The position numbers were made by a program, and so were the translations under genes. Source: a virus. Taken from it: 64,000 nt of DNA. Below are positions 1 through 64,000 of this stretch, one piece after another (the stretch's first letter is position 1; each line of letters starts with the position of its first letter). Location: IMG/VR virus record IMGVR_UViG_3300007609_000016, positions 1 to 64,000 of that record; one strand, 5' to 3'. A model generated the notes under the pieces. It saw only the letters and a program-made list of their open reading frames with translations. It was not told the DNA's origin and did no database searches.

Positions 1-2
1 CC

Positions 3-59
3 TGCGAGTGTAGCAATACATATAATCCTAATGCTGTTATGACTGTGCAACTCAGATAA
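3..59 (+). CDS. 3' end of an upstream gene (partial, uncertain)
   Basis: Reading from base 3 gives 18 codons ending in the residues NPNAVMTVQLR and a TAA at 57-59. The peptide looks like an ordinary soluble protein end and is followed by a hairpin at 75-92, as expected for a gene end. The frame from base 1 also stays open for a short stretch, to a TGA at 40-42, so the frame choice is a judgement. No family can be assigned from so few residues. Confidence 0.35.
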   Translation, partial: CECSNTYNPNAVMTVQLR

Positions 60-74
60 TGTGCAGAAAATATT

Positions 75-95
75 GAGCCCCGCAACGGGCTCTTT
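75..95 (+). terminator. Candidate terminator hairpin
   Basis: GAGCCC (75-80) pairs with GGGCTC (87-92) across a 6-base loop and is followed by TTT. The stem is GC-rich against an AT-rich background, and it lies just after the putative upstream gene end. The U-tract is short, so it could be an RNA-stability hairpin instead. Confidence 0.5.
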
Positions 96-245
96 ATGAC
101 CGAACAATCTAGATAATACTAAAACTGCTTCGCAGTTAATAATTAAAAAAAATGCGTTGAGCGTAAGCGATAACGCAAACGATCTTTAGATCGTTCTCTA
201 GTTAATATGCGATAAATAAATTATAATATTTCGGAATTATAAAAA
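96..245 (+). other. Non-coding stretch with several hairpins
   Basis: No convincing gene was found here. Three further inverted repeats follow the hairpin at 75-92. AACTGC/GCAGTT lies at 123-137 with a 3-base loop. GCGTT/AACGC lies at about 153-175. A near-perfect palindrome, AACGATCT-TT-AGATCGTT, lies at 178-195. The late promoter at 211-218 closes the region. Confidence 0.5.
211..218 (+). promoter_or_regulatory. T4-type late promoter element GATAAATA
   Basis: GATAAATA differs from the T4 late consensus TATAAATA only at the first base. It lies 27 bases before the ATG at 246. By the T4 rule transcription would start near 224, leaving a short A/T-rich leader without a clear Shine-Dalgarno sequence. 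Confidence 0.6.
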
Positions 246-2042
246 ATGAAACTAAATGAAGTTACAATTGTAGAATCACGACAGTCTCTTGTTGAAGCAC
301 AGATGTATGAATCTCGTAAGATTCTTATCGAATCAATGAGTGGACTTACAACCAAGCAACGCAAAGTTGTTTATGAATTTTATAATGGGTTTGAACCTCT
401 TATTGCTGAATTGCGATTAATGGAAGCAACATTATCAGCTGATCAAATCCAACAGATATTTGGCAATGTAGAGCAAGGTGCTACAGCAAGTGGCAGTAAC
501 AGAACCATGGTAGGAAAAGGCGTAGATGCCGCTAAATTACCAGGTAAAGTTGTATCAGCCATTGACGATAAAATCAATGAGCTAGGCAGAATGGTTCAAA
601 ATGCTGGTCCTATTAAAAATATAGATGCCAAGTTCGAAGAACTAAAGAAAAAGATTTCCACAGATAATCCCGAAGTAGCAAAAAGAATCAAGTCAGTTTC
701 TGATTGGGCAAAAGCCAATCCAGGAAAAGCAAGTCTAGCAGTTGGTATTTTAACCGCTGCCGCGGCGTTTGCCGCTGGACCAGCAGGTGGTGCTGCCGCT
801 GGTTTCTTTTTAAGATCGGCCAATGAATTGCTCAAAGGTGAAAAACTATCCACAGCCGTTGGTAAGTCAGTAAAGACTGCTGCATATGGTGCTATGGCAG
901 GTTGGGCACTGGAAGGAATTGGCGATTGGCTAGAAGGTATCAGAGCCGATGTTATTCCGTACGATAAAGCACCTGGAATAGCCAAGGTAGATGTAAATCT
1001 TACCCACACACTTGAAATGCCGGGTTATTCATTTAAAGACACAATCCTTGGTATATTCGTTCCTGAAGACATGGTGCCTGAACTACAGGCTCTTGTAGAA
1101 AAAGCAGCCGCAGGTGATGTAGATGCATTTAGAGAAATATCAATGTTTGCTGATTCGTTCGATGTTAACGAATACTTAGACAATGTAAATGCTATTAATG
1201 CTGTAGCAAAAGAAGTTGCTCAACAGAACGATGCGTTTTTACAAGGAATGACTAAAGTTAACGATGCTGTCGCGGCACTAGCACAAGGTTCAATACAAGG
1301 TAAATTTGACAGCAAAGATGTTAAAGTTGAAGGTGAACCTGTGCAAGACGGTGAATCTAAAAAAGAAAGCACAGAGTTTTACAAGTCTAAACTCAGTGAA
1401 GGACAGGTTTATTTGGTCTTTAACACACTGGAAAGAATCCAAATACTTTCTGAAGCAGAAGCAGAGCAAGATGCTAAGCCAGCACCCGAAGGTGAGCCTG
1501 AACAAAAAGAAAAGAAGCCTGGCTTCTTTTCACGAATGGGCAAGAATCTAACCACAAAAATTACCGCAGATAAACTAAACAAAGCGTGGAAAAAAGCAGG
1601 ATCGCCTACAGATTCAAATGAATTGGCAAACTTTTTACGTCAGCAAGGAGTTAACGACGAAGTAATTACTCCAGTATACAAGCAAATGAAATTGAAAGTT
1701 CCTGCGGCACCTAAGCAAACTGATCCTAACGCAAAACAAGATAATGCTACAAAAGCAAAAGACGGTGGTGCTAGCCAAACAGGTGGTGCTACTGGAGGAA
1801 AAACATCTCCTACTGGCCAAACAGGCGGAGCTGGTGGAAAGAAAGCCGCTCAAGGATTTTCGTATAACGACGTTAAAGCTCATATTGCCAAATTAACAGC
1901 AAAAGACAAGCGTAGACTTTTAAAATATCTAGGTAGATCGCAACCATCTTCTACAACGACAAAAGCTCCTGCTAAGAAACCAGCTACCCAACCAGCAGGA
2001 ATTAAACAAGGTGGATATCAAACAACAGGACCAACAGCATGA
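246..2042 (+). CDS. Putative internal head or structural protein, low-complexity C-terminus
   Basis: I do not recognise a named family. The 598-aa protein begins MKLNEVTIVES, which contains I8-V9-E10 followed by S11. This fits the T4 prohead protease rule (L/I-x-E, cut after E) close to the N-terminus. Residues about 160-190 are alanine/glycine-rich and hydrophobic (AVGILTAAAAFAAGPAGG), with the look of a membrane-active helix. The C-terminal 150 residues are basic and rich in Gly, Thr, Ala and Lys (repeated TGGA and PAKKPA). It overlaps the next gene by ATGA, so the two are translationally coupled. I infer a virion protein packaged in the head or ejected with DNA. A baseplate or tail role is possible given the hub gene beyond it. 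Confidence 0.55.
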   Translation: MKLNEVTIVESRQSLVEAQMYESRKILIESMSGLTTKQRKVVYEFYNGFEPLIAELRLMEATLSADQIQQIFGNVEQGATASGSNRTMVGKGVDAAKLPGKVVSAIDDKINELGRMVQNAGPIKNIDAKFEELKKKISTDNPEVAKRIKSVSDWAKANPGKASLAVGILTAAAAFAAGPAGGAAAGFFLRSANELLKGEKLSTAVGKSVKTAAYGAMAGWALEGIGDWLEGIRADVIPYDKAPGIAKVDVNLTHTLEMPGYSFKDTILGIFVPEDMVPELQALVEKAAAGDVDAFREISMFADSFDVNEYLDNVNAINAVAKEVAQQNDAFLQGMTKVNDAVAALAQGSIQGKFDSKDVKVEGEPVQDGESKKESTEFYKSKLSEGQVYLVFNTLERIQILSEAEAEQDAKPAPEGEPEQKEKKPGFFSRMGKNLTTKITADKLNKAWKKAGSPTDSNELANFLRQQGVNDEVITPVYKQMKLKVPAAPKQTDPNAKQDNATKAKDGGASQTGGATGGKTSPTGQTGGAGGKKAAQGFSYNDVKAHIAKLTAKDKRRLLKYLGRSQPSSTTTKAPAKKPATQPAGIKQGGYQTTGPTA

Positions 2043-2869
2043 AATTCAATGACTTTTTAACAGAATCTGAAATTAACGAACTAGAATATCTGGCAGAAGG
2101 TCCTAAGCTAGATAAAGCCAAAGAAATTGGTGGTAAGATAGTTAAAGGTGCTGGCACAGCCGCAGGTACAGTTGCTAAAGGTGCTGGTGCCGCAATTGGA
2201 GGTCTAGCAGGGTTAGGTAAAGCATTTACTAAAGGTGTTAAAGCAGGTTACAAGACTACAAGCTTAGACGGCGGAAGTGATGGCGATTCTGGAAAAGACG
2301 GTGCTGATGGTGCTGATGGTGCTGATGGAACAAGTGGCGGAGCTGGTGGTACTCAAGGAGTTACTCCACAGCCAACACCAACACCCGGACCGACTCCAAC
2401 GCCAACACCCGGACCGACTCCAACGCCAACGCCAACTCCTGGACCAACTCCAACTCCAGAACCGGATCCAAACAGAGCTACAAATTACAAACAAGCTCAG
2501 GATATGCTATCAGGATTAACTGGACAGCAAAGAGCACAAATTAGAAAAATGCTAGAAAAAGAAATTGCAGGGTTAGACGCTAAAAAAGGTTCTGGACAAG
2601 ATCAACAACAGCAACAACAGTCTCCAACACAGCCTAACAACATTAATATTAATGTTCAAGGCGGTGATCAAACACAGAACACAACTGCTCAAGGTGGAAA
2701 TACAGCAAAAGATGCTACATCAAGTACAGCAAGTACAGCAACAACGGGTCAAAAAGCAGGACAGCAAATGGGCTACAACCAAAAATTTACCAATATGACT
2801 TCACAGGTTGGTAAAAAACAACCTAAGATTACTCCAAAACCGAAGACAGCAACAGCGACTACCGCTTAA
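2039..2869 (+). CDS. Low-complexity protein with collagen-like and PT repeats, putative internal head protein
   Basis: The 276-aa protein begins MKFNDFLTES, with L7-T8-E9 followed by S10. This is again a gp21-type cleavage pattern in a short N-terminal leader, like the preceding gene. Next comes an Ala/Gly-rich amphipathic stretch (about residues 35-75), a short collagen-like GADGADGADG run (about 88-100), a Pro-Thr-Gly-Pro repeat (about 110-140), a short helical segment (LTGQQRAQIRKMLEKEI) and a Gln/Asn/Thr-rich tail. It is coupled to the previous gene by ATGA and converges on a minus-strand gene, sharing TTAA at the stops. No family is recognised; the function is inferred from the leader only. 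Confidence 0.55.
   Translation: MKFNDFLTESEINELEYLAEGPKLDKAKEIGGKIVKGAGTAAGTVAKGAGAAIGGLAGLGKAFTKGVKAGYKTTSLDGGSDGDSGKDGADGADGADGTSGGAGGTQGVTPQPTPTPGPTPTPTPGPTPTPTPTPGPTPTPEPDPNRATNYKQAQDMLSGLTGQQRAQIRKMLEKEIAGLDAKKGSGQDQQQQQQSPTQPNNININVQGGDQTQNTTAQGGNTAKDATSSTASTATTGQKAGQQMGYNQKFTNMTSQVGKKQPKITPKPKTATATTA
2378..2425 (+). repeat. Perfect 24-bp tandem repeat, two copies, plus a degenerate third
   Basis: The 24-bp unit at 2378-2401 is repeated exactly at 2402-2425, and a degenerate copy continues to about 2460. It encodes the TPTPGPTP tract of the host gene. The unit is a multiple of three, so slippage changes linker length without breaking the frame. Confidence 0.85.
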
Positions 2870-2882
2870 AAGAACGGTAGTC
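2857..2882. terminator. Two-way hairpin at convergent gene ends
   Basis: GACTACCG (2857-2864) and CGGTAGTC (2875-2882) form a perfect 8-bp stem. It encloses the overlapping stop codons of the plus-strand gene ending at 2869 and the minus-strand gene ending at 2866. There is no long U-tract, so it may act as a transcript-end or RNA-stability structure for both strands. Confidence 0.5.
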
Positions 2883-3087
2883 CTGACTTCTTAGTTGTTT
2901 CTAGGTTTTCTTTGATAATGTCTGATACTATTTCTCGTTCGTCGTAGGATAAATTCATAGCTTCCGAGTAGCCCATTCCTCTCATATACCAAGACATTTT
3001 TAATGCTTCTTTTTTAATTGCCTTGGCATCTTGATCCAAACGCTCTGAAAAATCTCTAATTTCAGACTCGGTTTGCGTAAGGATCAT
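2866..3087 (-). CDS. Small protein downstream of the gp26-like gene (gp51 position)
   Basis: This 73-aa acidic helical protein contains MSWYMRGMGYSEAMNLSYDERE. It overlaps the gp26-like gene by ATGA, so the two are coupled. In T4, gene 51 (a baseplate hub assembly factor) sits directly beside gene 26. The position therefore suggests a gp51 counterpart, but T4 gp51 is much longer and no sequence motif ties them together. It could also be a small hub chaperone of separate origin. Confidence 0.5.
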   Translation of the reverse strand: MILTQTESEIRDFSERLDQDAKAIKKEALKMSWYMRGMGYSEAMNLSYDEREIVSDIIKENLETTKKSGLPFF

Positions 3088-3929
3088 CGATCGAAAAAAT
3101 TTGCTTGATCCATCGTAAACGGTTGTTTGTATTCATGTCCACAACCTGTACAGGTAACGTCGACAGGCTCGATTTCGTTACGACTTTTCATTGCTTGAAT
3201 ATGATTGCTAATTGTGTCAAATATTTCTTTAGTTGTATTATTGATAAAATCTTTAATTTGTGCTTGATCTTGCACAGTGCCTTGAGGTGTTTCGATTGCA
3301 TAGATACAACCTGCAATGATATCTACCGAAAGTTCTGTAATTTTTACAAAACTTTGACCAAACATATCGACTTTTTGTTCGTCGGACATCGAGTCGTCGT
3401 TGATAATTTGAAAGATTCTTTGTTGTTCAAAAGTCTTTAAAGCAGTTTTTGTCATTTCTCGGTATGTATAAGGACGTATATGTATTTTTAAAGGATCAAC
3501 ATCGATAACTGAGTTATATTCGATGTTGCCTAAGCTAGATAGAAGATTAGTTAAGTCTAGTTCGTAGTCATTTGATTCTGTGCATTCTGTACAAGTAGAA
3601 GACATTTCCATTTTATCGCCGAATGTTGCAATTCTAATAGCAACTAACACTGTGTCTACATCTAAGGTAGGCATTTGCCAAGGGTCTTTAATAGCAGGTA
3701 CACAGCTTTTAATTACTTCCACGGTGCTTTGGCCGCTTAACAGTGCATCGGGCGTTTTAAACATTAGTTCGTCCTTTGCTGTCATGCCGTATACGGCATA
3801 CTCACCGTTTTCACTTTTATCAAGTGCTCCATCGGGGTAAAATTCGCCATTAGAAGGCAATCTTATATAAATTTTAGGCTGTCTATAGTATTGACTTAAC
3901 AAATTTCCTTGATTTTGTAAATCAGTCAT
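3084..3929 (-). CDS. 26: Baseplate hub protein, gp26-like
   Basis: The 281-aa protein resembles the T4 gp26 family of baseplate hub proteins as found in marine T4-like phages. It has an N-terminal SNGEFYPDG region, then AKDELMFKTPDALLSGQ, and two CxxC pairs (CTECTESN mid-protein and CTGCGHEY near the C-terminus) that could form a zinc knuckle. The start at 3929 is chosen over an upstream in-frame ATG at 4058. MTDLQNQG has GGAGA just upstream and a perfect late promoter ahead of it, whereas the upstream extension is hydrophobic and unlike the family. In T4 the hub is the central baseplate piece that anchors the tape measure and tube; the neighbouring tape-measure-like gene fits. Confidence 0.75.
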   Translation of the reverse strand: MTDLQNQGNLLSQYYRQPKIYIRLPSNGEFYPDGALDKSENGEYAVYGMTAKDELMFKTPDALLSGQSTVEVIKSCVPAIKDPWQMPTLDVDTVLVAIRIATFGDKMEMSSTCTECTESNDYELDLTNLLSSLGNIEYNSVIDVDPLKIHIRPYTYREMTKTALKTFEQQRIFQIINDDSMSDEQKVDMFGQSFVKITELSVDIIAGCIYAIETPQGTVQDQAQIKDFINNTTKEIFDTISNHIQAMKSRNEIEPVDVTCTGCGHEYKQPFTMDQANFFDR

Positions 3930-3963
3930 CTTTTTCTCCAATAAATACATTACGAACTCAGTA

Positions 3964-3971
3964 TATTTATA
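3964..3971 (-). promoter_or_regulatory. Perfect T4 late promoter TATAAATA, minus strand
   Basis: The plus strand reads TATTTATA, which is TATAAATA on the minus strand, an exact T4 late consensus. It lies 34 bases before the gp26-like start at 3929, with GGAGA between, so this unit has a normal leader. Confidence 0.75.
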
Positions 3972-3997
3972 TACGCATATTTCTAGGATTTTAATTA

Positions 3998-6655
3998 ATG
4001 GCAACAGTAACCGTAGATATTCCAGGCGTTGGTGCAGTTGAAGCAAATAATGCCGCATCTGAATCTACTCTCAGAGAACTAGTAACCCTAATGAAAGGTA
4101 GTGGAGCCGGTGGCGGCGGAGCTGGCGGAGGCGGAGCTGGCGGCGGCGGAGGTATTGGTGCCATCGGCGGTTCTGGAGGAACGGCTAACGCGGCATCTAA
4201 AGCACTAAGCGGATTATCTGGCACTGTTGGAGTGGTAGGTAAAGGTTTAGGTTTAGTTGCTGCCGGTGCCGGATATGTAGTTGGCGGATTTACTAGATTA
4301 GCAGAAGAATCAACAAAAGTTATCGACGAATTTGCCAATGTAGGTGATAGTTTGACATCTGCCGCTCAAACACTTAATCATATTCCTATAGTAGGCGGTG
4401 TATTGGCTACGGTGTTCGGTGCGGTAGCCGGACAAGCTGAAGCAATGGCTCAGAATTTCCAACAAGCAACAGCTAGTGGTGCAGATTTTGGCGGTAGTGT
4501 AAGTGAGATGACACGAAGTGCATCAGCCGCTGGTATGACTCTAGATGCGTTTGCAGGACTAATTGCACAAAACGGTGAAGCAATGGTTGCCCTAGGAAGC
4601 ACTACCACTGAAGGTGCAAGAAGATTTGCTACTCTGTCTAGATCTTTAAGAACCAGTTCAGACGGTCTGTATGCTCTAGGGTTTTCAACCGAATCAATCA
4701 ATGAAGGCCTTGCAAATTATGCCCGTAATCTTAGATTACAAGGTATGCAAAACACAAAAAATAATGATGAGCTTGTGTCAGGAACACAGGATTATCTAAA
4801 AGAAATGGATGCTCTTGCTAAAATTACAGGACAAGAACGCAAGGCTAAAGAAGCAGAACGTGAAAGATTACTTAAAGATGCACAGTTCCAAGCGTCAATG
4901 GCCGGACTTAACGAAGATGTTAGAAAAAGTTTTGGTAATTTGATAGGACAAATGCCTACACAAGAGTTAGGTGATTTTGCAAAAGATATTTTAGCAACAG
5001 GAACAGCAACTTCGGAAGAAAGTCAAAAATTAATGGCTCAAATGCCAGAATCCGCAGCCATGTTGCAAGATTTTCACTCTAGAATGCAGAGAGGAGAAAA
5101 GATTTCAGATCAAGAAAGAAATGCTCTTAATAATCTAATGCAACAGGAAGGTGCAAGAAATCTACAAAGGATTAAAACTGCTGGTGCTGCCGTTCCAGAA
5201 TTAGCAGGCGTGGTCAATTCATTAACTGCCACATCAAGGCTACAGAGAGATGCTGTGTTAGATGCCGCTAATGCACAAGGAGCTGCAAAAGCTGGCACTG
5301 ATGGATTTAATGAACAAATTAATGCCGCTAAACAACAGCTAGCAGAATTTTCAAACGGATTCAAAGAAGTTCTAGCAACCAGTGGATTAATTCCACATCT
5401 TATGGATATGTTTGGAATGATGGCGACAGTAGTTCAAACTCTTATTGTTCCGATGTTCCGAGATCTTTTTGTTCCGGCATTTCAGCGTGTTAGCGACGGC
5501 ATAATGAACTTTGCCAGTGCAATTTGGCCAATGCTAGAAGCAACAGTGCTTGCTCTAAGAAACGTTTTTGAAAGTGTAGTCACTACTTCTTTAAGTTTAA
5601 TAGAGCCGTTCCAGTCTTTGTATTTGAAAATACTAGATTTGTTCGGCGGAGCAGACTTTTTAGGCAGGAAATTACTCGAAGTAGGGGACTATGTTAGCGG
5701 TGCATTTGAATTTTTAGGCGAAGTTGTTAAATTTGCCATCGGTGGATTTATCGGTCTTATAGATATGGTCACTGGTTTTATTGCAAATTCAGAATTTTTA
5801 AGCGGTGTATTCAAAGGACTAGGAGATGCAATTAGCACAACTTGGGATACACTAAGAACCTACATCAGTAAAGAAGGATTTCATTATCTAATTGCCAGTA
5901 TAAAAGATGGATTTGACGATTTCTTTAATTATCTAGCTACTGGGTACGAACGACTAATGATTGACCTAGGCGAGGCAATAAACACAATTACATTCGGTGC
6001 CGCAGGTTTAAGCGAAGAAGAAGCAGCCGCTAGACGAAGAGATTTAGCTACGAAAGAAAGGATGCGTAACAAAACAGAAGCTGTCGAAGATGAACAGATT
6101 CAGTTAAAGAAAATTGCTGCCAAAGTTGCACAAGCTGAGGACGAAGCAAGAATACATCAACAACACAAAACTACAAAAACAATGGAAGACAGACTCGCTG
6201 GGCTTAAAATGAATCAGCGAGAAGAAGAAAAAATTGCCAAAGCTGTGACCGGTACCAAGCGAGACTATTCAGATCCATTGCAGACACTACTCGACGAAGC
6301 TACAGCACAAGGCAGTGGCTTCGTTAAAGATAAATTAACAGACGAAGAGCAAAAGCAACTGGCGTTAAATCCACAAGGAGCTATTAAAGATAAAAGATCA
6401 AGTGTTGCTAGTGTTGACGCAGGAAGAGACAGTGCTATTACTCAAGAACAAGAAATGGCAGATGCGGATTCTACTAAGCAGGCAGCCGAAACAGCGGCAG
6501 AAACAGTTGCTCAGTCTGGAGGAAGTTCTGCATCAGATCAATTAAATACTAACATTAATCAGCTGATAAGATTAATGGCAATTAATAATAGGCTACAAGA
6601 AGATCAATTAAGAGCAGTAAGAGGAATGACTGGCGATTTATTCCAGTCAGTGTAA
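3998..6655 (+). CDS. Tape-measure-like tail protein
   Basis: This 885-aa protein has a short N-terminal domain (MATVTVDIPGVGAVEANNAA), a glycine-rich linker of GAGGGG repeats (about residues 36-50), and long Ala-rich helices. Hydrophobic helical patches appear at about 85-100, 465-500 and 560-595, for example VVKFAIGGFIGLIDMVTGF. A charged coiled-coil segment follows (about 675-760). The alternation of helices and membrane-active patches is typical of tape-measure proteins, which set tail length and help genome entry. At about 0.15 nm per residue it would span roughly 130 nm. It is longer than T4 gp29 (590 aa) and I see no direct gp29 motif, so the call rests on architecture and on the hub neighbour. 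AGGA lies upstream of the ATG. Confidence 0.6.
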   Translation: MATVTVDIPGVGAVEANNAASESTLRELVTLMKGSGAGGGGAGGGGAGGGGGIGAIGGSGGTANAASKALSGLSGTVGVVGKGLGLVAAGAGYVVGGFTRLAEESTKVIDEFANVGDSLTSAAQTLNHIPIVGGVLATVFGAVAGQAEAMAQNFQQATASGADFGGSVSEMTRSASAAGMTLDAFAGLIAQNGEAMVALGSTTTEGARRFATLSRSLRTSSDGLYALGFSTESINEGLANYARNLRLQGMQNTKNNDELVSGTQDYLKEMDALAKITGQERKAKEAERERLLKDAQFQASMAGLNEDVRKSFGNLIGQMPTQELGDFAKDILATGTATSEESQKLMAQMPESAAMLQDFHSRMQRGEKISDQERNALNNLMQQEGARNLQRIKTAGAAVPELAGVVNSLTATSRLQRDAVLDAANAQGAAKAGTDGFNEQINAAKQQLAEFSNGFKEVLATSGLIPHLMDMFGMMATVVQTLIVPMFRDLFVPAFQRVSDGIMNFASAIWPMLEATVLALRNVFESVVTTSLSLIEPFQSLYLKILDLFGGADFLGRKLLEVGDYVSGAFEFLGEVVKFAIGGFIGLIDMVTGFIANSEFLSGVFKGLGDAISTTWDTLRTYISKEGFHYLIASIKDGFDDFFNYLATGYERLMIDLGEAINTITFGAAGLSEEEAAARRRDLATKERMRNKTEAVEDEQIQLKKIAAKVAQAEDEARIHQQHKTTKTMEDRLAGLKMNQREEEKIAKAVTGTKRDYSDPLQTLLDEATAQGSGFVKDKLTDEEQKQLALNPQGAIKDKRSSVASVDAGRDSAITQEQEMADADSTKQAAETAAETVAQSGGSSASDQLNTNINQLIRLMAINNRLQEDQLRAVRGMTGDLFQSV
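4108..4153 (+). repeat. Glycine-rich GGCGGAGCT repeat inside the tape-measure-like gene
   Basis: Imperfect in-frame repeats of GGCGGAGCTGGCGG encode the AGGGG linker. The tract is locally GC-rich compared with the AT-rich genome and is a likely length-variable site. Confidence 0.7.
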
Positions 6656-6667
6656 ACAGAGAAATAT

Positions 6668-8389
6668 ATGTCTTGGAAAAAATATTTTACTCCCGTCAAC
6701 GTTGACAATCAAGACGGAACCTACAGCCCATTGGGCGGTAACGGCAGACCAGGTCCGGCTAGATCAAACTACAGTTCGTACCTACCAGATGTATATGCGG
6801 GTGCTCCAAACAGAACAGAACGCTATATTCAGTATGACACAATGGATATGGACTCGGAAGTTAATGCGGCTCTTGATATTCTTGCTGAATTCTGCACACA
6901 AAAAGACACAGAAAACGCAACACCGTTTCAATTCTTTTTTAGAGGACAGCCTACTAACACCGAAACCAAACTTCTAAAAGAAGCTTTGCAAAAATGGGTT
7001 AAATTACAGCAATTAGAAAACAGAATTTTTCGTATTGTTAGAAATGCATTCAAATACGGAGACACTTTCTTTGTAAGAGACCCCGAAACTAAAAAATTGC
7101 TGTTTGTTGATGCGGCCAAAGTATCGAAAATTATTGTCAACGAATCAGAAGGCAAGATTCCTGAACAGTATGTAGTCAAAGATATTAATTTTAACTTCAA
7201 AGATCTGTTAGCAACTACTCCGCACGGTACACAGAACACACAGCCTAGTGGAACTAGTTCGTATACTAGCGGTGGAGGCTTCGGCAGAGGCTATGTGGGT
7301 GATGCTGCAAGATCTCCAGGTACAAGATTTCAAACTGAACAAGATGAAACCACCGTTGACGCAGAACACGTATTGCATATTTCAATTTCCGAAGGTCTAG
7401 ACAACAATTATCCTTTTGGAAATTCACTTTTAGAATCAGTTTTTAAAGTTTACAAGCAAAAAGAACTGTTAGAAGACGCAATTATCATTTATCGTATTCA
7501 GAGAGCCCCAGAAAGACGTATTTTCTATGTGGATGTTGGTAATATGCCAGCACATATGGCAATGAGTTTTGTTGAAAGGGTAAAAAATGAGATTCAACAG
7601 CGTAGAATTCCAAGTTCAACTGGTGGCGGCAACTCAATTGTTGATGCTAGCTACAATCCTCTTTCAACAAATGAAGATTATTTCTTTCCGCAGACAGCAG
7701 AAGGCAGAGGATCTAAAGTAGAAACACTTCCAGGTGGTACTAACCTAGGTGAAATTACCGATCTAAGATATTTCACAAACAAATTATTCCGTGCCCTGCG
7801 TATTCCTGCAAGTTATTTGCCAACCGCAATTGACGAACAGCCTAACACAGTAGCAGATGGCAAGGTTGGCACAGCATATATTCAAGAATTAAGATTCAAC
7901 GAATACTGTAAGAGACTTCAGAGTATGCTTATAGAACCGTTGGATCAAGAGTTTAAACTTTGGTTGCACACAAGCGGATACAATATTGATCCTAGTTTGT
8001 TCGAACTGAAGTTTAATCCGCCGCAAAACTTTGCGGCATATCGACAGGCTGAACTTGATACTACTCGTGCTAACCTTTATGGTGCGATATCTCAAGTTCC
8101 TTATCTTTCCAAACGTTTTGCTATGAAGCGTTTCTTAGGGCTAACCCCAGAAGAAATTGCAGAAAATGAAAGATTGTGGAAAGAAGAAAACGGAAACAAT
8201 CTAACTCCAGCACCTGATGCTGCCGGTGAAATGCGATCAGCAGGAATTACAGCTGGAGGAATGGCAGACGAAGCTGGTGCAATTGACGCAGAAGCTCCGG
8301 AAGGAATGGAAGCACCGCCAGCAGAAGAAGGCGGAGCCGCACCTGCAGAAGGTGGCGAAGCCGCACCACCAGAAGAACCTCCAGCGTAA
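6668..8389 (+). CDS. 20: Portal vertex protein gp20
   Basis: This 573-aa protein is a T4-family portal subunit (T4 gp20 is 524 aa). Portals form a twelve-subunit ring at one capsid vertex through which the terminase pumps DNA, and they nucleate prohead assembly. Recognisable segments are RYIQYDTMDMDSEVNAALDI near residue 60, the NAFKYGDTFFVRDPETKKLL region near 120-145, and the core around IYRIQRAPERRIFYVDVGNM near 275. The last 60 residues are an Ala/Glu/Pro-rich tail (EAPEGMEAPPAEEGG), probably disordered. It lies 12 bases after the tape-measure-like gene and its TAA stop is embedded in the late element ahead of the next gene. Confidence 0.95.
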   Translation: MSWKKYFTPVNVDNQDGTYSPLGGNGRPGPARSNYSSYLPDVYAGAPNRTERYIQYDTMDMDSEVNAALDILAEFCTQKDTENATPFQFFFRGQPTNTETKLLKEALQKWVKLQQLENRIFRIVRNAFKYGDTFFVRDPETKKLLFVDAAKVSKIIVNESEGKIPEQYVVKDINFNFKDLLATTPHGTQNTQPSGTSSYTSGGGFGRGYVGDAARSPGTRFQTEQDETTVDAEHVLHISISEGLDNNYPFGNSLLESVFKVYKQKELLEDAIIIYRIQRAPERRIFYVDVGNMPAHMAMSFVERVKNEIQQRRIPSSTGGGNSIVDASYNPLSTNEDYFFPQTAEGRGSKVETLPGGTNLGEITDLRYFTNKLFRALRIPASYLPTAIDEQPNTVADGKVGTAYIQELRFNEYCKRLQSMLIEPLDQEFKLWLHTSGYNIDPSLFELKFNPPQNFAAYRQAELDTTRANLYGAISQVPYLSKRFAMKRFLGLTPEEIAENERLWKEENGNNLTPAPDAAGEMRSAGITAGGMADEAGAIDAEAPEGMEAPPAEEGGAAPAEGGEAAPPEEPPA

Positions 8390-8395
8390 TAAATA
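8388..8395 (+). promoter_or_regulatory. Late element AATAAATA, 5 bases before ATG
   Basis: AATAAATA overlaps the TAA stop of gp20 (8387-8389). It is followed by CAACT and then the ATG at 8401. In T4 the late element spans about -13 to -6, so +1 falls on the A of the ATG. No Shine-Dalgarno sequence is present. Confidence 0.65.
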
Positions 8396-8400
8396 CAACT

Positions 8401-8643
8401 ATGCTTTTAAACGAATTTTTATATTTTAACAGTGACGTAAACGACTTTGCGGTCGATCGCAGATATGATAACAAGCGTGACAGCTCGGTTCTCAAGCGTT
8501 CTGACACAAGAAAAATTCGTCTAACCCTTAAACAAATCAATCAGATGCGTTTACAATCTGAAGCACACGAAGCAGAAAAAGAATCTGAGCTGGAGTTTAT
8601 TAAACAGATGTATGGTAACCCAGTTGAAGCACCACAAGAATAG
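8401..8643 (+). CDS. Small charged protein between gp20 and gp21 (gp67 position)
   Basis: The 80-aa protein has an aromatic N-terminus (MLLNEFLYFNSD), a basic middle (DTRKIRLTLKQ) and an acidic helical end. In T4 the portal gene is followed by small prohead core genes 67 and 68. Size and place fit gp67 (80 aa), but I see no sequence signature, so homology is not claimed. The start has no Shine-Dalgarno sequence and sits at the predicted transcription start. It overlaps the next gene by 32 bases in another frame. Confidence 0.6.
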   Translation: MLLNEFLYFNSDVNDFAVDRRYDNKRDSSVLKRSDTRKIRLTLKQINQMRLQSEAHEAEKESELEFIKQMYGNPVEAPQE

Positions 8644-9268
8644 AAATCAAGATATAGCATTTATTTTTGGAAATGGAAGAAGCAGGCTTAATGTAAAGCT
8701 TGATTCTTTTTTAAATCTCGGAACTGTTTATGGGTGTAATGCACAGTACCGAGAATTTGAACCGCATTATCTCGTAGCTGTTGATGTAAAGATGGTTAAT
8801 GAAATTATTGCTAGCGGCTATCACAAAAATAATCAAGTATGGACCAATCCTAACAAAGGTTTAACTACAAAAAACGGAATAAACTTATTTTCTCCGCACA
8901 AAGGATGGAGTAGCGGACCTACTGCTCTACATTTTGCATCCAGCAACGGGCATCGTGAAATTTATTTCTTTGGATTTGATTTTCAAGGAGATAATGGCAA
9001 GTTTAACAATGTGTATGCAGACACGTTTAACTATAAAAAATCAGCAGATTCGGCAACATTTTTTGGTAATTGGCTAAACCAAACCGAGAGAACCATAAAA
9101 GAATTCAAAAAAATTAATTTTTATAGGGTTATCGAATCAAATGCATTTATTCCTGATAAATTAGGTCCACAACTTCAAAATTTAAAGCATATCACCTACG
9201 AAGAGTTAGGTAAAACTTTTGGAGACACTATATATACAAACCAAATGACTCAAAAAACTACCATTTAA
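8612..9268 (+). CDS. Sialyltransferase-like / DUF115-type Rossmann protein
   Basis: This 218-aa protein shows the pattern of the GT42 sialyltransferase / DUF115 fold. A glycine motif FGNGRSR at about 19-25 is followed by a G-C-N at 41-43 (YGCNAQ), the strand HYLVAVD at 52-58, and the later block SGPTALHFAS..GHREIYFFGFDF at 101-124. That order resembles the AGNGPSL..CN..SG..A..LGYKEIYLSGIDF order of Campylobacter CstII-type enzymes. It would bind a nucleotide sugar or similar donor; the acceptor is unknown. It is embedded in the head gene operon, which is odd. The ATG at 8612 overlaps the previous gene by 32 bases; an in-frame TTG at 8624 is an alternative. Confidence 0.55.
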   Translation: MVTQLKHHKNRNQDIAFIFGNGRSRLNVKLDSFLNLGTVYGCNAQYREFEPHYLVAVDVKMVNEIIASGYHKNNQVWTNPNKGLTTKNGINLFSPHKGWSSGPTALHFASSNGHREIYFFGFDFQGDNGKFNNVYADTFNYKKSADSATFFGNWLNQTERTIKEFKKINFYRVIESNAFIPDKLGPQLQNLKHITYEELGKTFGDTIYTNQMTQKTTI

Positions 9269-9288
9269 CCATAGTTTTGTAACTATAA

Positions 9289-9296
9289 TGTAAATA
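9289..9296 (+). promoter_or_regulatory. Candidate late element TGTAAATA
   Basis: TGTAAATA lies 35 bases before the acidic protein gene, in the only gap of this operon. The same variant occurs before the HNH-like gene on the other strand. A TATAAT at 9284-9289 overlaps it, but no -35 box is seen. Confidence 0.4.
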
Positions 9297-9331
9297 GTAA
9301 TGACAGCCTTATCACGATAGGAGAATATATC

Positions 9332-10210
9332 ATGGCACAAAAAGAAACGCTAGAACAAATGCTTGAGCATCTTGTAAACGATGAGCAAGACAAAGCCGAA
9401 GAGCTATTCCACGAGTATGTGGTAGCTAAGTCTCGTGAAATTTACGAATCACTCATTGAAGAAGAAATGGATGATGAAGACGAAGATGAAGAAGAAGTAG
9501 ATGAGTCTACTGAAGAAGACGAAGATGATGAAGAAGTTTCAGAAGACTTGTTCGACGATGACGTAATTGAAGCCGATGATGACGAAGAAGACATGATGGG
9601 CGGCGACGAAACTGACGATTTAGTTGGTGACATTGAGTCTGACGACGAAATGGACATGGACGACGAAGAAGATATGGGCGATGCTGACGAAGAAGAACTT
9701 TTCCAAGATCTAGAAGACATTGTCGATGAATTACAAGCCAAGTTTGACGAACTAAAAGGCGGAGACGACAGCGAAGAAATGGACATGGGCGACGAAGACG
9801 ACATGGACATGGGAGACGAAGATGAAGAAATGAAAGATAACTTCGACGCTGAACTTGCTACTGTTCGTGAATATGTTGAGAAAATTGGTGCTTACGAAAA
9901 CGCAAAAGGCGGCGACGAAGGTAAAGGTGTTGCTGGATCTAGCCACGGTACTTCGGTTAGTAACGTAAACACTAAATCAGTCGTTGACAATATGAAAAAT
10001 GACATGGGCGGTACTACTGCAAACATCTTAAGCGATAAGACAGATGAAAAAGGTCGTACAGCAGACAAGCCAAAAGAAGATGACATGGGCAACGTTAATA
10101 AGCCAGGTGGCAAAGCTTCTAAGAGCATGTCAAAAGTATCAGGTGGAGCGGCAAATAGCGAAAGCGGCGCCGATAACACCGGCAGTCTTTTCCGTGGCAA
10201 AAGATCTTAA
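9332..10210 (+). CDS. Highly acidic prohead core-like protein
   Basis: This 292-aa protein has a helical start (KETLEQMLEHLVNDEQDKAEELFHEYVV), a central part about half Asp/Glu (residues about 45-175), and a Gly/Ser/Lys C-terminus ending SLFRGKRS. In T4 the genes between portal and protease encode acidic core proteins that fill the prohead and are degraded by gp21. Position, charge and good AGGAG initiation support a core or scaffold role. A soluble chaperone for the basic scaffold is an alternative. The reverse strand of the acidic stretch gives a serine-rich open frame that is an artefact. Confidence 0.6.
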   Translation: MAQKETLEQMLEHLVNDEQDKAEELFHEYVVAKSREIYESLIEEEMDDEDEDEEEVDESTEEDEDDEEVSEDLFDDDVIEADDDEEDMMGGDETDDLVGDIESDDEMDMDDEEDMGDADEEELFQDLEDIVDELQAKFDELKGGDDSEEMDMGDEDDMDMGDEDEEMKDNFDAELATVREYVEKIGAYENAKGGDEGKGVAGSSHGTSVSNVNTKSVVDNMKNDMGGTTANILSDKTDEKGRTADKPKEDDMGNVNKPGGKASKSMSKVSGGAANSESGADNTGSLFRGKRS

Positions 10211-10217
10211 GGAGTAG

Positions 10218-10847
10218 ATGGTGAGAAACGTTCTCGCAGAACATTTGAGTTTCGACCAGGCAAAGATTGTACTGGAGCGATCCGAAGAAGGTGATCAAAA
10301 GTCACTTTACATGAATGGCATCTGTATTCAGGGTGATATCCGAAATCAGAACCAGCGTGTATATTCTTCTAAAGAAATCGGCAGGGCTGTTGAAACGCTC
10401 AATGAACAGATCGCTGGTGGTTATTCAGTCTGCGGCGAAGTTGATCACCCTGAGGATTTAAAGATCAATTTGGACCGTGTTAGTCACATGATTACTAAAA
10501 TGTGGATGGACGGTCCAAATGGCTACGGAAAACTAAAAATACTTCCAACTCCAATGGGACAACTAATACAGACCATGCTGGAGTCGGGAGTAAAACTAGG
10601 CGTAAGCTCAAGAGGAAGCGGAGAAGTTGACAGCAGCGGTAATGTTCAAGGTTTTGAAATTATTACTGTAGACATTGTTGCCCAACCTTCTGCTCCGGGA
10701 GCTTATCCTACACCGGTTTACGAACACCTAATGAATCAAACAGGTGGATACAAGGCAATTTTAACTTCGAAAGAAGTGCAAGGCGATCCAAAGGCACAAC
10801 AATATATTGCAGAGAGCCTGAAAACAATCATTTCAGGACTCAAATAA
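10218..10847 (+). CDS. 21: Prohead core protease gp21
   Basis: This 209-aa protein matches the T4 gp21-type prohead serine protease. The likely catalytic His is in GEVDHPED (about residue 77), and the Ser is in GVSSRGSG (about residue 127), followed by ITVDIVAQPSAPGAY, which is typical of herpes/T4 prohead proteases. It cleaves scaffold, core proteins and the capsid precursor after (L/I)xE in the prohead. AAGGAG ends 3 bases before the ATG and 6 bases before a GTG at 10221, so the GTG could be the true start. It lies directly ahead of scaffold gp22 and capsid gp23. Confidence 0.93.
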   Translation: MVRNVLAEHLSFDQAKIVLERSEEGDQKSLYMNGICIQGDIRNQNQRVYSSKEIGRAVETLNEQIAGGYSVCGEVDHPEDLKINLDRVSHMITKMWMDGPNGYGKLKILPTPMGQLIQTMLESGVKLGVSSRGSGEVDSSGNVQGFEIITVDIVAQPSAPGAYPTPVYEHLMNQTGGYKAILTSKEVQGDPKAQQYIAESLKTIISGLK

Positions 10848-10857
10848 GGAGAATCAC

Positions 10858-11946
10858 ATGCAAGATTTTGTACAACAATTGTTAGAAAATGATGTGATTT
10901 CCGAAGAAATGAAATCGGAAATTGAGTCAGCTTGGCAAAGCAAGATTCAAGAAAACCGCGAACTAGTCACTCAAGAACTTCGTGAAGAGTTTGCTCAAAA
11001 ATACGAGCACGATAAATCAGCAATGGTTGAAGCTGTTGAAGACATGCTAGCAGACCGCCTCCAGGCAGAGCTAGGTGAATTTGCAGAAGACCGTCAGGGA
11101 TTAATCGAAGCAAGAGCAAAATATATTCAAAAAATGAAAAACGATTCTGTAACAATGGAATCATTTGTTCTTCAAAATTTGAAGAAAGAGCTTGCTGAAC
11201 TACACGAAGATCGAAAGGCAGTTGCAAACAATGTAGCTAAATTAGAATCTTTTATTGTGGATGCACTAGCGAAAGAAATCGCAGAATTCCACGTTGACAA
11301 ACAAGACCTAGCAGAAACTAAGGTACGCCTAGTTAAAGAAAGCAGAGACAAGTTTGAATCAGTTAAAAAAGAATTTCTCAAGCGTTCAGTTAAAGTTATC
11401 GAAAACACAATCTCAACAGGATTGCGTACTGAAATGACTCAACTGAAAGAAGACATTGAAGCAGCACGCAGAAATGACTTTGGTCGTAGGATCTTTGAAA
11501 GTTTTGCTAGCGAATATGCAACAAGTCACCTCAACGAGAAAAGCGAAACTGCTAAACTACTAAAAGTTGTTCAGCAGAAACAGCAAGAACTCGAAGAAGC
11601 GGCGCAAATTGTTGCTGAAGCTAAACAAGAAGTAGAAAGTCGTGAGAGCGAAATCAAGAAAATTACTGAATCTCAACAGAGAGCTGAAGTAATGAATGAG
11701 TTACTAGGACCGCTTGGCAAAGACAAGCGCGAAGTAATGAATGAACTTCTTGAATCAGTTCAAACTGACAAACTACAAAAAGCTTTTGACAAGTATCTTC
11801 CAGCCGTTATGGACGGAGGAAGACCCACTAAGAAAGCGTTAACCGAGGCGAAAGAAGTAACAGGCAATAAAGAACAGGCACAAACAGCTAGCACCGAATC
11901 GAAAGGTGCAGAAATTTTTGACATCCGCAGGCTTGCGGGACTATAA
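10858..11946 (+). CDS. 22: Prohead scaffold protein gp22
   Basis: This 362-aa protein is almost entirely charged alpha-helix, as expected of the T4 gp22 scaffold that forms the prohead core and is then digested by gp21. The conserved start is MQDFVQQLLENDVISEEMK. The C-terminal REVMNELLESVQ..FDKYLPAVMDGG resembles the family end. Several L/I-x-E sites that gp21 could cut are visible. The final residues IRRLAGL resemble the end of the 858-aa protein at 62011 (see findings). AGGAG precedes the start and the spacing to gp21 is 10 bases. Confidence 0.92.
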   Translation: MQDFVQQLLENDVISEEMKSEIESAWQSKIQENRELVTQELREEFAQKYEHDKSAMVEAVEDMLADRLQAELGEFAEDRQGLIEARAKYIQKMKNDSVTMESFVLQNLKKELAELHEDRKAVANNVAKLESFIVDALAKEIAEFHVDKQDLAETKVRLVKESRDKFESVKKEFLKRSVKVIENTISTGLRTEMTQLKEDIEAARRNDFGRRIFESFASEYATSHLNEKSETAKLLKVVQQKQQELEEAAQIVAEAKQEVESRESEIKKITESQQRAEVMNELLGPLGKDKREVMNELLESVQTDKLQKAFDKYLPAVMDGGRPTKKALTEAKEVTGNKEQAQTASTESKGAEIFDIRRLAGL

Positions 11947-11959
11947 TAGGAGAACTATA

Positions 11960-13135
11960 ATGTCACAATTACTCGAGTCACGCTGGTCGGAGACTAAAGG
12001 GGCACTACTAGAAGGCCTTCAAGGTAACAAGCGTTCAGTTATGGAGACGACTCTTGAGAACACTCGCAAGTATCTCGCAGAGTCAGCTACAGCTGGTGCT
12101 ACTTCCGCCGGTAACGTTGCAACACTAAATCGTGTGATCCTTCCTGTGATCAGACGTGTAATGCCTACGGTCATTGCAAATGAATTAGTTGGTGTACAGC
12201 CAATGACAGGACCAGTTGGTCAAATCCACACACTACGTGTTCGTTATTCAGATTCGTTCAATAGCGCAAGTGGAACTGATACAACAGCAGGTGAAGAAGC
12301 ACTTTCGCCATTCAAGATTGCAGAAGGATATTCAGGTTCTGCAGCTACTGACAAGGCAGCTAGTACAGCAGCTTTAGAAGGTACAGCTGGAAACAGAATG
12401 TCAATTCAAATCTTGAAGCAAACTGTAGAAGCTAAAACTCGTAAGCTCAGCGCACGTTGGACTTTCGAATCAGCACAGGATGCACAAGCTCAGCAAGGTA
12501 TTGATGTAGAAGCAGAAATTATGGCTGCTCTTGCTCAAGAAATTACCGCTGAAATTGATCAAGAAATTCTTGCTTCACTAGGCACACTAGCTGGCACAGC
12601 CGCTTTGACATATGATCAAGCTGCCGTTTCAGGTACTGCTACTTTCGTTGGTGACGAGCATGCTGCATTAGCTGTTCAAATCAACCGTGTAAGTAACTTG
12701 ATTGCTCAGCGTACACGTCGTGGTGCTGGTAACTGGGCTGTTGTTTCACCAACAGTACTAACACTTCTACAAAGTGCTACAACTAGTGCGTTTGCTCGTA
12801 CTACAGAAGGTACTTTCGAAGCTCCAACTAACACCAAGTTTGTTGGTACACTAAACTCAGCAATGCGTGTTTATGTTAACGGCTACGCTACTAGCGATGA
12901 CGTTATCGTAGGATACAAAGGTACTTCGGAATCAGATGCGGCAGCGTTCTATTGCCCATACATTCCTCTAATGAGTTCTGGTGTTGTACTTGATCCGTCA
13001 ACTTTCGAGCCAGTAGTTAGCTTCATGACCAGATATGGTTATGTAGAACTAACTAACACAGCATCATCTCTTGGTAATGCTGCTGATTATCTTGGCAAAG
13101 TTGCGGTTACAGCTGCAAACCTACGCTTCGCATAA
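11960..13135 (+). CDS. 23: Major capsid protein gp23
   Basis: This 391-aa T4-type capsid precursor starts at MSQLLESRW, 8 bases after AGGAG. An in-frame ATG at 11906 lies inside gp22 and is rejected. The N-terminal delta domain ends at L39-A40-E41 before S42, an exact gp21 cleavage site just ahead of the conserved ATAGATSAGNVATLNRV..PVIRRVMP region. The HK97-fold core continues to ADYLGKVAVTAANLRFA. It is shorter than T4 gp23 (521 aa), so surface insertions are reduced. The gene is closed by a strong terminator. No gp24 vertex gene is seen nearby. Confidence 0.95.
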   Translation: MSQLLESRWSETKGALLEGLQGNKRSVMETTLENTRKYLAESATAGATSAGNVATLNRVILPVIRRVMPTVIANELVGVQPMTGPVGQIHTLRVRYSDSFNSASGTDTTAGEEALSPFKIAEGYSGSAATDKAASTAALEGTAGNRMSIQILKQTVEAKTRKLSARWTFESAQDAQAQQGIDVEAEIMAALAQEITAEIDQEILASLGTLAGTAALTYDQAAVSGTATFVGDEHAALAVQINRVSNLIAQRTRRGAGNWAVVSPTVLTLLQSATTSAFARTTEGTFEAPTNTKFVGTLNSAMRVYVNGYATSDDVIVGYKGTSESDAAAFYCPYIPLMSSGVVLDPSTFEPVVSFMTRYGYVELTNTASSLGNAADYLGKVAVTAANLRFA

Positions 13136-13157
13136 GTTTTATACTTTATGCACATCG

Positions 13158-13182
13158 AAAGGCCCTACGGGGCCTTTTTTTA
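13158..13182 (+). terminator. Intrinsic terminator after gp23
   Basis: AAAGGCCC (13158-13165), loop TACG, GGGCCTTT, then a run of T to 13181. It is the strongest hairpin of the head operon and insulates the capsid transcript from the fibre region. Confidence 0.9.
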
Positions 13183-13204
13183 TGACTATAGTATCTAAAA
13201 TAAT

Positions 13205-13212
13205 GATAAATA
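13205..13212 (+). promoter_or_regulatory. Late promoter element GATAAATA with long leader
   Basis: GATAAATA lies 23 bases after the gp23 terminator. Transcription would start near 13218, giving a leader of about 93 bases before the ATG at 13311. The leader holds the hairpin GCTGT-ACCC-ACAGC (13251-13264), extendable by 2 bp, and an AAGGAG ribosome site. Confidence 0.7.
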
Positions 13213-13310
13213 CTTTTGTCAGATAGTGTGCCCCTAAAAGGTGGACTTATGCTGTACCCACAGCGTAGCAGCTAGAACCTGCATCGGACTTCTAAAAAAG
13301 GAGAAAACAA

Positions 13311-13748
13311 ATGGGACGCCCTATTCAAGAAAGAAAAATTGGTCAAGGTACGGCTAAAATCGAAGTAACTTCAGCAAGATTTAGTACCGGAGGAGTAATA
13401 TCAGGAGACATTGCTGATCCTCTTTACATTGATCGCCAACGAAGCTCTCTTCAATTTATTGTAAAAAATAGTGAAAACAGTGAAAAACTTTCACTGGTAG
13501 GAAAAGCAACTCCGGGAGTTGGTGAATTTTGCATTGCTGTAACAATTGACGATGATGCAGACGGAGCATTAAATGACTCTGCTGTTTACTATGTAACTAA
13601 GTTGCATAACAGAACGGTTAGTTGCCAGCCAGATGATGACCCTAGCAATATGATTCATCTAACTTACCAGTTATCGGAAAATCCAGGAAAAGATAATTCA
13701 ATTTTAGGCGACGGATTCACTATAGCAAATATCGACGTACAGAAGTAA
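13311..13748 (+). CDS. Small virion protein, unknown
   Basis: This 145-aa beta-rich protein (MGRPIQERKIGQGTAKIEV) has strong AAGGAG initiation and its own promoter after the capsid gene. It contains an acidic loop (IDDDADGALNDSA) and ends in GDGFTIANIDVQK. I recognise no family. Its place as first gene of the fibre operon, right after gp23, suggests a capsid decoration or fibre-associated protein, but the sequence alone does not decide. Confidence 0.6.
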   Translation: MGRPIQERKIGQGTAKIEVTSARFSTGGVISGDIADPLYIDRQRSSLQFIVKNSENSEKLSLVGKATPGVGEFCIAVTIDDDADGALNDSAVYYVTKLHNRTVSCQPDDDPSNMIHLTYQLSENPGKDNSILGDGFTIANIDVQK

Positions 13749-13756
13749 GGTAAACA

Positions 13757-14770
13757 ATGAGCCAGTTTATACAAACTAATGGCGATTATACTATTAAAAC
13801 TCGTGCCGAAGGAATTATTACCTTAGATACCGGTCCGAGTATAGGCGAAGTGAGGGTCACTGGAAACTTAATTGTTGAAGGTGATACCCTCACTATTTCT
13901 GCTGAAGAGTTACAAGTCGACGATAATGTTATCCTTTTAAATAGAGGTGAAACAGGTGCTGGCGTTACCAAAAGATACTCTGGAATAGAAATAGACAGGG
14001 GTACTGTGTCAAATGCAAATATTATATACGACGACACTGAAGAAGCATTTCTTTTTACCTACGGTTCAGATGGAACATATAGTTATGAACTCGGCGGCGG
14101 CGAAGTAAGTTCAATAAAAGTAAAAAGAATTTTAACTCCAGATTCTGGTGATCAAGATTTAGTTTTAGTAGGAAACGGCACCGGCGTAATAACCGTTAGA
14201 GGCACTACAAACTATGAAGATCAAATTACCGATCCAGATGACATTCCGAATAAAGCATATGTCGATGCTGCCATTCGAGATAACCCTACGTTTCAGATTG
14301 TTGATGACGACACAAGAATAGTTGTTACAGATTTAGATGTTACAGATGCTGGTAGTGATTTTGCTACTTTAACAAGTTATCCAGCTCCGCTAACTAGTGC
14401 AATATCAGTTCTTGTTGACGGCGTATTAGTTTCGCAATATTATCAAGATAGAGTATTAATAGGTGAAGTTGGTAGAACGGGAATAGAAATCGACGGAGAA
14501 AATATTGAAATTAGAACCGAAGATTATGACGATTCTAACAGTGAAACAAATCTATATCTCCGAACAGGCGGCACTGGCAAAATAAAAACAAATTATGCGA
14601 TACAGCTAGAAAAAATTTCAAACAGTGTAAACTATGTAGCAGGATCTGTAACAATCAATGCTCAAGATCCAAGTGTTGGTGCTACAGGTCTTTATTTTTC
14701 AAACTCTAACGTAGAAGGCGGAGAATTAATAAGTAAAAATAGAGCATTGTTGTTTAGTATGATATTTTAA
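13757..14770 (+). CDS. Fibre-like structural protein with beta repeats
   Basis: The 337-aa protein has repeated short strands of the form VTGNLIVEGDTLTI and VKRILTPDSGDQDLVLVGNGTG, typical of trimeric beta-structured phage fibres. The segment ITDPDDIPNKAYVDAAI is a motif common in tail-fibre shafts. The same TGNLxVxG pattern occurs in the two GRISGPLL fibres downstream, so it is probably an accessory fibre of the same tail complex. AAGGT precedes the start. Confidence 0.65.
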   Translation: MSQFIQTNGDYTIKTRAEGIITLDTGPSIGEVRVTGNLIVEGDTLTISAEELQVDDNVILLNRGETGAGVTKRYSGIEIDRGTVSNANIIYDDTEEAFLFTYGSDGTYSYELGGGEVSSIKVKRILTPDSGDQDLVLVGNGTGVITVRGTTNYEDQITDPDDIPNKAYVDAAIRDNPTFQIVDDDTRIVVTDLDVTDAGSDFATLTSYPAPLTSAISVLVDGVLVSQYYQDRVLIGEVGRTGIEIDGENIEIRTEDYDDSNSETNLYLRTGGTGKIKTNYAIQLEKISNSVNYVAGSVTINAQDPSVGATGLYFSNSNVEGGELISKNRALLFSMIF

Positions 14771-14779
14771 GAGAACAAA

Positions 14780-15142
14780 ATGATAAAAAGTACACTAGTT
14801 ACATCAACAGATGTTGATACTCCGGAAACAGTTTTCACCAGCACTACAGATGGTGAATCGGCAAGCACACAGGTTAGCAATGCTATCACCACTATGATTC
14901 TTTGTAATACAGGATCACCGAATTTAACAGATGAATCAGTAAATTCCGTAGACTGTAAAGTATTCTTGGTTACATCAGGAAGAACAGCCGCAAACACAAT
15001 AGTTAGTAATCTTACAATTCCTGCAGGCGAAACTGTGTTTTTTAGCGATGAAAAAATTATTTTAGGAGCAGGCGATACTATCCAGGTTGGTACAGATACA
15101 GGAAGTTTACTTGCTGTTACAGTGAGTTTCTTACAAGTATGA
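14780..15142 (+). CDS. Small beta-sandwich virion protein
   Basis: The 120-aa, Thr/Ser/Val-rich protein ends AGDTIQVGTDTGSLLAVTVSFLQV. It shares its layout (strand-rich, polar, a TIPAGETVFF-type turn, a terminal strand) with the 110-aa protein at 19680 and the 106-aa protein at 33024. The three look like members of one small beta-fold family scattered among the fibre genes. It overlaps the next gene by ATGA. Role inferred: tip, connector or decoration piece. Confidence 0.55.
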   Translation: MIKSTLVTSTDVDTPETVFTSTTDGESASTQVSNAITTMILCNTGSPNLTDESVNSVDCKVFLVTSGRTAANTIVSNLTIPAGETVFFSDEKIILGAGDTIQVGTDTGSLLAVTVSFLQV

Positions 15143-15666
15143 AGTTTTTAAAATCACAAAATACATCAAAATACAGTCCTAGTGATAATTCATTTCAGAT
15201 AAATCCTTACGGGCGAGCGGTAATGGATATATCCGGAGCTGTTATGCTTCCAAAGGGAACAGAAGCACAACGTCCTGATATTACAGGTGTTAGACAGCCA
15301 GAAGATGCTGAAGGATATATTCGTTATAACACAGATACAAATTCTATCGAAGCATATGTCGGCGGCTCTTGGGAAATTGTTCGAGCTCCGGGTGCATCTA
15401 CTATTACTAAACAAACGTTAGGTCCAGGAGATGATACAGAAACTGTATTCGGTTCGTTAAGTATTATACCAGATGCGGTTGATAATATTATTGTTTTAGT
15501 TGAAAATGTTATGCAGATTTCCACTACAAACTTTACACTAGAACAAAGTGTAAGCGGAAGCTTAACAGGCCCAAATTCTCCATACAGCGATGGATGGTAT
15601 TTAAAATTTACGTCGCCTGTACCTTCAGGAAAGTATGTAACTATCTACTACGGATTTGCCAACTAA
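15139..15666 (+). CDS. Short fibre-domain protein
   Basis: This 175-aa protein contains the fibre module PEDAEGYIRYNTDTNSIEAY..GGSWEIV (about residues 54-78), which recurs in other fibres of this window. The C-terminal half (TLGPGDDTETVFGSLSIIPD onward) is beta-rich and ends GKYVTIYYGFAN. It is coupled to the upstream gene and lies 31 bases before the propeller fibre. Probably a fibre adaptor; the family name is unknown. Confidence 0.6.
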   Translation: MKFLKSQNTSKYSPSDNSFQINPYGRAVMDISGAVMLPKGTEAQRPDITGVRQPEDAEGYIRYNTDTNSIEAYVGGSWEIVRAPGASTITKQTLGPGDDTETVFGSLSIIPDAVDNIIVLVENVMQISTTNFTLEQSVSGSLTGPNSPYSDGWYLKFTSPVPSGKYVTIYYGFAN

Positions 15667-15670
15667 TCTC

Positions 15671-15678
15671 GGTAAATA
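15671..15678 (+). promoter_or_regulatory. Late element variant GGTAAATA
   Basis: GGTAAATA lies 19 bases before the propeller-fibre ATG, with AGGAG at 15687-15691 between. It is a weaker match to TATAAATA than the others. Confidence 0.45.
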
Positions 15679-15697
15679 CTGCTATTAGGAGCAACTA

Positions 15698-18502
15698 ATG
15701 GCAGGAAATATAGGACGCATCAGCGGTCCTTTACTCAAAGACAATCTCTTACGAGATGGTAACGATCTTGCATTTGATACAGATCTGTTATATCTCAAAG
15801 TTTCTCCCGTTATAGAACCATTTATAGAAGACGGCGAATACGGCGATCCTAATTACGATTCTTCTCTTCCTTCATCGTTACAAGGTACAGGAATAGGAAT
15901 AAATGTAGATGTTCCAGTTTTTGATCTAGATGTTAATAACGACATATTTACTACAGATAATATAGTCAATAGTCAAGCTAATATAGCTAATCTTATTGTT
16001 CAGTCAAATTCATATTTTACTACATCTGTGGGGCCTATTAATCTTGTTCCTAGTCAAACTAATCCTTACATCAGACACGACAGATTAATTACAGACTCTT
16101 TAGAGTTTAACGATAACAATATAACAGGATTAATACCAGATCAAAATATAGAGTTAAGACCTAACGCTACCGGAACTATAGAGTTAATTGCTAATACAAA
16201 TATTACAGGTGATCTATATGTAAGTGGAAATATTGATATTTCTGGAAATTTAACTAAGCAAGGATCGTTAATACTAGGTGACGATGTTATTGACAATGAA
16301 GGGTCTCAACCAGAAAACGATGTAGTTGATTTTAATGTAGAACTTCAGCAAAGTTTAATACCAGGATTAGACAATGCATACGACCTTGGTAGAAATCAAA
16401 CCGATTCGTCTTTCGGGCAATGGCAGAATATCTTTTTTACCGATACTTCGGAGATTGATACAATTACACCTGTGAATGCTAGAATAAGTGACCAAATATT
16501 TATTAATGGTGTTGATAACGAAATTTTTGCCCTTCAATCAAATGACGATGTAACTATTCTTCCAGCTACCCAAACAACCAGAATTGAAGAAATAATGTTT
16601 GAACCCCAAAGAGAAACTTATTATCTTCCAGGTGCACAAACCGACGGTAGTTATAATATAAGCACATTAGGGTTTAGCGGCGGTATTACGAGTTTTGACT
16701 TTTTTAACAACGGTAAAATTTTAATAGTTGCAGCAGGTACTGAAATAATTTATAGATATGATCTTGCAACTCCTTATGATTTTTCAACAATTACAACAAC
16801 AGGTATTTCTCTAGATGTATCTGGACAAGTGTCAAATATGTTTAGATGTGGAGTTACTCTCAGTGAAGACGGCACAATGCTTTTCATTATTGAGAATACA
16901 GCATCTATATACAAGTATACAATGACTACTCCATTTGATTTAACAACCGCAACACTAGATTCTACAGGAACATCTCCCCGAACTGCAAGTTATTTTAGTG
17001 ATCTGCGATTTAGTCCAAATGGAAAATTTATGTATTTCTACGCTAGAAGTAATACTTCTTCAAGAGGAACTTGGTGGAAAATAGGTTTAACTAATAATTG
17101 GGATATTTCGTCAGGACTATCAATAATTGACGGATTTAACACCTCAAGATGGTCAAGCGATATTAATAGTGTACTTCTTACACCTGACGAAAAAGATCTT
17201 ATAGTACTAGATGACAGTCTTAACCAGATTGTTAAAACAATAGATTGGGCCGGCCTTGAACATACTGACGAGTTTCATAGTATTAGTTCGGTGATTGGCT
17301 CTTGTATGGCATTAGCATCGGACGGTAAAAAAATATTCACAGCATCTGGTAGTACAATTTATTCATTTAGAACAGATTTTTATCCCGATATTCCGTTAAT
17401 AAATGGTGGTATAGTAAGCCAAGTTAATGCATTTGCTGCTAATTCAGACGATATATGGAAAATAGACCCTACAGGAACAATTCTTTTTAGATGGCAAACT
17501 AGTTTCGAAACTGTAAGAAGATATGATTTAAATGCACCCTATGATTTTTCGAGTGTTGTACAATCTCAATCTATTTTAGTAGATAAATCATCACCGTATA
17601 CCATAGGACTATCATTTTTTACATTTAGCCCAGATGGAACTCATTTTTATTATATGTTAAGAGATTCATCATATAATAAGATACTTAAAAACTATAATTT
17701 AACAACACCTTATGATCTAACAACATCATCATTACTAAGTTCTACAACTATCGATGCATCGATTAATAATTCGTTTGGAAATATATACGTAAATGCTGAC
17801 GGCACAAGAGTTATTATTCATAGTTCATTTGGCGATGTTGAAACATTTACACTTTCTACTGGACACGATTTATCATCAGCTAGTTCAACTACATCTAACA
17901 TAAACTATATAGGTTATAGTTTTTACAAATTTTCTACGTTTGTGGATACAAATAATCCTAGAGAAATATATTATCAGCCTAGTAGTGGAGCACCTTCAGA
18001 TACCATACAAATCTACAGATCTTCTCTCCAAGGAGATTATGATATCAGAAGATCGAATATTAGTCCCGATCCGTCGGCTATTGGAAATTTTGCTGTAAAT
18101 GGAGAATCTGTAAATGAATCTCGAGTTGACATTATAGCTGTTACTGATACTAATATCTATATGTACGATAGAATTACTAGAGATTTTGTTACACTAACTA
18201 TTAATTCGTTTGCTCCTAATGATTACATTACTAATTTAAACAATAATGATCCTATATCGTTTACTGGTACAGATAGAGGATATTATCAATTTGCTGGCAC
18301 AAATGCATTTGTTCTGCCTGCTGGAGACAATTCGACTCGTCCGTCGACGACCGAAATAGGTGATACTCGCTGGAACACAGAAGAAGGCTATCTTGAATGT
18401 TTTGACGGCAATGTCTATGTAATTGCAACAGGAGCTGGTGAAGAAGTCACTGAAGAAATTCAAGAAGATTTTGCTAACGTTTATAGTCTTATCCTAGGTT
18501 AA
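15698..18502 (+). CDS. Tail fibre with inserted beta-propeller
   Basis: The 934-aa protein starts NIGRISGPLLKDNLLRDGND, nearly the same as the 350-aa protein at 18623. Both also share the shaft motif NTNITGD/NLxVSGN and the end module RPST..GDTRWNTEEGYLECFDG plus a terminal helix ending LILG. About 460 residues between these parts (about 325-790) are a repeat domain. Its units have the form TPYDFS/TPFDLT, a Thr/Ser strand, then FSPDGTHFYYM or LSEDGTMLFII, a YVTN/WD-like beta-propeller pattern. A propeller on a fibre shaft suits glycan or receptor binding. It is a paralogue of the next fibre with a domain inserted. Confidence 0.75.
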   Translation: MAGNIGRISGPLLKDNLLRDGNDLAFDTDLLYLKVSPVIEPFIEDGEYGDPNYDSSLPSSLQGTGIGINVDVPVFDLDVNNDIFTTDNIVNSQANIANLIVQSNSYFTTSVGPINLVPSQTNPYIRHDRLITDSLEFNDNNITGLIPDQNIELRPNATGTIELIANTNITGDLYVSGNIDISGNLTKQGSLILGDDVIDNEGSQPENDVVDFNVELQQSLIPGLDNAYDLGRNQTDSSFGQWQNIFFTDTSEIDTITPVNARISDQIFINGVDNEIFALQSNDDVTILPATQTTRIEEIMFEPQRETYYLPGAQTDGSYNISTLGFSGGITSFDFFNNGKILIVAAGTEIIYRYDLATPYDFSTITTTGISLDVSGQVSNMFRCGVTLSEDGTMLFIIENTASIYKYTMTTPFDLTTATLDSTGTSPRTASYFSDLRFSPNGKFMYFYARSNTSSRGTWWKIGLTNNWDISSGLSIIDGFNTSRWSSDINSVLLTPDEKDLIVLDDSLNQIVKTIDWAGLEHTDEFHSISSVIGSCMALASDGKKIFTASGSTIYSFRTDFYPDIPLINGGIVSQVNAFAANSDDIWKIDPTGTILFRWQTSFETVRRYDLNAPYDFSSVVQSQSILVDKSSPYTIGLSFFTFSPDGTHFYYMLRDSSYNKILKNYNLTTPYDLTTSSLLSSTTIDASINNSFGNIYVNADGTRVIIHSSFGDVETFTLSTGHDLSSASSTTSNINYIGYSFYKFSTFVDTNNPREIYYQPSSGAPSDTIQIYRSSLQGDYDIRRSNISPDPSAIGNFAVNGESVNESRVDIIAVTDTNIYMYDRITRDFVTLTINSFAPNDYITNLNNNDPISFTGTDRGYYQFAGTNAFVLPAGDNSTRPSTTEIGDTRWNTEEGYLECFDGNVYVIATGAGEEVTEEIQEDFANVYSLILG

Positions 18503-18514
18503 ATCTCAAACTCG

Positions 18515-18522
18515 CATAAATA
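18515..18522 (+). promoter_or_regulatory. Late promoter CATAAATA with 5' hairpin leader
   Basis: CATAAATA is followed almost at once by a 9-bp hairpin, TACAAAGAA (18531-18539) with TTCTTTGTA (18546-18554), placed at the predicted 5' end of the transcript. A second hairpin, CCGTG-AAA-CACGG, lies at 18594-18606 just before GAGGAGA. The leader is about 95 bases. Confidence 0.7.
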
Positions 18523-18622
18523 CTAATGATTACAAAGAACGACCTTTCTTTGTATGACCAAACTGTGGTAAACCCGCAATGTAAGGTGGTTATCCGTGAA
18601 ACACGGTGGTTGAGGAGAGCGC

Positions 18623-19675
18623 ATGGCTATTGGTCGTATTTCCGGTCCGCTCTTGAAGTCTAACTTATTGCGTGATGGCAATGATTTGGCCTTTGAGACT
18701 GACCTTTTATATTTAGATGTAAACAATCGTAGAATAGGCGTTAACAACAGTTCTCCTACAACTGATCTAGACGTTACTGGAACCACACGAACTACAACTC
18801 TTGTAGTTGATAATCAACAAGACATTGGTAATTTAACAATTACCGGAAACACAATTAGTAGCACACAAGATACTATTAGTTTTTCCCCTAGCGGCTCAGA
18901 TCCAACAATTTATCATGCAAAACTTCAGGTCGATGACTTTGAAGTTGCAGGAAATGTAATATCTACAACTGTATCAAACAGTTCAATTGAACTTAGACCT
19001 AATGGTGCAGGCACCATAGAATTAGTTAACAACACAAACATTACTGGTAACTTGTCAGTTTCTGGAAATGTTAGTGCGGTTGGTGACGTTACTATAGGCG
19101 GTAATATCACAATAGGCGACGAATTAACAGATACAATTACTATTAATGCTAGTATACAAAGTGATATTGTACCAGATGCAAACAACACATATGATTTAGG
19201 ATCTGCAGACAAAAAATGGAGAACTGTGTTTGCTAATGAATTCTTTGCAGATTTTATTGATGTGCCTACAATGGATATTGGCGATATTAATATAACTGAC
19301 AGCACAATATCTTCATCTGCAGGAAATGATATCTATATCGACGGTAGCGGTGCCGGCGGCGTTAGATTAGGAAACTTTAGAATAGCTAGTAATACCATAA
19401 CTAACGTAGTAGATGATGCTATATCAATTTTTGCACAGACCGGAGCTGGGTACTTTAAAATCGACACGACTAATGGCTTTGTACCTCCGGTAGGAAATAA
19501 TGCTGAAAGACCTACAGCATATGCTGTTATAGGCATGACACGATATAATACAGAAGCAGGAGCACTTGAAATTTGGAATGGTGCAACATGGGCTAGTCCA
19601 GCCGGTGCATCAGGTGCAGTGTCAGAAATTCAAGCAAACGACATTTCGGCAGCGTTTGCATTAATGTTAGGATAA
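18623..19675 (+). CDS. Tail fibre, short paralogue of the propeller fibre
   Basis: The 350-aa protein begins IGRISGPLLKSNLLRDGND and has the shaft repeat TGNLSVSGNVSAVGDVTIGGN, then an intramolecular region DIYIDGSGAGGVRLGNFRIA. It closes with RPTAYAVIGMTRYNTEAGAL, EIWNGATW and a terminal helix. It matches the 934-aa protein at both ends and lacks the propeller, so it shows the basic fibre plan. GAGGAG precedes the start. Likely a trimeric tail or baseplate fibre. Confidence 0.75.
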   Translation: MAIGRISGPLLKSNLLRDGNDLAFETDLLYLDVNNRRIGVNNSSPTTDLDVTGTTRTTTLVVDNQQDIGNLTITGNTISSTQDTISFSPSGSDPTIYHAKLQVDDFEVAGNVISTTVSNSSIELRPNGAGTIELVNNTNITGNLSVSGNVSAVGDVTIGGNITIGDELTDTITINASIQSDIVPDANNTYDLGSADKKWRTVFANEFFADFIDVPTMDIGDINITDSTISSSAGNDIYIDGSGAGGVRLGNFRIASNTITNVVDDAISIFAQTGAGYFKIDTTNGFVPPVGNNAERPTAYAVIGMTRYNTEAGALEIWNGATWASPAGASGAVSEIQANDISAAFALMLG

Positions 19676-19679
19676 AGAT

Positions 19680-20012
19680 ATGCCAACAGTTTTTAAACAT
19701 GCGGTAAACACTGACATAGGAACTGAACCTGTAGATGTTTTACAAATACCGTTAGGAGTAAGAGCAACTGTGATAGGTTGTAATCTTGCAAACACTACAG
19801 AGTTTGATGTAGTAAATGTTGATATGTTTGTTGTTGATGAAAACTCAACACAAGGACATTATGTAAAAGGAATTGTTATACCTCCTAATACAAGTGTGAA
19901 AGTAATAACACAAGGTGAAAAATTAATCTTACCAGAAACTTCAGGAATAAGATTAGTATCAGATACAGATGCAAGTGTAGATTCTACTATTAGTTATGTA
20001 GAGATATCTTAA
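19680..20012 (+). CDS. Small beta-fold virion protein
   Basis: The 110-aa protein has the sequence IPLGVRATVIGCNLANTT, then VIPPNTSVKVITQGEKLIL and a terminal VDSTISYVEIS. It resembles the 106-aa protein at 33024 in layout (a turn near GCNLAN or FCNRGN, a KLIL or KLVV strand and a final strand). It lies 4 bases after the short fibre. Family unknown; probably a small connector or tip protein of the fibre complex. Confidence 0.55.
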   Translation: MPTVFKHAVNTDIGTEPVDVLQIPLGVRATVIGCNLANTTEFDVVNVDMFVVDENSTQGHYVKGIVIPPNTSVKVITQGEKLILPETSGIRLVSDTDASVDSTISYVEIS

Positions 20013-20021
20013 GGATAGACT

Positions 20022-20393
20022 ATGTCAGATAATTATTATTTAGGAACAACCCCACAACAGGCATTAGGCGACAGTCCTAGATATCTATATATGATTCGTA
20101 GAAATGCAGATGGAGAATTGTTCTTGCTAAGAAGCGATCAATTAAAAGATAAAGATTCTATAGAATTAAATATTCCAGGACCTATATCTGAAAATTTTGA
20201 AGATTTTGAACCAGGTATTGATTACTTTGAAGGCATTGCAGAAGACCACGAAGTAGAGTACGAAAATTTAGTATACCCTCAATATAGATGGGATAACAGG
20301 AATGTTCTTTATTATATTGATGATGAAGGCAGACTAGTACAGAGAATAAATCAAGGGTACGTATATCCTGAAGGAATTTCAAGCGACGGTTAA
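20022..20393 (+). CDS. Small acidic virion protein, unknown
   Basis: This 123-aa acidic protein (MSDNYYLGTTPQQALGDSP) contains several aromatic-acid patches such as NFEDFEPGIDYFEGIAED and RWDNRNVLYYIDDEGRLVQR. Translation probably starts from AAGGATAG. The giant fibre gene begins 5 bases after its stop, suggesting that the two products work together, perhaps in attachment or folding. No family is recognised. Confidence 0.55.
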   Translation: MSDNYYLGTTPQQALGDSPRYLYMIRRNADGELFLLRSDQLKDKDSIELNIPGPISENFEDFEPGIDYFEGIAEDHEVEYENLVYPQYRWDNRNVLYYIDDEGRLVQRINQGYVYPEGISSDG

Positions 20394-20398
20394 AAAAT

Positions 20399-23300
20399 AT
20401 GGCAGAGTTTAAGATAAGTAGAATTAGATATACGTGGCGTGGCGAGTGGACCTCTTCAACTTCGTATAATAAAGATGATGTAGTTCAGTATAGCGGTTCG
20501 GTATACTATTGTATACGTCAACATACAGCATCTGCATTTTTAACAGATCAAGAGTTTTTAGCAAATCCAAACGATACTGATTTTTCTCCTGCATGGGATA
20601 AAATGGCAGACGGACTTGCATTCAGACATACCTGGACAACTACTACAGTTTATACTGTAGGAGATATTGTACGCTATGGCGGTGCCCTTTATGTCTGTAC
20701 AGTTCCTCATACTTCGCAAGGAACGTTTGATGCAAATATTTCAGACTGGTCGTTATACGTTTATGCTCCTAGTTTCAAAGGCGATTGGACATCTTCGACA
20801 AGATATGGTATCGGCGATGTTGTAAGATATGGAGGAAATGTTTATGTTTGTGTTTTAGGACATACTTCATCAACCATATCAAATGGTATCGAAGTAGGCG
20901 ACAACAATGATATTCAAGACAGTACCTTAGAAACATGGCAACTATATTACAGCGGCATTGATTACAAAGGCGATTTTGTATTAGATACACAATATAAATT
21001 AAACGACCTAGTAACTTATAACGGATCACTACTGAGATGTACAGTAAGTCATGCAGCTACAAACTATGAAGAAGATAATTGGCAAATAGAATTAGACGGT
21101 TCTGAGTTTGAAACTGATTGGGATTCTCAATTATTTTACGGCATAGGAAGTGTTGTAAAATATGGAGGATATTTATATTATTGTGTACGAGCTAATAGTA
21201 ACAAGTCACCGTTCGACTCAATTTACCAACCAACAGAAATTTATTGGGAACTTTTATCTAAAGGTGTAAACTTTAGAGGTTTGTGGTCGTCAACATCTAC
21301 TTACAAGACAGGCGATGTTGTTAGACGTGGCGGAAATTTATATGTAGCAATTTCTGATACTACAGATGATGCTAGTACTCTTGATTATCTAGATGATTCG
21401 AATTGGGAACAAATAGGATTTGGACAAAACTGGAGATCTGCATGGTCTGCCGGTGTTGAATATTCAGTAAACGACATTGTTAATTTTCAAGGCAGTGTTT
21501 ATGCAAGCAATGTACAACATATATCAAACAATGATAACTTCCCAGGAGATAACGGTAGCGGTTTTGACTATTGGAACATTGTAGTAGAAGTACAAACACA
21601 AACAGGTTTGAGTCAACGCGGAGATCTTTTAACTTATGATTTGTCTCGAGACGAAGTAGGTGATACTAGTTCCTTTGGACCTACAAATGTAGAACTTGGA
21701 GACGCAGACACCGTTCTAACTATCGACAATGAAGATTCTTTGGTCTACAGAAGATACGGTGAAATTAACAGAGTAGTGTATGTCGATCCGCAAGGTATTG
21801 ATTCGTCAACAGATGCACAGAGAGGATACAGTCCTTTCAAGCCTTGGAAAACGATTCGATTTGCCGCAGAACAAGTAGATGATGATTTTGAAGGATTTAC
21901 AACTATTCGATGTTCTGCTGGAGAGCATCGTGAAATTGGTCCAATAATTGTTCCTGCGAGAACTGTGATCCAAGGATCAGAGTTAAGATCCACAACAATC
22001 AAAGCACAAACACCGATTGCAGAGTTAGCCAATGACGGATCTTATTATACAGCAGCATTAAACCGTCTTCTTCCGTTTATAAGCGACATTATCCAAGGAC
22101 AAGAGCTTACTGTAGGAAAAACATCAGGAAATACTGTTGATCCTGTTTTTCTTTCATCAGAAGGAACCCCTGTAACAGGAAGCAATGATTCTGCTCTTGC
22201 AACAGCTGCATTGGTTAATAATTTAATATCGTATATTAACTTTTTTGTTTTATCGCAAGGCGCTAATCCGACCCTAACCGGTACAAATACTGCTGTTACA
22301 GATAGTGCATACACAAACACTGTATTAATTTTAGAAGCAAATAAAGAATTTTTTGCACATGAAGCAGTTGCCTATGTCGAAGAAACATTTCCAGATTACA
22401 CCTTTGATTCTGAATTGTATAAAACAAATATAAGAAGAGCGATTGATGCTTTTAAATATGATATAATTTATACAGGAAACTACAAAACAATACTGGAAGG
22501 AAGATACTACAGTAATGCTATCACCGGAGCAAATTTTGACGATATGTTCTATCTAAGAGATGCTACCGGCGTTAGAGATTGTACACTCCAAGGACTCGAC
22601 GGAATTTTAAATCCTCCCGAAGTTTTCGATCTCTATCAAAGACCTACAGGTGGAGCATTTTGCTCGCTAGATCCAGGTTGGGGACCGGCCGATGATCGTA
22701 CATGGATTTTAACTAGATCTCCGTATATTCAAGGTGTGACCACTATAGGAGATAACTGTGTCGGACAAAAGATTGATGGAGCATTGCATAATGGCGGCAA
22801 TAAATCGATGGTTTCTAACGATTTTACACAGGTACTATCGGACGGCATCGGCGCCCAGGTCTTGAACAATGGTAGAGCAGAACTTGTGTCTGTGTTTACA
22901 TATTATTGCCAAATTGGATACCTAGCAGAAAACGGCGGAATAATAAGAGCAACAAACGGAAACTGTTCTTACGGGAGATTTGGTGCAGTAGCAGACGGAG
23001 TCGACCCAGACGAAACACCTAGAGCAGCACGACTCTTTAATAGAAATCAGCAAGCAACCATCGCACAAACATTTGCAGGAGATTTTGTTGACGAAATTCA
23101 AATACTCGAATGGGAGCACGCCGGACAAAATTACACGCAAGCATCTGCACAGTTTACAGGTGCAGGGGTTAATGCAGAAGTAGTATTTGAAGATTTTAGA
23201 GATAATGCAATATTTGAAGCAAGATTAGAAGACACAATAGAAGATCTAGATTCAATCGGAACTGAAATCGGCGGAGGCGGCTATAGCGTTGTGCAGAATA

Positions 23301-25897
23301 ATGCACAAGATGGTAATACAACTCAGATAACAATTGCTCAGAATGACGAAGCCCAAGAAGCAACTTATTTAGGTAAACGCATAATTTTAACAAGCGGCCC
23401 AGGTACGGGACAATACGGTTATATAACATCGTATGACCAATTAACCAAAGTAGTTACTGTTTCTAGAGAAAGTGATGACCAGCCAGGTTGGGATCATGTC
23501 AGACCCGGTTTTCCTTTATCAGAAACATTAGGCAATCAAACAACTTATAGAATAGAACCTAGAGTTACATTTTCTCATCCAGGGTTTACTGTAACTTCGG
23601 AAACAATGCCAGGATCTACAGATTTTACAGCGATCGGGTACGGTGAAACTTACCTGGAATTTAGCGGAATTAGTCTCAGCGCAGAATCTGGCGAAGATGC
23701 AGCAACATTCAACATAATTAAAAACGGAAGAGATTATAACTTATCATTAGCATCACCAGGAACAGGTTATCAAGTTGGAGAAACATATACAATTAGTGGG
23801 TCTGTATTAGGAGCACAGTCTCCTTATAATAATATTAGTGTTAAAGTTTTAAGCACAACAGATAACGGTGCTATTATTAGTTTTCTATCTAGCGGAATAG
23901 GCGCTACAGGAAGATTTGTTGTTCTTCCCACCGGAAGCGATACTGGTTTAACATCGGCTAACGGAACAACTTGGTCAACAACAACATTTCCTTCAGGCGG
24001 AACATGGAGCTGTTTAGCAACAGGCAGAGAAGAAACAAACGGCAGAGAAGTGTTTGTGGCATTGAAACTCGGTTCGCCCGAAGCTGCGTATTCATATAAT
24101 GGTGTAAATTGGACTAGTTCATCTTTACCATCAAACGGACCTTGGAGGTCAGTTGTGTATGGAGATGGCGCATTCGTAGCTGTCTCAGATGACGGAAATG
24201 AAGGTGCTGTATCAAGAGACGGAATAAATTGGGTCGCTACCACTCTTCCTGATGCATTTGATTCGACAGTTAATCAATTTATAGATATTGCATACGGAAA
24301 AGAAAGATTTGTTGCACTTGCAAACAGTAATAACAGTGTTGCGGTAGGAACTAGATCCGGTTCGGCCATAACTTGGGAAACATATATCATGGATGTTATT
24401 GATGATTCAACGCAAAAAGATTGGAGATCGATAGCTTATGGAAATGATAGATTTGTTGCAATTTCTTCAACAGGAGAAATTGCATATAGTTTCGACGGCT
24501 TTATATGGCGAGCAGAAACAATGCCTTCGCAAGATGGATCAACAGCACACTTTTGGCAGAAAATTAGATATGCACAAGGTGTATTTTTTGCAATAGGAGA
24601 CACCGGCGGTAGAGTTGTTGGTGATGATCCTAGTTCGGGACCTTCTAATTATGCTGTAACTTCTTTTGATGGGGTAACATGGACCAACAGAGAACTTATC
24701 GATTCAGAGAATTGGATCGACGTAGCGTTCGGAAGACCGTCGGCTCCTTCGGGTAGTAATCCTAACGATCTTTCGTCACCGGTGTGGATTACATTAGCAG
24801 ATTCTTCTAGAAAAATAAATCTAATTAGAACAGGAGCTAGAGCACTAGGTCGAGTTTCTGTCTTGTCAGGAAAGATTCAAGAAATTAAATTATGGGATCC
24901 GGGTTCGGGATATACAACTGTACCAACAGTTACCTTTACAGATCCTAGTAGTTCTAGTGATGCTGAAGCCTTGTGTAGAACAGCAGACGGCGTGTTATCA
25001 CAGCCTAGTTGGATAAATCGAGGATTAGGATACAGAACATTGACTACAGATGTAACAATCTCAGGTGATGGATTTGCCGACATTATTCCTTCTGGTAAAT
25101 TTATCACTGTAACCGATCTATCAAAGTTATATGGGCCAGGAGCACAAATAACATTTGACGGCTCTGACGAAATTTATACATTAGTGACTTTATCAGAAAT
25201 TGCTTCTATAGAAGGAGGTCTTACTGCCGAAGTTCGTATAAGCCCCGAATTAAAAGTAAGAGATCAGTTTGTCCATAATACGCAAATGTCAATTAGAGAG
25301 CGTTACTCTCAATGTCGTATTACCGGTCACGATTTCTTAGATATTGGCACCGGAAACTTTACAGAAACAAACTATCCTGATTTGTATGTTTCAGGAACAG
25401 TGTTTTTAACAGCTCCAGAAAACGAAGTGTTTGAAAGATTGGGAGGCAGAGTTTTCTATGCAAGTACCGATCAAGACGGAAACTTTAGAACAGGAGAGCT
25501 GTTTGCTGTAGAACAATCTACTGGTATTGTTACAATTAGTGCTGACTTTTTTGATCTTGGAGGATTAACAGAGATTAGATTAGGGGGAATCCGGGTAGGC
25601 GGAACTGGCGCTGTAATTAGAGAATTTTCTACAGACACAACCTTTACGGAAGATTCTAACAACATTGTTCCTACACAACGAGCCATTAGAAGATATCTAG
25701 AATCTAGATTGACTCTAGGTGGCTCAGAAATTGCAACCGCAAGTTTTGTTGCAGGCACAGTAAAAGTAGGTCCACAAGAAATCAGTAATGTTGCTGATCT
25801 TTCAAATTTAATTCCTGTAAGGGCTGATTTTATAGGACCAGAAGCAGGAATAAGTGGAACAATGGTAGCACAAACAATATTTTATAAGTCTTTTTAA
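20399..25897 (+). CDS. Giant modular tail fibre (1832 aa)
   Basis: Domains run as follows. Residues about 1-385 hold seven tandem modules of the form W..xTxYxxGDVVxYGGxxYVCxxxHTS, resembling the aromatic-rich chitin/carbohydrate-binding module 5/12 pattern. From about 460 a pectin-lyase-type beta-helix begins (VVYVDPQGIDSS, IIVPARTVIQGSELRST). One helical module occurs at about 640-705. The conserved LDPGWGP..DRTWILTRSPY and GALHNGGN..VSNDFTQ block occurs at about 755-870. BNR/Ycf48-like propeller repeats (WRSVVYGDGAFVAVS) occur at about 1170-1450. The end domain, GHDFLDIGTGNFTETNYPD and STDQDGNFRTGELF, occurs at about 1640-1710. Receptor or glycan recognition is inferred. It is a paralogue of the next gene. 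Confidence 0.8.
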   Translation: MAEFKISRIRYTWRGEWTSSTSYNKDDVVQYSGSVYYCIRQHTASAFLTDQEFLANPNDTDFSPAWDKMADGLAFRHTWTTTTVYTVGDIVRYGGALYVCTVPHTSQGTFDANISDWSLYVYAPSFKGDWTSSTRYGIGDVVRYGGNVYVCVLGHTSSTISNGIEVGDNNDIQDSTLETWQLYYSGIDYKGDFVLDTQYKLNDLVTYNGSLLRCTVSHAATNYEEDNWQIELDGSEFETDWDSQLFYGIGSVVKYGGYLYYCVRANSNKSPFDSIYQPTEIYWELLSKGVNFRGLWSSTSTYKTGDVVRRGGNLYVAISDTTDDASTLDYLDDSNWEQIGFGQNWRSAWSAGVEYSVNDIVNFQGSVYASNVQHISNNDNFPGDNGSGFDYWNIVVEVQTQTGLSQRGDLLTYDLSRDEVGDTSSFGPTNVELGDADTVLTIDNEDSLVYRRYGEINRVVYVDPQGIDSSTDAQRGYSPFKPWKTIRFAAEQVDDDFEGFTTIRCSAGEHREIGPIIVPARTVIQGSELRSTTIKAQTPIAELANDGSYYTAALNRLLPFISDIIQGQELTVGKTSGNTVDPVFLSSEGTPVTGSNDSALATAALVNNLISYINFFVLSQGANPTLTGTNTAVTDSAYTNTVLILEANKEFFAHEAVAYVEETFPDYTFDSELYKTNIRRAIDAFKYDIIYTGNYKTILEGRYYSNAITGANFDDMFYLRDATGVRDCTLQGLDGILNPPEVFDLYQRPTGGAFCSLDPGWGPADDRTWILTRSPYIQGVTTIGDNCVGQKIDGALHNGGNKSMVSNDFTQVLSDGIGAQVLNNGRAELVSVFTYYCQIGYLAENGGIIRATNGNCSYGRFGAVADGVDPDETPRAARLFNRNQQATIAQTFAGDFVDEIQILEWEHAGQNYTQASAQFTGAGVNAEVVFEDFRDNAIFEARLEDTIEDLDSIGTEIGGGGYSVVQNNAQDGNTTQITIAQNDEAQEATYLGKRIILTSGPGTGQYGYITSYDQLTKVVTVSRESDDQPGWDHVRPGFPLSETLGNQTTYRIEPRVTFSHPGFTVTSETMPGSTDFTAIGYGETYLEFSGISLSAESGEDAATFNIIKNGRDYNLSLASPGTGYQVGETYTISGSVLGAQSPYNNISVKVLSTTDNGAIISFLSSGIGATGRFVVLPTGSDTGLTSANGTTWSTTTFPSGGTWSCLATGREETNGREVFVALKLGSPEAAYSYNGVNWTSSSLPSNGPWRSVVYGDGAFVAVSDDGNEGAVSRDGINWVATTLPDAFDSTVNQFIDIAYGKERFVALANSNNSVAVGTRSGSAITWETYIMDVIDDSTQKDWRSIAYGNDRFVAISSTGEIAYSFDGFIWRAETMPSQDGSTAHFWQKIRYAQGVFFAIGDTGGRVVGDDPSSGPSNYAVTSFDGVTWTNRELIDSENWIDVAFGRPSAPSGSNPNDLSSPVWITLADSSRKINLIRTGARALGRVSVLSGKIQEIKLWDPGSGYTTVPTVTFTDPSSSSDAEALCRTADGVLSQPSWINRGLGYRTLTTDVTISGDGFADIIPSGKFITVTDLSKLYGPGAQITFDGSDEIYTLVTLSEIASIEGGLTAEVRISPELKVRDQFVHNTQMSIRERYSQCRITGHDFLDIGTGNFTETNYPDLYVSGTVFLTAPENEVFERLGGRVFYASTDQDGNFRTGELFAVEQSTGIVTISADFFDLGGLTEIRLGGIRVGGTGAVIREFSTDTTFTEDSNNIVPTQRAIRRYLESRLTLGGSEIATASFVAGTVKVGPQEISNVADLSNLIPVRADFIGPEAGISGTMVAQTIFYKSF

Positions 25898-25913
25898 TTA
25901 TGGACAACAAACT

Positions 25914-25921
25914 AATAAATA
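25914..25921 (+). promoter_or_regulatory. Late promoter AATAAATA before the second giant fibre
   Basis: AATAAATA lies 18 bases before the ATG at 25940, and ACGGAGC sits between as a ribosome site. The second giant fibre can thus be transcribed separately from the first. Confidence 0.65.
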
Positions 25922-25939
25922 TACTATACGGAGCAACAA

Positions 25940-28900
25940 ATGGCAGAATTTAAACTAGGTAGAATTAAATTTGTATGGAAAGGCGATTGGTCTTCCTCAA
26001 CATCATATTTTAAAGATGATGTTATTAGATACGGCGGCAGAACATATATTTGTCAAGTAGGGCATACTTCTGCTGAAAATTTTGATACAGATTTAAATTT
26101 TAATCCTACAAAATGGAATCAAATGACCGACGGCCAAGATTGGAAAGGCGATTGGTCTACCGGAACAACTTACAAAATTAATGATGTTGTAAAATATGGC
26201 GGACTACTTTATATCTGTAATACTAGCCATACATCAGCCGCAACCGTTGCTCTTGGACTAGAAAATGATATCTCTAATTGGACACTTTATGCCGAAGGGT
26301 TCGACTGGAAAGGAGATTGGGATCTAGAAACACGCTATAAAAGAAATGATATTGTAAAATATGGCGGTTACACATATGTTTGTAACGAAGGACATACTTC
26401 TGCCAACACTGAAAATTTAGGGCTTGAAGAAGATTCAAGCAAGTGGGATTCGTTTAATCAAGGCATTGAATACAAAGGCACATGGGCAATTGACACTCGA
26501 TATAAAGAGAATGATGTTGTAAAATACGGTGCCGGACTTTGGATTTGTGTAACTCCGCACACCTCCGGAGCAGGAACTTTTGCAGATGAAGAAGGCAACT
26601 GGGATCAATTTGTAAAAGGATTTGAGTTTGAAAACGACTGGAGTGATGCTGCAGTTTACCAACCAGGCGATGTAGTCGTTTATGGCGGTAATCTATATAT
26701 ATCAAAAACAAATCATACAAATTTTGTTCCGTCTGTCAGCACAACAAACTGGGATTTGTTTACAGAAGGATTTAACTTTGTCGGAGTTTGGGACAGCGGC
26801 ACCGAATATAAGCCAGGTGATGTTGTTAGGCTTGGCGGAAACACGTATGTTTGTACAGCAATTACTACAGGCAACGAACCTCCAAATATTTCTTATTGGA
26901 ACACCCTTACAACCGGTTTAAATTGGAGAGGACTATGGATCGACGACGTCGAATACAAAATCGGCGATGTAGTAAGATATCTTTCTAATGTATATGTTTG
27001 TGTACAGAATCATATTTCAGAAGGCGATGACGGATCAACTATCGGAGCAGATCCAGAAGGCGGCGGTAATGCAGACAGTCGTCCAGATCAGGATGCTACA
27101 GGTACATATTGGAACGTTCTCGCAATTGGATCTGAAACTGATGTTTTAGTCGAACGAGGAGATCTAATATACTTCGGCGGTGCTGGCCCTTCTAGATTGC
27201 CAGTCGGCAATCAAGGACAAGTTCTAGTAGCTGGCGAACAAGATCCAGAATGGAGATCTTTAGGAGCTGTAGAATATGTCTATTACGTAGCTCCCCATGG
27301 TACAGATTCTCCTGCTCCTATTTTTGGAAAAACATGGGATCAGCCTTTTAAAACAACACGATATGCTTGCGAGCAAATCGAAAAAGGTGCACTGAATCCA
27401 AATGCACAGAGACTTTTAGAATTAAACAGAGCGTTTATACAAAAAGAAATCACAGCATGGATAAGATATCAAATAGACAATGATATTTCTCCGTTTACAT
27501 CTTCTTTTGATTACGATGAATACAAATGCGAAAGAGATGTTGGTATTGTACTTGATAAGATACAATGGGATATAGGACACGGCGGTAATTTAAAAACACG
27601 GGCCGCCGCTCAATCTTTTGTTGATGCATTAGGTGAAGGCCCATTTTCGGACGAATCTGAAGACAAAGCCTATTTAACTCTTTCAGCTGAGGCTGACGAA
27701 GGAGTTGCGGCGTATACTTATTTGTTAACTTTGGCACAATCGATCTTAGATAACGAAGCACCTGATACAATCTATCAAAATGTATCGGACGATTCTACAG
27801 CAATTGCTAGTCAGTATATAGATACAGAATACACAGCAGAAGCAGGCACAGATACAAGATTTGCATCGCTGTTACAAGTTATAATTAATACATTAGAAGA
27901 TCAAGATACTTCTAGATTACCAGCCAGATCTGTTCCTCAATACCTAGTAAAAGCTTCGACAGGCGAACACCTAGAAACTCTACCGATTAGGGTACCTGCA
28001 TACACAGCAATTTTAGGTGATGAATTAAGATCTACAAGATTTAAACCAAAACCTGCATCAATTGATTATTCAGATGCTTACTATACAACAGAAACATTTG
28101 ATCATTTGACAGATGTTATCGGAAAAATTGTTACCGGAACAACGGTATCAGCTACAACTGGAAATAACGAAGCACAAGACCAATCATTTCCTGTAGCCGA
28201 TACTGTAGAACAAGATGTGGTAGAGCAATTAATTCAGGTAATGAAGCTCCAGTCTGAGCTTAAAACTGAAACTACCAACTCATATAATTTGCCAGATCCT
28301 ACTGGGTATAACGCCAGTTATCTTATCGGATACGGTAATGCTAGAAAGCTAGTTAAGGAAAATAAAAGATTTTTCCAAGAAGAAGTTATTGCATGGTTTA
28401 CAGCTAATTACCCTAATTTGAAATACGGCAAGACAGAATTTAAGAAAAATATTAGCAACATTATAGATGCATTGGTTTACGATTTAACGTATGACGGTAA
28501 TGCGTTATCTGTGAAAACCGGTCTATCTTATTATGAAGGCACCGGAGGCAGTTTAAACATTAGCGCAAGCATTAAACCGTTTACCTTGCTCGCTCTTGGA
28601 TTTTTAAAGACAAGAGTTAACGATGTAATTCTTGGAAACTCTATCACTCCTCTTAACGACGAAATTGTTAATTTTACAGATACAGCAGGATCTGCAGCAT
28701 CTGCTACATTGGTCGGAAATAATCTAGATGATATTATTGAAATAATTGATACTGGCCCGAGTGCTGTCGGAACGTCGGTTACTTTAACCGATCCTACACC
28801 TGCAGATGGAGTGAATAGTACCACAGCTTTAATTAACGCATATAGTACATTAAACTCTGCAGCTTCAACAATTAGTTCTGACACCGTTAGCTGGATAAAT

Positions 28901-31900
28901 GCTAATTATCCTTCATTAACATACAATAGTAGCGACTTTGCAGACGATGTAGAATCGGTAATAAAATCAGCTGGCTTTGATTTTATGTTTAATTCAACAT
29001 ATCAAACTAATAAAGAAGCCTATGCTTACCTAAGAAAAGCAGATTATAATCTTAACCAAAAACAGGTTATAAGAGAAGCAATTGAATATGCATTAACCAA
29101 TACCAATGACGGCGCTGTTGCTAATGTAGGAGGCAATGCAGATGCTATTGCAAGAATTAATAATCTAGCAGGCATCATTGATAATATAATTTACGGTGCT
29201 TCGAACGAAGGAGAAGTTTGTCAAACTGATATTAGAAATAGAGATTATGCTATACTAAAATTAGAAGAAAACAGAGATTTTATCGTTGCAGAAGTGTCAG
29301 CTTATATTACAGAAACATACGGTAATACCGCAACAAATACTACAGCTTCAACAAATGTTATTACAATCGGCGATACTAGTAATTTAGTTAGAAATGCCGC
29401 AATCAAATTTACAGGTACAACATTTGGTGGCATCGAAGCAGATACAACATATTATGTGCAAAATGTTGTTAGTTCTACTACTTTTACAATTGCTACCGCC
29501 AGAAATTCGAATACACCAGTAACTTTAACTACTGCATCAGGATCTATGGGATTAGAGTTGGCCTATAATAGAGAATTATGTTTAAGAGATGTTAATACAT
29601 ATATTGATGCTCTAAAATTTGATTTAAGATACACTTCGAATTACGAATCTCGTTATGTTTCTCGCTATTATGCAAATGCTGTTATAGGAAGCCATGAAGA
29701 AGACATGTTCTATCTTAGAGATGCAACCGGATTACGTAATTGTTCTGTAGATGGATTACAAGGAGACTTACTCCCAGAAAATGAATATGGTACAAGTCGC
29801 GTTAGTGCAGGTGCTTATTGTTCACTAGACCCAGGTTGGGGTCCAGATGACTTCCGTACCTGGATTATTACTAGATCGCCATACGTTCAAGGAGTATCAA
29901 CATTTGGAAGTGGAGCAATTGGCCAAAAAATTGACGGTGCATTGCACAACGGTGGAAACGACTCAATAGTATCCAATGATTTTACACAGGTAATTTCCGA
30001 CGGCATCGGTGCCTGGATAGCAAATAACGGTAGAGCAGAACTTGTTTCGGTATTTAGTTATTATGCACACATTGGTTATCTTGCAACAGATGGTGGCCGT
30101 ATTCGAGGCACTAATGGTAACAACTCGTACGGAGATTTTGGATCAGTTGCTGAAGGATTTGACGAAACAGAAGTTCCTAATACCGCTGTTGTTGATAATG
30201 TTTTCCAATTTGAAGCAACTATCGGAAACATCTTCACTGATGGTTCGGAATTATTTAATTTTGAATTTGAAAATGCAGGACAAGACTACACAGAAGTGGC
30301 ATATACAATCACGGGCGGCGGAGCTGGCGCGGTTGTTGAGCAAGATGAATTCCGCGACGGTGCTGTTCATAATATTAGATTATTAGATTTTGGCGATGAC
30401 TCGTCAGGACAGTTCGGCGGCGACGGATATATTACCAATTCTAATACCGCGCAGGCAGGAACTCTTAGCGAAATTACAATTGCTGCCACAGATCCACAAA
30501 CCAGTACTGATTATCCAGGTATGAGGATTCAATTAACAGGCGGATCGGGTGTCGGACAAGTCGGTATCATTAACACTTATAATTCCGGAACCAAGGTAGC
30601 TACAGTTACAAGAGAAAGCGATGGTCAAGCCGGGTGGGATCACGTTATTCCAGGAACTACTATAGTAGCACCTGATGCTAGTACTACGTATATTATAGAA
30701 CCTGCGTTATCGTTTACTCCTCCGGTAACAGAAATAGAAACTGCTAGCCTTCCTGTTTCTGGATCTTGGAAAGACGCTGTGTACGGTGATACAGCGACCA
30801 GTTATGTTAGTCTAACACCGGATGTGTATAGCGGTGAAGGCACTGGTGCATCATTCATAGTGATCAGAAACGGAACCAAATATTCGTTGATAGAGATTCA
30901 AAACAGCGGTACAGACTATTCTAGACTTGAAACCATAACAATTAACGGTTCAAATTTAGGAGGAGAAGATAGTACTAATGACATTACCATTACAATTACT
31001 GCGGTTGATGCTAACGGTGCAATTACAAATATTGATACCGCAGGATCAGGCGCCGGCGGCAGATTTGTTGCTGTAAATTCTGTATCATCAAATGCTGGCG
31101 CATATAGCAATGATGGATTAACTTGGTCTGCTATGAGCTTGCCGGCAACAGCTACTTGGTCTGCAATTGGATACGGATTGATAGATGATGGTTCGTCTTA
31201 CGGAAAATCAGGCAGATTTGTCGCACTTGCGACCGGAAGTACAACAGCAGCTTATTCGGATGACGGAATAAACTGGTTAGGTTCAGTTTTACCAACATCA
31301 GATGATTGGAATGCAGTTGCATATGGTGATAGTAAGTTTGTTGCGATAGCAACTGATTCTACAACTGTTGCTATATCAGGCGATGGGGTTGATTGGGATC
31401 AAACAGGAACATTACCTAGCACTGGATTTGTAGATGTTGTTTACGGAAAAGGAGTGTGGGTAGCTGTAAAACCAGGAAACACAGGAGCAATTGCATATGC
31501 AACTGATCCTACAGGAACTTGGACAGCTGCTAACATGCCAGCTTCGTCTAACTGGAATAGCATAACTTATGGTCTAAATATGTTTATTGCTGTTGCTACT
31601 GACAGCAATACAGGAGCATACAGTTTGTCTGGCACAGCCGACTGGACTTCAATGACTATGGGATCTCCCGATTCTACTGATCCTGCAGGTTACGAAAAAG
31701 TTCGTTATGGCCAAGGAGTGTTTGTTGCAACAATGGCAAGTACCGAGTTGAGCGGTTATCATAACATTGCAAAGTCAGAAAACGGCCTCTACTGGACATT
31801 TGAAGGAGTAACCGATCAAGAAGATTCGTCACAAACCACTGGTTTCTCTGCACTTGCATTTGGAAATCCTTCTCAAGTAGGTTATTGGGTAGCGTTAAAC

Positions 31901-32977
31901 AAAGAAACAAATACTCATGCCGTACGTGTTAAAACTGGTGCTAAGCCTAGAGCAAGAGCTTCTGTAGCTGAAAACAAGATATTCCAGATTTTGATTACAG
32001 AACCAGGATCAGGGTATACCACACCACCAACAATGACAATTACGGATCCGAACAATATATTCGAAGCTCCGTTTAGTGTAAGATTGAGTAATGGTGCATT
32101 GGCTAATCCATCATTTGTTGATAGAGGAACTGGATATCAAACTGGTTCAGCCGAAGTTGACACTGGCGACGGATTCGCCGACTTCTTCCAAAGCGGATCG
32201 TTTGTGGCTATTAGACGATTAACACAAAGACCGTCAGACGGATCTAATGTAGTGTTCGATCATTTGCCTAACAGAACCTTTAAACTGGTTAATGTAATTA
32301 CCTTCTTAGGTGAAACTGATGGAACTTACACAGCATTTTTACAAGTAAGTCCTGCACTTACGGTTGCAGAAGCACCGGATCATTTAACAGGTGTTACTAC
32401 CAGAGCGTTATACAGTCAGGTTAGACTTACAGGACACGACTTCTTAGATATCGGCACAGGTAATTTTGTAGAAACAAACTATCCAGGAGAACCTACACAG
32501 GATCCTATACCTGCTAACGAAACAGTTGAAAACAACGGCGGCAGGGTCTTCTATACTTCGACTGACCAGGATGGTAATTTCCGAGTTGGTGATCTGTTTA
32601 ATATTGAACAAAGTACAGGTGTTGCAACATTGAACGCAGATGCATTCAACATTGCAGGTCTGCAGGAGTTGAATCTAGGAGAAGTAACACTAGGTGGTGG
32701 TTCGGCAACCGTAACAGAGTTCAGTACAGATCCGTTCTTTACTGAAGATTCGGATAACGTAGTCCCCACTCAACGAGCGGTTAAGGCATTTATTGCATCG
32801 CAAATTGGTGGTGGTGGTGCATCACTTAATGTTAACAGTGTAACAGCAGGATCTATTAATATTGCTGGAAATACTATTACAACTGTTACTGGAGTAGCTA
32901 TACAGATGAATGCCACATTTGAATTTAGAGGCGGCGTCACTGGAATACCGTTAGCAGTTAATTACTTTTTAGATTAA
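25940..32977 (+). CDS. Giant modular tail fibre (2345 aa), paralogue of the preceding
   Basis: The plan is the same as the 1832-aa fibre. Seven W/YGG/HTS modules span about 1-385. A beta-helix opens with VYYVAPHGTDSPAP at about 447. The LDPGWGPDDFRTW and GALHNGGND block lies near 1295-1400. BNR-like propeller repeats span about 1725-1975, and GHDFLDIGTGNFVETNYPG lies near 2163. The extra length comes mostly from a helical module (N..F...EV.A......Y....F...I..IIDAL.YDL.Y.GN) present about four times (about 490-560, 800-865, 965-1030 and 1105-1240) against once in the paralogue. The last copy is interrupted by a beta insert (NVITIGDTSNLV). Likely a long baseplate or tail fibre. Confidence 0.8.
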   Translation: MAEFKLGRIKFVWKGDWSSSTSYFKDDVIRYGGRTYICQVGHTSAENFDTDLNFNPTKWNQMTDGQDWKGDWSTGTTYKINDVVKYGGLLYICNTSHTSAATVALGLENDISNWTLYAEGFDWKGDWDLETRYKRNDIVKYGGYTYVCNEGHTSANTENLGLEEDSSKWDSFNQGIEYKGTWAIDTRYKENDVVKYGAGLWICVTPHTSGAGTFADEEGNWDQFVKGFEFENDWSDAAVYQPGDVVVYGGNLYISKTNHTNFVPSVSTTNWDLFTEGFNFVGVWDSGTEYKPGDVVRLGGNTYVCTAITTGNEPPNISYWNTLTTGLNWRGLWIDDVEYKIGDVVRYLSNVYVCVQNHISEGDDGSTIGADPEGGGNADSRPDQDATGTYWNVLAIGSETDVLVERGDLIYFGGAGPSRLPVGNQGQVLVAGEQDPEWRSLGAVEYVYYVAPHGTDSPAPIFGKTWDQPFKTTRYACEQIEKGALNPNAQRLLELNRAFIQKEITAWIRYQIDNDISPFTSSFDYDEYKCERDVGIVLDKIQWDIGHGGNLKTRAAAQSFVDALGEGPFSDESEDKAYLTLSAEADEGVAAYTYLLTLAQSILDNEAPDTIYQNVSDDSTAIASQYIDTEYTAEAGTDTRFASLLQVIINTLEDQDTSRLPARSVPQYLVKASTGEHLETLPIRVPAYTAILGDELRSTRFKPKPASIDYSDAYYTTETFDHLTDVIGKIVTGTTVSATTGNNEAQDQSFPVADTVEQDVVEQLIQVMKLQSELKTETTNSYNLPDPTGYNASYLIGYGNARKLVKENKRFFQEEVIAWFTANYPNLKYGKTEFKKNISNIIDALVYDLTYDGNALSVKTGLSYYEGTGGSLNISASIKPFTLLALGFLKTRVNDVILGNSITPLNDEIVNFTDTAGSAASATLVGNNLDDIIEIIDTGPSAVGTSVTLTDPTPADGVNSTTALINAYSTLNSAASTISSDTVSWINANYPSLTYNSSDFADDVESVIKSAGFDFMFNSTYQTNKEAYAYLRKADYNLNQKQVIREAIEYALTNTNDGAVANVGGNADAIARINNLAGIIDNIIYGASNEGEVCQTDIRNRDYAILKLEENRDFIVAEVSAYITETYGNTATNTTASTNVITIGDTSNLVRNAAIKFTGTTFGGIEADTTYYVQNVVSSTTFTIATARNSNTPVTLTTASGSMGLELAYNRELCLRDVNTYIDALKFDLRYTSNYESRYVSRYYANAVIGSHEEDMFYLRDATGLRNCSVDGLQGDLLPENEYGTSRVSAGAYCSLDPGWGPDDFRTWIITRSPYVQGVSTFGSGAIGQKIDGALHNGGNDSIVSNDFTQVISDGIGAWIANNGRAELVSVFSYYAHIGYLATDGGRIRGTNGNNSYGDFGSVAEGFDETEVPNTAVVDNVFQFEATIGNIFTDGSELFNFEFENAGQDYTEVAYTITGGGAGAVVEQDEFRDGAVHNIRLLDFGDDSSGQFGGDGYITNSNTAQAGTLSEITIAATDPQTSTDYPGMRIQLTGGSGVGQVGIINTYNSGTKVATVTRESDGQAGWDHVIPGTTIVAPDASTTYIIEPALSFTPPVTEIETASLPVSGSWKDAVYGDTATSYVSLTPDVYSGEGTGASFIVIRNGTKYSLIEIQNSGTDYSRLETITINGSNLGGEDSTNDITITITAVDANGAITNIDTAGSGAGGRFVAVNSVSSNAGAYSNDGLTWSAMSLPATATWSAIGYGLIDDGSSYGKSGRFVALATGSTTAAYSDDGINWLGSVLPTSDDWNAVAYGDSKFVAIATDSTTVAISGDGVDWDQTGTLPSTGFVDVVYGKGVWVAVKPGNTGAIAYATDPTGTWTAANMPASSNWNSITYGLNMFIAVATDSNTGAYSLSGTADWTSMTMGSPDSTDPAGYEKVRYGQGVFVATMASTELSGYHNIAKSENGLYWTFEGVTDQEDSSQTTGFSALAFGNPSQVGYWVALNKETNTHAVRVKTGAKPRARASVAENKIFQILITEPGSGYTTPPTMTITDPNNIFEAPFSVRLSNGALANPSFVDRGTGYQTGSAEVDTGDGFADFFQSGSFVAIRRLTQRPSDGSNVVFDHLPNRTFKLVNVITFLGETDGTYTAFLQVSPALTVAEAPDHLTGVTTRALYSQVRLTGHDFLDIGTGNFVETNYPGEPTQDPIPANETVENNGGRVFYTSTDQDGNFRVGDLFNIEQSTGVATLNADAFNIAGLQELNLGEVTLGGGSATVTEFSTDPFFTEDSDNVVPTQRAVKAFIASQIGGGGASLNVNSVTAGSINIAGNTITTVTGVAIQMNATFEFRGGVTGIPLAVNYFLD

Positions 32978-32996
32978 TTGCTTTTTGGTTTTTTGA

Positions 32997-33004
32997 TATA
33001 AATA
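32997..33004 (+). promoter_or_regulatory. Perfect late promoter TATAAATA
   Basis: This is an exact T4 late consensus 19 bases before the ATG at 33024, with TTAGGAGAA between. It would drive the two small proteins and the cysteine-rich family downstream. Confidence 0.75.
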
Positions 33005-33023
33005 CATTAGGAGAATAATTTAC

Positions 33024-33344
33024 ATGGCAACAGGAAGATTAGGAACAGGGGACTTAACAGCCGCTACTAATACAACTATTTACACTTGTCCGGCATCAAC
33101 ATTTGGTGTTGCAAGTGTATCATTTTGCAATCGAGGCAACAGTGCTGTTGCTGTAAGACTAGCTGTAGCAGATAGCGACACACCCACCGATGCAGAATAT
33201 ATCGAATACGATACAGAAATTTTAGGCAAGGGTGTTTTAGAAAGGACCGGTATAATTGTAGGTGCCGGCCAAAAACTAGTCGTTAGAGCAAGTAATTCTA
33301 ATGTTAGTGCCGTTGCCTTCGGCATTGAAACATCTACAAGTTAA
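33024..33344 (+). CDS. Small beta-fold virion protein
   Basis: The 106-aa protein (MATGRLGTGDLTAATNTTIY) contains a FCNRGNSAVAVRLAVADS segment, VGAGQKLVVRASNSNVSAVAFG, and a short end. It resembles the small proteins at 14780 and 19680 in size and strand order. AGGAGA precedes the start. Probably a decoration or fibre-tip component; not assigned to a named family. Confidence 0.55.
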   Translation: MATGRLGTGDLTAATNTTIYTCPASTFGVASVSFCNRGNSAVAVRLAVADSDTPTDAEYIEYDTEILGKGVLERTGIIVGAGQKLVVRASNSNVSAVAFGIETSTS

Positions 33345-33358
33345 ACTAAGGAATAAAA

Positions 33359-33691
33359 ATGGGAAGATATATCACTACAACAGGTACAGCTTCGACAGTA
33401 TTGCGTGAGGTGGATGCTAATTTTAATGCAACAGTTAATGATAGAATTTTAGCAGATTCATCAGGCGGCTCATTTCAAATTACTCTCCCTGCAAACGCAA
33501 CTCTTATCGAAAATGACACATTGCAAGTTATTGATGCAACATCTACGTTTGGAACCAATAACGTAACACTAGCAAGAAACGGCTCTTTAATCCTCGGAGA
33601 CGCTGAGGATGTTGTGTTAGACGTTAACGGTGCAGTTGTTACATTACTATATACTGGCACTACATATGGCTGGATATTTACAGGAACTTAA
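33359..33691 (+). CDS. Small fibre-tip-like protein
   Basis: The 110-aa protein contains NDRILADSSGGSFQITLPANATLIENDTL, then a strand-rich end finishing VVTLLYTGTTYGWIFTGT. The pattern ILADSSGGSFQITLP..A..GD..... IID followed by a W-containing last strand is common in terminal domains of phage fibre proteins. It has a good AAGGAA ribosome site. Likely an attachment or capping domain made as a separate chain. Confidence 0.6.
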   Translation: MGRYITTTGTASTVLREVDANFNATVNDRILADSSGGSFQITLPANATLIENDTLQVIDATSTFGTNNVTLARNGSLILGDAEDVVLDVNGAVVTLLYTGTTYGWIFTGT

Positions 33692-33712
33692 TGTGTTAAC
33701 CGGAGCTGCTAA

Positions 33713-34705
33713 ATGGCAAATTTATCAAATATTTTAAAAACAAAAGGGCAACAATTAGTCGCCGAACGCGGAACTGGAATTGAAAAAGGGAAAATTTTTG
33801 TTTTCACTCCAGGAAATCAAAACCTAGCATCGGACGATGCGTTTTGTTGGCAAGCTCCGGGCGCTGGTACTGTTGTTGTAGAAGCTTGGGGAGCTTCTGG
33901 ATCAGGTGCTAGAATGTGTTGTTGCGGCGCTGGAATACCAGGTAACCCTGGTGCTTATTCTAAAAAAACATTAACTGTATCCGAAGGATCGTTTGTTTGC
34001 GGATCAATAGGATTAAGTTGTTGTGATCTAGGTAACGGTGAAGCAGATCTCTGTTTTAGAGGATGCAGCCAACCAACCGAAATCTGTTATTCTGCAACTG
34101 AAACCGGATGTATATGTGCTATGGGAGGCCGTGGCGGCTTTTCTTTATGTACCACTGATAACGGCACTAGTTCGCCTTACTGTTGTTTTGTTGAGTGCGG
34201 ATACAGTCATACTGTATTCGATAATAGCAAATGCGGTTTGATATGCAATTATGACGAAAGCGAAGATTGGATTGCATATGCATACGGCGGCGACATTAAT
34301 TGCAAAGGCGGATTTAGTTGTACTTCGTTTTATTGCCAATGTGGTACTAGACCTTGTGCATACACTCAGCATATTGCCACATCGCCAGGAATTTATTCGT
34401 TAGATGGCGCTGTTGTTTCTTTCTCAGCAGATCAGGATAACGGAATGCATGATTGGTCAGGCGGATTCTTACCACAATTACAGTACGCTGTAAATGCTAT
34501 AAGCCGTCGTCCAAACCAAGGAACACATTTTTATTCATGTTGGGCTGTAACAAGCGCCTGCGGCTGTTATGATTTTCATGGTAGAACTCCATATGTACCG
34601 TACGGTATACCAGGAACTCCTCCTTCGCCGTGTTCAGGCATGAGAGATCACGCGGCAATGGGAGGCCACGGAGCCGTTAGAATTAAGTTTATAGGATCTA
34701 GTTAA
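33713..34705 (+). CDS. Cysteine-rich glycine-rich adhesin-like protein 1
   Basis: This is the first of four tandem paralogues. The 330-aa chain has about 27 cysteines (8%). Shared features are an N-terminal EKGKIFVFTPG, the CWQAPG..TVVVEAWGASGSG strand, a Cys cluster CCC plus GIPGNPGAYSKKT, pairs such as FRGCSQPTEIC, a GGRGG turn, GLICN, YGGDIN, and the end GGHGAVRIKFIGSS. The C-terminal glycine-rich fold resembles phage fibre-tip domains. The dense Cys suggests disulphides formed outside the cell, or metal binding. GGAG lies upstream of the start. Confidence 0.65.
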   Translation: MANLSNILKTKGQQLVAERGTGIEKGKIFVFTPGNQNLASDDAFCWQAPGAGTVVVEAWGASGSGARMCCCGAGIPGNPGAYSKKTLTVSEGSFVCGSIGLSCCDLGNGEADLCFRGCSQPTEICYSATETGCICAMGGRGGFSLCTTDNGTSSPYCCFVECGYSHTVFDNSKCGLICNYDESEDWIAYAYGGDINCKGGFSCTSFYCQCGTRPCAYTQHIATSPGIYSLDGAVVSFSADQDNGMHDWSGGFLPQLQYAVNAISRRPNQGTHFYSCWAVTSACGCYDFHGRTPYVPYGIPGTPPSPCSGMRDHAAMGGHGAVRIKFIGSS

Positions 34706-34706
34706 T

Positions 34707-35711
34707 ATGGCATTGCTTTCAACCTTACTAGGAGCTAGAACTGCAGACACCGCAGATCGCGCTGTAGGTGATAGCGGATTAGAACAAGGCCAAATTTACG
34801 TGTTTACGCCTGCCGGCATTGAAAGTTTTTACGACGGCGACATTTGTTGGCAGGCTCCCGGAAACGGTGAAGTAACAATTGAAATATGGGGAGCAGGCGG
34901 CTCAGGCGCACGAGGACGATGCTGCGGAATGGGAATTCCGGGTAATTCCGGAGCATACTCTAGAAAAAGAATAACAGTAGAACAAGGTTCATATATTTGC
35001 GGAACTGTAGGTGCAAGCTGCGACAATGCTAGCACAAGCTGTTTTAGAGGTTGTAGCGAGAGTACCTGCATATGCTGGGTAGGGAAAAATCTAGACGGAT
35101 GCATGTGTGCAGAAGGCGGAGTAGGCGGTATCGCACAGTGTTCTACCGGCACATCGCCTTATTGTTGTTTTGTAGGAAGATGCGACGGCAGTTATCTAAA
35201 TGCAGGATATTGTTTTACAAGCTACGATAATTGTTGCGGACTTATTTGCAATTGGACACAGTGTCATGCTCGAGGATTTGCATACGGCGGCGACGTTAAC
35301 AGATGCGGAACTATATCTTGTGCGACTTTTATGAATTGCCGCGCAAACTGTCATTGTTGTTCTCAATATCATGTTGCTGTTGCACCTGGAATCATGGCAG
35401 ACGAAGGTGCTGTACTTGCATATCAAGGTGAAGGTAACGTAGCCCACGGATGTTATACAGGTAACGGTATACATTCGGTTTTACACGGATTAGCTGTTGC
35501 CGGAAAAAATCCAGTGCGTGGCGGATTATACGTAAATGGATGCTGGAGTGGTGCAAACAGACTGTGTGGTTGCTACAACGATCACGGTTGTCTAAACTGG
35601 ATGCCCACTGGCATGGGAGGTATAGGTCAACAGCCTATGCCTAACGTACAAGATAAAGGCGGCCGAGGCGGTCACGGCGCATTGAGAATTAAGTTTATAG
35701 GAACAAACTGA
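34707..35711 (+). CDS. Cysteine-rich glycine-rich adhesin-like protein 2
   Basis: This 334-aa paralogue with about 31 cysteines is the most Cys-dense of the four. It keeps LEQGQIYVFTP, DICWQAPG, GNSGAYSRK, FRGCSESTCICW, CMCAEGG, YCCF, GLICNW, YGGDVN and GGHGALRIKFIGTN. It shares a 93-bp tract with the next gene at 92 of 93 bases (35484-35576), covering AVAGKNPVRGGLYVNGCW and the following CGCY region. The stop TGA and the next ATG overlap by one base. Function is inferred as receptor-binding tip or adhesin. Confidence 0.65.
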   Translation: MALLSTLLGARTADTADRAVGDSGLEQGQIYVFTPAGIESFYDGDICWQAPGNGEVTIEIWGAGGSGARGRCCGMGIPGNSGAYSRKRITVEQGSYICGTVGASCDNASTSCFRGCSESTCICWVGKNLDGCMCAEGGVGGIAQCSTGTSPYCCFVGRCDGSYLNAGYCFTSYDNCCGLICNWTQCHARGFAYGGDVNRCGTISCATFMNCRANCHCCSQYHVAVAPGIMADEGAVLAYQGEGNVAHGCYTGNGIHSVLHGLAVAGKNPVRGGLYVNGCWSGANRLCGCYNDHGCLNWMPTGMGGIGQQPMPNVQDKGGRGGHGALRIKFIGTN

Positions 35712-36715
35712 TGGCAAATTTGTCAGAAATACTAGGTAAACGAGTTGACATCGCTGATGGCGATATAGGAGATACAGGCCTCGAGCAAGGGCAAATCTTT
35801 GTTTTTACGCCTGCTACTAACGCTACTGACCTTTATGAAGATGGTCAAATTTGTTGGCAAGCACCGAGAACGGGTAAAGTAGTTCTAGAAATATGGGGAG
35901 CAGGCGGATCTACCGGCAGACAATGTTGTTGCGGTGGCGGATCGTTACCTGGAAATGCAGGAGCGTATTCTAAAAAAACTTTTTGTGTTCAAACCGGTTC
36001 TTATATCTGCGGCACAGTTGGCATGAGTTGCGGAAACGCCTCTGCCAGAGATTATAGGGGATGCAGCGAAAGTACATGCATATGCTGGGTAGGAAGAGAT
36101 CTAAATGGATGCATGTGTGCAGAAGGCGGCATGGGAGGTTGTTCAAGGTGTTCTACCAGCACAGCACCTTATTGCTGTTTAGTTCAACGAGGCTACGAAC
36201 ATGTATCTTACGGCAGTAACTGCGGATTGATCTGCAACTGGGTATATGATGCTACTACAGTTACACCTTCATGCAGAGGATTTGCATACGGTGGCGACAT
36301 TAATAAATTTGGCGGGGTTTCCTGCACATCTATTATGCATACTAACCCTAACTGTTATTGCTGTGCTCAATATCATGTTGCTGTACCTCCAGGAATTTTT
36401 TCAGAAGACGGTGCAACTATAACCTTCCAAGGTGAACAAAGTGTAGCCCACGGCGATCACTCAGGTAATCAAACGTTTGCATTTATGCACGGATTAGCTG
36501 TCGCCGGAAAAAATCCAGTGCGTGGCGGATTATACGTAAATGGATGCTGGAGTGGTGCAAACAGACTGTGTGGTTGCTACGAAGATATGGGTTGTTTGCC
36601 TTTTATACCATACGGTATCGGCGGGATGCCAGCACAAGTAAGGCATAGTATCAGAGATCATCCATCACGAGGCGGTCACGGAGCTGTCAGAATTAAATTT
36701 ATAGGAACGAACTAA
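35711..36715 (+). CDS. Cysteine-rich glycine-rich adhesin-like protein 3
   Basis: This 334-aa paralogue with about 26 cysteines shares the family blocks ICWQAP, RQCCCGGG, GNAGAYSKKTF, YRGCSESTCICW, CMCAEGGMGG, YCCL, GLICNW, YGGDIN and GGHGAVRIKFIGTN. The stretch 36488-36580 is almost identical to gene 2 while the flanking sequence is clearly diverged. Start and stop overlap neighbours by one base (TGATG and TAATG), so the four chains are probably made in fixed ratio. Confidence 0.65.
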   Translation: MANLSEILGKRVDIADGDIGDTGLEQGQIFVFTPATNATDLYEDGQICWQAPRTGKVVLEIWGAGGSTGRQCCCGGGSLPGNAGAYSKKTFCVQTGSYICGTVGMSCGNASARDYRGCSESTCICWVGRDLNGCMCAEGGMGGCSRCSTSTAPYCCLVQRGYEHVSYGSNCGLICNWVYDATTVTPSCRGFAYGGDINKFGGVSCTSIMHTNPNCYCCAQYHVAVPPGIFSEDGATITFQGEQSVAHGDHSGNQTFAFMHGLAVAGKNPVRGGLYVNGCWSGANRLCGCYEDMGCLPFIPYGIGGMPAQVRHSIRDHPSRGGHGAVRIKFIGTN

Positions 36716-37722
36716 TGGCAAATCTAAGTCAATTAATAAAAACAAAAAGTGCGTTTGATCCAATTGCTAACGATATCAATATCGAAAAAGGAAAAATTTG
36801 GACATATACACCTGGAACACAACAGACAGAGTTCTTTCAAGGAATTTGTTGGTTCACGCCTCGAGCCGAACCTGGAGAAGAACCGCCCACTGGTACAGTA
36901 ATTATAGAAGCCTGGGGTGCTGCTGGTTCAGGAGCTGCTCTACGGTGTTGCGGATTCGGAACTCCGGGAAATCCACCAGCATACTCTAAAAGAACTTTTC
37001 GTGCAGATTGCGATACTGTAGTTACAGGATTAGTTGGTATGAGTTGCGGAAATGCAGATGCAACTAACTTTAGAGGATGTAGTTGTCCAACTGAACTTTG
37101 TATCGAAAACGCCACGGACATTTCGGATGTATGCATGTGCGTAATGGGCGGCCGAGGCGGACAATCATACTGTAATGCAGGAAGTGCGAGTTTGTTAACA
37201 TGTTTTTCAGATGAAGGATTTAGTGTTACAGAAACCATTGACGGATGCGGGTATGTTTGCAATCATTGTGCAGAAGTTGACTGGATAGCAAAAGCGTACG
37301 GCGGCGACGTTAATGTTGACGGCGGCATCTCAAGAATTGGAATTTTTAGTTGTGATTCTGGTGAGCAATGCTGTATGATAGCTTACCCGGTAACATCAAA
37401 CAACATGTTTTCCGAAGAAGGTGTAGAACTTACCGTACAAATCGGAGAAAACTTCGATACAGCTCGTGGCGGCGCCCAACATGTTATGCCTTATTTCTTA
37501 GCTTTGGGTGCTGCAACCAAAAGCCCGACAGTTGGAATGAGCTATTCCGCATGCTATGATGCAGGCGGCAGATGGTGCAGCTGTTATCAAGCAACTGGGT
37601 GTACTCCGTATTTGGGAGCTGGAGTTCCTGGGTTAGGTGCATTACCGTGTAGCGGTATTTGCGATCACGGTATGAGAGGCGGCCACGGAGCCGTTAGAAT
37701 AAGGTTTATAAGAGATGAATGA
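36715..37722 (+). CDS. Cysteine-rich glycine-rich adhesin-like protein 4
   Basis: This 335-aa paralogue with about 24 cysteines is the most diverged of the four, closer to gene 1 in its start (EKGKIWTYTPG) and in PTELC and DWIAKAYGGDVN. It carries an extra acidic segment near the N-terminus (EPGEEPPTG) and ends RGGHGAVRIRFIRDE. It overlaps the next gene by 8 bases. Its divergence suggests that genes 1 and 4 are the older copies and 2 and 3 a younger pair. Confidence 0.65.
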   Translation: MANLSQLIKTKSAFDPIANDINIEKGKIWTYTPGTQQTEFFQGICWFTPRAEPGEEPPTGTVIIEAWGAAGSGAALRCCGFGTPGNPPAYSKRTFRADCDTVVTGLVGMSCGNADATNFRGCSCPTELCIENATDISDVCMCVMGGRGGQSYCNAGSASLLTCFSDEGFSVTETIDGCGYVCNHCAEVDWIAKAYGGDVNVDGGISRIGIFSCDSGEQCCMIAYPVTSNNMFSEEGVELTVQIGENFDTARGGAQHVMPYFLALGAATKSPTVGMSYSACYDAGGRWCSCYQATGCTPYLGAGVPGLGALPCSGICDHGMRGGHGAVRIRFIRDE

Positions 37723-38386
37723 TACAAATTTTGAAAAAGAATTCACAATTACAATTCCGGACGAACCATTTAAAGATTCGACCGATCTAGGAAAAACAGT
37801 TACATGCGTTTATCAAGGTCCTAGATATGTAGTTATCGAAGTCGATCCGTACACTGGCAGATGCGAAAGTGCTGTGGGATACTATCGCAAATCGGAAAAT
37901 ATAAACCTAAATAAGTTTTACCGAGGCGACGAGTGCAAAATTATCTTAATTGACGCTGAAGTTAATCCTTTTCCTGCAGCATATATTACCCATCGATATA
38001 GGGTCCCTGATGAAATTGAAAACTACGTTTTCACACACAACGGAGAAGTTACATGGACTTATGATTATCCAGAAAACGGAATAATTGACGATGTATTTGT
38101 TCCTAATCAAATGGTCTATGATTTTTCATCTGAAACATTTAGAAATCCTCCGTTTGTAGATCATGGAATGACCGCTGAAGAGTTTTGGGATGGATTAGAA
38201 AATCTAATAAAATCTTACGAGGACGAAGAATCAGAATCTCAAGAGTGTAAAGACTATATAACAACTCTTAAAAGTCTAAAAACAAATTATGAAGGAATAG
38301 ATCATTGGAAAATTCCATTTCCTATCAATGATCCTTTCATGGATGAAGAAACCCCACCTACACCTCCAGACTCTCCCGAGGATTAA
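37715..38386 (+). CDS. Unknown protein closing the adhesin operon
   Basis: The 223-aa acidic protein (NDTNFEKEFTITIPDEPF) has a beta-rich first half (VTCVYQGPRYVVIEVDPYTGRCES), a helical middle (EEFWDGLENLIKSYEDEES) and a Pro/Glu tail ending TPPDSPED. It begins 8 bases inside the fourth cysteine-rich gene and is followed by a strong terminator, so it belongs to that operon. The position recalls fibre-assembly chaperone genes that follow adhesins (T4 gp38/gp57A type), but no sequence link is visible. Confidence 0.55.
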   Translation: MNDTNFEKEFTITIPDEPFKDSTDLGKTVTCVYQGPRYVVIEVDPYTGRCESAVGYYRKSENINLNKFYRGDECKIILIDAEVNPFPAAYITHRYRVPDEIENYVFTHNGEVTWTYDYPENGIIDDVFVPNQMVYDFSSETFRNPPFVDHGMTAEEFWDGLENLIKSYEDEESESQECKDYITTLKSLKTNYEGIDHWKIPFPINDPFMDEETPPTPPDSPED

Positions 38387-38392
38387 TCTACC

Positions 38393-38420
38393 AAAGCCGA
38401 TATTAAGTATCGGCTTTTTT
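38393..38420 (+). terminator. Intrinsic terminator after the adhesin operon
   Basis: AAAGCCGATA (38393-38402) pairs with TATCGGCTTT (38408-38417) across TTAAG, continuing into TTT. It separates the fibre region from the sugar-modification pair. Confidence 0.9.
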
Positions 38421-38463
38421 ATTGCACAACCAGAAAATATAATTACTAACCTTAAAAACGATA

Positions 38464-38469
38464 TATAAT
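38464..38469 (+). promoter_or_regulatory. Weak -10-like TATAAT before the glycosyltransferase
   Basis: TATAAT lies 24 bases before the ATG, but no convincing -35 box is present at the right distance and no late element is seen. Some promoter is expected here because a terminator closes the previous unit. Confidence 0.3.
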
Positions 38470-38493
38470 GTAGATATCTAAAAGGAATGGTTA

Positions 38494-39429
38494 ATGCAAA
38501 GATCTAAAGCATTTTTTATCAATGGCGGCGCCGGAAGAATAATTTGTTCAATCCCCGCATTTGAAAAATACATTGAAGAATCAGGAGATGAAGATTTTAT
38601 TATCGTAAGCGAAGGCGGAAGCGATATGTTCAAAGGGCATCCTGATTTAGATGGAAAAACTTACGACATTTGGCATAAAAATTTATTTAAAACTCATCTA
38701 TTAAATAGAGATATTGTGTCTCTCGAACCTTACAGAATTTGGGAATACTATAATCAAGAATGTAGCCTTTCTCAAGCTTTTGATATTCAAATAAACGAAA
38801 AAGGTGTTCGCGAACTACCAAAACCTAAATTAATTCTGTCAAAAGATGAAATGCTTACCGGGCGACATGTAATAAGCGAAGTTAAAAAACAAGTAAAAAA
38901 AGACAAAGTAGTAGTATTTCAGCCGTTCGGACGAAGTATAGAATACATCGACGAAACATTGGTTGATAAAACTGGTAGAAGCTTTGAACTTAAAGACATC
39001 AAAAAAATAATTAAAGGACTACAAAAGAAAGGATATGCTGTGATTCTTATGGCAGAATTTAAAGTTGATTTTTCTGATGCTAATTTAGTTGACGAAGTAG
39101 CAATGCCAGAGCAGATATCGTTAAGACACTGGGCAGGCGTCATAAAATATGCTGATAAGTTTTTAGGTTGTGATAGTGTAGGTCAACATATATCATATGC
39201 ATTAGAAAAGGAAACTATAGTAGTTACAGGCTCAACATACCCTGTAAATGTTTCATATCCGAATACAGACAATGTTGAAATTTTGGATATGGGAGAATAT
39301 GATCGTGAATACAGTCCTATCCGTATAACACACGACGAAGCAACAGATAGGAAAAATGAAAATATAATGTCAATGACTGACGAAATTATAGATTTAGTGG
39401 TCGACCACGTAAGCGGTAAAAAGGGCTAA
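38494..39429 (+). CDS. GT9 / heptosyltransferase-like glycosyltransferase
   Basis: The 311-aa protein has a GT-B layout like ADP-heptose:LPS heptosyltransferases. An N-terminal glycine motif (INGGAGRIICSIPAFEKY, about 8-25) is followed by the inter-domain VVVFQPFGRS (about 140-150). The donor-binding-like AGVIKYADKFLGCDSVGQH (about 213-232) then precedes YALEKETIVVTGST. The GxDS/GxxH segment matches the GT9 pattern. It would transfer a sugar, but donor and acceptor are unknown. It lies 10 bases before a carbamoyltransferase, and the two form a unit inserted between adhesin and fibre genes. AAAGGAA precedes the start. Confidence 0.65.
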   Translation: MQRSKAFFINGGAGRIICSIPAFEKYIEESGDEDFIIVSEGGSDMFKGHPDLDGKTYDIWHKNLFKTHLLNRDIVSLEPYRIWEYYNQECSLSQAFDIQINEKGVRELPKPKLILSKDEMLTGRHVISEVKKQVKKDKVVVFQPFGRSIEYIDETLVDKTGRSFELKDIKKIIKGLQKKGYAVILMAEFKVDFSDANLVDEVAMPEQISLRHWAGVIKYADKFLGCDSVGQHISYALEKETIVVTGSTYPVNVSYPNTDNVEILDMGEYDREYSPIRITHDEATDRKNENIMSMTDEIIDLVVDHVSGKKG

Positions 39430-39439
39430 TAGGAAAAAT

Positions 39440-41224
39440 ATGAAAAAAGATATATGGATTGCTGGCATTGCTAGAGGACACAACGCAGGAGTTTGTCTTT
39501 TAAAAAATGACGAAATTGTGTTTAGTATTGAAGAAGAAAGATTTTCAAGGCAAAAATACGATGGAGGCCCTTATGCTTCTATGATGAAAATATTAGAGTA
39601 TACTGATCGTTTAGACTATTTGGTCGTGGCTCATACACAGACATTAAAAGATTCAGCTGGACATGTTGATTATACAGGAGACGATGTATATACCGGACTA
39701 GCCAGAAAACTAGGGCTGATTGAAAGAAAATGCGATATTCACAATCATCCTCAGGTTATCGATCTTAGCACACAACATCATAAGCTTCATGCAGCTTGTG
39801 CTTTTTACAGGTCTGGGTTCGAAACAGCTGCCGCTGTAATCGTGGACGGCGCCGGAACTTTTATTCCATTAAAAGTTATGGACGAAACAACTGTAGGCTG
39901 GGAAACAGAAACAGTGTTCCAATGTTCTCCACCGCATGAATTTAAAACAGTGTATAAACACATCGGAACTAGAGGCCCGCATTGGGGTTCAATTTCAGAA
40001 ACTACCGACGATGACAATCACGTGTACGAAGCGATCGTTACAGATAGAGCTGGCATTGTAAAAGTTTACGAAGCTGTAACTCAATATTGCGGATTTTCGC
40101 CAATCGAGGCAGGAAAAACTATGGGACTTTTTCCGTATGGCGAATCCAATGACAATATACCCCAATTATTTGATGACAGTGCTGTTATGCCTCTCGCAAA
40201 TAGAAATATTATAATTCCGACGTATCCGAACGCAGCTGTAGTAAATTCTGAAATTTTTAAAGAACTTGCATTTGATCCTGATGAAAATTACGAAGACTTA
40301 TCAAAACTTAAAAATCGTAGAGATTTAGCATATGCTTGTCAAAAAGAAACACAAGAACAAGTTTTAAAATTAATAGAACGTGCAGTTGAAATTACAGGAG
40401 AAACAAATGTAGTTTTAAGCGGAGGTTATGCATTAAACTGTGTTGCTAACTATTATTATTTAGATGCACTAAAAGATAAAGGAATTAATCTTTATGTTGA
40501 GCCAGTGTCTAGTGATGCAGGAACAGCAATCGGTGCTGCGATGTTACAGTATTATCGATATACTGGAATGTTTAAAAATCAAGGAAGGAAAGAAGATTTA
40601 TACTTAGGACCTGCTTATGATTTTACCGACGATGCCTTTGAAAAAGTATCTAAAAAATATAATGCAACATTAGAATCAGCATCAAACAGTGATGTTATAG
40701 ATCTATTAACCAGTAAAAATATTGTTGCTGTGTTCCAAGGAAGATCAGAAAACGGTCCACGTGCGCTTGGTAATAGAAGTTTAATTTTTGATCCCTCTTA
40801 TACCGATGCAAAAGATTATGTGAATGCAGTAAAACGCAGAGAATATTTCCGTCCGTTTGCAGGATCTATTTTAGAAGAAGATGCTCACGAGTGGTTTGAT
40901 CTAAGAGGGATGGATTCATCACCTAGTATGATGTATGCTGTAAACTGCCATAAAGGAATTGAAGAAAAAATTCCAGGTATTATTCATGTAGATGGTACAT
41001 GCAGAATACAAACAGTCAATAAAGAGCAAAACCCATTATACTATGATCTAATTAAAGATTTTAAAGATAGAACTGGAGTTCCGATTGTGTTTAATACCAG
41101 TTTTAATTTAGGAGGAGAACCTCTGGTCGAAACCTTAGAGGATGCGCTTTGGACCTTGCAAGAAAGCGAAATTGAGTATCTGTATTTGCCAGAATATCAA
41201 AAGTTGTTTACGGTTAAAAATTAA
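39440..41224 (+). CDS. Carbamoyltransferase, NodU/CmcH/TobZ family
   Basis: This full-length 594-aa enzyme has the N-terminal Kae1/YrdC-related motif GIARGHNAGVCLL, the metal-binding TQHHKLHAACAFYRSGF (His-His-x-x-His, about 114-128) and VIVDGAGTF. Further blocks are VLSGGYALNC (about 326-335), the end-domain FQGRSENGPRALGNRS (about 432-447) and FRPFAGSI. NSxFN-type GVPIVFNTSFNLGGEPLV lies near the C-terminus. The family moves a carbamoyl group from carbamoyl phosphate through carbamoyl-AMP onto a hydroxyl of a sugar or antibiotic. With the neighbouring GT9-like enzyme it may decorate a virion glycan, a cell-surface sugar or a modified base. All key blocks look intact. Confidence 0.88.
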   Translation: MKKDIWIAGIARGHNAGVCLLKNDEIVFSIEEERFSRQKYDGGPYASMMKILEYTDRLDYLVVAHTQTLKDSAGHVDYTGDDVYTGLARKLGLIERKCDIHNHPQVIDLSTQHHKLHAACAFYRSGFETAAAVIVDGAGTFIPLKVMDETTVGWETETVFQCSPPHEFKTVYKHIGTRGPHWGSISETTDDDNHVYEAIVTDRAGIVKVYEAVTQYCGFSPIEAGKTMGLFPYGESNDNIPQLFDDSAVMPLANRNIIIPTYPNAAVVNSEIFKELAFDPDENYEDLSKLKNRRDLAYACQKETQEQVLKLIERAVEITGETNVVLSGGYALNCVANYYYLDALKDKGINLYVEPVSSDAGTAIGAAMLQYYRYTGMFKNQGRKEDLYLGPAYDFTDDAFEKVSKKYNATLESASNSDVIDLLTSKNIVAVFQGRSENGPRALGNRSLIFDPSYTDAKDYVNAVKRREYFRPFAGSILEEDAHEWFDLRGMDSSPSMMYAVNCHKGIEEKIPGIIHVDGTCRIQTVNKEQNPLYYDLIKDFKDRTGVPIVFNTSFNLGGEPLVETLEDALWTLQESEIEYLYLPEYQKLFTVKN

Positions 41225-41246
41225 GATGCATCCTAATGTATCTTAA
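41221..41246 (+). terminator. Hairpin overlapping the carbamoyltransferase stop
   Basis: TTAAGATGCAT (41221-41231) pairs with ATGTATCTTAA (41236-41246) with one G-U pair, an 11-bp stem with a 4-base loop. It includes the TAA stop. There is no clean U-tract, so it may be a pause or stability hairpin ahead of the next late promoter. Confidence 0.5.
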
Positions 41247-41273
41247 TAGTGGTGTTCGATAACTGTAAAAAGT

Positions 41274-41281
41274 AATAAATA
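41274..41281 (+). promoter_or_regulatory. Late element AATAAATA, 4 bases before ATG
   Basis: AATAAATA is followed by CAGT and the ATG at 41286. No Shine-Dalgarno sequence precedes the ATG. Predicted transcription start is at, or within 1-2 bases of, the start codon. Confidence 0.65.
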
Positions 41282-41285
41282 CAGT

Positions 41286-42824
41286 ATGTCTAAAATTGAA
41301 ACATTTACCGCTGTAAGAATTATTCCTAGAGAATCAGATTTTCTTAATCGTCGTGTTGGAAATCTAGGAGAAATTTTTTATGATCGAGAGTTTGACACAC
41401 TACGACTTTTTGATTCAACTGTAAAAGGCGGTTTAAGCTTAGCCAGAGCAGATTTTTCTAATATAGCAGTTGATACATTTAGAGATAAAATCGTTGAATC
41501 TAATGTATCAACTGTGGTATATAATGTAACTGTTACAGGTCCAGATCCGGACGATTCTACATTATCAAACAAATATAATCTAAATGCAATTTATAACCCC
41601 GAACCGAATTTTGTGGTAGGTTATACATATATATTTGTTCAAGATGATTTAACCAATGTATATTTTCCAAACGGGAATAACACTACTCCTAATCCTCATC
41701 CGTTGAATTTTTCTGCAGATAACATCAACGGTGAGCTCGATGGCGGCACTAGCTACACTACAAATGTAAAATATTTCTTAGATTCGAACGAAGTTACTCA
41801 AGCCGTATACAACAGCGAAGCTTTTAATACAGCTACTTCTAGACAAGTTCGAATACTAGTTACTAATTCGACTCCTGCAATTCTTTATTATTGGTGTAGT
41901 AATCATCAAAACATGGGAAATTCTATTGCTGTTGCAGATCCTGGAATCGGCGAAGGCGGAAGCAGAGTAACAGTTAGCGAGGAAAACCCAGAAGACCCAG
42001 AAAATGGTAATTTATGGCTTGACATGACTACTGGTTATCTTTATGTTTATATAAACGACGGAGACACAGAACAATGGATCCAGCCAGCATTTCCGACATT
42101 TAGTGGTAGCTATAACGACTTAACTGATCTTCCTGTATTATCAAAAGTTAGTGAAACAGGTAGTTATGAAGATATACTAAACACGCCATCTATACCTGAA
42201 AAAGTAAGTGAGCTTGACAATGATCGAGCGTTTTTAACTGAAGTTCCAGAATCAATTTCATCATCGGTATTCTCCACAGATTCGACATTACTAGTCGATG
42301 CCGACCAAGGATTAATTAACACACATACGTTATCACAAGTTTCAGCATCCGATTCTCAAGCATTGGTATGGAACGACGGAAATAGCCGGTGGCAACCAGG
42401 ACTGATAAATGCTGTAAATAATCTCACAGTCTCGGGTGATATTACAATTTCGGGAACAACTATTTTACAGCAAACAGTAGAAAAAATGGCTACCTTAGCA
42501 GACCCGAGTGCTACATCAAATATTGATTTTGAACAGGGATCAGTTTGGTTCTTATATGGTATGACAACCGATTTTACTGTCAATTTTACAAATGTTCCTA
42601 GCAGCATTGACAGTGCTATTACAATTGTGTTACTTTTAAATCAGGGAGCAACTGCTTACTTACCAAATCAAGTTCAAATTGATGGAGCCACACAGACAAT
42701 TCAATGGCAAGACGGAATCGAGCCATCACCTAATAACGAGTCGACAGATGTAATTTCTTTTACACTAATTAACACAGGGTCTACTTGGGAAGTGTTAGGA
42801 TCTATAACAACATATTCATCATAA
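41286..42824 (+). CDS. Virion structural protein with cupredoxin-like segment
   Basis: The 512-aa protein has an N-terminal fibre-type start (GNLGEIFYDREFDTLRLFD). A domain at about 100-216 follows, in which H138 (NPHPLNF) and C204-x2-H207-x2-M210 (YYWCSNHQNMG) match type-1 copper ligand order. Next come a fibre module (ENGNLWLDMTTGYLYVY), a coiled region of SETGSYEDILNTPSIPEKVSEL type common in fibres, and a beta-rich C-terminus. The adjacent gene carries the same H..CxxHxxM pattern. I infer a tail-fibre or neck-whisker-like structural protein. Copper binding is a motif-based proposal only. Confidence 0.65.
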   Translation: MSKIETFTAVRIIPRESDFLNRRVGNLGEIFYDREFDTLRLFDSTVKGGLSLARADFSNIAVDTFRDKIVESNVSTVVYNVTVTGPDPDDSTLSNKYNLNAIYNPEPNFVVGYTYIFVQDDLTNVYFPNGNNTTPNPHPLNFSADNINGELDGGTSYTTNVKYFLDSNEVTQAVYNSEAFNTATSRQVRILVTNSTPAILYYWCSNHQNMGNSIAVADPGIGEGGSRVTVSEENPEDPENGNLWLDMTTGYLYVYINDGDTEQWIQPAFPTFSGSYNDLTDLPVLSKVSETGSYEDILNTPSIPEKVSELDNDRAFLTEVPESISSSVFSTDSTLLVDADQGLINTHTLSQVSASDSQALVWNDGNSRWQPGLINAVNNLTVSGDITISGTTILQQTVEKMATLADPSATSNIDFEQGSVWFLYGMTTDFTVNFTNVPSSIDSAITIVLLLNQGATAYLPNQVQIDGATQTIQWQDGIEPSPNNESTDVISFTLINTGSTWEVLGSITTYSS

Positions 42825-42833
42825 GGAAATAAC

Positions 42834-43721
42834 ATGGCAATAAATTTTCCAGAAAATCCAGAAATATCTGAAACATATATTTTAGACGGAACTACTTGGG
42901 AGTATAACGGATTTGCATGGAATATAGTAACATCTGCTGGTCCTGCTAGTATTCCTGATACCTTTAAGACTATAACAGTTCAGGATCAAGAAGACATTGT
43001 CGCCGATCAAAAAGAAGATGTGTTAACACTTATAGCCGGCGAAAATATAACTATAACAACCAATCCGAATACAGATTCGATTACCATTTCGTCAGCAACA
43101 GTTGACGAAGGCGGCGGAGAAGGTGTACAACAAAATTTATTTTCATCAATTGCGGGAGACACCGGATCGCAAGTTGCATCTTCGCCAACTGATAGTATAA
43201 CGTTTGCTGGAGGTACTGACATTAGTACTTCTGTTGCAGACGGAGTTGTAACTATATCATATACTGGGACACAAGACGGCGGTGGCGGAGCATCTAGTTT
43301 CACAGAATTAACTGATGCACAGACTACTGGATTAACTATTGACGAAATATATTTGCCGGCTATTACAAAATTAATTGTATCAAACAACGGAGCAAGTTCT
43401 TATAGATTTGACCAATACGGATCTACAGATAATCCAGCATTATATGTAATAACAGGAACAACCATCGCATTCAAACTTACCGCGCAAGGACATCCTTTTT
43501 TAATCCAAGATGGCACCGGAAGTAATTACGATACAGGATTAGTACATGTTGCAACAAACGGAACAGTCAGCACCGGAGTAAATGCACAAGGTAAAGATAG
43601 CGGAACGCTATACTGGAAAGTTCCTACCGGATTATCATCGCCGCCTAATTTTAGATACCAATGTTCTATTCATGCATCAATGGTCGGTGCTATTACTATT
43701 AAAAGCATAAGTGCTATTTAA
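42834..43721 (+). CDS. Virion structural protein with C-terminal cupredoxin-like domain
   Basis: This 295-aa protein starts with a fibre module (PENPEISETYILDGTTWEYNGFAW), then a beta-rich middle (DQKEDVLTLIAGENITITTN). Its C-terminal domain (about 175-295) holds GHPFLI (H220) and YQCSIHASMVG (C277, H280, M283). The C-x2-H-x2-M spacing equals that of the amicyanin ligand loop, with the upstream His supplied by GHPF. It follows the previous gene by 9 bases with AAGGAAAT. The 3' end overlaps the convergent minus-strand gene by 8 bases. Likely a fibre or whisker component. Confidence 0.65.
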   Translation: MAINFPENPEISETYILDGTTWEYNGFAWNIVTSAGPASIPDTFKTITVQDQEDIVADQKEDVLTLIAGENITITTNPNTDSITISSATVDEGGGEGVQQNLFSSIAGDTGSQVASSPTDSITFAGGTDISTSVADGVVTISYTGTQDGGGGASSFTELTDAQTTGLTIDEIYLPAITKLIVSNNGASSYRFDQYGSTDNPALYVITGTTIAFKLTAQGHPFLIQDGTGSNYDTGLVHVATNGTVSTGVNAQGKDSGTLYWKVPTGLSSPPNFRYQCSIHASMVGAITIKSISAI

Positions 43722-43962
43722 TTATTTTTTCTATCTTCTTTCGAATTTCTACGATTCTGTGTCTGCTATCTTGGACCATATCGGACAAAGAACCACTAGT
43801 TAACAATCTACTGTGATGATCGTTTATTCTTTTTACCTCAGCCACTAGTGATTTAAGTAATAGTTCAGCTTCACTTTTTATTTTAGGATTTTCTATGATA
43901 TCAATTTTTTCTTTATATTTTTGATATTCTTTTTGAAATCTTTGACTTTTTTCTAAGTTCAT
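43714..43962 (-). CDS. Small coiled-coil protein
   Basis: The 82-aa highly charged, fully helical protein (NLEKSQRFQKEYQKYKEKID) is probably a coiled coil. It is the last gene of the minus-strand gp14-gp15 unit, and its ATG overlaps the stop of the Nudix-like gene. No family recognised; a small assembly factor is possible. Confidence 0.55.
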   Translation of the reverse strand: MNLEKSQRFQKEYQKYKEKIDIIENPKIKSEAELLLKSLVAEVKRINDHHSRLLTSGSLSDMVQDSRHRIVEIRKKIEKIIK

Positions 43963-44351
43963 TATAAATTCAACTCCAGTACTGTTTCGATTTTAGTTTT
44001 AATTATTGCATTATTTAATGTGCTTTTGATACCTAAGTGCAAATTGTTAGGAAGAAAATTTAAATCGCACCAGGATAGTGTTTTAGGCACAGTTGTTAAA
44101 AACTCTTCTTCTACTAAACACACATAGGTACCGAATTCAAATCCTTTATCTTTAGATGTATACAATTCTATGGGTAAAATTTTTCCAGGAGAATATTCTT
44201 TTATAAGAAATTCTGCATCGTTTAGTAACGATTGTTTTCTAGAAAAAGTGGGTACGGTCCATTTTTGTTCTTCTAGTATAAGAAGTATACGACCTGTGTT
44301 TTTAGCTAAAAAGAGTAATCCGGCTCTTTGATTCATACTAGTATGTATCAA
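43962..44351 (-). CDS. Degenerate Nudix-like protein
   Basis: The 129-aa protein opens with AGLLFLAKNTGRILLILEEQKWTVP, the usual first strands of a Nudix domain. It then has TFSRKQSLLNDAEFLIKEYS where the Nudix box (Gx5Ex7REUxEExGU) should be. The REUxEE catalytic core is not present, so hydrolase activity is doubtful. A later FEFGTYVCLVEEEF strand fits the fold. It is coupled by ATGA to the gp15-like gene. It may have been kept as a structural or nucleotide-binding protein. A start at the sixth codon (MNQRAG) is possible. Confidence 0.55.
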   Translation of the reverse strand: MIHTSMNQRAGLLFLAKNTGRILLILEEQKWTVPTFSRKQSLLNDAEFLIKEYSPGKILPIELYTSKDKGFEFGTYVCLVEEEFLTTVPKTLSWCDLNFLPNNLHLGIKSTLNNAIIKTKIETVLELNL

Positions 44352-45793
44352 GGATTCATATCAAGCCGCCAGTAACCTGGAGAATATTCACCTTCGAATG
44401 ATTTGAGCCATTGCTCTCCGTCCCACTTATATTGGATTCCGGTTCTTATGTTGGTAACATATGTAGTATCAGTTACAGAAGAAGATGCAAAAACAGTTTC
44501 CCACTGTGTTCCGTTCCACTCTACGATATCGTTTTGTCTGAGGATGTACGATGTTTGTGTGCTACCGTCGGTGCCTTTCCAACCTTCGGCACCGTCTGTG
44601 TTATCAGGATCGCCTATTGTTTCTAACAGTAGATACCTGGTACCTGTAGGTATATTTGCAACACCACTCCAACGTTCTACAGGATTGAAAGTTAACGGAT
44701 TAACAATAGCATCTATAGTGCCCTTGCCGCTAATCAATGTGTTTGTGGGAATTGTGTCCTGATCAAATGTAACCAATAACACTTCTGGATTTACAGGATT
44801 GACCGCAAATGTTCCTGACATTTCAAATCCGTTGGGCTGTAGGAAATAAATCCTGCTGTCGGCCCACGCACCGCCGTACACATTTAGCACAGCATTCCAG
44901 TCTACGTTCTTGTTGGCAAATTCTTTTTCATCCAGGCCTAGACTTTGCACCGCTTGATTTTTATCTACAACGGTGACTTCATAATCATAAGGCTCTCCGT
45001 TTTCTGCTTTAAACAGTAACACGTTATAAAGATAAGATGTAACTACTTGCGAGTTGCCAATTCTTTCACTGTAAACTAGGTTTTCTAAACTCTGTACTTC
45101 GCCTTCTTCTGTGAAAATATTTGTGATAATTTTCTGTATCACTCCTAGTTTTTTAACCTTTGCTGGCGGCGAAATATATATAGGCATTTCGAATTCTAAA
45201 CTACAAATATCAATATCTGAATCTGTACCTACCGGAATGGTTCTGCTACTAAAACTGGTACTGTTGAGATACATTGTGGATAGACTGGTCCAATCTATGT
45301 AGTTGTCCGTGCTTTGAATTTCCAAACTGGGACGGAATAAAACCAGTATCTGCTCTAGTAACTGAAGCTTTTGATCTGTGTTAGAACTCCAAATATCCGC
45401 CTTCATTGTTAGCTTATACGGTACAGGCATTAACCTCTCGACAGTATAGTTGGCACCCTGCTCTCCGGTATATACAGGCTCGTTACCTGCTCCTGAACTG
45501 TCGTATTCGTAACGTCTTTCACGAACATTTATTTTACTAACAAAGCTGGGATCTCCAAGTCTTGCCTGATCCATTTCTAAACCTGTGATATAACAGGCAA
45601 TCCTAGGCACAGTTGGCATTTTGTTTTCAGAATTTTCTTTGATAATGCTGGCAACCTGTCTGGTCATATCGCCGTACATAACCGGAACAGTCTTTTGTTC
45701 ACCGTCACCGGACTCGTATTTGAATCCAATAAATGCTCGCATAAACTGTGTAACGAAACGTCTTATCTGTCCGTCGTAAAAGAAGTCACTCAT
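44348..45793 (-). CDS. 15: Tail completion / sheath stabiliser gp15, extended
   Basis: The N-terminal 240 residues follow T4 gp15: FFYDGQIRRFVTQFMRAF, VPVMYGD, PRIACYITGLEMD, VPYKLTMKADIWSSNTDQKLQLLEQILVLFRPS. T4 gp15 (272 aa) caps the tail tube and sheath and joins the head. This copy is 481 aa. The extra C-terminal part is beta-rich and carries two fibre-type motifs, VEWNGTQWETV and YKWDGEQWLKSF. Its ATG overlaps the gp14 stop (TAATG). The extension suggests added surface modules at the neck. Confidence 0.8.
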   Translation of the reverse strand: MSDFFYDGQIRRFVTQFMRAFIGFKYESGDGEQKTVPVMYGDMTRQVASIIKENSENKMPTVPRIACYITGLEMDQARLGDPSFVSKINVRERRYEYDSSGAGNEPVYTGEQGANYTVERLMPVPYKLTMKADIWSSNTDQKLQLLEQILVLFRPSLEIQSTDNYIDWTSLSTMYLNSTSFSSRTIPVGTDSDIDICSLEFEMPIYISPPAKVKKLGVIQKIITNIFTEEGEVQSLENLVYSERIGNSQVVTSYLYNVLLFKAENGEPYDYEVTVVDKNQAVQSLGLDEKEFANKNVDWNAVLNVYGGAWADSRIYFLQPNGFEMSGTFAVNPVNPEVLLVTFDQDTIPTNTLISGKGTIDAIVNPLTFNPVERWSGVANIPTGTRYLLLETIGDPDNTDGAEGWKGTDGSTQTSYILRQNDIVEWNGTQWETVFASSSVTDTTYVTNIRTGIQYKWDGEQWLKSFEGEYSPGYWRLDMNP

Positions 45794-47169
45794 TATTCGT
45801 CTGCCTCTGGTCTAAGTGCCTTTGACAGACTTTGCTTTTCTTGTACAGTCTTGCCATCAACGGTTGTTTGATTGTCGTTGTTTACAAACCCACTTAGTTG
45901 TGTTTGTCTTTGATCTTTACCTTCAAACTCGGCACCTGTTTGTGTATCGCTGTTACCGAGATTGCTCATAGTCGTTCTCACATCGTCTTCGATTCGTTGC
46001 CATCTTACTCCGTTATATCGGAACAGTCGATTAGGCAGATAGTCAGTTCTGAGTGCATATTGTCCTTCGCCGGGATTAATAGGAAATGCTATGCCCTGTG
46101 TAAACGGAGCACCATTTTGGGGGACACCGTCGCCTGTAAGATACCCGGGATACTTGTTGTATTCAGAAGTCTGTAACACAGTATCAGCGGTAACAGCCAT
46201 ATATACCGGCTCGCCTGTCTCGTCATAGATGGTATTGCCGTCTTCGTCGGTGCTAGGAATTAACAGTTCGTCGCTGTCTGCTCTTACTAGTGATGCTTTT
46301 CCTTCGTCGTCTTTTTGGATATGGAAAAACTTGGTAACATCGTATCCACTCTGTGGAGCGTCCTCTTCGGCTTGATCAAGAACAGCCTGCGTAATCTGCA
46401 TTTCTTTTTCATATGTGCTCACTATATCTCTGAGAGTGTCTGCTACCTGATAGTATGTTAAATCCGGCGGAGCAATGCCTGAGACTTCTCTGACTACTTC
46501 GTATTTGACACCGTCTTCGCCCAGCACAATTTCACCAGGGAAGTATGTAATATCGGGATTGTATGTACCAGAATAAGCATCAGTATTTGCAATATCGTCT
46601 AAAATCTCTTTGAATTCTTGGCTGTCTACCATTGGTACACATTTAGCTCTGTATAGATGAGGATACCATAACGGCGAAAATCCTTCAGCCGCTCGATTAA
46701 CTTCTTCTACAACATAAAATCTTTTGAGTGCATATTGAAGATCGTTAAGGGCATACTCATCTTTTAGATGTGGTAGCTCGAGAACATCGCCCGCTATGAT
46801 TTTTCTGCCTAATTTTTCAACAGTGTCGTTGATGTGAAATGTCATAAACAGTGTGTCGTTCTGTAAGAACAACCCAAACTGGCTTAGATTAAAATCTATA
46901 TCAGTTATGCTGTAATGGCATCTAAGTTGATAGATATCAGGATCATATTTTCTGTCTCTGTTTTCTAAAAACAGCAAATCTTGAATGTTGTTTACGCTGT
47001 CTCCTTCGTATGTAGGAGTCGACGCAGTTTCTTCCCCAGAGCTACCTGGTCCTAGATATCTATGAACCAGCACATCGGTACCACCTATTTGGAATTGTTC
47101 CCAAATAGTTTTGTCAAAAAATTTGTAATCATTGCCTTTTTCGGGGCGATATAAACTGAGTCTTGGCAT
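45793..47169 (-). CDS. 14: Neck protein gp14, extended
   Basis: The 458-aa protein has a gp14-like first half (PRLSLYRPEKGNDYKFFDKT, IQDLLFLENRDRKYD, FNLSQFGLFLQNDTLFMTFH, GDVLELPHLKDEYAL, KRFYVVEEVNRAAEG). T4 gp14 is 256 aa. It forms the neck with gp13 and joins head and tail. The C-terminal half has an acidic linker and the fibre-type motif LPNRLFRYNGVRWQRI. It is transcribed away from gp13 from a shared palindromic promoter. No Shine-Dalgarno sequence is seen. Confidence 0.78.
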   Translation of the reverse strand: MPRLSLYRPEKGNDYKFFDKTIWEQFQIGGTDVLVHRYLGPGSSGEETASTPTYEGDSVNNIQDLLFLENRDRKYDPDIYQLRCHYSITDIDFNLSQFGLFLQNDTLFMTFHINDTVEKLGRKIIAGDVLELPHLKDEYALNDLQYALKRFYVVEEVNRAAEGFSPLWYPHLYRAKCVPMVDSQEFKEILDDIANTDAYSGTYNPDITYFPGEIVLGEDGVKYEVVREVSGIAPPDLTYYQVADTLRDIVSTYEKEMQITQAVLDQAEEDAPQSGYDVTKFFHIQKDDEGKASLVRADSDELLIPSTDEDGNTIYDETGEPVYMAVTADTVLQTSEYNKYPGYLTGDGVPQNGAPFTQGIAFPINPGEGQYALRTDYLPNRLFRYNGVRWQRIEDDVRTTMSNLGNSDTQTGAEFEGKDQRQTQLSGFVNNDNQTTVDGKTVQEKQSLSKALRPEADE

Positions 47170-47177
47170 AGTACTAG

Positions 47178-47192
47178 TATTTATGATAAATA
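47178..47192. promoter_or_regulatory. Palindromic two-way late promoter between gp14 and gp13
   Basis: TATTTATGATAAATA is a perfect 7-bp inverted repeat around a central G. On the plus strand it gives GATAAATA (47185-47192), 5 bases before the gp13 ATG. On the minus strand it gives CATAAATA (47185-47178), 8 bases before the gp14 ATG. Two late -10 elements thus share one central base pair. Confidence 0.75.
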
Positions 47193-47197
47193 TAACT

Positions 47198-47956
47198 ATG
47201 AGTCAGATTGAAGAACAAAAACAAGAAGTATTCGAATACTGTCGCACAATGCTTGGCGACGGAATGATAGACGTTGAACTTGATCCTATTCATTACGAAA
47301 CAGCATTGAAAAAATCACTGTCAGTGTTTAGACAGAGATCAGACAATGCTGTCGAAGAAAGCTACTGTTCTTTGAATCTACTCGAAGATCAAAACGAATA
47401 TATTCTTCCGCAAGAAATCCAACAGGTTAGACAGATATTCCGTCGCAGTGTTGGATCACGCACCGGCGGCGGTGGCGGAGGAACAGTGTTTGAGCCTTTT
47501 AATTTGGCTTACACAAATACGTATCTATTAAGCTCAACTAATATGGGCGGACTAGCCACTTACGAACTATTTGCACAGTATCAAGAGCTGGTCGGCAAGA
47601 TGTTTGGATCTTTTATCAACTTTACCTGGCATCCACAGAGCCGTAAACTAATTATACAACAAAGACCAAGAGGTGACGAGCAGGTTCTTCTTTGGGTTTA
47701 TAACACCAAGCCAGACAGTGTGATAATCAGCGACACATATGCAGGACAGTGGATTAAAGATTACACGCTTGCTAACTGTAAGTATATGCTAGGCCAAGCC
47801 AGAGAAAAGTTTGCTACTATTGCTGGCCCTGCAGGCGGAACAGCATTAAACGGTGCGGCAATGAAAGCAGAAGCACAGTCGGATCTAGACAGACTCACTG
47901 TTGAACTGGTTACATTAGTACCGGGTGGACAAGGCTACAGTTGGATTATAGGATGA
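47198..47956 (+). CDS. 13: Neck protein gp13
   Basis: This 252-aa T4-type neck subunit contains FEYCRTMLGDGMIDVELDP, ALKKSLSVFRQRSDNAV, FGSFINFTWHPQSRKLII, VLLWVYNTKPD, WIKDYTLANCKYMLGQAREK and the helical end SDLDRLTVELV. The ring of gp13/gp14 closes the portal after packaging and receives the tail. The start at 47198 (MSQIEEQK) is chosen because it sits 5 bases after the late element. A longer in-frame start at 47132 would run through the promoter and adds an unrelated hydrophobic extension. A glycine run (GGGGGG, about residue 92) marks a loop. Confidence 0.85.
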   Translation: MSQIEEQKQEVFEYCRTMLGDGMIDVELDPIHYETALKKSLSVFRQRSDNAVEESYCSLNLLEDQNEYILPQEIQQVRQIFRRSVGSRTGGGGGGTVFEPFNLAYTNTYLLSSTNMGGLATYELFAQYQELVGKMFGSFINFTWHPQSRKLIIQQRPRGDEQVLLWVYNTKPDSVIISDTYAGQWIKDYTLANCKYMLGQAREKFATIAGPAGGTALNGAAMKAEAQSDLDRLTVELVTLVPGGQGYSWIIG

Positions 47957-48255
47957 AGATAGACGAGTTTTACAACGAAGAAACGGACGAACTATACGAA
48001 TTTGGAGCGGCATTTGGACGTAGCAAAGGCGGCAAAGCCCCAAAGATGAAATTTCGTTGTCCCCCAAACGGCCCAAGAAAAAGCCGATTGGTTTCTCATC
48101 CAAGCCAGTGTTTTAAACATTTCAATGTAGCACAGAGTCAGCGAATGAAAAAGACTCGTGCCAAAACCAAAGTTATGCAAGCCAGAAGAGCCAAGCGTAC
48201 TAAAAAGTTAAATCCCGTGTCTAAGATGCTTAGACAACTCAACAAATTCCGTTGA
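47953..48255 (+). CDS. Small basic protein
   Basis: The 100-aa protein has an acidic N-terminus (KIDEFYNEETDELYEFGA) and a strongly basic remainder (Lys/Arg about one third, for example KKTRAKTKVMQARRAKRTKK). It contains single Cys at FRCPP and QCFKHF. The ATG overlaps the gp13 stop (ATGA). It may bind DNA or RNA in the head-neck region, but no family is recognised. Confidence 0.6.
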   Translation: MKIDEFYNEETDELYEFGAAFGRSKGGKAPKMKFRCPPNGPRKSRLVSHPSQCFKHFNVAQSQRMKKTRAKTKVMQARRAKRTKKLNPVSKMLRQLNKFR

Positions 48256-48280
48256 CACTCACACAATAACTTGTTATAAT
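48252..48280 (+). promoter_or_regulatory. Sigma70-type early promoter for gp1
   Basis: TTGACA (48252-48257), 17-base spacer, TATAAT (48275-48280): a consensus bacterial promoter. It lies 25 bases before the gp1 ATG, with AAAGGAG as ribosome site. It indicates early expression by unmodified host RNA polymerase. Confidence 0.9.
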
Positions 48281-48305
48281 ATAACTTCTTCCAAAGGAGT
48301 TATAA

Positions 48306-48929
48306 ATGATTATTGGCGTTTGCGGTTTCATTGGCAGCGGTAAAGACACCGTGGCAGATTATCTTGTAAATCAACACCAGTTTCGCAGAGAAAGTTTTGC
48401 TGGCACACTTAAAGATGCTGTGTCGGCTGTGTTTGGCTGGGACAGAGAACAGCTTGAAGGTAAATCTGCAGAAGCTAGAGAATGGCGAGAAGAAGTTGAT
48501 GAATGGTGGGCACAACGTCTTAATATGCCCACATTAACTCCTAGATGGGTATTACAGTATTGGGGTACTGAAGTAGGAAGAAAAAGTTTTCACGGCGATA
48601 TTTGGATCGCCAGTTTAGAAAACAAACTTCGACAGAGTCGAGACAGTGTGGTAATATCAGACTGTCGCTTTCCCAATGAAGTCGAATCGATCAAAGCCGC
48701 AGGCGGCAAAATAGTCTGGGTAGTTCGAGGCGAGCTTCCGAGCTGGTACGAAACAGCCAAACTGGCAAACCACGGTGATATGAACGCAATTAACGCTATG
48801 ACTGAACTGAACATTCACAGTTCAGAATGGGCTTGGTTGAATACTGATTTTGATCTAGAAATATATAACAATGGCAGTATTGACGAATTGTACAACCGCG
48901 TAGAGCAGATTCTAGAAGTCGGCGATTAA
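48306..48929 (+). CDS. 1: Deoxynucleoside monophosphate kinase gp1
   Basis: The 207-aa protein has a P-loop GFIGSGKDT at residues 7-15, then DYLVNQHQFRRESFAGTLKDAV, the T4 gp1-type block TPRWVLQYWGTEVGR and SVVISDCRFPNEVESIKAAGG, and a late HSSEW. T4 gp1 phosphorylates dTMP, dGMP and hydroxymethyl-dCMP to feed phage DNA synthesis in the cytoplasm. The consensus early promoter fits. It overlaps the convergent HNH-like gene by 18 bases. Confidence 0.88.
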   Translation: MIIGVCGFIGSGKDTVADYLVNQHQFRRESFAGTLKDAVSAVFGWDREQLEGKSAEAREWREEVDEWWAQRLNMPTLTPRWVLQYWGTEVGRKSFHGDIWIASLENKLRQSRDSVVISDCRFPNEVESIKAAGGKIVWVVRGELPSWYETAKLANHGDMNAINAMTELNIHSSEWAWLNTDFDLEIYNNGSIDELYNRVEQILEVGD

Positions 48930-49247
48930 ATCTCCTTGCTTCCAGGCAGTTCCTTCTTTGGCAAGCACAATTCTGCAATTTGCACACACAGTTTTGAGAT
49001 TACTGCGACGACAGTTATCAAGATTCCCGTCAACGTGATACACCCTATATACATCTTTGTACTGTGATTTATATCCGCACTTGTCACAGTGATCTTTGAT
49101 TCGATAACCTGCTCTATACCACCTAGGCACACCGTGATAAACACCATTGTTCATACACACCTCACAGAGACTTCTGTAGTAGGTCTTTCCGTTCTTTTTG
49201 TAATTTACGGCTTTAGGGCGTATACCGCACTTGCATAATGGTCTCAT
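48912..49247 (-). CDS. HNH-like zinc-binding protein
   Basis: The 111-aa protein has two Cys clusters. The first is CKCG..LCEVC at residues 5-31. The second is CDKCG..YHVDGNLDNCRRSNLKTVCANC, an HNH-like arrangement with the first His in YHVDGN and the Asn in SNL. The last His normally following the final CxxC is Arg here (CANCRIV), so nuclease activity is uncertain. It could be a free-standing HNH endonuclease or a zinc DNA-binding protein. It is alone on the minus strand with its own late element. Confidence 0.65.
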   Translation of the reverse strand: MRPLCKCGIRPKAVNYKKNGKTYYRSLCEVCMNNGVYHGVPRWYRAGYRIKDHCDKCGYKSQYKDVYRVYHVDGNLDNCRRSNLKTVCANCRIVLAKEGTAWKQGDLIADF

Positions 49248-49252
49248 AGCAA

Positions 49253-49260
49253 TATTTACA
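49253..49260 (-). promoter_or_regulatory. Late element TGTAAATA, minus strand, 5 bases before ATG
   Basis: Read on the minus strand, TGTAAATA is followed by TTGCT and the ATG of the HNH-like gene (49247). It has the same N5 spacing as the plus-strand modules. GGAAGGAAAGG lies upstream of the element, not between element and ATG. Confidence 0.55.
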
Positions 49261-49312
49261 CCTTTCCTTCCCCTTTTTTCACGGTGTTAAACGGTATTTT
49301 TTATCAGAGTAC

Positions 49313-49320
49313 ACTAAATA
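49313..49320 (+). promoter_or_regulatory. Late element ACTAAATA before the sheath gene
   Basis: ACTAAATA is followed by a 34-base gap to the ATG at 49355, with CAGGAG at 49341-49346 as ribosome site. The sheath transcript therefore has a normal leader. Confidence 0.6.
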
Positions 49321-49354
49321 CTACTACAAATTACTATTACCAGGAGATATGGGA

Positions 49355-52300
49355 ATGGCACTAACATCACCAGGCGTAGAAGTTACAGTAATTGATGAAA
49401 GTTTTTACACTCCGGCAGAACCGGGTACGACTCCATTAATTGTAGTAGCTACTGGCCAAGACAAAGTAAATGGAGCTGGCACTGGCACAGCACAAGGTAC
49501 ACTTGCGGCTAACGTCGGAAATGTATATAGGGTAACAAGTCAAAGAGAATTAGTAGATCTTTTCGGATCACCTTTCTTCGAGAAGACAGCAAGTTCAACC
49601 CCAATTCACGGTTCGGAGTTGAACGAATATGGTTTATTATCAGCATACAGTTTGCTAGGAGTTTCTAACTCAGCATTTGTTGCTAGAGCAAACGTAGACC
49701 TAACAGAATTAGCAGGATCAGCAGAAGCCCCGGGAGCGGCACCGGCAGACGGCACTTGGTGGGTTGACACTCGTGCAACTACTTGGGGTATTCAAGAGTG
49801 GAATAATGCTGATGTAAGCACAACAGGCGGTCAAAAATTTGCAACTAAAACTCCGATTGTATTAACTGATACAGACACAGGAAAAGTAAGTAATGGCGCT
49901 CCTGTAGGTTCGGTAGGTGCAATTGGCGATTATGCTGTTGTTGCTCAGACAGTAAACGGCGGAACAAGCTTTACAGCATCAAAAGAACTTATCAGCATGT
50001 GGTACAAGACTGGTGTAACAGTAGGCGGTAACAGCGCCGGCGACTGGGTGCTAGTAGGCAGTCAAGAGTGGGCATTATCTCATCCAGCTGTTACATCAAA
50101 TGCTGTAAGTGGTGCTATTGGATGGACCGGTACAATTATTATAAACGGAAATAGTGTAAGTATAGATTCTGCTGATACACTAACAGATATTGTTTCTGCG
50201 ATTAATACCGTAACAGTAGTAGATCAGGATACTTCAAGAGGAGTATTTGCAACTACTTCAAGAAACAGACTATATCTATATACAAATGCCGCAAATGATC
50301 AAGTTGGTGATAGTACACTTTCAAATGCTATTATTATCGAAGAAGGAACTGGACAAGCATCAGATATCTTATCAGATTTAGGTATCGAAGCTGGAGAAGC
50401 ATACTACGGTCCTATTGTTCAAATGGCACCGCATACACAGGTTCCTCAATGGAAGTCAAGTGGATCCGGACAAACCAATCGTCCAACAGGTTCGGTTTGG
50501 ATTAAAACTACAGAACCAGGAAATGGCGCCCGCTGGAGAATCAAACAGTGGAACGAAGCTACTACATCGTGGGTTGAAGTTAGTGCACCGATTTATGCAA
50601 CACCGCAATCTGCACTTTTTAATTTAGACCGTGCAAACGGTGGTTCACTAATCCCAGTTGAAACATTATTTGTTCAATCAAACGCAGAAGAGCATACCGG
50701 TTACGATACCGACCCAATGGTTGCAAAATTCCGAGCTTGGAAACGTGTTGCGATTGGTAATACTATCATAACTTCTAATGTTATTTCTGATCAGTTTACG
50801 ACTGGAGTAGAACATTCATTTACTGTTTCCGAATCATTATTAGGATCAGAAGTGCTAAGTGATACACTAGACAATAATGGAAACTTTACAGGTGTCGCTA
50901 CACCAGTGACAGTATCTTTCACAGCATCTGGCGATGTTACTGATGCCGAAACTATTGCTTCGGCGATTAATGCGGCTGGACTTAATAATGTAGAAGCTTC
51001 TGTAACAGATGATGATAGAGTACAAATTATACACAGAAGAGGCGGCGACTTTAGATTAACAGACGGCGACGGTACACCTATTTCGAAAATCTTTACCCCA
51101 TTTAATATTGACGACGAAACAGGAACAGCAAACTTCTATAATTTAACTGTTGGTTCAGCAACAGACGGAAGCGGGCCTTTAGTTCCAGGAGCAGACGAAA
51201 ACTATCTTGCTTCAAACTGGAGACCGTTGGCAGTAGATGATTTTTACGCTAGTGATGATGATCCAACTGAAGAGCCGGCAGACGGCACTCTTTGGTATAA
51301 CCCAGAGTTTTCAGAAGTTGATTTAATGGTTCACAACGGCACTACTTGGGTTGGATTCAATAATCATCCAGATTATACAAGTGCAGAAATTATTGTTTCT
51401 GCAAGCGAGCCTGAATTAACCACAGCCCAAAAACAAATTAATAATCATATTTGGATTTCTACCGCTGATCTAGAAAACTTCCCAACAATGTACCGTTGGA
51501 GCGATCTGTTAGTAGAATGGGTTCTTATAGATAAGACAGACCAGGTTACAGAGGAAGGTGTATTATTTGCCGACGCTCGTTGGAGCACATCAGGCGGTAC
51601 AACTGGACAGTTATACCCTGCTGCAGATATTGAAGATTTGTTAACAAATAATTATCTAGATCCAGATGCACCAGATCCAGCATTATATCCGCAAAATATG
51701 CTGTTATGGAATTTACGCAGAAGCGGAGGCAATGTTAAGCGTTATGTAAATAATTATATTGACTTAACTGCTGACAATCCTCGATTTAATAACAGCGAAG
51801 CAATGAGCGGATATGCAGAAGATCGTTGGGTAACAGCATCACCTAATCAAGAAGACGGTTCAGGCAGTTTCGGACGTAAAGCACAAAGATCGGTTACTGT
51901 AGCAGCACTTAAGAGCTTCGTAGATACAAACGATCAAATCCGTGACGAAGAGCGTAGAAACTTTAACTTAATTGCTTGTCCAGGATATCCTGAGTTAATG
52001 AGCAATCTAGTTAATCTAAACATTGATCGTGGCGTAACAGCGTTTGTAATTGGCGACACACCGCTAAGATTAGAATCAGACGCAACTTCTTTGTCTAACT
52101 GGGGATCTAATGCTAATTTAGTAACTGATAACGGTGACGACGGCATTGTTACATTCGATGAGTATTTGGCTACATTCTATCCAAACGGTATCACAACCGA
52201 TTTAACCGGCGCAAGTGCTGTTGTTCCGGCTTCTCATATGATGATGAGAACGATTGCATTAAGTGATCAGGTTAGCTTCCCTTGGTTTGCACCGGCAGGC

Positions 52301-52807
52301 ACAAGAAGAGGCGGAATCACAAATGCTACAGCGGTTGGTTATATCGACAGCTTAACAGGAGAGTTCCAAACTGTTGCACTTAATGAAGGACAGCGCGATA
52401 CACTATATGATCTAAAGATCAATCCAATTCCATTCTTTAATGGTGTTGGACTAGTAGCATACGGTCAAAAGACTCGTGCAAGAAATGCTAGTGCTTTAGA
52501 CAGAATCAACGTTGCTCGATTAGTTGTTTATTTGCGTAGTCAATTAGACAAACTTGCTCGTCCTTACATCTTTGAACCAAATGATAAGATTACAAGAGAC
52601 GAGATTAAGCAAGCAGTAGAAAGTCTATTACTTGAACTAGTAGGTTTAAGAGCAATTTTCGATTTTGCTGTAGTATGCGATGAAACAAATAACACGCCAG
52701 CAAGAATCGATCGTAATGAACTTTATGTAGATGTTGCGATAGAACCTGTGAAAGCAGTTGAATTCATTTACATTCCGTTGCGTGTTAGAAACACAGGAGA
52801 AATTTAA
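49355..52807 (+). CDS. 18: Tail sheath protein gp18, expanded
   Basis: The conserved start ALTSPGVEVTVIDESFYTPA and the C-terminal 400 residues (NLIACPGYPELMSNLVNLN, ASAVVPASHMMMRTIALSD, SFPWFAPAGTRRGGI, NPIPFFNGVGLVAYGQKT, RPYIFEPNDKITRDEIKQ) are gp18. The product is 1150 aa against 659 in T4. About 600 residues (about 120-745) form inserted domains with Trp modules such as GTWWVDTRATTWGIQEW and LWYNPEFSEVDLMVHNGTTW. The sheath contracts to drive the tube into the cell, and insertions would face outward. The ATG at 49355 is 8 bases from AGGAG and is preferred to the ATG at 49349, only 2 bases away. Confidence 0.9.
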   Translation: MALTSPGVEVTVIDESFYTPAEPGTTPLIVVATGQDKVNGAGTGTAQGTLAANVGNVYRVTSQRELVDLFGSPFFEKTASSTPIHGSELNEYGLLSAYSLLGVSNSAFVARANVDLTELAGSAEAPGAAPADGTWWVDTRATTWGIQEWNNADVSTTGGQKFATKTPIVLTDTDTGKVSNGAPVGSVGAIGDYAVVAQTVNGGTSFTASKELISMWYKTGVTVGGNSAGDWVLVGSQEWALSHPAVTSNAVSGAIGWTGTIIINGNSVSIDSADTLTDIVSAINTVTVVDQDTSRGVFATTSRNRLYLYTNAANDQVGDSTLSNAIIIEEGTGQASDILSDLGIEAGEAYYGPIVQMAPHTQVPQWKSSGSGQTNRPTGSVWIKTTEPGNGARWRIKQWNEATTSWVEVSAPIYATPQSALFNLDRANGGSLIPVETLFVQSNAEEHTGYDTDPMVAKFRAWKRVAIGNTIITSNVISDQFTTGVEHSFTVSESLLGSEVLSDTLDNNGNFTGVATPVTVSFTASGDVTDAETIASAINAAGLNNVEASVTDDDRVQIIHRRGGDFRLTDGDGTPISKIFTPFNIDDETGTANFYNLTVGSATDGSGPLVPGADENYLASNWRPLAVDDFYASDDDPTEEPADGTLWYNPEFSEVDLMVHNGTTWVGFNNHPDYTSAEIIVSASEPELTTAQKQINNHIWISTADLENFPTMYRWSDLLVEWVLIDKTDQVTEEGVLFADARWSTSGGTTGQLYPAADIEDLLTNNYLDPDAPDPALYPQNMLLWNLRRSGGNVKRYVNNYIDLTADNPRFNNSEAMSGYAEDRWVTASPNQEDGSGSFGRKAQRSVTVAALKSFVDTNDQIRDEERRNFNLIACPGYPELMSNLVNLNIDRGVTAFVIGDTPLRLESDATSLSNWGSNANLVTDNGDDGIVTFDEYLATFYPNGITTDLTGASAVVPASHMMMRTIALSDQVSFPWFAPAGTRRGGITNATAVGYIDSLTGEFQTVALNEGQRDTLYDLKINPIPFFNGVGLVAYGQKTRARNASALDRINVARLVVYLRSQLDKLARPYIFEPNDKITRDEIKQAVESLLLELVGLRAIFDFAVVCDETNNTPARIDRNELYVDVAIEPVKAVEFIYIPLRVRNTGEI

Positions 52808-52809
52808 TT

Positions 52810-53442
52810 ATGCCAATTACTTCACTTAACAACTTTGGAGTACCAACAGACGGTGGCAACCAAGTACTATTAATGCCTAAGTTAAAGTATCGTTTCCGAG
52901 TAACACTACTCGGTTTTGGTGCTGAGGCAGCAACTGAGCTAACCAAGCAGGTAATTGATGTTGCTCGTCCGAGTGTGACTTTTGAAGAAATGACACTCGA
53001 CGTGTATAACTCAAAAGTATACCTAGCTGGTAAGCACAGCTTTGAAGCCATTACACTTAATTTACGTGATGATGCAAGTGGATTTGTACAGCGTCTAGTA
53101 GGACAGCAGGTTCAGAAGCAATACGACTTTGTTGAACAAGCTGGTGCTAGAAGTGGTATTGATTACAAGTTTACCACTAGGATTGAAGTTTTAGACGGTG
53201 GTAATGGTGCCCAAGAAGTTGGAGTTTTAGAAACTACTAACCTATGGGGTTGCTTCTTGCAGAACGTTAACTACAACGATTTAAACTACGGCACAAACGA
53301 AGCGGCAACTGTTGCGTTATCGATTAGATTTGATAATATGACACAGCTCAAAGCAGGTAGTGATACAGTTATTGAAGGTATTGGTCAGAATATCGGCGCA
53401 GCCTTTAACTCAACTCTAGGTAACTTAACCACAGGCGGTTAA
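52810..53442 (+). CDS. 19: Tail tube protein gp19
   Basis: The 210-aa protein has the gp19 tube pattern: FRVTLLGFGAEAATELTKQVIDVARPSVTFEEMTLDVYNS near the start, ITLNLRDDASGFVQRLVGQQ, then IEVLDGGNGAQEVGVLETTNLWGCFLQNVNY. T4 gp19 (163 aa) stacks in hexameric rings inside the sheath to form the DNA channel. It lies 2 bases after gp18 and ends at a strong terminator. Confidence 0.9.
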   Translation: MPITSLNNFGVPTDGGNQVLLMPKLKYRFRVTLLGFGAEAATELTKQVIDVARPSVTFEEMTLDVYNSKVYLAGKHSFEAITLNLRDDASGFVQRLVGQQVQKQYDFVEQAGARSGIDYKFTTRIEVLDGGNGAQEVGVLETTNLWGCFLQNVNYNDLNYGTNEAATVALSIRFDNMTQLKAGSDTVIEGIGQNIGAAFNSTLGNLTTGG

Positions 53443-53456
53443 TAACTACCTTACTC

Positions 53457-53488
53457 AAAAAGCTCAGTATAAAAACTGGGCTTTTTTT
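53457..53488 (+). terminator. Intrinsic terminator after gp19
   Basis: AAAAAGCTCAGT (53457-53468) pairs with ACTGGGCTTTTTTT (53475-53488) with one G-U pair. It is followed directly by a late element for the next gene. Confidence 0.85.
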
Positions 53489-53491
53489 ACG

Positions 53492-53499
53492 GCTAAATA
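53492..53499 (+). promoter_or_regulatory. Late element GCTAAATA, 5 bases before ATG
   Basis: GCTAAATA is followed by ATAGT and the ATG at 53505. No Shine-Dalgarno sequence fits in the gap, and the preceding terminator separates this gene from gp19. The unit therefore depends on this element. Confidence 0.65.
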
Positions 53500-53504
53500 A
53501 TAGT

Positions 53505-54608
53505 ATGGCAAATAAATTCACAAGATTCCTTACAGGATTTACATCGGGTTTAACAAATCCTAAAGGCATTTCGTCTGACTATAGACACGCTTCGAGACTG
53601 TTTATCGATGACACTTTTAGACTGGCTCCGAGAACCAAGTTTAATTATTTTGTTAGATTCGAAATTGACAGAACAGCATTTAAAGCACCTAAATTTGGAA
53701 ACAAAGAAATCGAAGAGTTCGGTATGTTGGTTAAACGTACAGATTTACCTAGCTTTAAATTCGACACAGAAACCAAGAATCAGTATAATCGTAAACGAAT
53801 AATATATAAAATGATCAACTATGATCCTATATCGTTTAGTTTTCACGACGACAGTGCCGGAGTTGTGAATGCATTGTGGGCTATATATTATGGTTATTAC
53901 ATAGCAGACAGAAACACAGCAAGTGTACGAGATATCGGATCTAGTATCATTTCCGCTTACGGAGACACAAAGTATCGTCAAGCAGGTACAAAATATGATG
54001 ATTTTAGGTATGGGCTAGACAACGACAAATCCGTTGACTTATTTAAAAGTATTACTATCTACACGATGAGTAGACAACGATTTTTAAGTTATACACTAGT
54101 AAATCCTAAAATTACCACTTGGAAACACAGCGAAATGGATTATTCACAAAGTGCCGATCCAGCTGAAAATTCTATGGACGTAGAATACGAAGCGGTAATT
54201 TATGGCGGCGGAAGAGTAAGCGAAGGTATTAAAGGCTTTGCAGACCTACACTACGATGTTACTCCTAGTCCTTTAACTGTTGCCGGCGGAGGAGTCGGAT
54301 CGATTGTAGGAGAAGGCGGATTACTAGATGGCCTAGAATCAATATTCGGAGCAGTCGGTAGCGGCCAGGCATTTGATTCTCCGCAGAATTTTTTAGGCAC
54401 AGCAATTCGAGCCGCAAACACATATAAGAATTTTAAGGATCTTTCTGTCGATGACATTAAACAAGAAGCAGTAAATATTATATCAAGTCCAGCAGGAGTA
54501 TCAACAATTGCGGGGATTGCTGGAGCTGTATTTCCTAAAAATGATAATTCAGATCAAGCAACAATAGCTACGCAGAAAAATCTAACTAGTACAGAAGGAT
54601 CTTCATAA
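53505..54608 (+). CDS. Tail-tube-related baseplate protein (gp54/gp48-like, tentative)
   Basis: The first 260 residues of this 367-aa protein carry a tube-like layout related to gp19: FNYFVRFEIDRTAFKAP, EFGMLVKRTDLPSFKFDTETKNQYNRKRIIYK, YDPISFSFHDDSAGVVNALW, and VEYEAVIYGGGRV. The C-terminus is Gly/Ser-rich (GGGVGSIVGEGGLLDGLES) and then helical. T4 uses two such gp19-related proteins, gp48 and gp54, at the tube-baseplate junction. Which one this corresponds to cannot be told here. It is coupled by TAATG to the next gene. Confidence 0.6.
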   Translation: MANKFTRFLTGFTSGLTNPKGISSDYRHASRLFIDDTFRLAPRTKFNYFVRFEIDRTAFKAPKFGNKEIEEFGMLVKRTDLPSFKFDTETKNQYNRKRIIYKMINYDPISFSFHDDSAGVVNALWAIYYGYYIADRNTASVRDIGSSIISAYGDTKYRQAGTKYDDFRYGLDNDKSVDLFKSITIYTMSRQRFLSYTLVNPKITTWKHSEMDYSQSADPAENSMDVEYEAVIYGGGRVSEGIKGFADLHYDVTPSPLTVAGGGVGSIVGEGGLLDGLESIFGAVGSGQAFDSPQNFLGTAIRAANTYKNFKDLSVDDIKQEAVNIISSPAGVSTIAGIAGAVFPKNDNSDQATIATQKNLTSTEGSS

Positions 54609-54973
54609 TGTCAACAAATTTACCACCCAAACAACTAGATGACAGCGCCGCCGGAACAAAATTATTTTTCGACAGCTACGGAAAAGAACCTTTACAGTTT
54701 CCAGCTGCAGATGTAAATGCTGCTGTAAACTTTTTCAAAAAAGCAGGGTTTGACGAAGACGCAAGTCAAGTGACCGCCATAACTCTTCTAAAGCAAGCCA
54801 AATTAGAAGGAATTTCTATTTTTGAAGTTCTCGACGGCTTAAAAAATCTACAAACATTACAGATTAGTACACTAGTCGGTGAAATTTTAAATAATAACAG
54901 AGTGCCTACATCGACATTAGGATTTAAAGTAGATGTCCCTCAAACTTCTAAGTTAAGGAATATTTTAGCCTAA
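54608..54973 (+). CDS. Small helical structural protein
   Basis: The 121-aa protein contains ADVNAAVNFFKKAGFDEDAS and ITLLKQAKLEGISIFEVLDGLKNLQ, an all-helical pattern, then a short C-terminal extension. It is coupled at both ends (TAATG) between the tube-like protein and gp4. It is probably a baseplate or neck assembly protein; no named family is recognised. Confidence 0.55.
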   Translation: MSTNLPPKQLDDSAAGTKLFFDSYGKEPLQFPAADVNAAVNFFKKAGFDEDASQVTAITLLKQAKLEGISIFEVLDGLKNLQTLQISTLVGEILNNNRVPTSTLGFKVDVPQTSKLRNILA

Positions 54974-55413
54974 TGCCAAGATTTGCCCAAGGAAGATTTG
55001 AACCAAAAAACCCCAGTAAATACGTGGGTAAAAAATCTCCACACGCTAGAAGCAGTTGGGAGTTTGTGTTTATGAAAATGCTAGACGAGCATCCCGGTGT
55101 GGAATCTTGGGCCAGTGAAAGTATACAGATACCATATAGAGATCCGTTAACAGGTAAATCCACGATATATGTACCAGATTTTTTTATCGTATATCAAGAC
55201 AAAAACGGAAAGAAAAACGCAGAACTGATAGAAGTAAAGCCTACCAATCACACGTTGAGAGAGCGTGTTGGCAAAAGCGGATATAATCAAGAACAGTATG
55301 TGAAAAATCTTGCGAAATGGGAGGCAGCAACTGCCTGGTGTAAACAAAAACGAATTAAATTTAGAGTTGTAACCGAAGAAGATATTTTCCATAACGGTAA
55401 AAAACGTAGATAA
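54973..55413 (+). CDS. 4: Head completion protein gp4 (nuclease fold)
   Basis: The 146-aa protein matches T4 gp4 (150 aa): FAQGRFEPKNPSKYVG, RSSWEFVFMKMLDEHPGVESWASE, IYVPDFFIVYQDKNGK and AELIEVKP. The residues E30, D69 and E87-x-K89 match the PD-(D/E)xK nuclease core. T4 gp4 completes heads before tail joining. The start uses TAATG coupling, and the TAA stop lies inside the late element for the next gene. Confidence 0.88.
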   Translation: MPRFAQGRFEPKNPSKYVGKKSPHARSSWEFVFMKMLDEHPGVESWASESIQIPYRDPLTGKSTIYVPDFFIVYQDKNGKKNAELIEVKPTNHTLRERVGKSGYNQEQYVKNLAKWEAATAWCKQKRIKFRVVTEEDIFHNGKKRR

Positions 55414-55416
55414 GTA
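55409..55416 (+). promoter_or_regulatory. Late element variant GATAAGTA, 5 bases before ATG, holding the gp4 stop
   Basis: GATAAGTA contains the TAA stop of gp4 (55411-55413) and is followed by ATAGT and the gp16 ATG at 55422. The same GATAAGTA variant with 5-base spacing precedes gp17, so the two terminase genes share one promoter form. Confidence 0.55.
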
Positions 55417-55421
55417 ATAGT

Positions 55422-55904
55422 ATGACCAAAAAACTAGAAGAACTGTTTAATTTAGAAGAACAAAACAAGGTTGAGCCCGAAGTGGTTGAACCTGAAGTTC
55501 CCGCACACGAACAGGTTAAAAGTCTTGATGACAGCTTCGAAGCGGTTAAAGATATCACAAAATCTCTTCCAGAAATCCCCGAACTAGACGATGCATCTGA
55601 CAATGAACTAGACTCGCTAGCATCAAAAGCAGAACAAGCCTACGACGATTTGATGGATCTCGGAATGAATGTAGAAGTAAGATACAGCGGCAGAATTTTT
55701 GAAGTTGCTAGCTCTATGATGAAAAATGCCATAGATGCTAAAACAGCAAAAATTGATAAAAAGCTAAAGGCCGTAGATTTACAAATGAAAAAATATAAAA
55801 TTGACAAGGATATGCCCGAAGCAGAAGGCGAAGTTGTAAACGGTTCAGGATATATTATTTCTGACCGCAACGAGTTATTGAAGAAATTGGGCAAAAAGGA
55901 ATAA
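55422..55904 (+). CDS. 16: Terminase small subunit gp16
   Basis: The 160-aa protein fits T4 gp16 (164 aa) in plan. It has an acidic disordered N-terminus (LEELFNLEEQNKVEPEV) and a central helical oligomerisation pair (LDSLASKAEQAYDDLMDLG, FEVASSMMKNAIDAKTAKIDK). The C-terminal segment ends GYIISDRNELLKKLGKK. gp16 binds DNA and regulates the gp17 motor. Weak primary similarity is usual for this family. Gene order gp4-gp16-x-gp17 supports the call. Confidence 0.75.
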   Translation: MTKKLEELFNLEEQNKVEPEVVEPEVPAHEQVKSLDDSFEAVKDITKSLPEIPELDDASDNELDSLASKAEQAYDDLMDLGMNVEVRYSGRIFEVASSMMKNAIDAKTAKIDKKLKAVDLQMKKYKIDKDMPEAEGEVVNGSGYIISDRNELLKKLGKKE

Positions 55905-55907
55905 ATA
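55900..55907 (+). promoter_or_regulatory. Late element AATAAATA, 5 bases before ATG, holding the gp16 stop
   Basis: AATAAATA contains the gp16 TAA (55902-55904), then CACAT and the ATG at 55913. No Shine-Dalgarno sequence lies between element and ATG. It is one of the clearest stop-promoter-start modules. Confidence 0.65.
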
Positions 55908-55912
55908 CACAT

Positions 55913-56485
55913 ATGAAAACCTTTAAAGAATACTTAACAGAAAGCACAAAAGTTTATGGTTTCAAGATCAAAGTTGCTGGCGAAGTCCCAGAAAACTTTC
56001 AAGAAGATCTAAAAACTCGCGTTGATCGTTGTGGAATTGTAACGTTTGATAAAATCAAAACAACTCCTATTCAAGAAGCTCCTTTAGATTTTCCAGAAGC
56101 CAGAAACGCTGAAGTAACAGTGTTTGATTTAGTGTGTGAATATCCTATTACTAGCCCTGAAATTCATCAAGAAATTCTAGAAATGGGTGTTGCACCTTCT
56201 AAATTCAAAGTCAGAGGCAGCTTAGAGCCTAGCGAAATCGATCAAGAACTTATGGACGATCAGCGTGAAGGTTCATTGTTAACAGACGAAACTTATGCAG
56301 AGTCGCCGGATGTAGAACACAAAGATTATTTTGGTGACGAATTTAACAAAGGATTTTTAGCAGACCTAGCAAAGGCAGCACAAGAACGTAAAAAAGAACT
56401 AGGCCAGGACAACACTGACTTAGATGTTTTAGAAACAACAGCAAAAGAAGGAAAGACAGGGAAAGACAGCCCTGTCGGGAGTTAA
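55913..56485 (+). CDS. Putative internal head protein with capsid-targeting-like leader
   Basis: The 190-aa protein begins MKTFKEYLTES. This resembles the T4 capsid-targeting leader MKTYQEFIAEA of internal proteins, and L8-T9-E10 before S11 fits gp21 cleavage. The body has a compact alpha/beta part (YGFKIKVAGEVPENFQEDLKT, NAEVTVFDLVCEYPIT) and an acidic helical tail (DLAKAAQERKKELG). It lies between the terminase genes, among head genes. I infer a protein packaged in the prohead. Confidence 0.6.
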   Translation: MKTFKEYLTESTKVYGFKIKVAGEVPENFQEDLKTRVDRCGIVTFDKIKTTPIQEAPLDFPEARNAEVTVFDLVCEYPITSPEIHQEILEMGVAPSKFKVRGSLEPSEIDQELMDDQREGSLLTDETYAESPDVEHKDYFGDEFNKGFLADLAKAAQERKKELGQDNTDLDVLETTAKEGKTGKDSPVGS

Positions 56486-56487
56486 CA

Positions 56488-57318
56488 ATGCACGGTTTAC
56501 AAGATTTAATTAACAAGTTAGAGGCTATTAACAATCAGCCTGTAGAAGAAGGTTTTGGTGATATGCCTCCGGCACCGCCTGCTCCGCAACCTGAAGATAA
56601 AGCGAGAATGAGTGTTAACATTAGTGCCGAAGGTGATGCTATTGAAGATGTATTAAAATTAATGACCAAGGTCAACCCTGATATGATCAATCAGAAAGAC
56701 ACTGTGCCTATGTCTTTAAAGCCTGAAATGGACGGCCCAATGGATAAGCCAATGATTGCTCCTTTAAAAATGCTTCCCGATCTAGGTGATGACGATGGCG
56801 ATGATCTTCCTCCAAAACACGATAAAGATCACATGATTGTTAAGACTCTAGACAAAGACGGTGATCTAGATCACGATATGGACGATCATAAAAAAGAAAA
56901 TGCATCACTGCAAGGCAAGCAAGACGAGGCTGACATCGATCTCAGCAAGTTTAGCAAAGAAATGTTAGATCAAATCAAAAATGCCAGTGATGCAGAATTG
57001 AATAAGATGGCAGTTGATTTTGGCGGAAGCAGTATGGAAATAGGTCGAGAAGAAGAAATGTTCCGTAAGATTCGTGCTCAGTTAAACAAGCAAGACGAAG
57101 CATACGAAAACGAACCAAACGAAGAATATGATGATGTAGATTATATTCTTAACACACTAGCAGGTGGTATGAACCGTCCTAAAGGAACACATTCAAATGT
57201 TTCTAAAGGTGACAATCCTATGCAAAAGGTAGCACATCACGAGAGCGAAGAAAAGGATCTCCGCTCACAAATTAAAGAAGAGCTAGCACAGAGACTAGCA
57301 CAGTACAAAGGGGAATAA
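56488..57318 (+). CDS. Acidic structural protein, unknown
   Basis: The 276-aa acidic protein has a Pro-rich N-terminal linker (DMPPAPPAPQPED), an Asp/His-rich stretch (DDDGDDLPPKHDKDHM, DKDGDLDHDMDDHKKE) and helical repeats. A conserved-looking block, YDDVDYILNTLAGGMNRPKG, occurs near residue 215. The Asp/His segment could bind divalent metal. It starts 2 bases after the preceding gene with GGGAG. Likely a virion or prohead protein. Confidence 0.55.
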   Translation: MHGLQDLINKLEAINNQPVEEGFGDMPPAPPAPQPEDKARMSVNISAEGDAIEDVLKLMTKVNPDMINQKDTVPMSLKPEMDGPMDKPMIAPLKMLPDLGDDDGDDLPPKHDKDHMIVKTLDKDGDLDHDMDDHKKENASLQGKQDEADIDLSKFSKEMLDQIKNASDAELNKMAVDFGGSSMEIGREEEMFRKIRAQLNKQDEAYENEPNEEYDDVDYILNTLAGGMNRPKGTHSNVSKGDNPMQKVAHHESEEKDLRSQIKEELAQRLAQYKGE

Positions 57319-57320
57319 GA

Positions 57321-57779
57321 ATGGCAGATTTAACAACTGCAACAATTGGCGGTGGTAGCTCAGAACTAGTAAAAAGAAATCCACAATACCACGTTGGCGG
57401 AACAGGTCCTGCATCTTTGGATTTAGAAATACCTCTTTACAACGGTAATAAGCCATTGGTCTTCTTTGAATTAGATTTTGGTACGGATGTTAGTGCCCAG
57501 TTAAATCCAGAAGAAGCAATTAATGTTTGTATCGAAAAAGTACAGGAATATGCCACAATCGTTATTCGCGGCGATTTGCATAGCACGAGCCAGGTAATGA
57601 CCTTTGCTGTTGAAACAACCAACCAGAGTCTCGATTGGGATGGTAACGGTGCAGAAACTCTAGTAGAACAAATCGAAGATGAAATTATTGCACTAGGCGA
57701 TCAGAGCGGCGGCACGCCGAATCAAATTGACTATACAGGTGTAACTTGTACAGTAAAGACTAGTTTAAATCTAGCATAA
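57321..57779 (+). CDS. Small structural protein, unknown
   Basis: The 152-aa protein (ADLTTATIGGGSSELVKRNP) mixes beta strands (KPLVFFELDFGTDV, YATIVIRGDLHS, TCTVKTSLNLA) with a helix (NPEEAINVCIEKVQ). It ends at a strong terminator just ahead of gp17. No family is recognised. The abundance implied by its own terminator suggests a structural rather than catalytic role. Confidence 0.55.
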   Translation: MADLTTATIGGGSSELVKRNPQYHVGGTGPASLDLEIPLYNGNKPLVFFELDFGTDVSAQLNPEEAINVCIEKVQEYATIVIRGDLHSTSQVMTFAVETTNQSLDWDGNGAETLVEQIEDEIIALGDQSGGTPNQIDYTGVTCTVKTSLNLA

Positions 57780-57793
57780 ATTTTAATAAAATC

Positions 57794-57820
57794 AATAGGG
57801 CCTTTTGGCCCTATTTTTTT
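57794..57820 (+). terminator. Intrinsic terminator before gp17
   Basis: AATAGGGCC (57794-57802), loop TTTT, GGCCCTATT (57807-57815), then a T run to 57820. The gp17 late element follows within 2 bases. Confidence 0.9.
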
Positions 57821-57821
57821 G

Positions 57822-57829
57822 GATAAGTA
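57822..57829 (+). promoter_or_regulatory. Late element variant GATAAGTA, 5 bases before the gp17 ATG
   Basis: GATAAGTA, then AAAGT, then ATG at 57835. It follows directly after a terminator, so gp17 transcription depends on this element or on read-through. Confidence 0.6.
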
Positions 57830-57834
57830 AAAGT

Positions 57835-59421
57835 ATGAGTAAATCACTTGACGGCGTTCAGATTAAAAAGGCTCATACGCCACAAAAATACACACTAGAA
57901 GAAGTTGAACATTTAGAAAAATGTATGGATCCCGTCGACGGTCCTTTATATTTTTGTAAAACATTTCTTCAAATTCAGCACCCCACTAAAGGTAGTATGC
58001 CATTTGTTCCTTACGAATATCAGGAAGAAATGTTAAAAGCATATCATGATTATCGTTATACTGTAGCAATGTTACCTCGCCAGATGGGTAAGACTACGTG
58101 TGCCGCAGGTTATTTGCTTTGGTATTCGATGTTTACACCCGAAGCACAGATTTTAATTGCCGCACACAAATACACAGGTGCCCAGGATATTATGAATCGT
58201 TTCAGATACGGTTACGAGTCGTTGCCTGATTTTATTAGAGCAGGTGTATATTCGTATAACAGGAATACAATTGAATTCGACAACGGTAGTCGTGTACAAG
58301 CAACTACAACAACAGAAGATACTGGACGTGGTAAATCTCTATCATTGATTTATTGTGATGAGTTTGCATTTGTGCAACCTCCTGAAAAAGCCAAAGAATT
58401 CTGGACAGCACTTTCACCTACGCTGTCAACAGGTGGTAAGTGTATTGTAACTTCAACACCTAACTCGGATGAAGATCAGTTTGCTATGATTTGGACTGAA
58501 GCTAATAAAAAGTTTGACGAGTTTGGTAATGATCAAGAAGTAGGCACTAATGGGTTTTATCCGTTTTTTGCACATTGGGACAGACATCCAGATCGTAATG
58601 AATCCTGGGCCGCAACAGAAAAAGCAAAAATTGGTGAAGAACGATTCCGTCGAGAATTTGACTGTGAGTTTTTGATCTTTGACGAAACACTCATCAATGC
58701 TGTTAAGTTAGCTGAACTAGAGGGTAAAGATCCTATCTTATCAATGGGACAGACTCGCTGGTACAAAGATATTAATCCCAAAGCAACATACATGGTGGCA
58801 CTAGATCCTAGTCTAGGTACCGGCGGCGACTACGGAGCTATTCAGGTATTCGAAATGCCTAGTATGGAACAAGTCGGCGAGTGGAGATCGAACACTACTC
58901 CTGTTCAGCAACAGGTAAAAACAATGCGAGAAATCCTTAAATTTATTCACGAACAAGGTGAAGAAAAAGGCAGTCCCCCACAGATCTATTACTCAGTAGA
59001 AAACAATACACTAGGTGAAGCGGCATTGGTAGTTATTGCAGACATCGGTGAAGAAAACTTTCACGGACTGTTTATTAGCGAACCGATTCGCAGAGGTCAC
59101 GTTAGACGTTACCGCAAAGGATTTAATACCACACACAAGGCAAAAATCACAGCCTGTTCAAAACTTAAGAATCTATTAGAAACTCGCAAAATGATCGTGC
59201 ATTCAAAGCCTTTGATATCAGAGTTTAAAACGTTTGTTGCCCAAGGCACTGGCTTCGGTGCCAAGAGTGGAGAACACGACGACTTGGTTGCATCTCTGTT
59301 AATTGTGATCAGAATGGCAGATGTGTTAGCGGACTGGGATCCCAAGATTTACGAAAAGATGACAGAAAAAGTATCAGAAGAAGAGATGCCAATGCCTATC
59401 TTTGTAAGCGGCATACTCTGA
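57835..59421 (+). CDS. 17: Terminase large subunit gp17
   Basis: This 528-aa packaging motor ATPase and nuclease has a Walker A-like P81-RQMGKTT, Walker B LSLIYCDEFAF (about 172), coupling motif CIVTSTPNSDED, and an RNase-H-type nuclease. The nuclease Asp lies in VALDPSLGTGGDYGA (about 322), with ENNTLGEA and a late HDDLVASL (about 482). It pumps DNA through gp20 and cuts headful ends. The start at 57835 is chosen because an in-frame TTG at 57805 lies inside the terminator hairpin. The TGA stop overlaps the next late element. Confidence 0.95.
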   Translation: MSKSLDGVQIKKAHTPQKYTLEEVEHLEKCMDPVDGPLYFCKTFLQIQHPTKGSMPFVPYEYQEEMLKAYHDYRYTVAMLPRQMGKTTCAAGYLLWYSMFTPEAQILIAAHKYTGAQDIMNRFRYGYESLPDFIRAGVYSYNRNTIEFDNGSRVQATTTTEDTGRGKSLSLIYCDEFAFVQPPEKAKEFWTALSPTLSTGGKCIVTSTPNSDEDQFAMIWTEANKKFDEFGNDQEVGTNGFYPFFAHWDRHPDRNESWAATEKAKIGEERFRREFDCEFLIFDETLINAVKLAELEGKDPILSMGQTRWYKDINPKATYMVALDPSLGTGGDYGAIQVFEMPSMEQVGEWRSNTTPVQQQVKTMREILKFIHEQGEEKGSPPQIYYSVENNTLGEAALVVIADIGEENFHGLFISEPIRRGHVRRYRKGFNTTHKAKITACSKLKNLLETRKMIVHSKPLISEFKTFVAQGTGFGAKSGEHDDLVASLLIVIRMADVLADWDPKIYEKMTEKVSEEEMPMPIFVSGIL

Positions 59422-59427
59422 TAAATA
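59420..59427 (+). promoter_or_regulatory. Late element GATAAATA overlapping the gp17 stop
   Basis: GATAAATA begins within the gp17 TGA stop (59419-59421) and is followed by CAATACT and the ATG at 59435. The spacing is 7 bases, slightly longer than the other modules. No Shine-Dalgarno sequence is seen. Confidence 0.6.
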
Positions 59428-59434
59428 CAATACT

Positions 59435-62011
59435 ATGGATGCAACCAATAATATAGCAACAGATTTATTTTACAAGATCAGAAGTAGATTTTCTGGTCTT
59501 AAACTTGGCGACGAAACCAGCCAGATTACCATTAATCCAGAAGATGCAAGATTCTTTGATTTTAACTATACCGAAGGAGAAAATCCCATCGGACATATCA
59601 CAGTAAGTCTTGCAGAACCTAATTCGATGAAGGTTTATTTTTCTACTGGCATTACCGAAGGTATGGATGATGGTCAAAAAAACAATTGGTATAAGTTTTT
59701 AAAAGAGTTGCGTCAATTTGCCAAACGTAGACTGTTAGCATTTGATACTAGAGACATCGCAAAAGATAATTTGGATAGAAGAGATTATGCATTTTTAAGT
59801 CAGTATGCAACTCCTAAACCAACCACACCAGATTCAGTTACAACACCCGTCGGAGAAGGAATAATGAATGAAAGTAACATGTACGGAACTAGAACACAGA
59901 GTTTCCAAAAGCTAGAAGATACCAGGCTAATCATTAAGCACAGCAAGACTGTTATGGATGATGCCACACCAGGAGCAAGAACCAGAAATATTTCTGCACT
60001 GTTCGTTGAAAACTGTGAAGGTGAAAGATTCAAATATCCGTTTATTCATCTAGCAGGTGCTAGAGCAATGCAAAGACACGTTGCCAACGGTGGTGTTCCT
60101 TACGATGATATCGGTTCTAGTATTATCAAAATGAGTGAAGAAATTGCTCAGTTAAAAAGTTTTAAAAACTATGTGGTACGCAACGACCTAATGAACTCCG
60201 ACAACAACACTGTGGTCGAACGTAGTACCGCTCAATTAGAACAGTTAAAATCTCAAGTAGCAAGATTAGGCAAGCAAAAGCACTACGAGGCGTTTGTTGA
60301 AAACTTCCAGGCAATCGAACAACCAGAAGTTCCAGAAGAAATGATGGAACAACTAAAAGACCAGTTTACTGTAAAAAGTTTCAAGGAAGATATTACTTCA
60401 GTGTTCCCAGTATTATACAGATTAATGCAAGAGAAGAATGAAGTAGGCTACGACGACATAGTCGCAATGACAACAGAAGCAAAAGAAGAAGACGAACCAC
60501 CATTTGAACCAGATGAAGAAACGACACCAGACACCGACGAGTTTGGTAATCCTATTAAAAAGAAAAATGTACCCAAGAAACTTGCTAAAAAAGGTATGAA
60601 ACAGGCAATGGGCGAAAGCGATCCTTTTGCTAAATTTGAAGATTGGGCAATGACACTTGGCGAGCAATCTGCAATACAGTCGTCGGATGATGAAGAAAAA
60701 CAGAATGCCATCGCAGAACTACAAGAACTAGTAGGCCAAGAATTTCCAGCAGGTGTAGACGGTACTAATGCTATACAGAGTCTAGAAGGCATCATTGACG
60801 ATCCAAGACTAGAACAAGAAATTAAAACGATGGCAAAAGAAGATTCAAGTCAAGATGTACGCAGTTTGGTCAAAGATTGGCTAGAAGAAAATGCCAGCGA
60901 AGTTGTTGAAGAACTTGACTTTGGCGACTACGAAGAAACACAACCCAAAGTTGGTGCTGACGAAGTCGAGCCGCAAGAAGAAGATTTGGATGTAGATCTC
61001 GACGAAGCAACAAGACGCGAGTTCTTAGATATGTTAGCCAAGGCTGGCATAGGTGCGGCTGCCGCAGGAATAGGAACAGGCATCGGAGCAATGAAAGCAG
61101 GTACTCTTGCTCAGAGAATGGGAGCCGATGATGATGAGTCCGATATTGAGATAAAACCAAGACCATATCCTGATCCAGAGTTTGTTGAAGTTTTAGTTAA
61201 AGCCGTTAACGAGAAAGGATACGATGAAACTCTTAAAATAATAAAAACGACAGATATGTTTAAAAACGATCCTAGAAAATTCCAAGATTACAAAGATGCA
61301 CTGGACAAGGAATTAGGTATGAGTGAAGAATTAGATAGCATTCTAAACCTAGCTGGAGTAGAAGAACCTGTTGCAGAAGGAATGGATCCGGAAGAGTTCA
61401 AACAAAAAGTTGCTGATAGTGGCGATGACGGCTACGATATGATAAAAGACGCAATGGCGGGCAAATATGGTCCTAAAGTGCAAAAAGAACTAGAAGATAT
61501 GTATAATGATGTAGCTGTAGACAACGGGTTGCATCCAGACGACGATTATGAAGATATTTTTGATCGAATGATGAATAATATTGCAGATGATTACGGCGAT
61601 GATTACACAGCTGACCAAGATGATAATGATGACTTTGATTTTAGACAAGAATATGACGACGATCCAATGGATGATATGATGGACGATGTTGAAATTGAAG
61701 GCAATGAGTTTGCTAAGAAAGTTCAAGATCTTAAATCACAGGGCAAGCCAAAAGGCACCAAATTTAAAACTTCGGATGGTGAAGAGCATACTCTAGAAAG
61801 TATTGCTGAATTCATAATGAGTTGCTATGATAGAGATTCGGGTACCTTCCCTAAAGGCCCACAAGGAGTCGCTCTTATGGTAGGCAAGAAGTTTGGCGAA
61901 GATGCAGAACTAGTTGCTCGCAAAATGGTTGAGCGTATGGCACCGGCACAAGAACAAGGTGCAGAAGAACTAGAAGAACTGGCAAGAATACAAAAACTGT
62001 CAGGATTATAA
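59435..62011 (+). CDS. Large acidic virion-like protein (858 aa) with Tat-like internal motif
   Basis: I recognise no named family. Residues 1-340 are a mixed alpha/beta domain (GHITVSLAEPNSMKVYFSTG, EGERFKYPFIHLAGARAM). Residues 340-525 are acidic and helical. L522-D523-E524 before A525 fits a gp21 cut, directly followed by TRREFLDMLAKAGIGAAAA (526-544), which looks like a twin-arginine signal core. An acidic region with many DD pairs follows, then a small C-terminal helical domain ending IQKLSGL, similar to the gp22 end. Sitting after gp17 with its own late element and terminator, it is probably an internal head or ejected protein. Confidence 0.55.
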   Translation: MDATNNIATDLFYKIRSRFSGLKLGDETSQITINPEDARFFDFNYTEGENPIGHITVSLAEPNSMKVYFSTGITEGMDDGQKNNWYKFLKELRQFAKRRLLAFDTRDIAKDNLDRRDYAFLSQYATPKPTTPDSVTTPVGEGIMNESNMYGTRTQSFQKLEDTRLIIKHSKTVMDDATPGARTRNISALFVENCEGERFKYPFIHLAGARAMQRHVANGGVPYDDIGSSIIKMSEEIAQLKSFKNYVVRNDLMNSDNNTVVERSTAQLEQLKSQVARLGKQKHYEAFVENFQAIEQPEVPEEMMEQLKDQFTVKSFKEDITSVFPVLYRLMQEKNEVGYDDIVAMTTEAKEEDEPPFEPDEETTPDTDEFGNPIKKKNVPKKLAKKGMKQAMGESDPFAKFEDWAMTLGEQSAIQSSDDEEKQNAIAELQELVGQEFPAGVDGTNAIQSLEGIIDDPRLEQEIKTMAKEDSSQDVRSLVKDWLEENASEVVEELDFGDYEETQPKVGADEVEPQEEDLDVDLDEATRREFLDMLAKAGIGAAAAGIGTGIGAMKAGTLAQRMGADDDESDIEIKPRPYPDPEFVEVLVKAVNEKGYDETLKIIKTTDMFKNDPRKFQDYKDALDKELGMSEELDSILNLAGVEEPVAEGMDPEEFKQKVADSGDDGYDMIKDAMAGKYGPKVQKELEDMYNDVAVDNGLHPDDDYEDIFDRMMNNIADDYGDDYTADQDDNDDFDFRQEYDDDPMDDMMDDVEIEGNEFAKKVQDLKSQGKPKGTKFKTSDGEEHTLESIAEFIMSCYDRDSGTFPKGPQGVALMVGKKFGEDAELVARKMVERMAPAQEQGAEELEELARIQKLSGL

Positions 62012-62012
62012 T

Positions 62013-62040
62013 AAAAGGCCCAACAGGGCCTTTTATTTTG
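62013..62040 (+). terminator. Intrinsic terminator closing the late region
   Basis: AAAAGGCCC (62013-62021), loop AACA, GGGCCTTTT (62026-62034), then ATTTT. It separates the late virion genes from the replication genes. Confidence 0.9.
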
Positions 62041-62063
62041 GACACATAAAAATACTATTTTCG

Positions 62064-62092
62064 TTGACAAGGCTAAATAAAAAGTGCATAAT
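62064..62092 (+). promoter_or_regulatory. Sigma70-type promoter for gp32 with a late element inside
   Basis: TTGACA (62064-62069), 17-base spacer, CATAAT (62087-62092). The spacer contains GCTAAATA (62072-62079), the same late variant found before the gene at 53505. The gp32 leader of about 55 bases is A-rich and ends in AGGAGG, which would suit translational self-control as known for T4 gp32. Confidence 0.8.
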
Positions 62093-62151
62093 ATATGTTA
62101 TGCATTTAGGCATATACCATTTAAAAGGCAAAACAAATAGGAGGCTACAAA

Positions 62152-63177
62152 ATGGCATCATTAGCAGAAATTCGTGCTAAACTAGCAGAATCACAAAACA
62201 CCGGCAGCAATCGTCAAACAGGCGGTGACAACGCAATTTATCCACACTGGAACATGCAAGAAGGCAAAGAATCGGTAATCCGTTTCTTACCTGATGGCGA
62301 CACTAACAACACATTCTTTTGGGTTGAGCGAGCAATGATTAAATTGCCATTCGCTGGCATTAAAGGCGAAACTGACTCACGCCCAGTACAGGTACAAATT
62401 CCCTGTGTAGAAATGTACAACGACGGACAAAGTTGTCCAATCCTTTCAGAAGTGCGTGGCTGGTTCAAAGACAAGAGTCTTGAAGACATGGGCCGTAAGT
62501 ATTGGAAAAAGCGTAGTTACATCTTCCAAGGCTTTGTTGCAGAAGATCCTCTCAATGAGGAAACTGTTCCAGAAAATCCAATTCGTCGATTTATCATTGG
62601 ACCTCAGATCTTCCAGATCATCAAAGGTGCTCTTATGGATCCAGAGTTAGAAGAACTGCCAACTGATTATATGCGTGGTGTAGACTTCCGTATTAAAAAG
62701 ACATCAAAAGGCGGCTATGCAGATTATTCTACTTCGCAGTGGAGTCGTCGTGAACGAGCATTAACTGAAGAAGAAGCCGCGGCTGTTGATGCCCACGGGT
62801 TATTCAATCTTTCAGACTTCCTTCCTAAAAAGCCTACTGATGTAGAAATGAAAGTAATGCACGAAATGTTCGAAGCATCAGTTGATGGCGAAGCATATGA
62901 TCCAGATCGTTGGAGTCAATACTTCCGTCCGGCGGGTATGCAGGCACGTACAGGTGATCCTAATGTATCAGCAAGCCCAGCGGCAACAGCTACAAGTCAA
63001 AGTGCTCCACAATCAGCACCCGTTCCAGAGACAAAGGAAGATGTTCCGTTTGACCCTGATCCTAAGCCAGAGGCAGAACCTGCTCCACAAGCAGAATCAT
63101 CAGACAACGGTGAAGAAGGTGCCGGCCGAGCACAGGACATTCTAGCAATGATCCGTGCCCGTAAAGGTCAAGAATAA
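62152..63177 (+). CDS. 32: Single-stranded DNA-binding protein gp32
   Basis: The 341-aa protein has a basic N-terminus (SLAEIRAKLAESQ) for cooperative binding. The core is WNMQEGKESVIRFLPDGD, IPCVEMYNDGQSCPI, WFKDKSLEDMGRKYWKKRSYIFQGFV, PIRRFIIGPQIFQIIKGAL and KTSKGGYADYSTSQWSR. A Pro/Ala/Glu-rich acidic tail recruits partners. Only two close Cys remain where T4 has a His-Cys3 zinc site, as in marine relatives. It coats replicating DNA and works with UvsX next door. The early promoter and AGGAGG imply high early expression. Confidence 0.92.
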   Translation: MASLAEIRAKLAESQNTGSNRQTGGDNAIYPHWNMQEGKESVIRFLPDGDTNNTFFWVERAMIKLPFAGIKGETDSRPVQVQIPCVEMYNDGQSCPILSEVRGWFKDKSLEDMGRKYWKKRSYIFQGFVAEDPLNEETVPENPIRRFIIGPQIFQIIKGALMDPELEELPTDYMRGVDFRIKKTSKGGYADYSTSQWSRRERALTEEEAAAVDAHGLFNLSDFLPKKPTDVEMKVMHEMFEASVDGEAYDPDRWSQYFRPAGMQARTGDPNVSASPAATATSQSAPQSAPVPETKEDVPFDPDPKPEAEPAPQAESSDNGEEGAGRAQDILAMIRARKGQE

Positions 63178-63185
63178 AATAACAA

Positions 63186-63230
63186 TACCCCCCAAGCCTA
63201 GGACATAGTCTGCTCACATCGGGGGGTTAC
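63186..63230 (+). promoter_or_regulatory. Long-loop G/C hairpin between gp32 and uvsX
   Basis: ACCCCCC (63187-63193) can pair with GGGGGGT (63221-63227) across a 27-base loop. There is no U-tract, so it is unlikely to be a simple terminator. It lies 25 bases before uvsX and could attenuate read-through, protect the gp32 mRNA 3' end or bind a regulator. Confidence 0.55.
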
Positions 63231-63254
63231 TCTGCTTTTAGATTAGGAGATAAA

Positions 63255-64000
63255 ATGGCAAAAGCATTCGATTTATCAAAGTTTAGAAAAAGTCTGACCA
63301 AGAGCATTGACGGTCTTGGCGTAGGCTTTAATGATCCTACAGATTGGGTCAGCACAGGAAATTACGCACTGAACTATCTTGTTAGTGGCGATTTTCACAA
63401 AGGAGTTCCGCTTGGCAAAGTAACAGTTTTTGCAGGCGAATCCGGTTCAGGCAAGAGTTATTTTTGTTCAGGTAATATTGTAAAAGCCGCACAGGAACAA
63501 GGCATTTTCGTCGTGCTGGTTGATTCAGAAAACGCACTAGATGAAAAATGGTTACACGCATTAGGTGTAGACACAAGCGAAGATAAGTTATTGAAACTTA
63601 ACATGGCAATGATTGACGACGTAGCAAAAACTGTATCCGAGTTTATGAAAGAATACAAAGATATGTCGGAAGAAGATCGTCCTAAAGTTCTGTTTGTTAT
63701 TGACAGTTTAGGTATGCTATTAACACCCACTGATGTTGATCAGTTTGGCAAAGGTGACCTTAAAGGTGATATGGGTCGTAAGCCTAAAGCACTTACAGCA
63801 CTTGTCCGTAACTGTGTTAATATGTTTGGTAGCTACAATGTAGGAATGGTATGTACTAACCACACATATGCAAGCCAAGATATGTTTGACCCAGATGACA
63901 AAATCTCAGGCGGACAAGGATTTGTGTATGCAAGTTCTATTGTGATTGCAATGAAGAAACTGAAATTAAAAGAAGACTTAGACGGTAACAAGACCACAAC
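63255..64000 (+). CDS. uvsX: RecA-like recombinase UvsX (partial, runs off the window)
   Basis: 248 complete codons are visible. Walker A is GESGSGKS (61-68), the glutamate-bearing strand is FVVLVDSENALDEKW, Walker B is VLFVIDSLGML (about 145-154), and DNA-binding loop regions include GRKPKALTALVRNC and GQGFVYASS. UvsX forms filaments on ssDNA and drives strand exchange in phage recombination-dependent replication with gp32. AGGAG lies 5 bases before the ATG. The 3' end is outside the window. Confidence 0.93.
   Translation, partial: MAKAFDLSKFRKSLTKSIDGLGVGFNDPTDWVSTGNYALNYLVSGDFHKGVPLGKVTVFAGESGSGKSYFCSGNIVKAAQEQGIFVVLVDSENALDEKWLHALGVDTSEDKLLKLNMAMIDDVAKTVSEFMKEYKDMSEEDRPKVLFVIDSLGMLLTPTDVDQFGKGDLKGDMGRKPKALTALVRNCVNMFGSYNVGMVCTNHTYASQDMFDPDDKISGGQGFVYASSIVIAMKKLKLKEDLDGNKTT

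Follow-up and report, generated by a model that had tools for sequence, protein, structure and literature searches.

The phage represented by the record IMGVR_UViG_3300007609_000016 and its relatives, a group of uncultured T4-like phages, very likely possess a late regulon of the gp55 type in which leaderless or near-leaderless mRNA is common. The window, which is the whole stretch of DNA analyzed here, comprises positions 1–64,000 of this record of 67,230 bases. The element preceding virion genes has the form (N)TAA(A/G)TA and resembles TATAAATA, the T4-type late element. It frequently lies only a few bases upstream of an ATG, with spacing denoted Nx, where x is the number of bases separating the late element from the start codon.

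Late elements and genes of the window

The short-spacing elements, their genes, the adjacent terminators, and leadered elements for contrast are:

8388–8395, plus: late element AATAAATA, N5 before ATG 8401; overlaps stop of portal gene (6668–8389)
8401–8643, plus: predicted leaderless gene, 80 residues, function not assigned (phrog_13986)
41274–41281, plus: late element AATAAATA, N4 before ATG 41286
41286–42824, plus: predicted leaderless gene; partial matches to baseplate wedge and tail fibre families
47178–47185, minus: late element CATAAATA, N8 before ATG 47169; divergent to element 47185–47192
45793–47169, minus: virion structural gene downstream of element 47178–47185
47185–47192, plus: late element GATAAATA, N5 before ATG 47198
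47198–47956, plus: predicted leaderless gene; matches head-tail adaptor Ad2 (gp13 type)
49253–49260, minus: late element TGTAAATA, N5 before ATG 49247; reads GTGTAAATA-N5-ATG
48912–49247, minus: predicted leaderless gene, 111 residues; weak HNH endonuclease matches; family with N4/N5 element in 28 loci
53459–53491, plus: intrinsic terminator; hairpin −12 kcal/mol, z −5.8, then T-run; abuts element 53492
53492–53499, plus: late element GCTAAATA, CTAAATA variant, N5 before ATG 53505
53505–54608, plus: predicted leaderless gene, tail tube; family with N4/N5 in 36 loci
55409–55416, plus: late element GATAAGTA, N5 before ATG 55422; contains stop of head-closure gene (54973–55413)
55422–55904, plus: predicted leaderless gene, small-terminase-like (weak match, E 4e-6); family in 38 loci
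55900–55907, plus: late element AATAAATA, N5 before ATG 55913; contains stop of gene 55422–55904
55913–56485, plus: predicted leaderless gene, virion structural; family in 37 loci
57790–57821, plus: intrinsic terminator; hairpin −15.3 kcal/mol, z −4.1, then T-run; abuts element 57822
57822–57829, plus: late element GATAAGTA, N5 before ATG 57835
57835–59421, plus: predicted leaderless gene, large terminase (gp17)
59420–59427, plus: late element GATAAATA, N7 before ATG 59435; overlaps gp17 stop
59435–62011, plus: virion structural gene after the N7 element
25914–25921, plus: leadered late element, 18 bases before ATG 25940; GGAG ribosome site
32997–33004, plus: leadered late element TATAAATA, 19 bases before ATG 33024; AGGAG

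All of the elements and spacings listed in an earlier, sequence-only reading, which placed late elements 4–7 bases before ATG codons, are present in the sequence. The spacing is N5 at 8388, 47185, 53492, 55409, 55900, and 57822 on the plus strand and at 49253 on the minus strand, whereas it is N4 at 41274 and N7 at 59420. The reported overlap of stop codons with elements is also found, since the open reading frames ending at 8389, 55413, 55904, and 59421 run into the elements at 8388, 55409, 55900, and 59420. Of the genes named gp13, gp16, and gp17 in that reading, the one at 47198 matches head-tail adaptor Ad2 (gp13 type), the one at 57835 the large terminase, and the one at 55422 the small terminase, the last only weakly (E 4e-6). 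Leadered late elements with Shine-Dalgarno sequences coexist in the window as described, for example those at 25914 and 32997. The gene following the element at 59420 is predicted to be near-leaderless in the window, and its orthologues have N4 or N5 in 34 loci.

A megablast search of window positions 53000–60000 against the phages collection returned no match. A host assignment based on a single GTDB contig from a Betaproteobacteria MAG was rejected as too weak.

Excess of short spacings over chance

The N5 excess within the window alone is modest: TAARTA-N5-ATG occurs 7 times on both strands, compared to a mean of 2.2 and a maximum of 7 in 200 dinucleotide shuffles. The strict pattern ATAARTA-N5-ATG occurs 7 times in the 67,230-base record, 5 of them inside the window, and the reversed pattern 0 times. 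The clade set comprises 43 dereplicated relatives, which remain from 80 loci after leaving out 36 near-duplicates and locus L009, apparently the window's own phage. In these relatives, an ATG is positioned at N5 from 190 of the 575 TAAATA sites, whereas 20 dinucleotide shuffles give a mean of 17.9 and a highest count of 25. TAAATA itself is depleted in the relatives (575 sites versus 855 in shuffles). The 190 sites, as well as the terminator and −1 base counts given below for the relatives, come mostly from some eight orthologous starts that recur near gp17, and therefore are not independent.

The test in a 353-kb relative concerns a single genome and is unaffected by the counting of orthologues. 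N4 and N5 together account for 38 of its 229 TAAATA sites, against a background of 3.97 per spacing (Poisson P 1e-14). A 152-kb record with an identical gp17, apparently the window phage in a longer form, has N4 or N5 at 13 of 132 TAAATA sites (background 2.81 per spacing, P 0.005). Six other 6–7-mers have no standout peak at N5. The sequence-only reading, which a lack of N5 excess over chance would have refuted, passed this test, clearly in the relatives and only modestly in the window. Its specification of exactly five bases was too strict, because N4 (18 sites) is about as frequent as N5 (20 sites) in the 353-kb relative, and N7 recurs, with 25 cases in the relatives.

The 275 starts at N4 or N5 belong to 39 protein families, 12 of which have at least two members; chance sites may be among the 27 families with a single member. 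The gp17 start has N4 or N5 in 78 of 80 loci, a count that is not dereplicated and includes L009, and a T-run lies just upstream in 72 of those 78. The counts for the 353-kb relative, the 152-kb record, the T4 element-to-ATG distances, Pelagibacter phage HTVC008M, terminators, the −1 base, families, divergent pairs, gp17, and the wide sample of viral contigs were obtained from 20-kb stretches and miss sites across joins. Among the matches listed from a wide sample of viral contigs, the ATG at N5 opens at least 60 codons in 96 of 120 cases and that at N6 in 70 of 121, while any TATG opens a reading frame in 23% (first 80 loci of each set). Since N6 ATGs open reading frames above this background, N6 is also used outside the clade, and the special role of N5 is not universal.

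Start codons, Shine-Dalgarno sequences, and the −1 base

Leaderless mRNAs are expected to start with AUG rather than with GUG or UUG. The peak at N5 in the 43 relatives is ATG-specific, with 190 ATG, 7 GTG, 4 TTG, and 1 CTG codons. Shine-Dalgarno sequences were scored as tetramer matches 4–18 bases upstream of the start, with no energy model. In the 43 relatives and the window together, they precede 25 of 199 N5 genes, compared to 44 of 54 long-leader element genes and 276 of 510 genes without the element; starts less than 60 bases from a locus end were dropped from the genes without an N5 element. The frequency before ATGs of any kind is 8.6% of 14,511. In the 353-kb relative, Shine-Dalgarno sequences are present at 0 of 39 starts at N4–7 versus 30 of 53 at N14–45, and in HTVC008M at 2 of 14.

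All 199 N5 starts have T or C at position −1, whereas A is the commonest base in the other two gene classes. A pyrimidine is expected there if transcription starts at a site with a pyrimidine at −1 and a purine at +1. The N4 starts fit this signature less well, because G occupies position −1 at 5 of the 12 such starts in the 353-kb relative and terminators are found at 0 of 12. Genes with long leaders have a weaker start-site signature at the same offset (T in 55% at N4 and A in 57% at N6, of 47). The spacing counts place the element where leaderless genes have their promoter −10 element, about 10–12 bases before the start codon. The proposal of a distinct class is further supported by the near-background frequency of Shine-Dalgarno sequences, ATG-only starts, pyrimidine at −1 in 199 of 199 cases, terminators, and divergent genes.

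Terminators and divergent genes

A terminator-like hairpin with a T-run closely precedes the element at 66 of the 184 N5 starts in the relatives and at 5 of 18 in the 353-kb relative. The same simple search for a hairpin and T-run, from which sites less than 70 bases from an end and reading frames shorter than 60 codons were dropped, identifies 10 of 390 at other starts. The window terminators at 53459–53491 and 57790–57821 fold strongly. Divergent start codons 24–56 bases apart with two elements between them occur in 12 rows representing 9 distinct sequences; in the window, 28 bases separate the ATGs at 47169 (minus) and 47198 (plus). No divergent two-element pairs were found in T4. Terminators and divergent genes leave no room for a leader. 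Together with the spacing, they suggest that the 5′ end of the mRNA is at the start codon or a few bases from it. The terminators directly before 53492 and 57822 and the divergent promoter pairs had not been noticed in the sequence-only reading.

Late transcription machinery

A gene for a gp55-type late sigma factor is present in 7 of 16 relatives' records, and in 7 of the 8 records longer than 100 kb, including the 152-kb record. The matches are to phrog_12791 (E 4e-77 to 4e-86) and phrog_234 (E 6e-24 to 4e-26); the Pfam model of Sigma-70 region 2 did not match in 11 records, and gp55 PHROGs were used instead. The T4 late machinery is only partly recognized, because the gp45 sliding clamp was matched in 2 of 8 records at E 0.003–0.006 and the gp33 co-activator in 0 of 8, in a search with no positive control that scored.

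Ribosomal protein bS21 is encoded in 4 of 16 records: the 353-kb relative, HTVC008M, PA5oct, and Atu_ph07. The remaining 11 clade records searched, which are shorter and possibly fragmentary, yielded no bS21 match. Two of the four, PA5oct and Atu_ph07, do not have the short-spacing class, and bS21 was rejected as its cause; its link to leaderless mRNA is only a lead. It is unlikely that there is a regulon-wide translational switch, in which a late change in host ribosomes or initiation, for example through phage bS21, favours leaderless over leadered mRNAs.

Interpretation and alternatives

The element, its spacing, the ATG-only starts, the lack of Shine-Dalgarno sequences, the terminators, the divergent pairs, their conservation, and the gp55 genes of relatives are read directly from the sequence. 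We infer that the sites would function in vivo as T4-type late promoters, read by host RNA polymerase with the phage gp55-type sigma factor. Transcription would start about 5–6 bases past (N)TAA(A/G)TA, at the A of the ATG or no more than about 3 bases from it. The resulting late mRNAs would lack a Shine-Dalgarno sequence and all or nearly all of a leader, and ribosomes would recognize them by the AUG at their 5′ end, as in leaderless translation. The same genomes would contain a second set of late promoters, with leaders and ribosome sites, so that the phage may run two kinds of late mRNA. It is possible that the benefit is compact packing of genes or escape from leader-based control.

An element acting in translation, as an A/U-rich ribosome-binding motif at a fixed distance on longer transcripts, would also account for the constant distance to the ATG and the absence of Shine-Dalgarno sequences. 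However, the element is also positioned farther upstream of other genes, most of which have Shine-Dalgarno sequences (44 of 54; 30 of 53), and terminators directly before it at many starts should end upstream transcripts there. Because the element also matches the T4 late promoter and relatives encode gp55, a role in translation rather than as a promoter is very unlikely. Alternatively, the sites could be T4-type late promoters, with most mRNA initiated upstream by terminator read-through and translation coupled to that of the upstream gene. In four window cases the upstream stop is 8–13 bases before the ATG, a plausible distance for coupling. Nevertheless, coupling is not readily possible after the terminators at 53492 and 57822 or at divergent starts, where the geometry is the same, and this explanation is highly improbable.

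The explanation that can be given the least credence is chance in AT-rich DNA, where TAA stops followed by A or T yield TAAATA near starts. The window-only excess is small and several cases take their TAA from stop codons, as it would predict. However, shuffles of the relatives do not reproduce the peak (190 versus 17.9), AT-rich T4, PA5oct, and RaK2 have no excess of N4–5 over N9–10, and the peak is not shared by the six other 6–7-mers. For the clade, the shuffles of relatives and the single-genome spacing test refute chance. If the mRNAs are indeed leaderless, a branch of the T4 superfamily would dispense with leaders for large-terminase, tail-tube, and head genes, which would be a different mode of late expression. 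It would affect how genes are called and promoters searched for in these genomes, and raises the question of how leaderless mRNA yields large amounts of virion protein.

Comparison with known systems

Both ingredients, the T4-type late element and leaderless mRNA, are already known; their combination into a class was not found in the literature searched. Single leaderless phage mRNAs include that of the lambda cI gene. It is similar in being a phage mRNA that begins at AUG, but it concerns a single gene and not a conserved late class. The available text of PMC3160421 (BMC Genomics 2011) names lambda as having such an mRNA and describes bacterial genes with leaderless mRNA whose −10 box lies about 12 bp ahead of the start. 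Position of the promoter there replaces the Shine-Dalgarno sequence in inferring starts, as it does here; however, the motif is the sigma70 −10-like TANNNT of cellular genes, in contrast to a phage late element serving a late virion regulon.

The T4 late system (gp55, gp33, gp45; TATAAATA) has the same kind of element, and relatives of the window phage have its gp55-type sigma gene. According to the accessible part of PMC2988020, the T4 element is about one helical turn upstream of the transcription start. By contrast to the window phage, T4 uses leaders: its ATAAATA-to-ATG distances are most commonly about N21–29, with N5 at 2 of 65 sites, and the element well upstream of the gene leaves room for a leader. 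In jumbo phages CBB and GAP32, ATAAATA has been predicted as a late promoter before structural genes, and CBB has a gp55-like sigma factor, with gp33 and gp45 not detected by the authors; the available text of PMC5259590 contains no claim of leaderless mRNA. CBB also differs in lacking the excess.

Counts at N4–5 and N9–10 on both strands were compared in 17 cultured phages: T4 10/10, PA5oct 20/23, Phosso 4/3, Atu_ph07 17/13, CBB 7/9, Syn9 3/7, RaK2 5/7, KVP40 3/3, S-PM2 6/8, P-SSM2 6/14, HTVC008M 16/7, Cr30 0/1, Aeh1 1/4, RB49 5/1, phiM12 0/1, 2.275.O 6/6, and S-TIM5 6/7. The class is absent from T4 and most of these phages, and HTVC008M and RB49 stand out. Melnitz, AG-345-F15, and Sf-CH5, for which N4–5 was counted alone, have 5, 2, and 5 sites. 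According to the accessible part of a pelagimyophage study (PMC7029224), attempts to predict middle and late promoters in genomes of this kind did not succeed. The leaderless late class is probably present in the cultured phage HTVC008M of the ocean bacterium Pelagibacter, listed under Kyanoviridae, which makes the class testable in culture. N5 occurs at 9 of the 45 ATAAATA sites of HTVC008M (background 1.0 per spacing), 13 of its 16 sites at N4 or N5 begin reading frames of 85 codons or more, and 3 of 4 in the annotated stretch are annotated starts. It has terminators just upstream at 6280 and 75559, and one divergent pair. HTVC008M resembles the clade in its N5 peak and differs in having a −1 pyrimidine in 12 of 14 N5 sites instead of all.

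The phage and its relatives

The window comprises 64,000 of the 67,230 bases of the IMG/VR virus record, and its recognised genes encode the portal, sheath, tail tubes, head closure, gp13-type adaptor, large terminase (gp17) and SSB. By its sequence, the phage is T4-type and contractile-tailed. Its closest cultured phages are Phosso, PA5oct and its kin, Atu_ph07, and the RaK2/121Q/CBB groups (two virion proteins, about 24–32% identity). A search of IMG/VR with the large terminase yielded 471 matching stretches, the best 80 of which were taken; dereplication of the gp17 loci gave 43 loci spanning 662 kb. A weak hint of the host comes from a gp17 relative (66% identity) on a 7.6-kb contig of a Betaproteobacteria MAG (L410), the sole GTDB genome contig found.

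The window also carries a Nol-like carbamoyltransferase gene (39440–41224, E 1e-165) immediately 5' of a fibre-like gene. The tail sheath reading frame has in-frame ATGs at 49349 and 49355, and AGGAG stands 2 bases ahead of the former and 8 ahead of the latter; 49355, preferred previously, is therefore the likelier start. A gene for ribosomal protein bS21 is present in a relative with a 353-kb record (L392; G010:33352-33510, E 1.5e-19), and also in HTVC008M, PA5oct and Atu_ph07.

Spacing of late elements from start codons

The sequence-only reading had proposed that T4-type late elements, (N)ATAA(A/G)TA, positioned 4–7 bases before an ATG mark a class of leaderless late mRNAs. The elements, their spacings and the overlapping stop codons of preceding genes are all found in the window as described. 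Within the window alone, the excess of the 5-base spacing (N5) over chance is only modest, with seven TAARTA-N5-ATG sites against 2.2 expected and a maximum of seven in 200 shuffles. By contrast, the anticipated genome-wide excess is pronounced in the 43 loci, where an ATG follows TAAATA at N5 in 190 of 575 cases (shuffle mean 17.9, highest of 20 shuffles 25), although these counts are not independent, as the same orthologous starts recur and a few of them dominate. TAAATA itself is rarer there than in shuffles (855). Other short spacings to ATG are N4 (14), N6 (6) and N7 (25), and non-ATG starts at N5 are GTG (7), TTG (4) and CTG (1).

Because of this recurrence, the single whole 353-kb record was tested; its 229 sites include 18 at N4 and 20 at N5, against a background of 3.97 per spacing (P 1e-14). 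In seven records of the clade, the counts at N4–5 and N9–10 are 38/5, 13/4, 16/3, 13/2, 11/4, 13/1 and 15/2. The short-spaced class is supported, with a range of N4–N7 replacing a strict N5 rule.

T4 differs from the clade, which favours N4–5: only 2 of 65 ATAAATA sites in T4 are at N5, and the commonest spacings are N21–29. Among 17 cultured genomes, N4–5 clearly exceeds N9–10 only in the Pelagibacter phage HTVC008M and, with small numbers, in RB49. The easily grown RB49 (NC_005066) has five against one, numbers too small to judge. In HTVC008M, N5 occurs at 9 of 45 ATAAATA sites (background 1.0, P 1e-6). It has 16 N4/N5 sites, 13 followed by at least 85 open codons and three by 12 or fewer. 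Four of the sites fall in the annotated stretch, and three of these are GenBank gene starts (75559, 75830 and 85575). Terminator-like hairpins, identified by eye, precede the elements at 6280 and 75559. Prediction of middle and late promoters in pelagimyophage genomes has been described as unsuccessful (PMC7029224).

Promoter or translation signal

That the element is a translation signal instead of a promoter is an unlikely alternative. It also lies farther from some start codons, and there the ATG is mostly preceded by a Shine–Dalgarno sequence: 44 of the 54 genes with a long leader have one, compared with 25 of the 199 N5 genes. A second count, based on the first ATG opening 60 codons, compared N14–45 with N4–7: Shine–Dalgarno sequences precede 30/53 and 0/39 starts in the 353-kb record, 38/81 and 27/210 in the 43 relatives, 5/6 and 1/7 in the window, and 11/20 and 2/14 in HTVC008M. 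Also at odds with a translation signal are terminator-like hairpins with T-runs just 5' of the element, found at 66 of 184 N5 starts in the relatives and at 5 of 18 such starts in the 353-kb record; among other starts, the figure is 10 of 390. The window's two hairpins of this kind have folding energies of -12.0 and -15.3 kcal/mol. The upstream transcript should end at such a terminator, and the gene's own mRNA should therefore begin in the 13 bases that separate it from the ATG. Divergent genes argue in the same direction: start codons 24–56 bases apart enclose two opposed elements in 12 cases (9 distinct sequences), and no pair of this kind is found in T4.

Divergent pairs
47169/47198, window
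66139/66179, 67,230-base record
18916/18943, HTVC008M

Immediately 5' of the ATG, all 199 N5 starts carry T or C; the most frequent base there in the other two classes is A. This fits the pyrimidine/purine step usual at a transcription start; G at this position in 5 of 12 N4 starts of the 353-kb record counts against the start-site reading, as does the weight of a few orthologous starts in the counts from the relatives. At the level of sequence, the longer-distance elements with Shine–Dalgarno sequences, the terminators and the divergent pairs favour a promoter over a translation signal.

Genes with short-spaced elements

In all, 275 N4/N5 starts were collected from the window, the 353-kb record and the 43 relatives. 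Their proteins form 39 families, and 12 of these have at least two members.

Largest families by number of loci with N4/N5
gp17, 43
small-terminase-like gene, 38
virion protein, 37
tail tube, 36
gene after gp17, 34
HNH-like gene, 28
nucleotidyltransferase-like gene (recognised by eye only), 14
gp13 type, 10

Examples of genes of the 353-kb record with N4/N5 elements
L357:18364-19197, DAHP synthase, N5
L357:553-1365, fatty acid desaturase, N5
L355:5803-7845, CHASE2 and adenylate/guanylate cyclase catalytic domains, N4

On account of these three genes, of which the DAHP synthase and desaturase genes are metabolic, the class may extend beyond virion genes, although such single cases could be chance. 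The CHASE2-cyclase protein matches a PHROG family of unknown function (phrog_35576).

Among the best 80 of the 471 gp17 matches, which are not dereplicated and include one apparently from the window's own phage, the element precedes gp17 at N5 in 74 loci, at N4 in 4 and at neither in 2. A run of at least four T lies within about 10 bases ahead of it in 72 of 78 loci and, by eye, usually ends a hairpin; the hairpin sequence varies among phages, whereas the element and spacing are constant.

Late transcription machinery and known systems

In T4, the late element lies at about -13 to -6, in agreement with the sequence-only reading. A review of T4 puts the TATA box roughly one helical turn ahead of the transcription start and names position -13 as part of the element (PMC2988020). 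Of 16 records searched, 7 encode a gp55-type late sigma factor, and all 7 are among the 8 longer than 100 kb. The match to gp45 in records of the clade is doubtful, and a search of them for gp33 found none; the authors of the CBB genome report detecting neither protein (PMC5259590).

The spacing excess in relatives, the scarcity of Shine–Dalgarno sequences, the terminators and the divergent pairs support the interpretation as a leaderless late class, in which T4-type late promoters would commonly occupy a leaderless position across a phage clade. No description of leaderless late mRNAs in T4-like phages was found among literature titles and abstract openings, a coverage that omits most subscription journals. 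Leaderless phage mRNA itself is not new, as phage transcripts are often leaderless according to a study of AR9 (PMC5312081). What appears to be new, from genomic evidence, is the predicted clade-wide placing of T4-type late promoters in this position; the ingredients are of known kinds. The argument from promoter position is likewise that of an established approach in bacteria, where a -10 box some 12 bases ahead of a gene's start is taken to mark a leaderless gene (PMC3160421).
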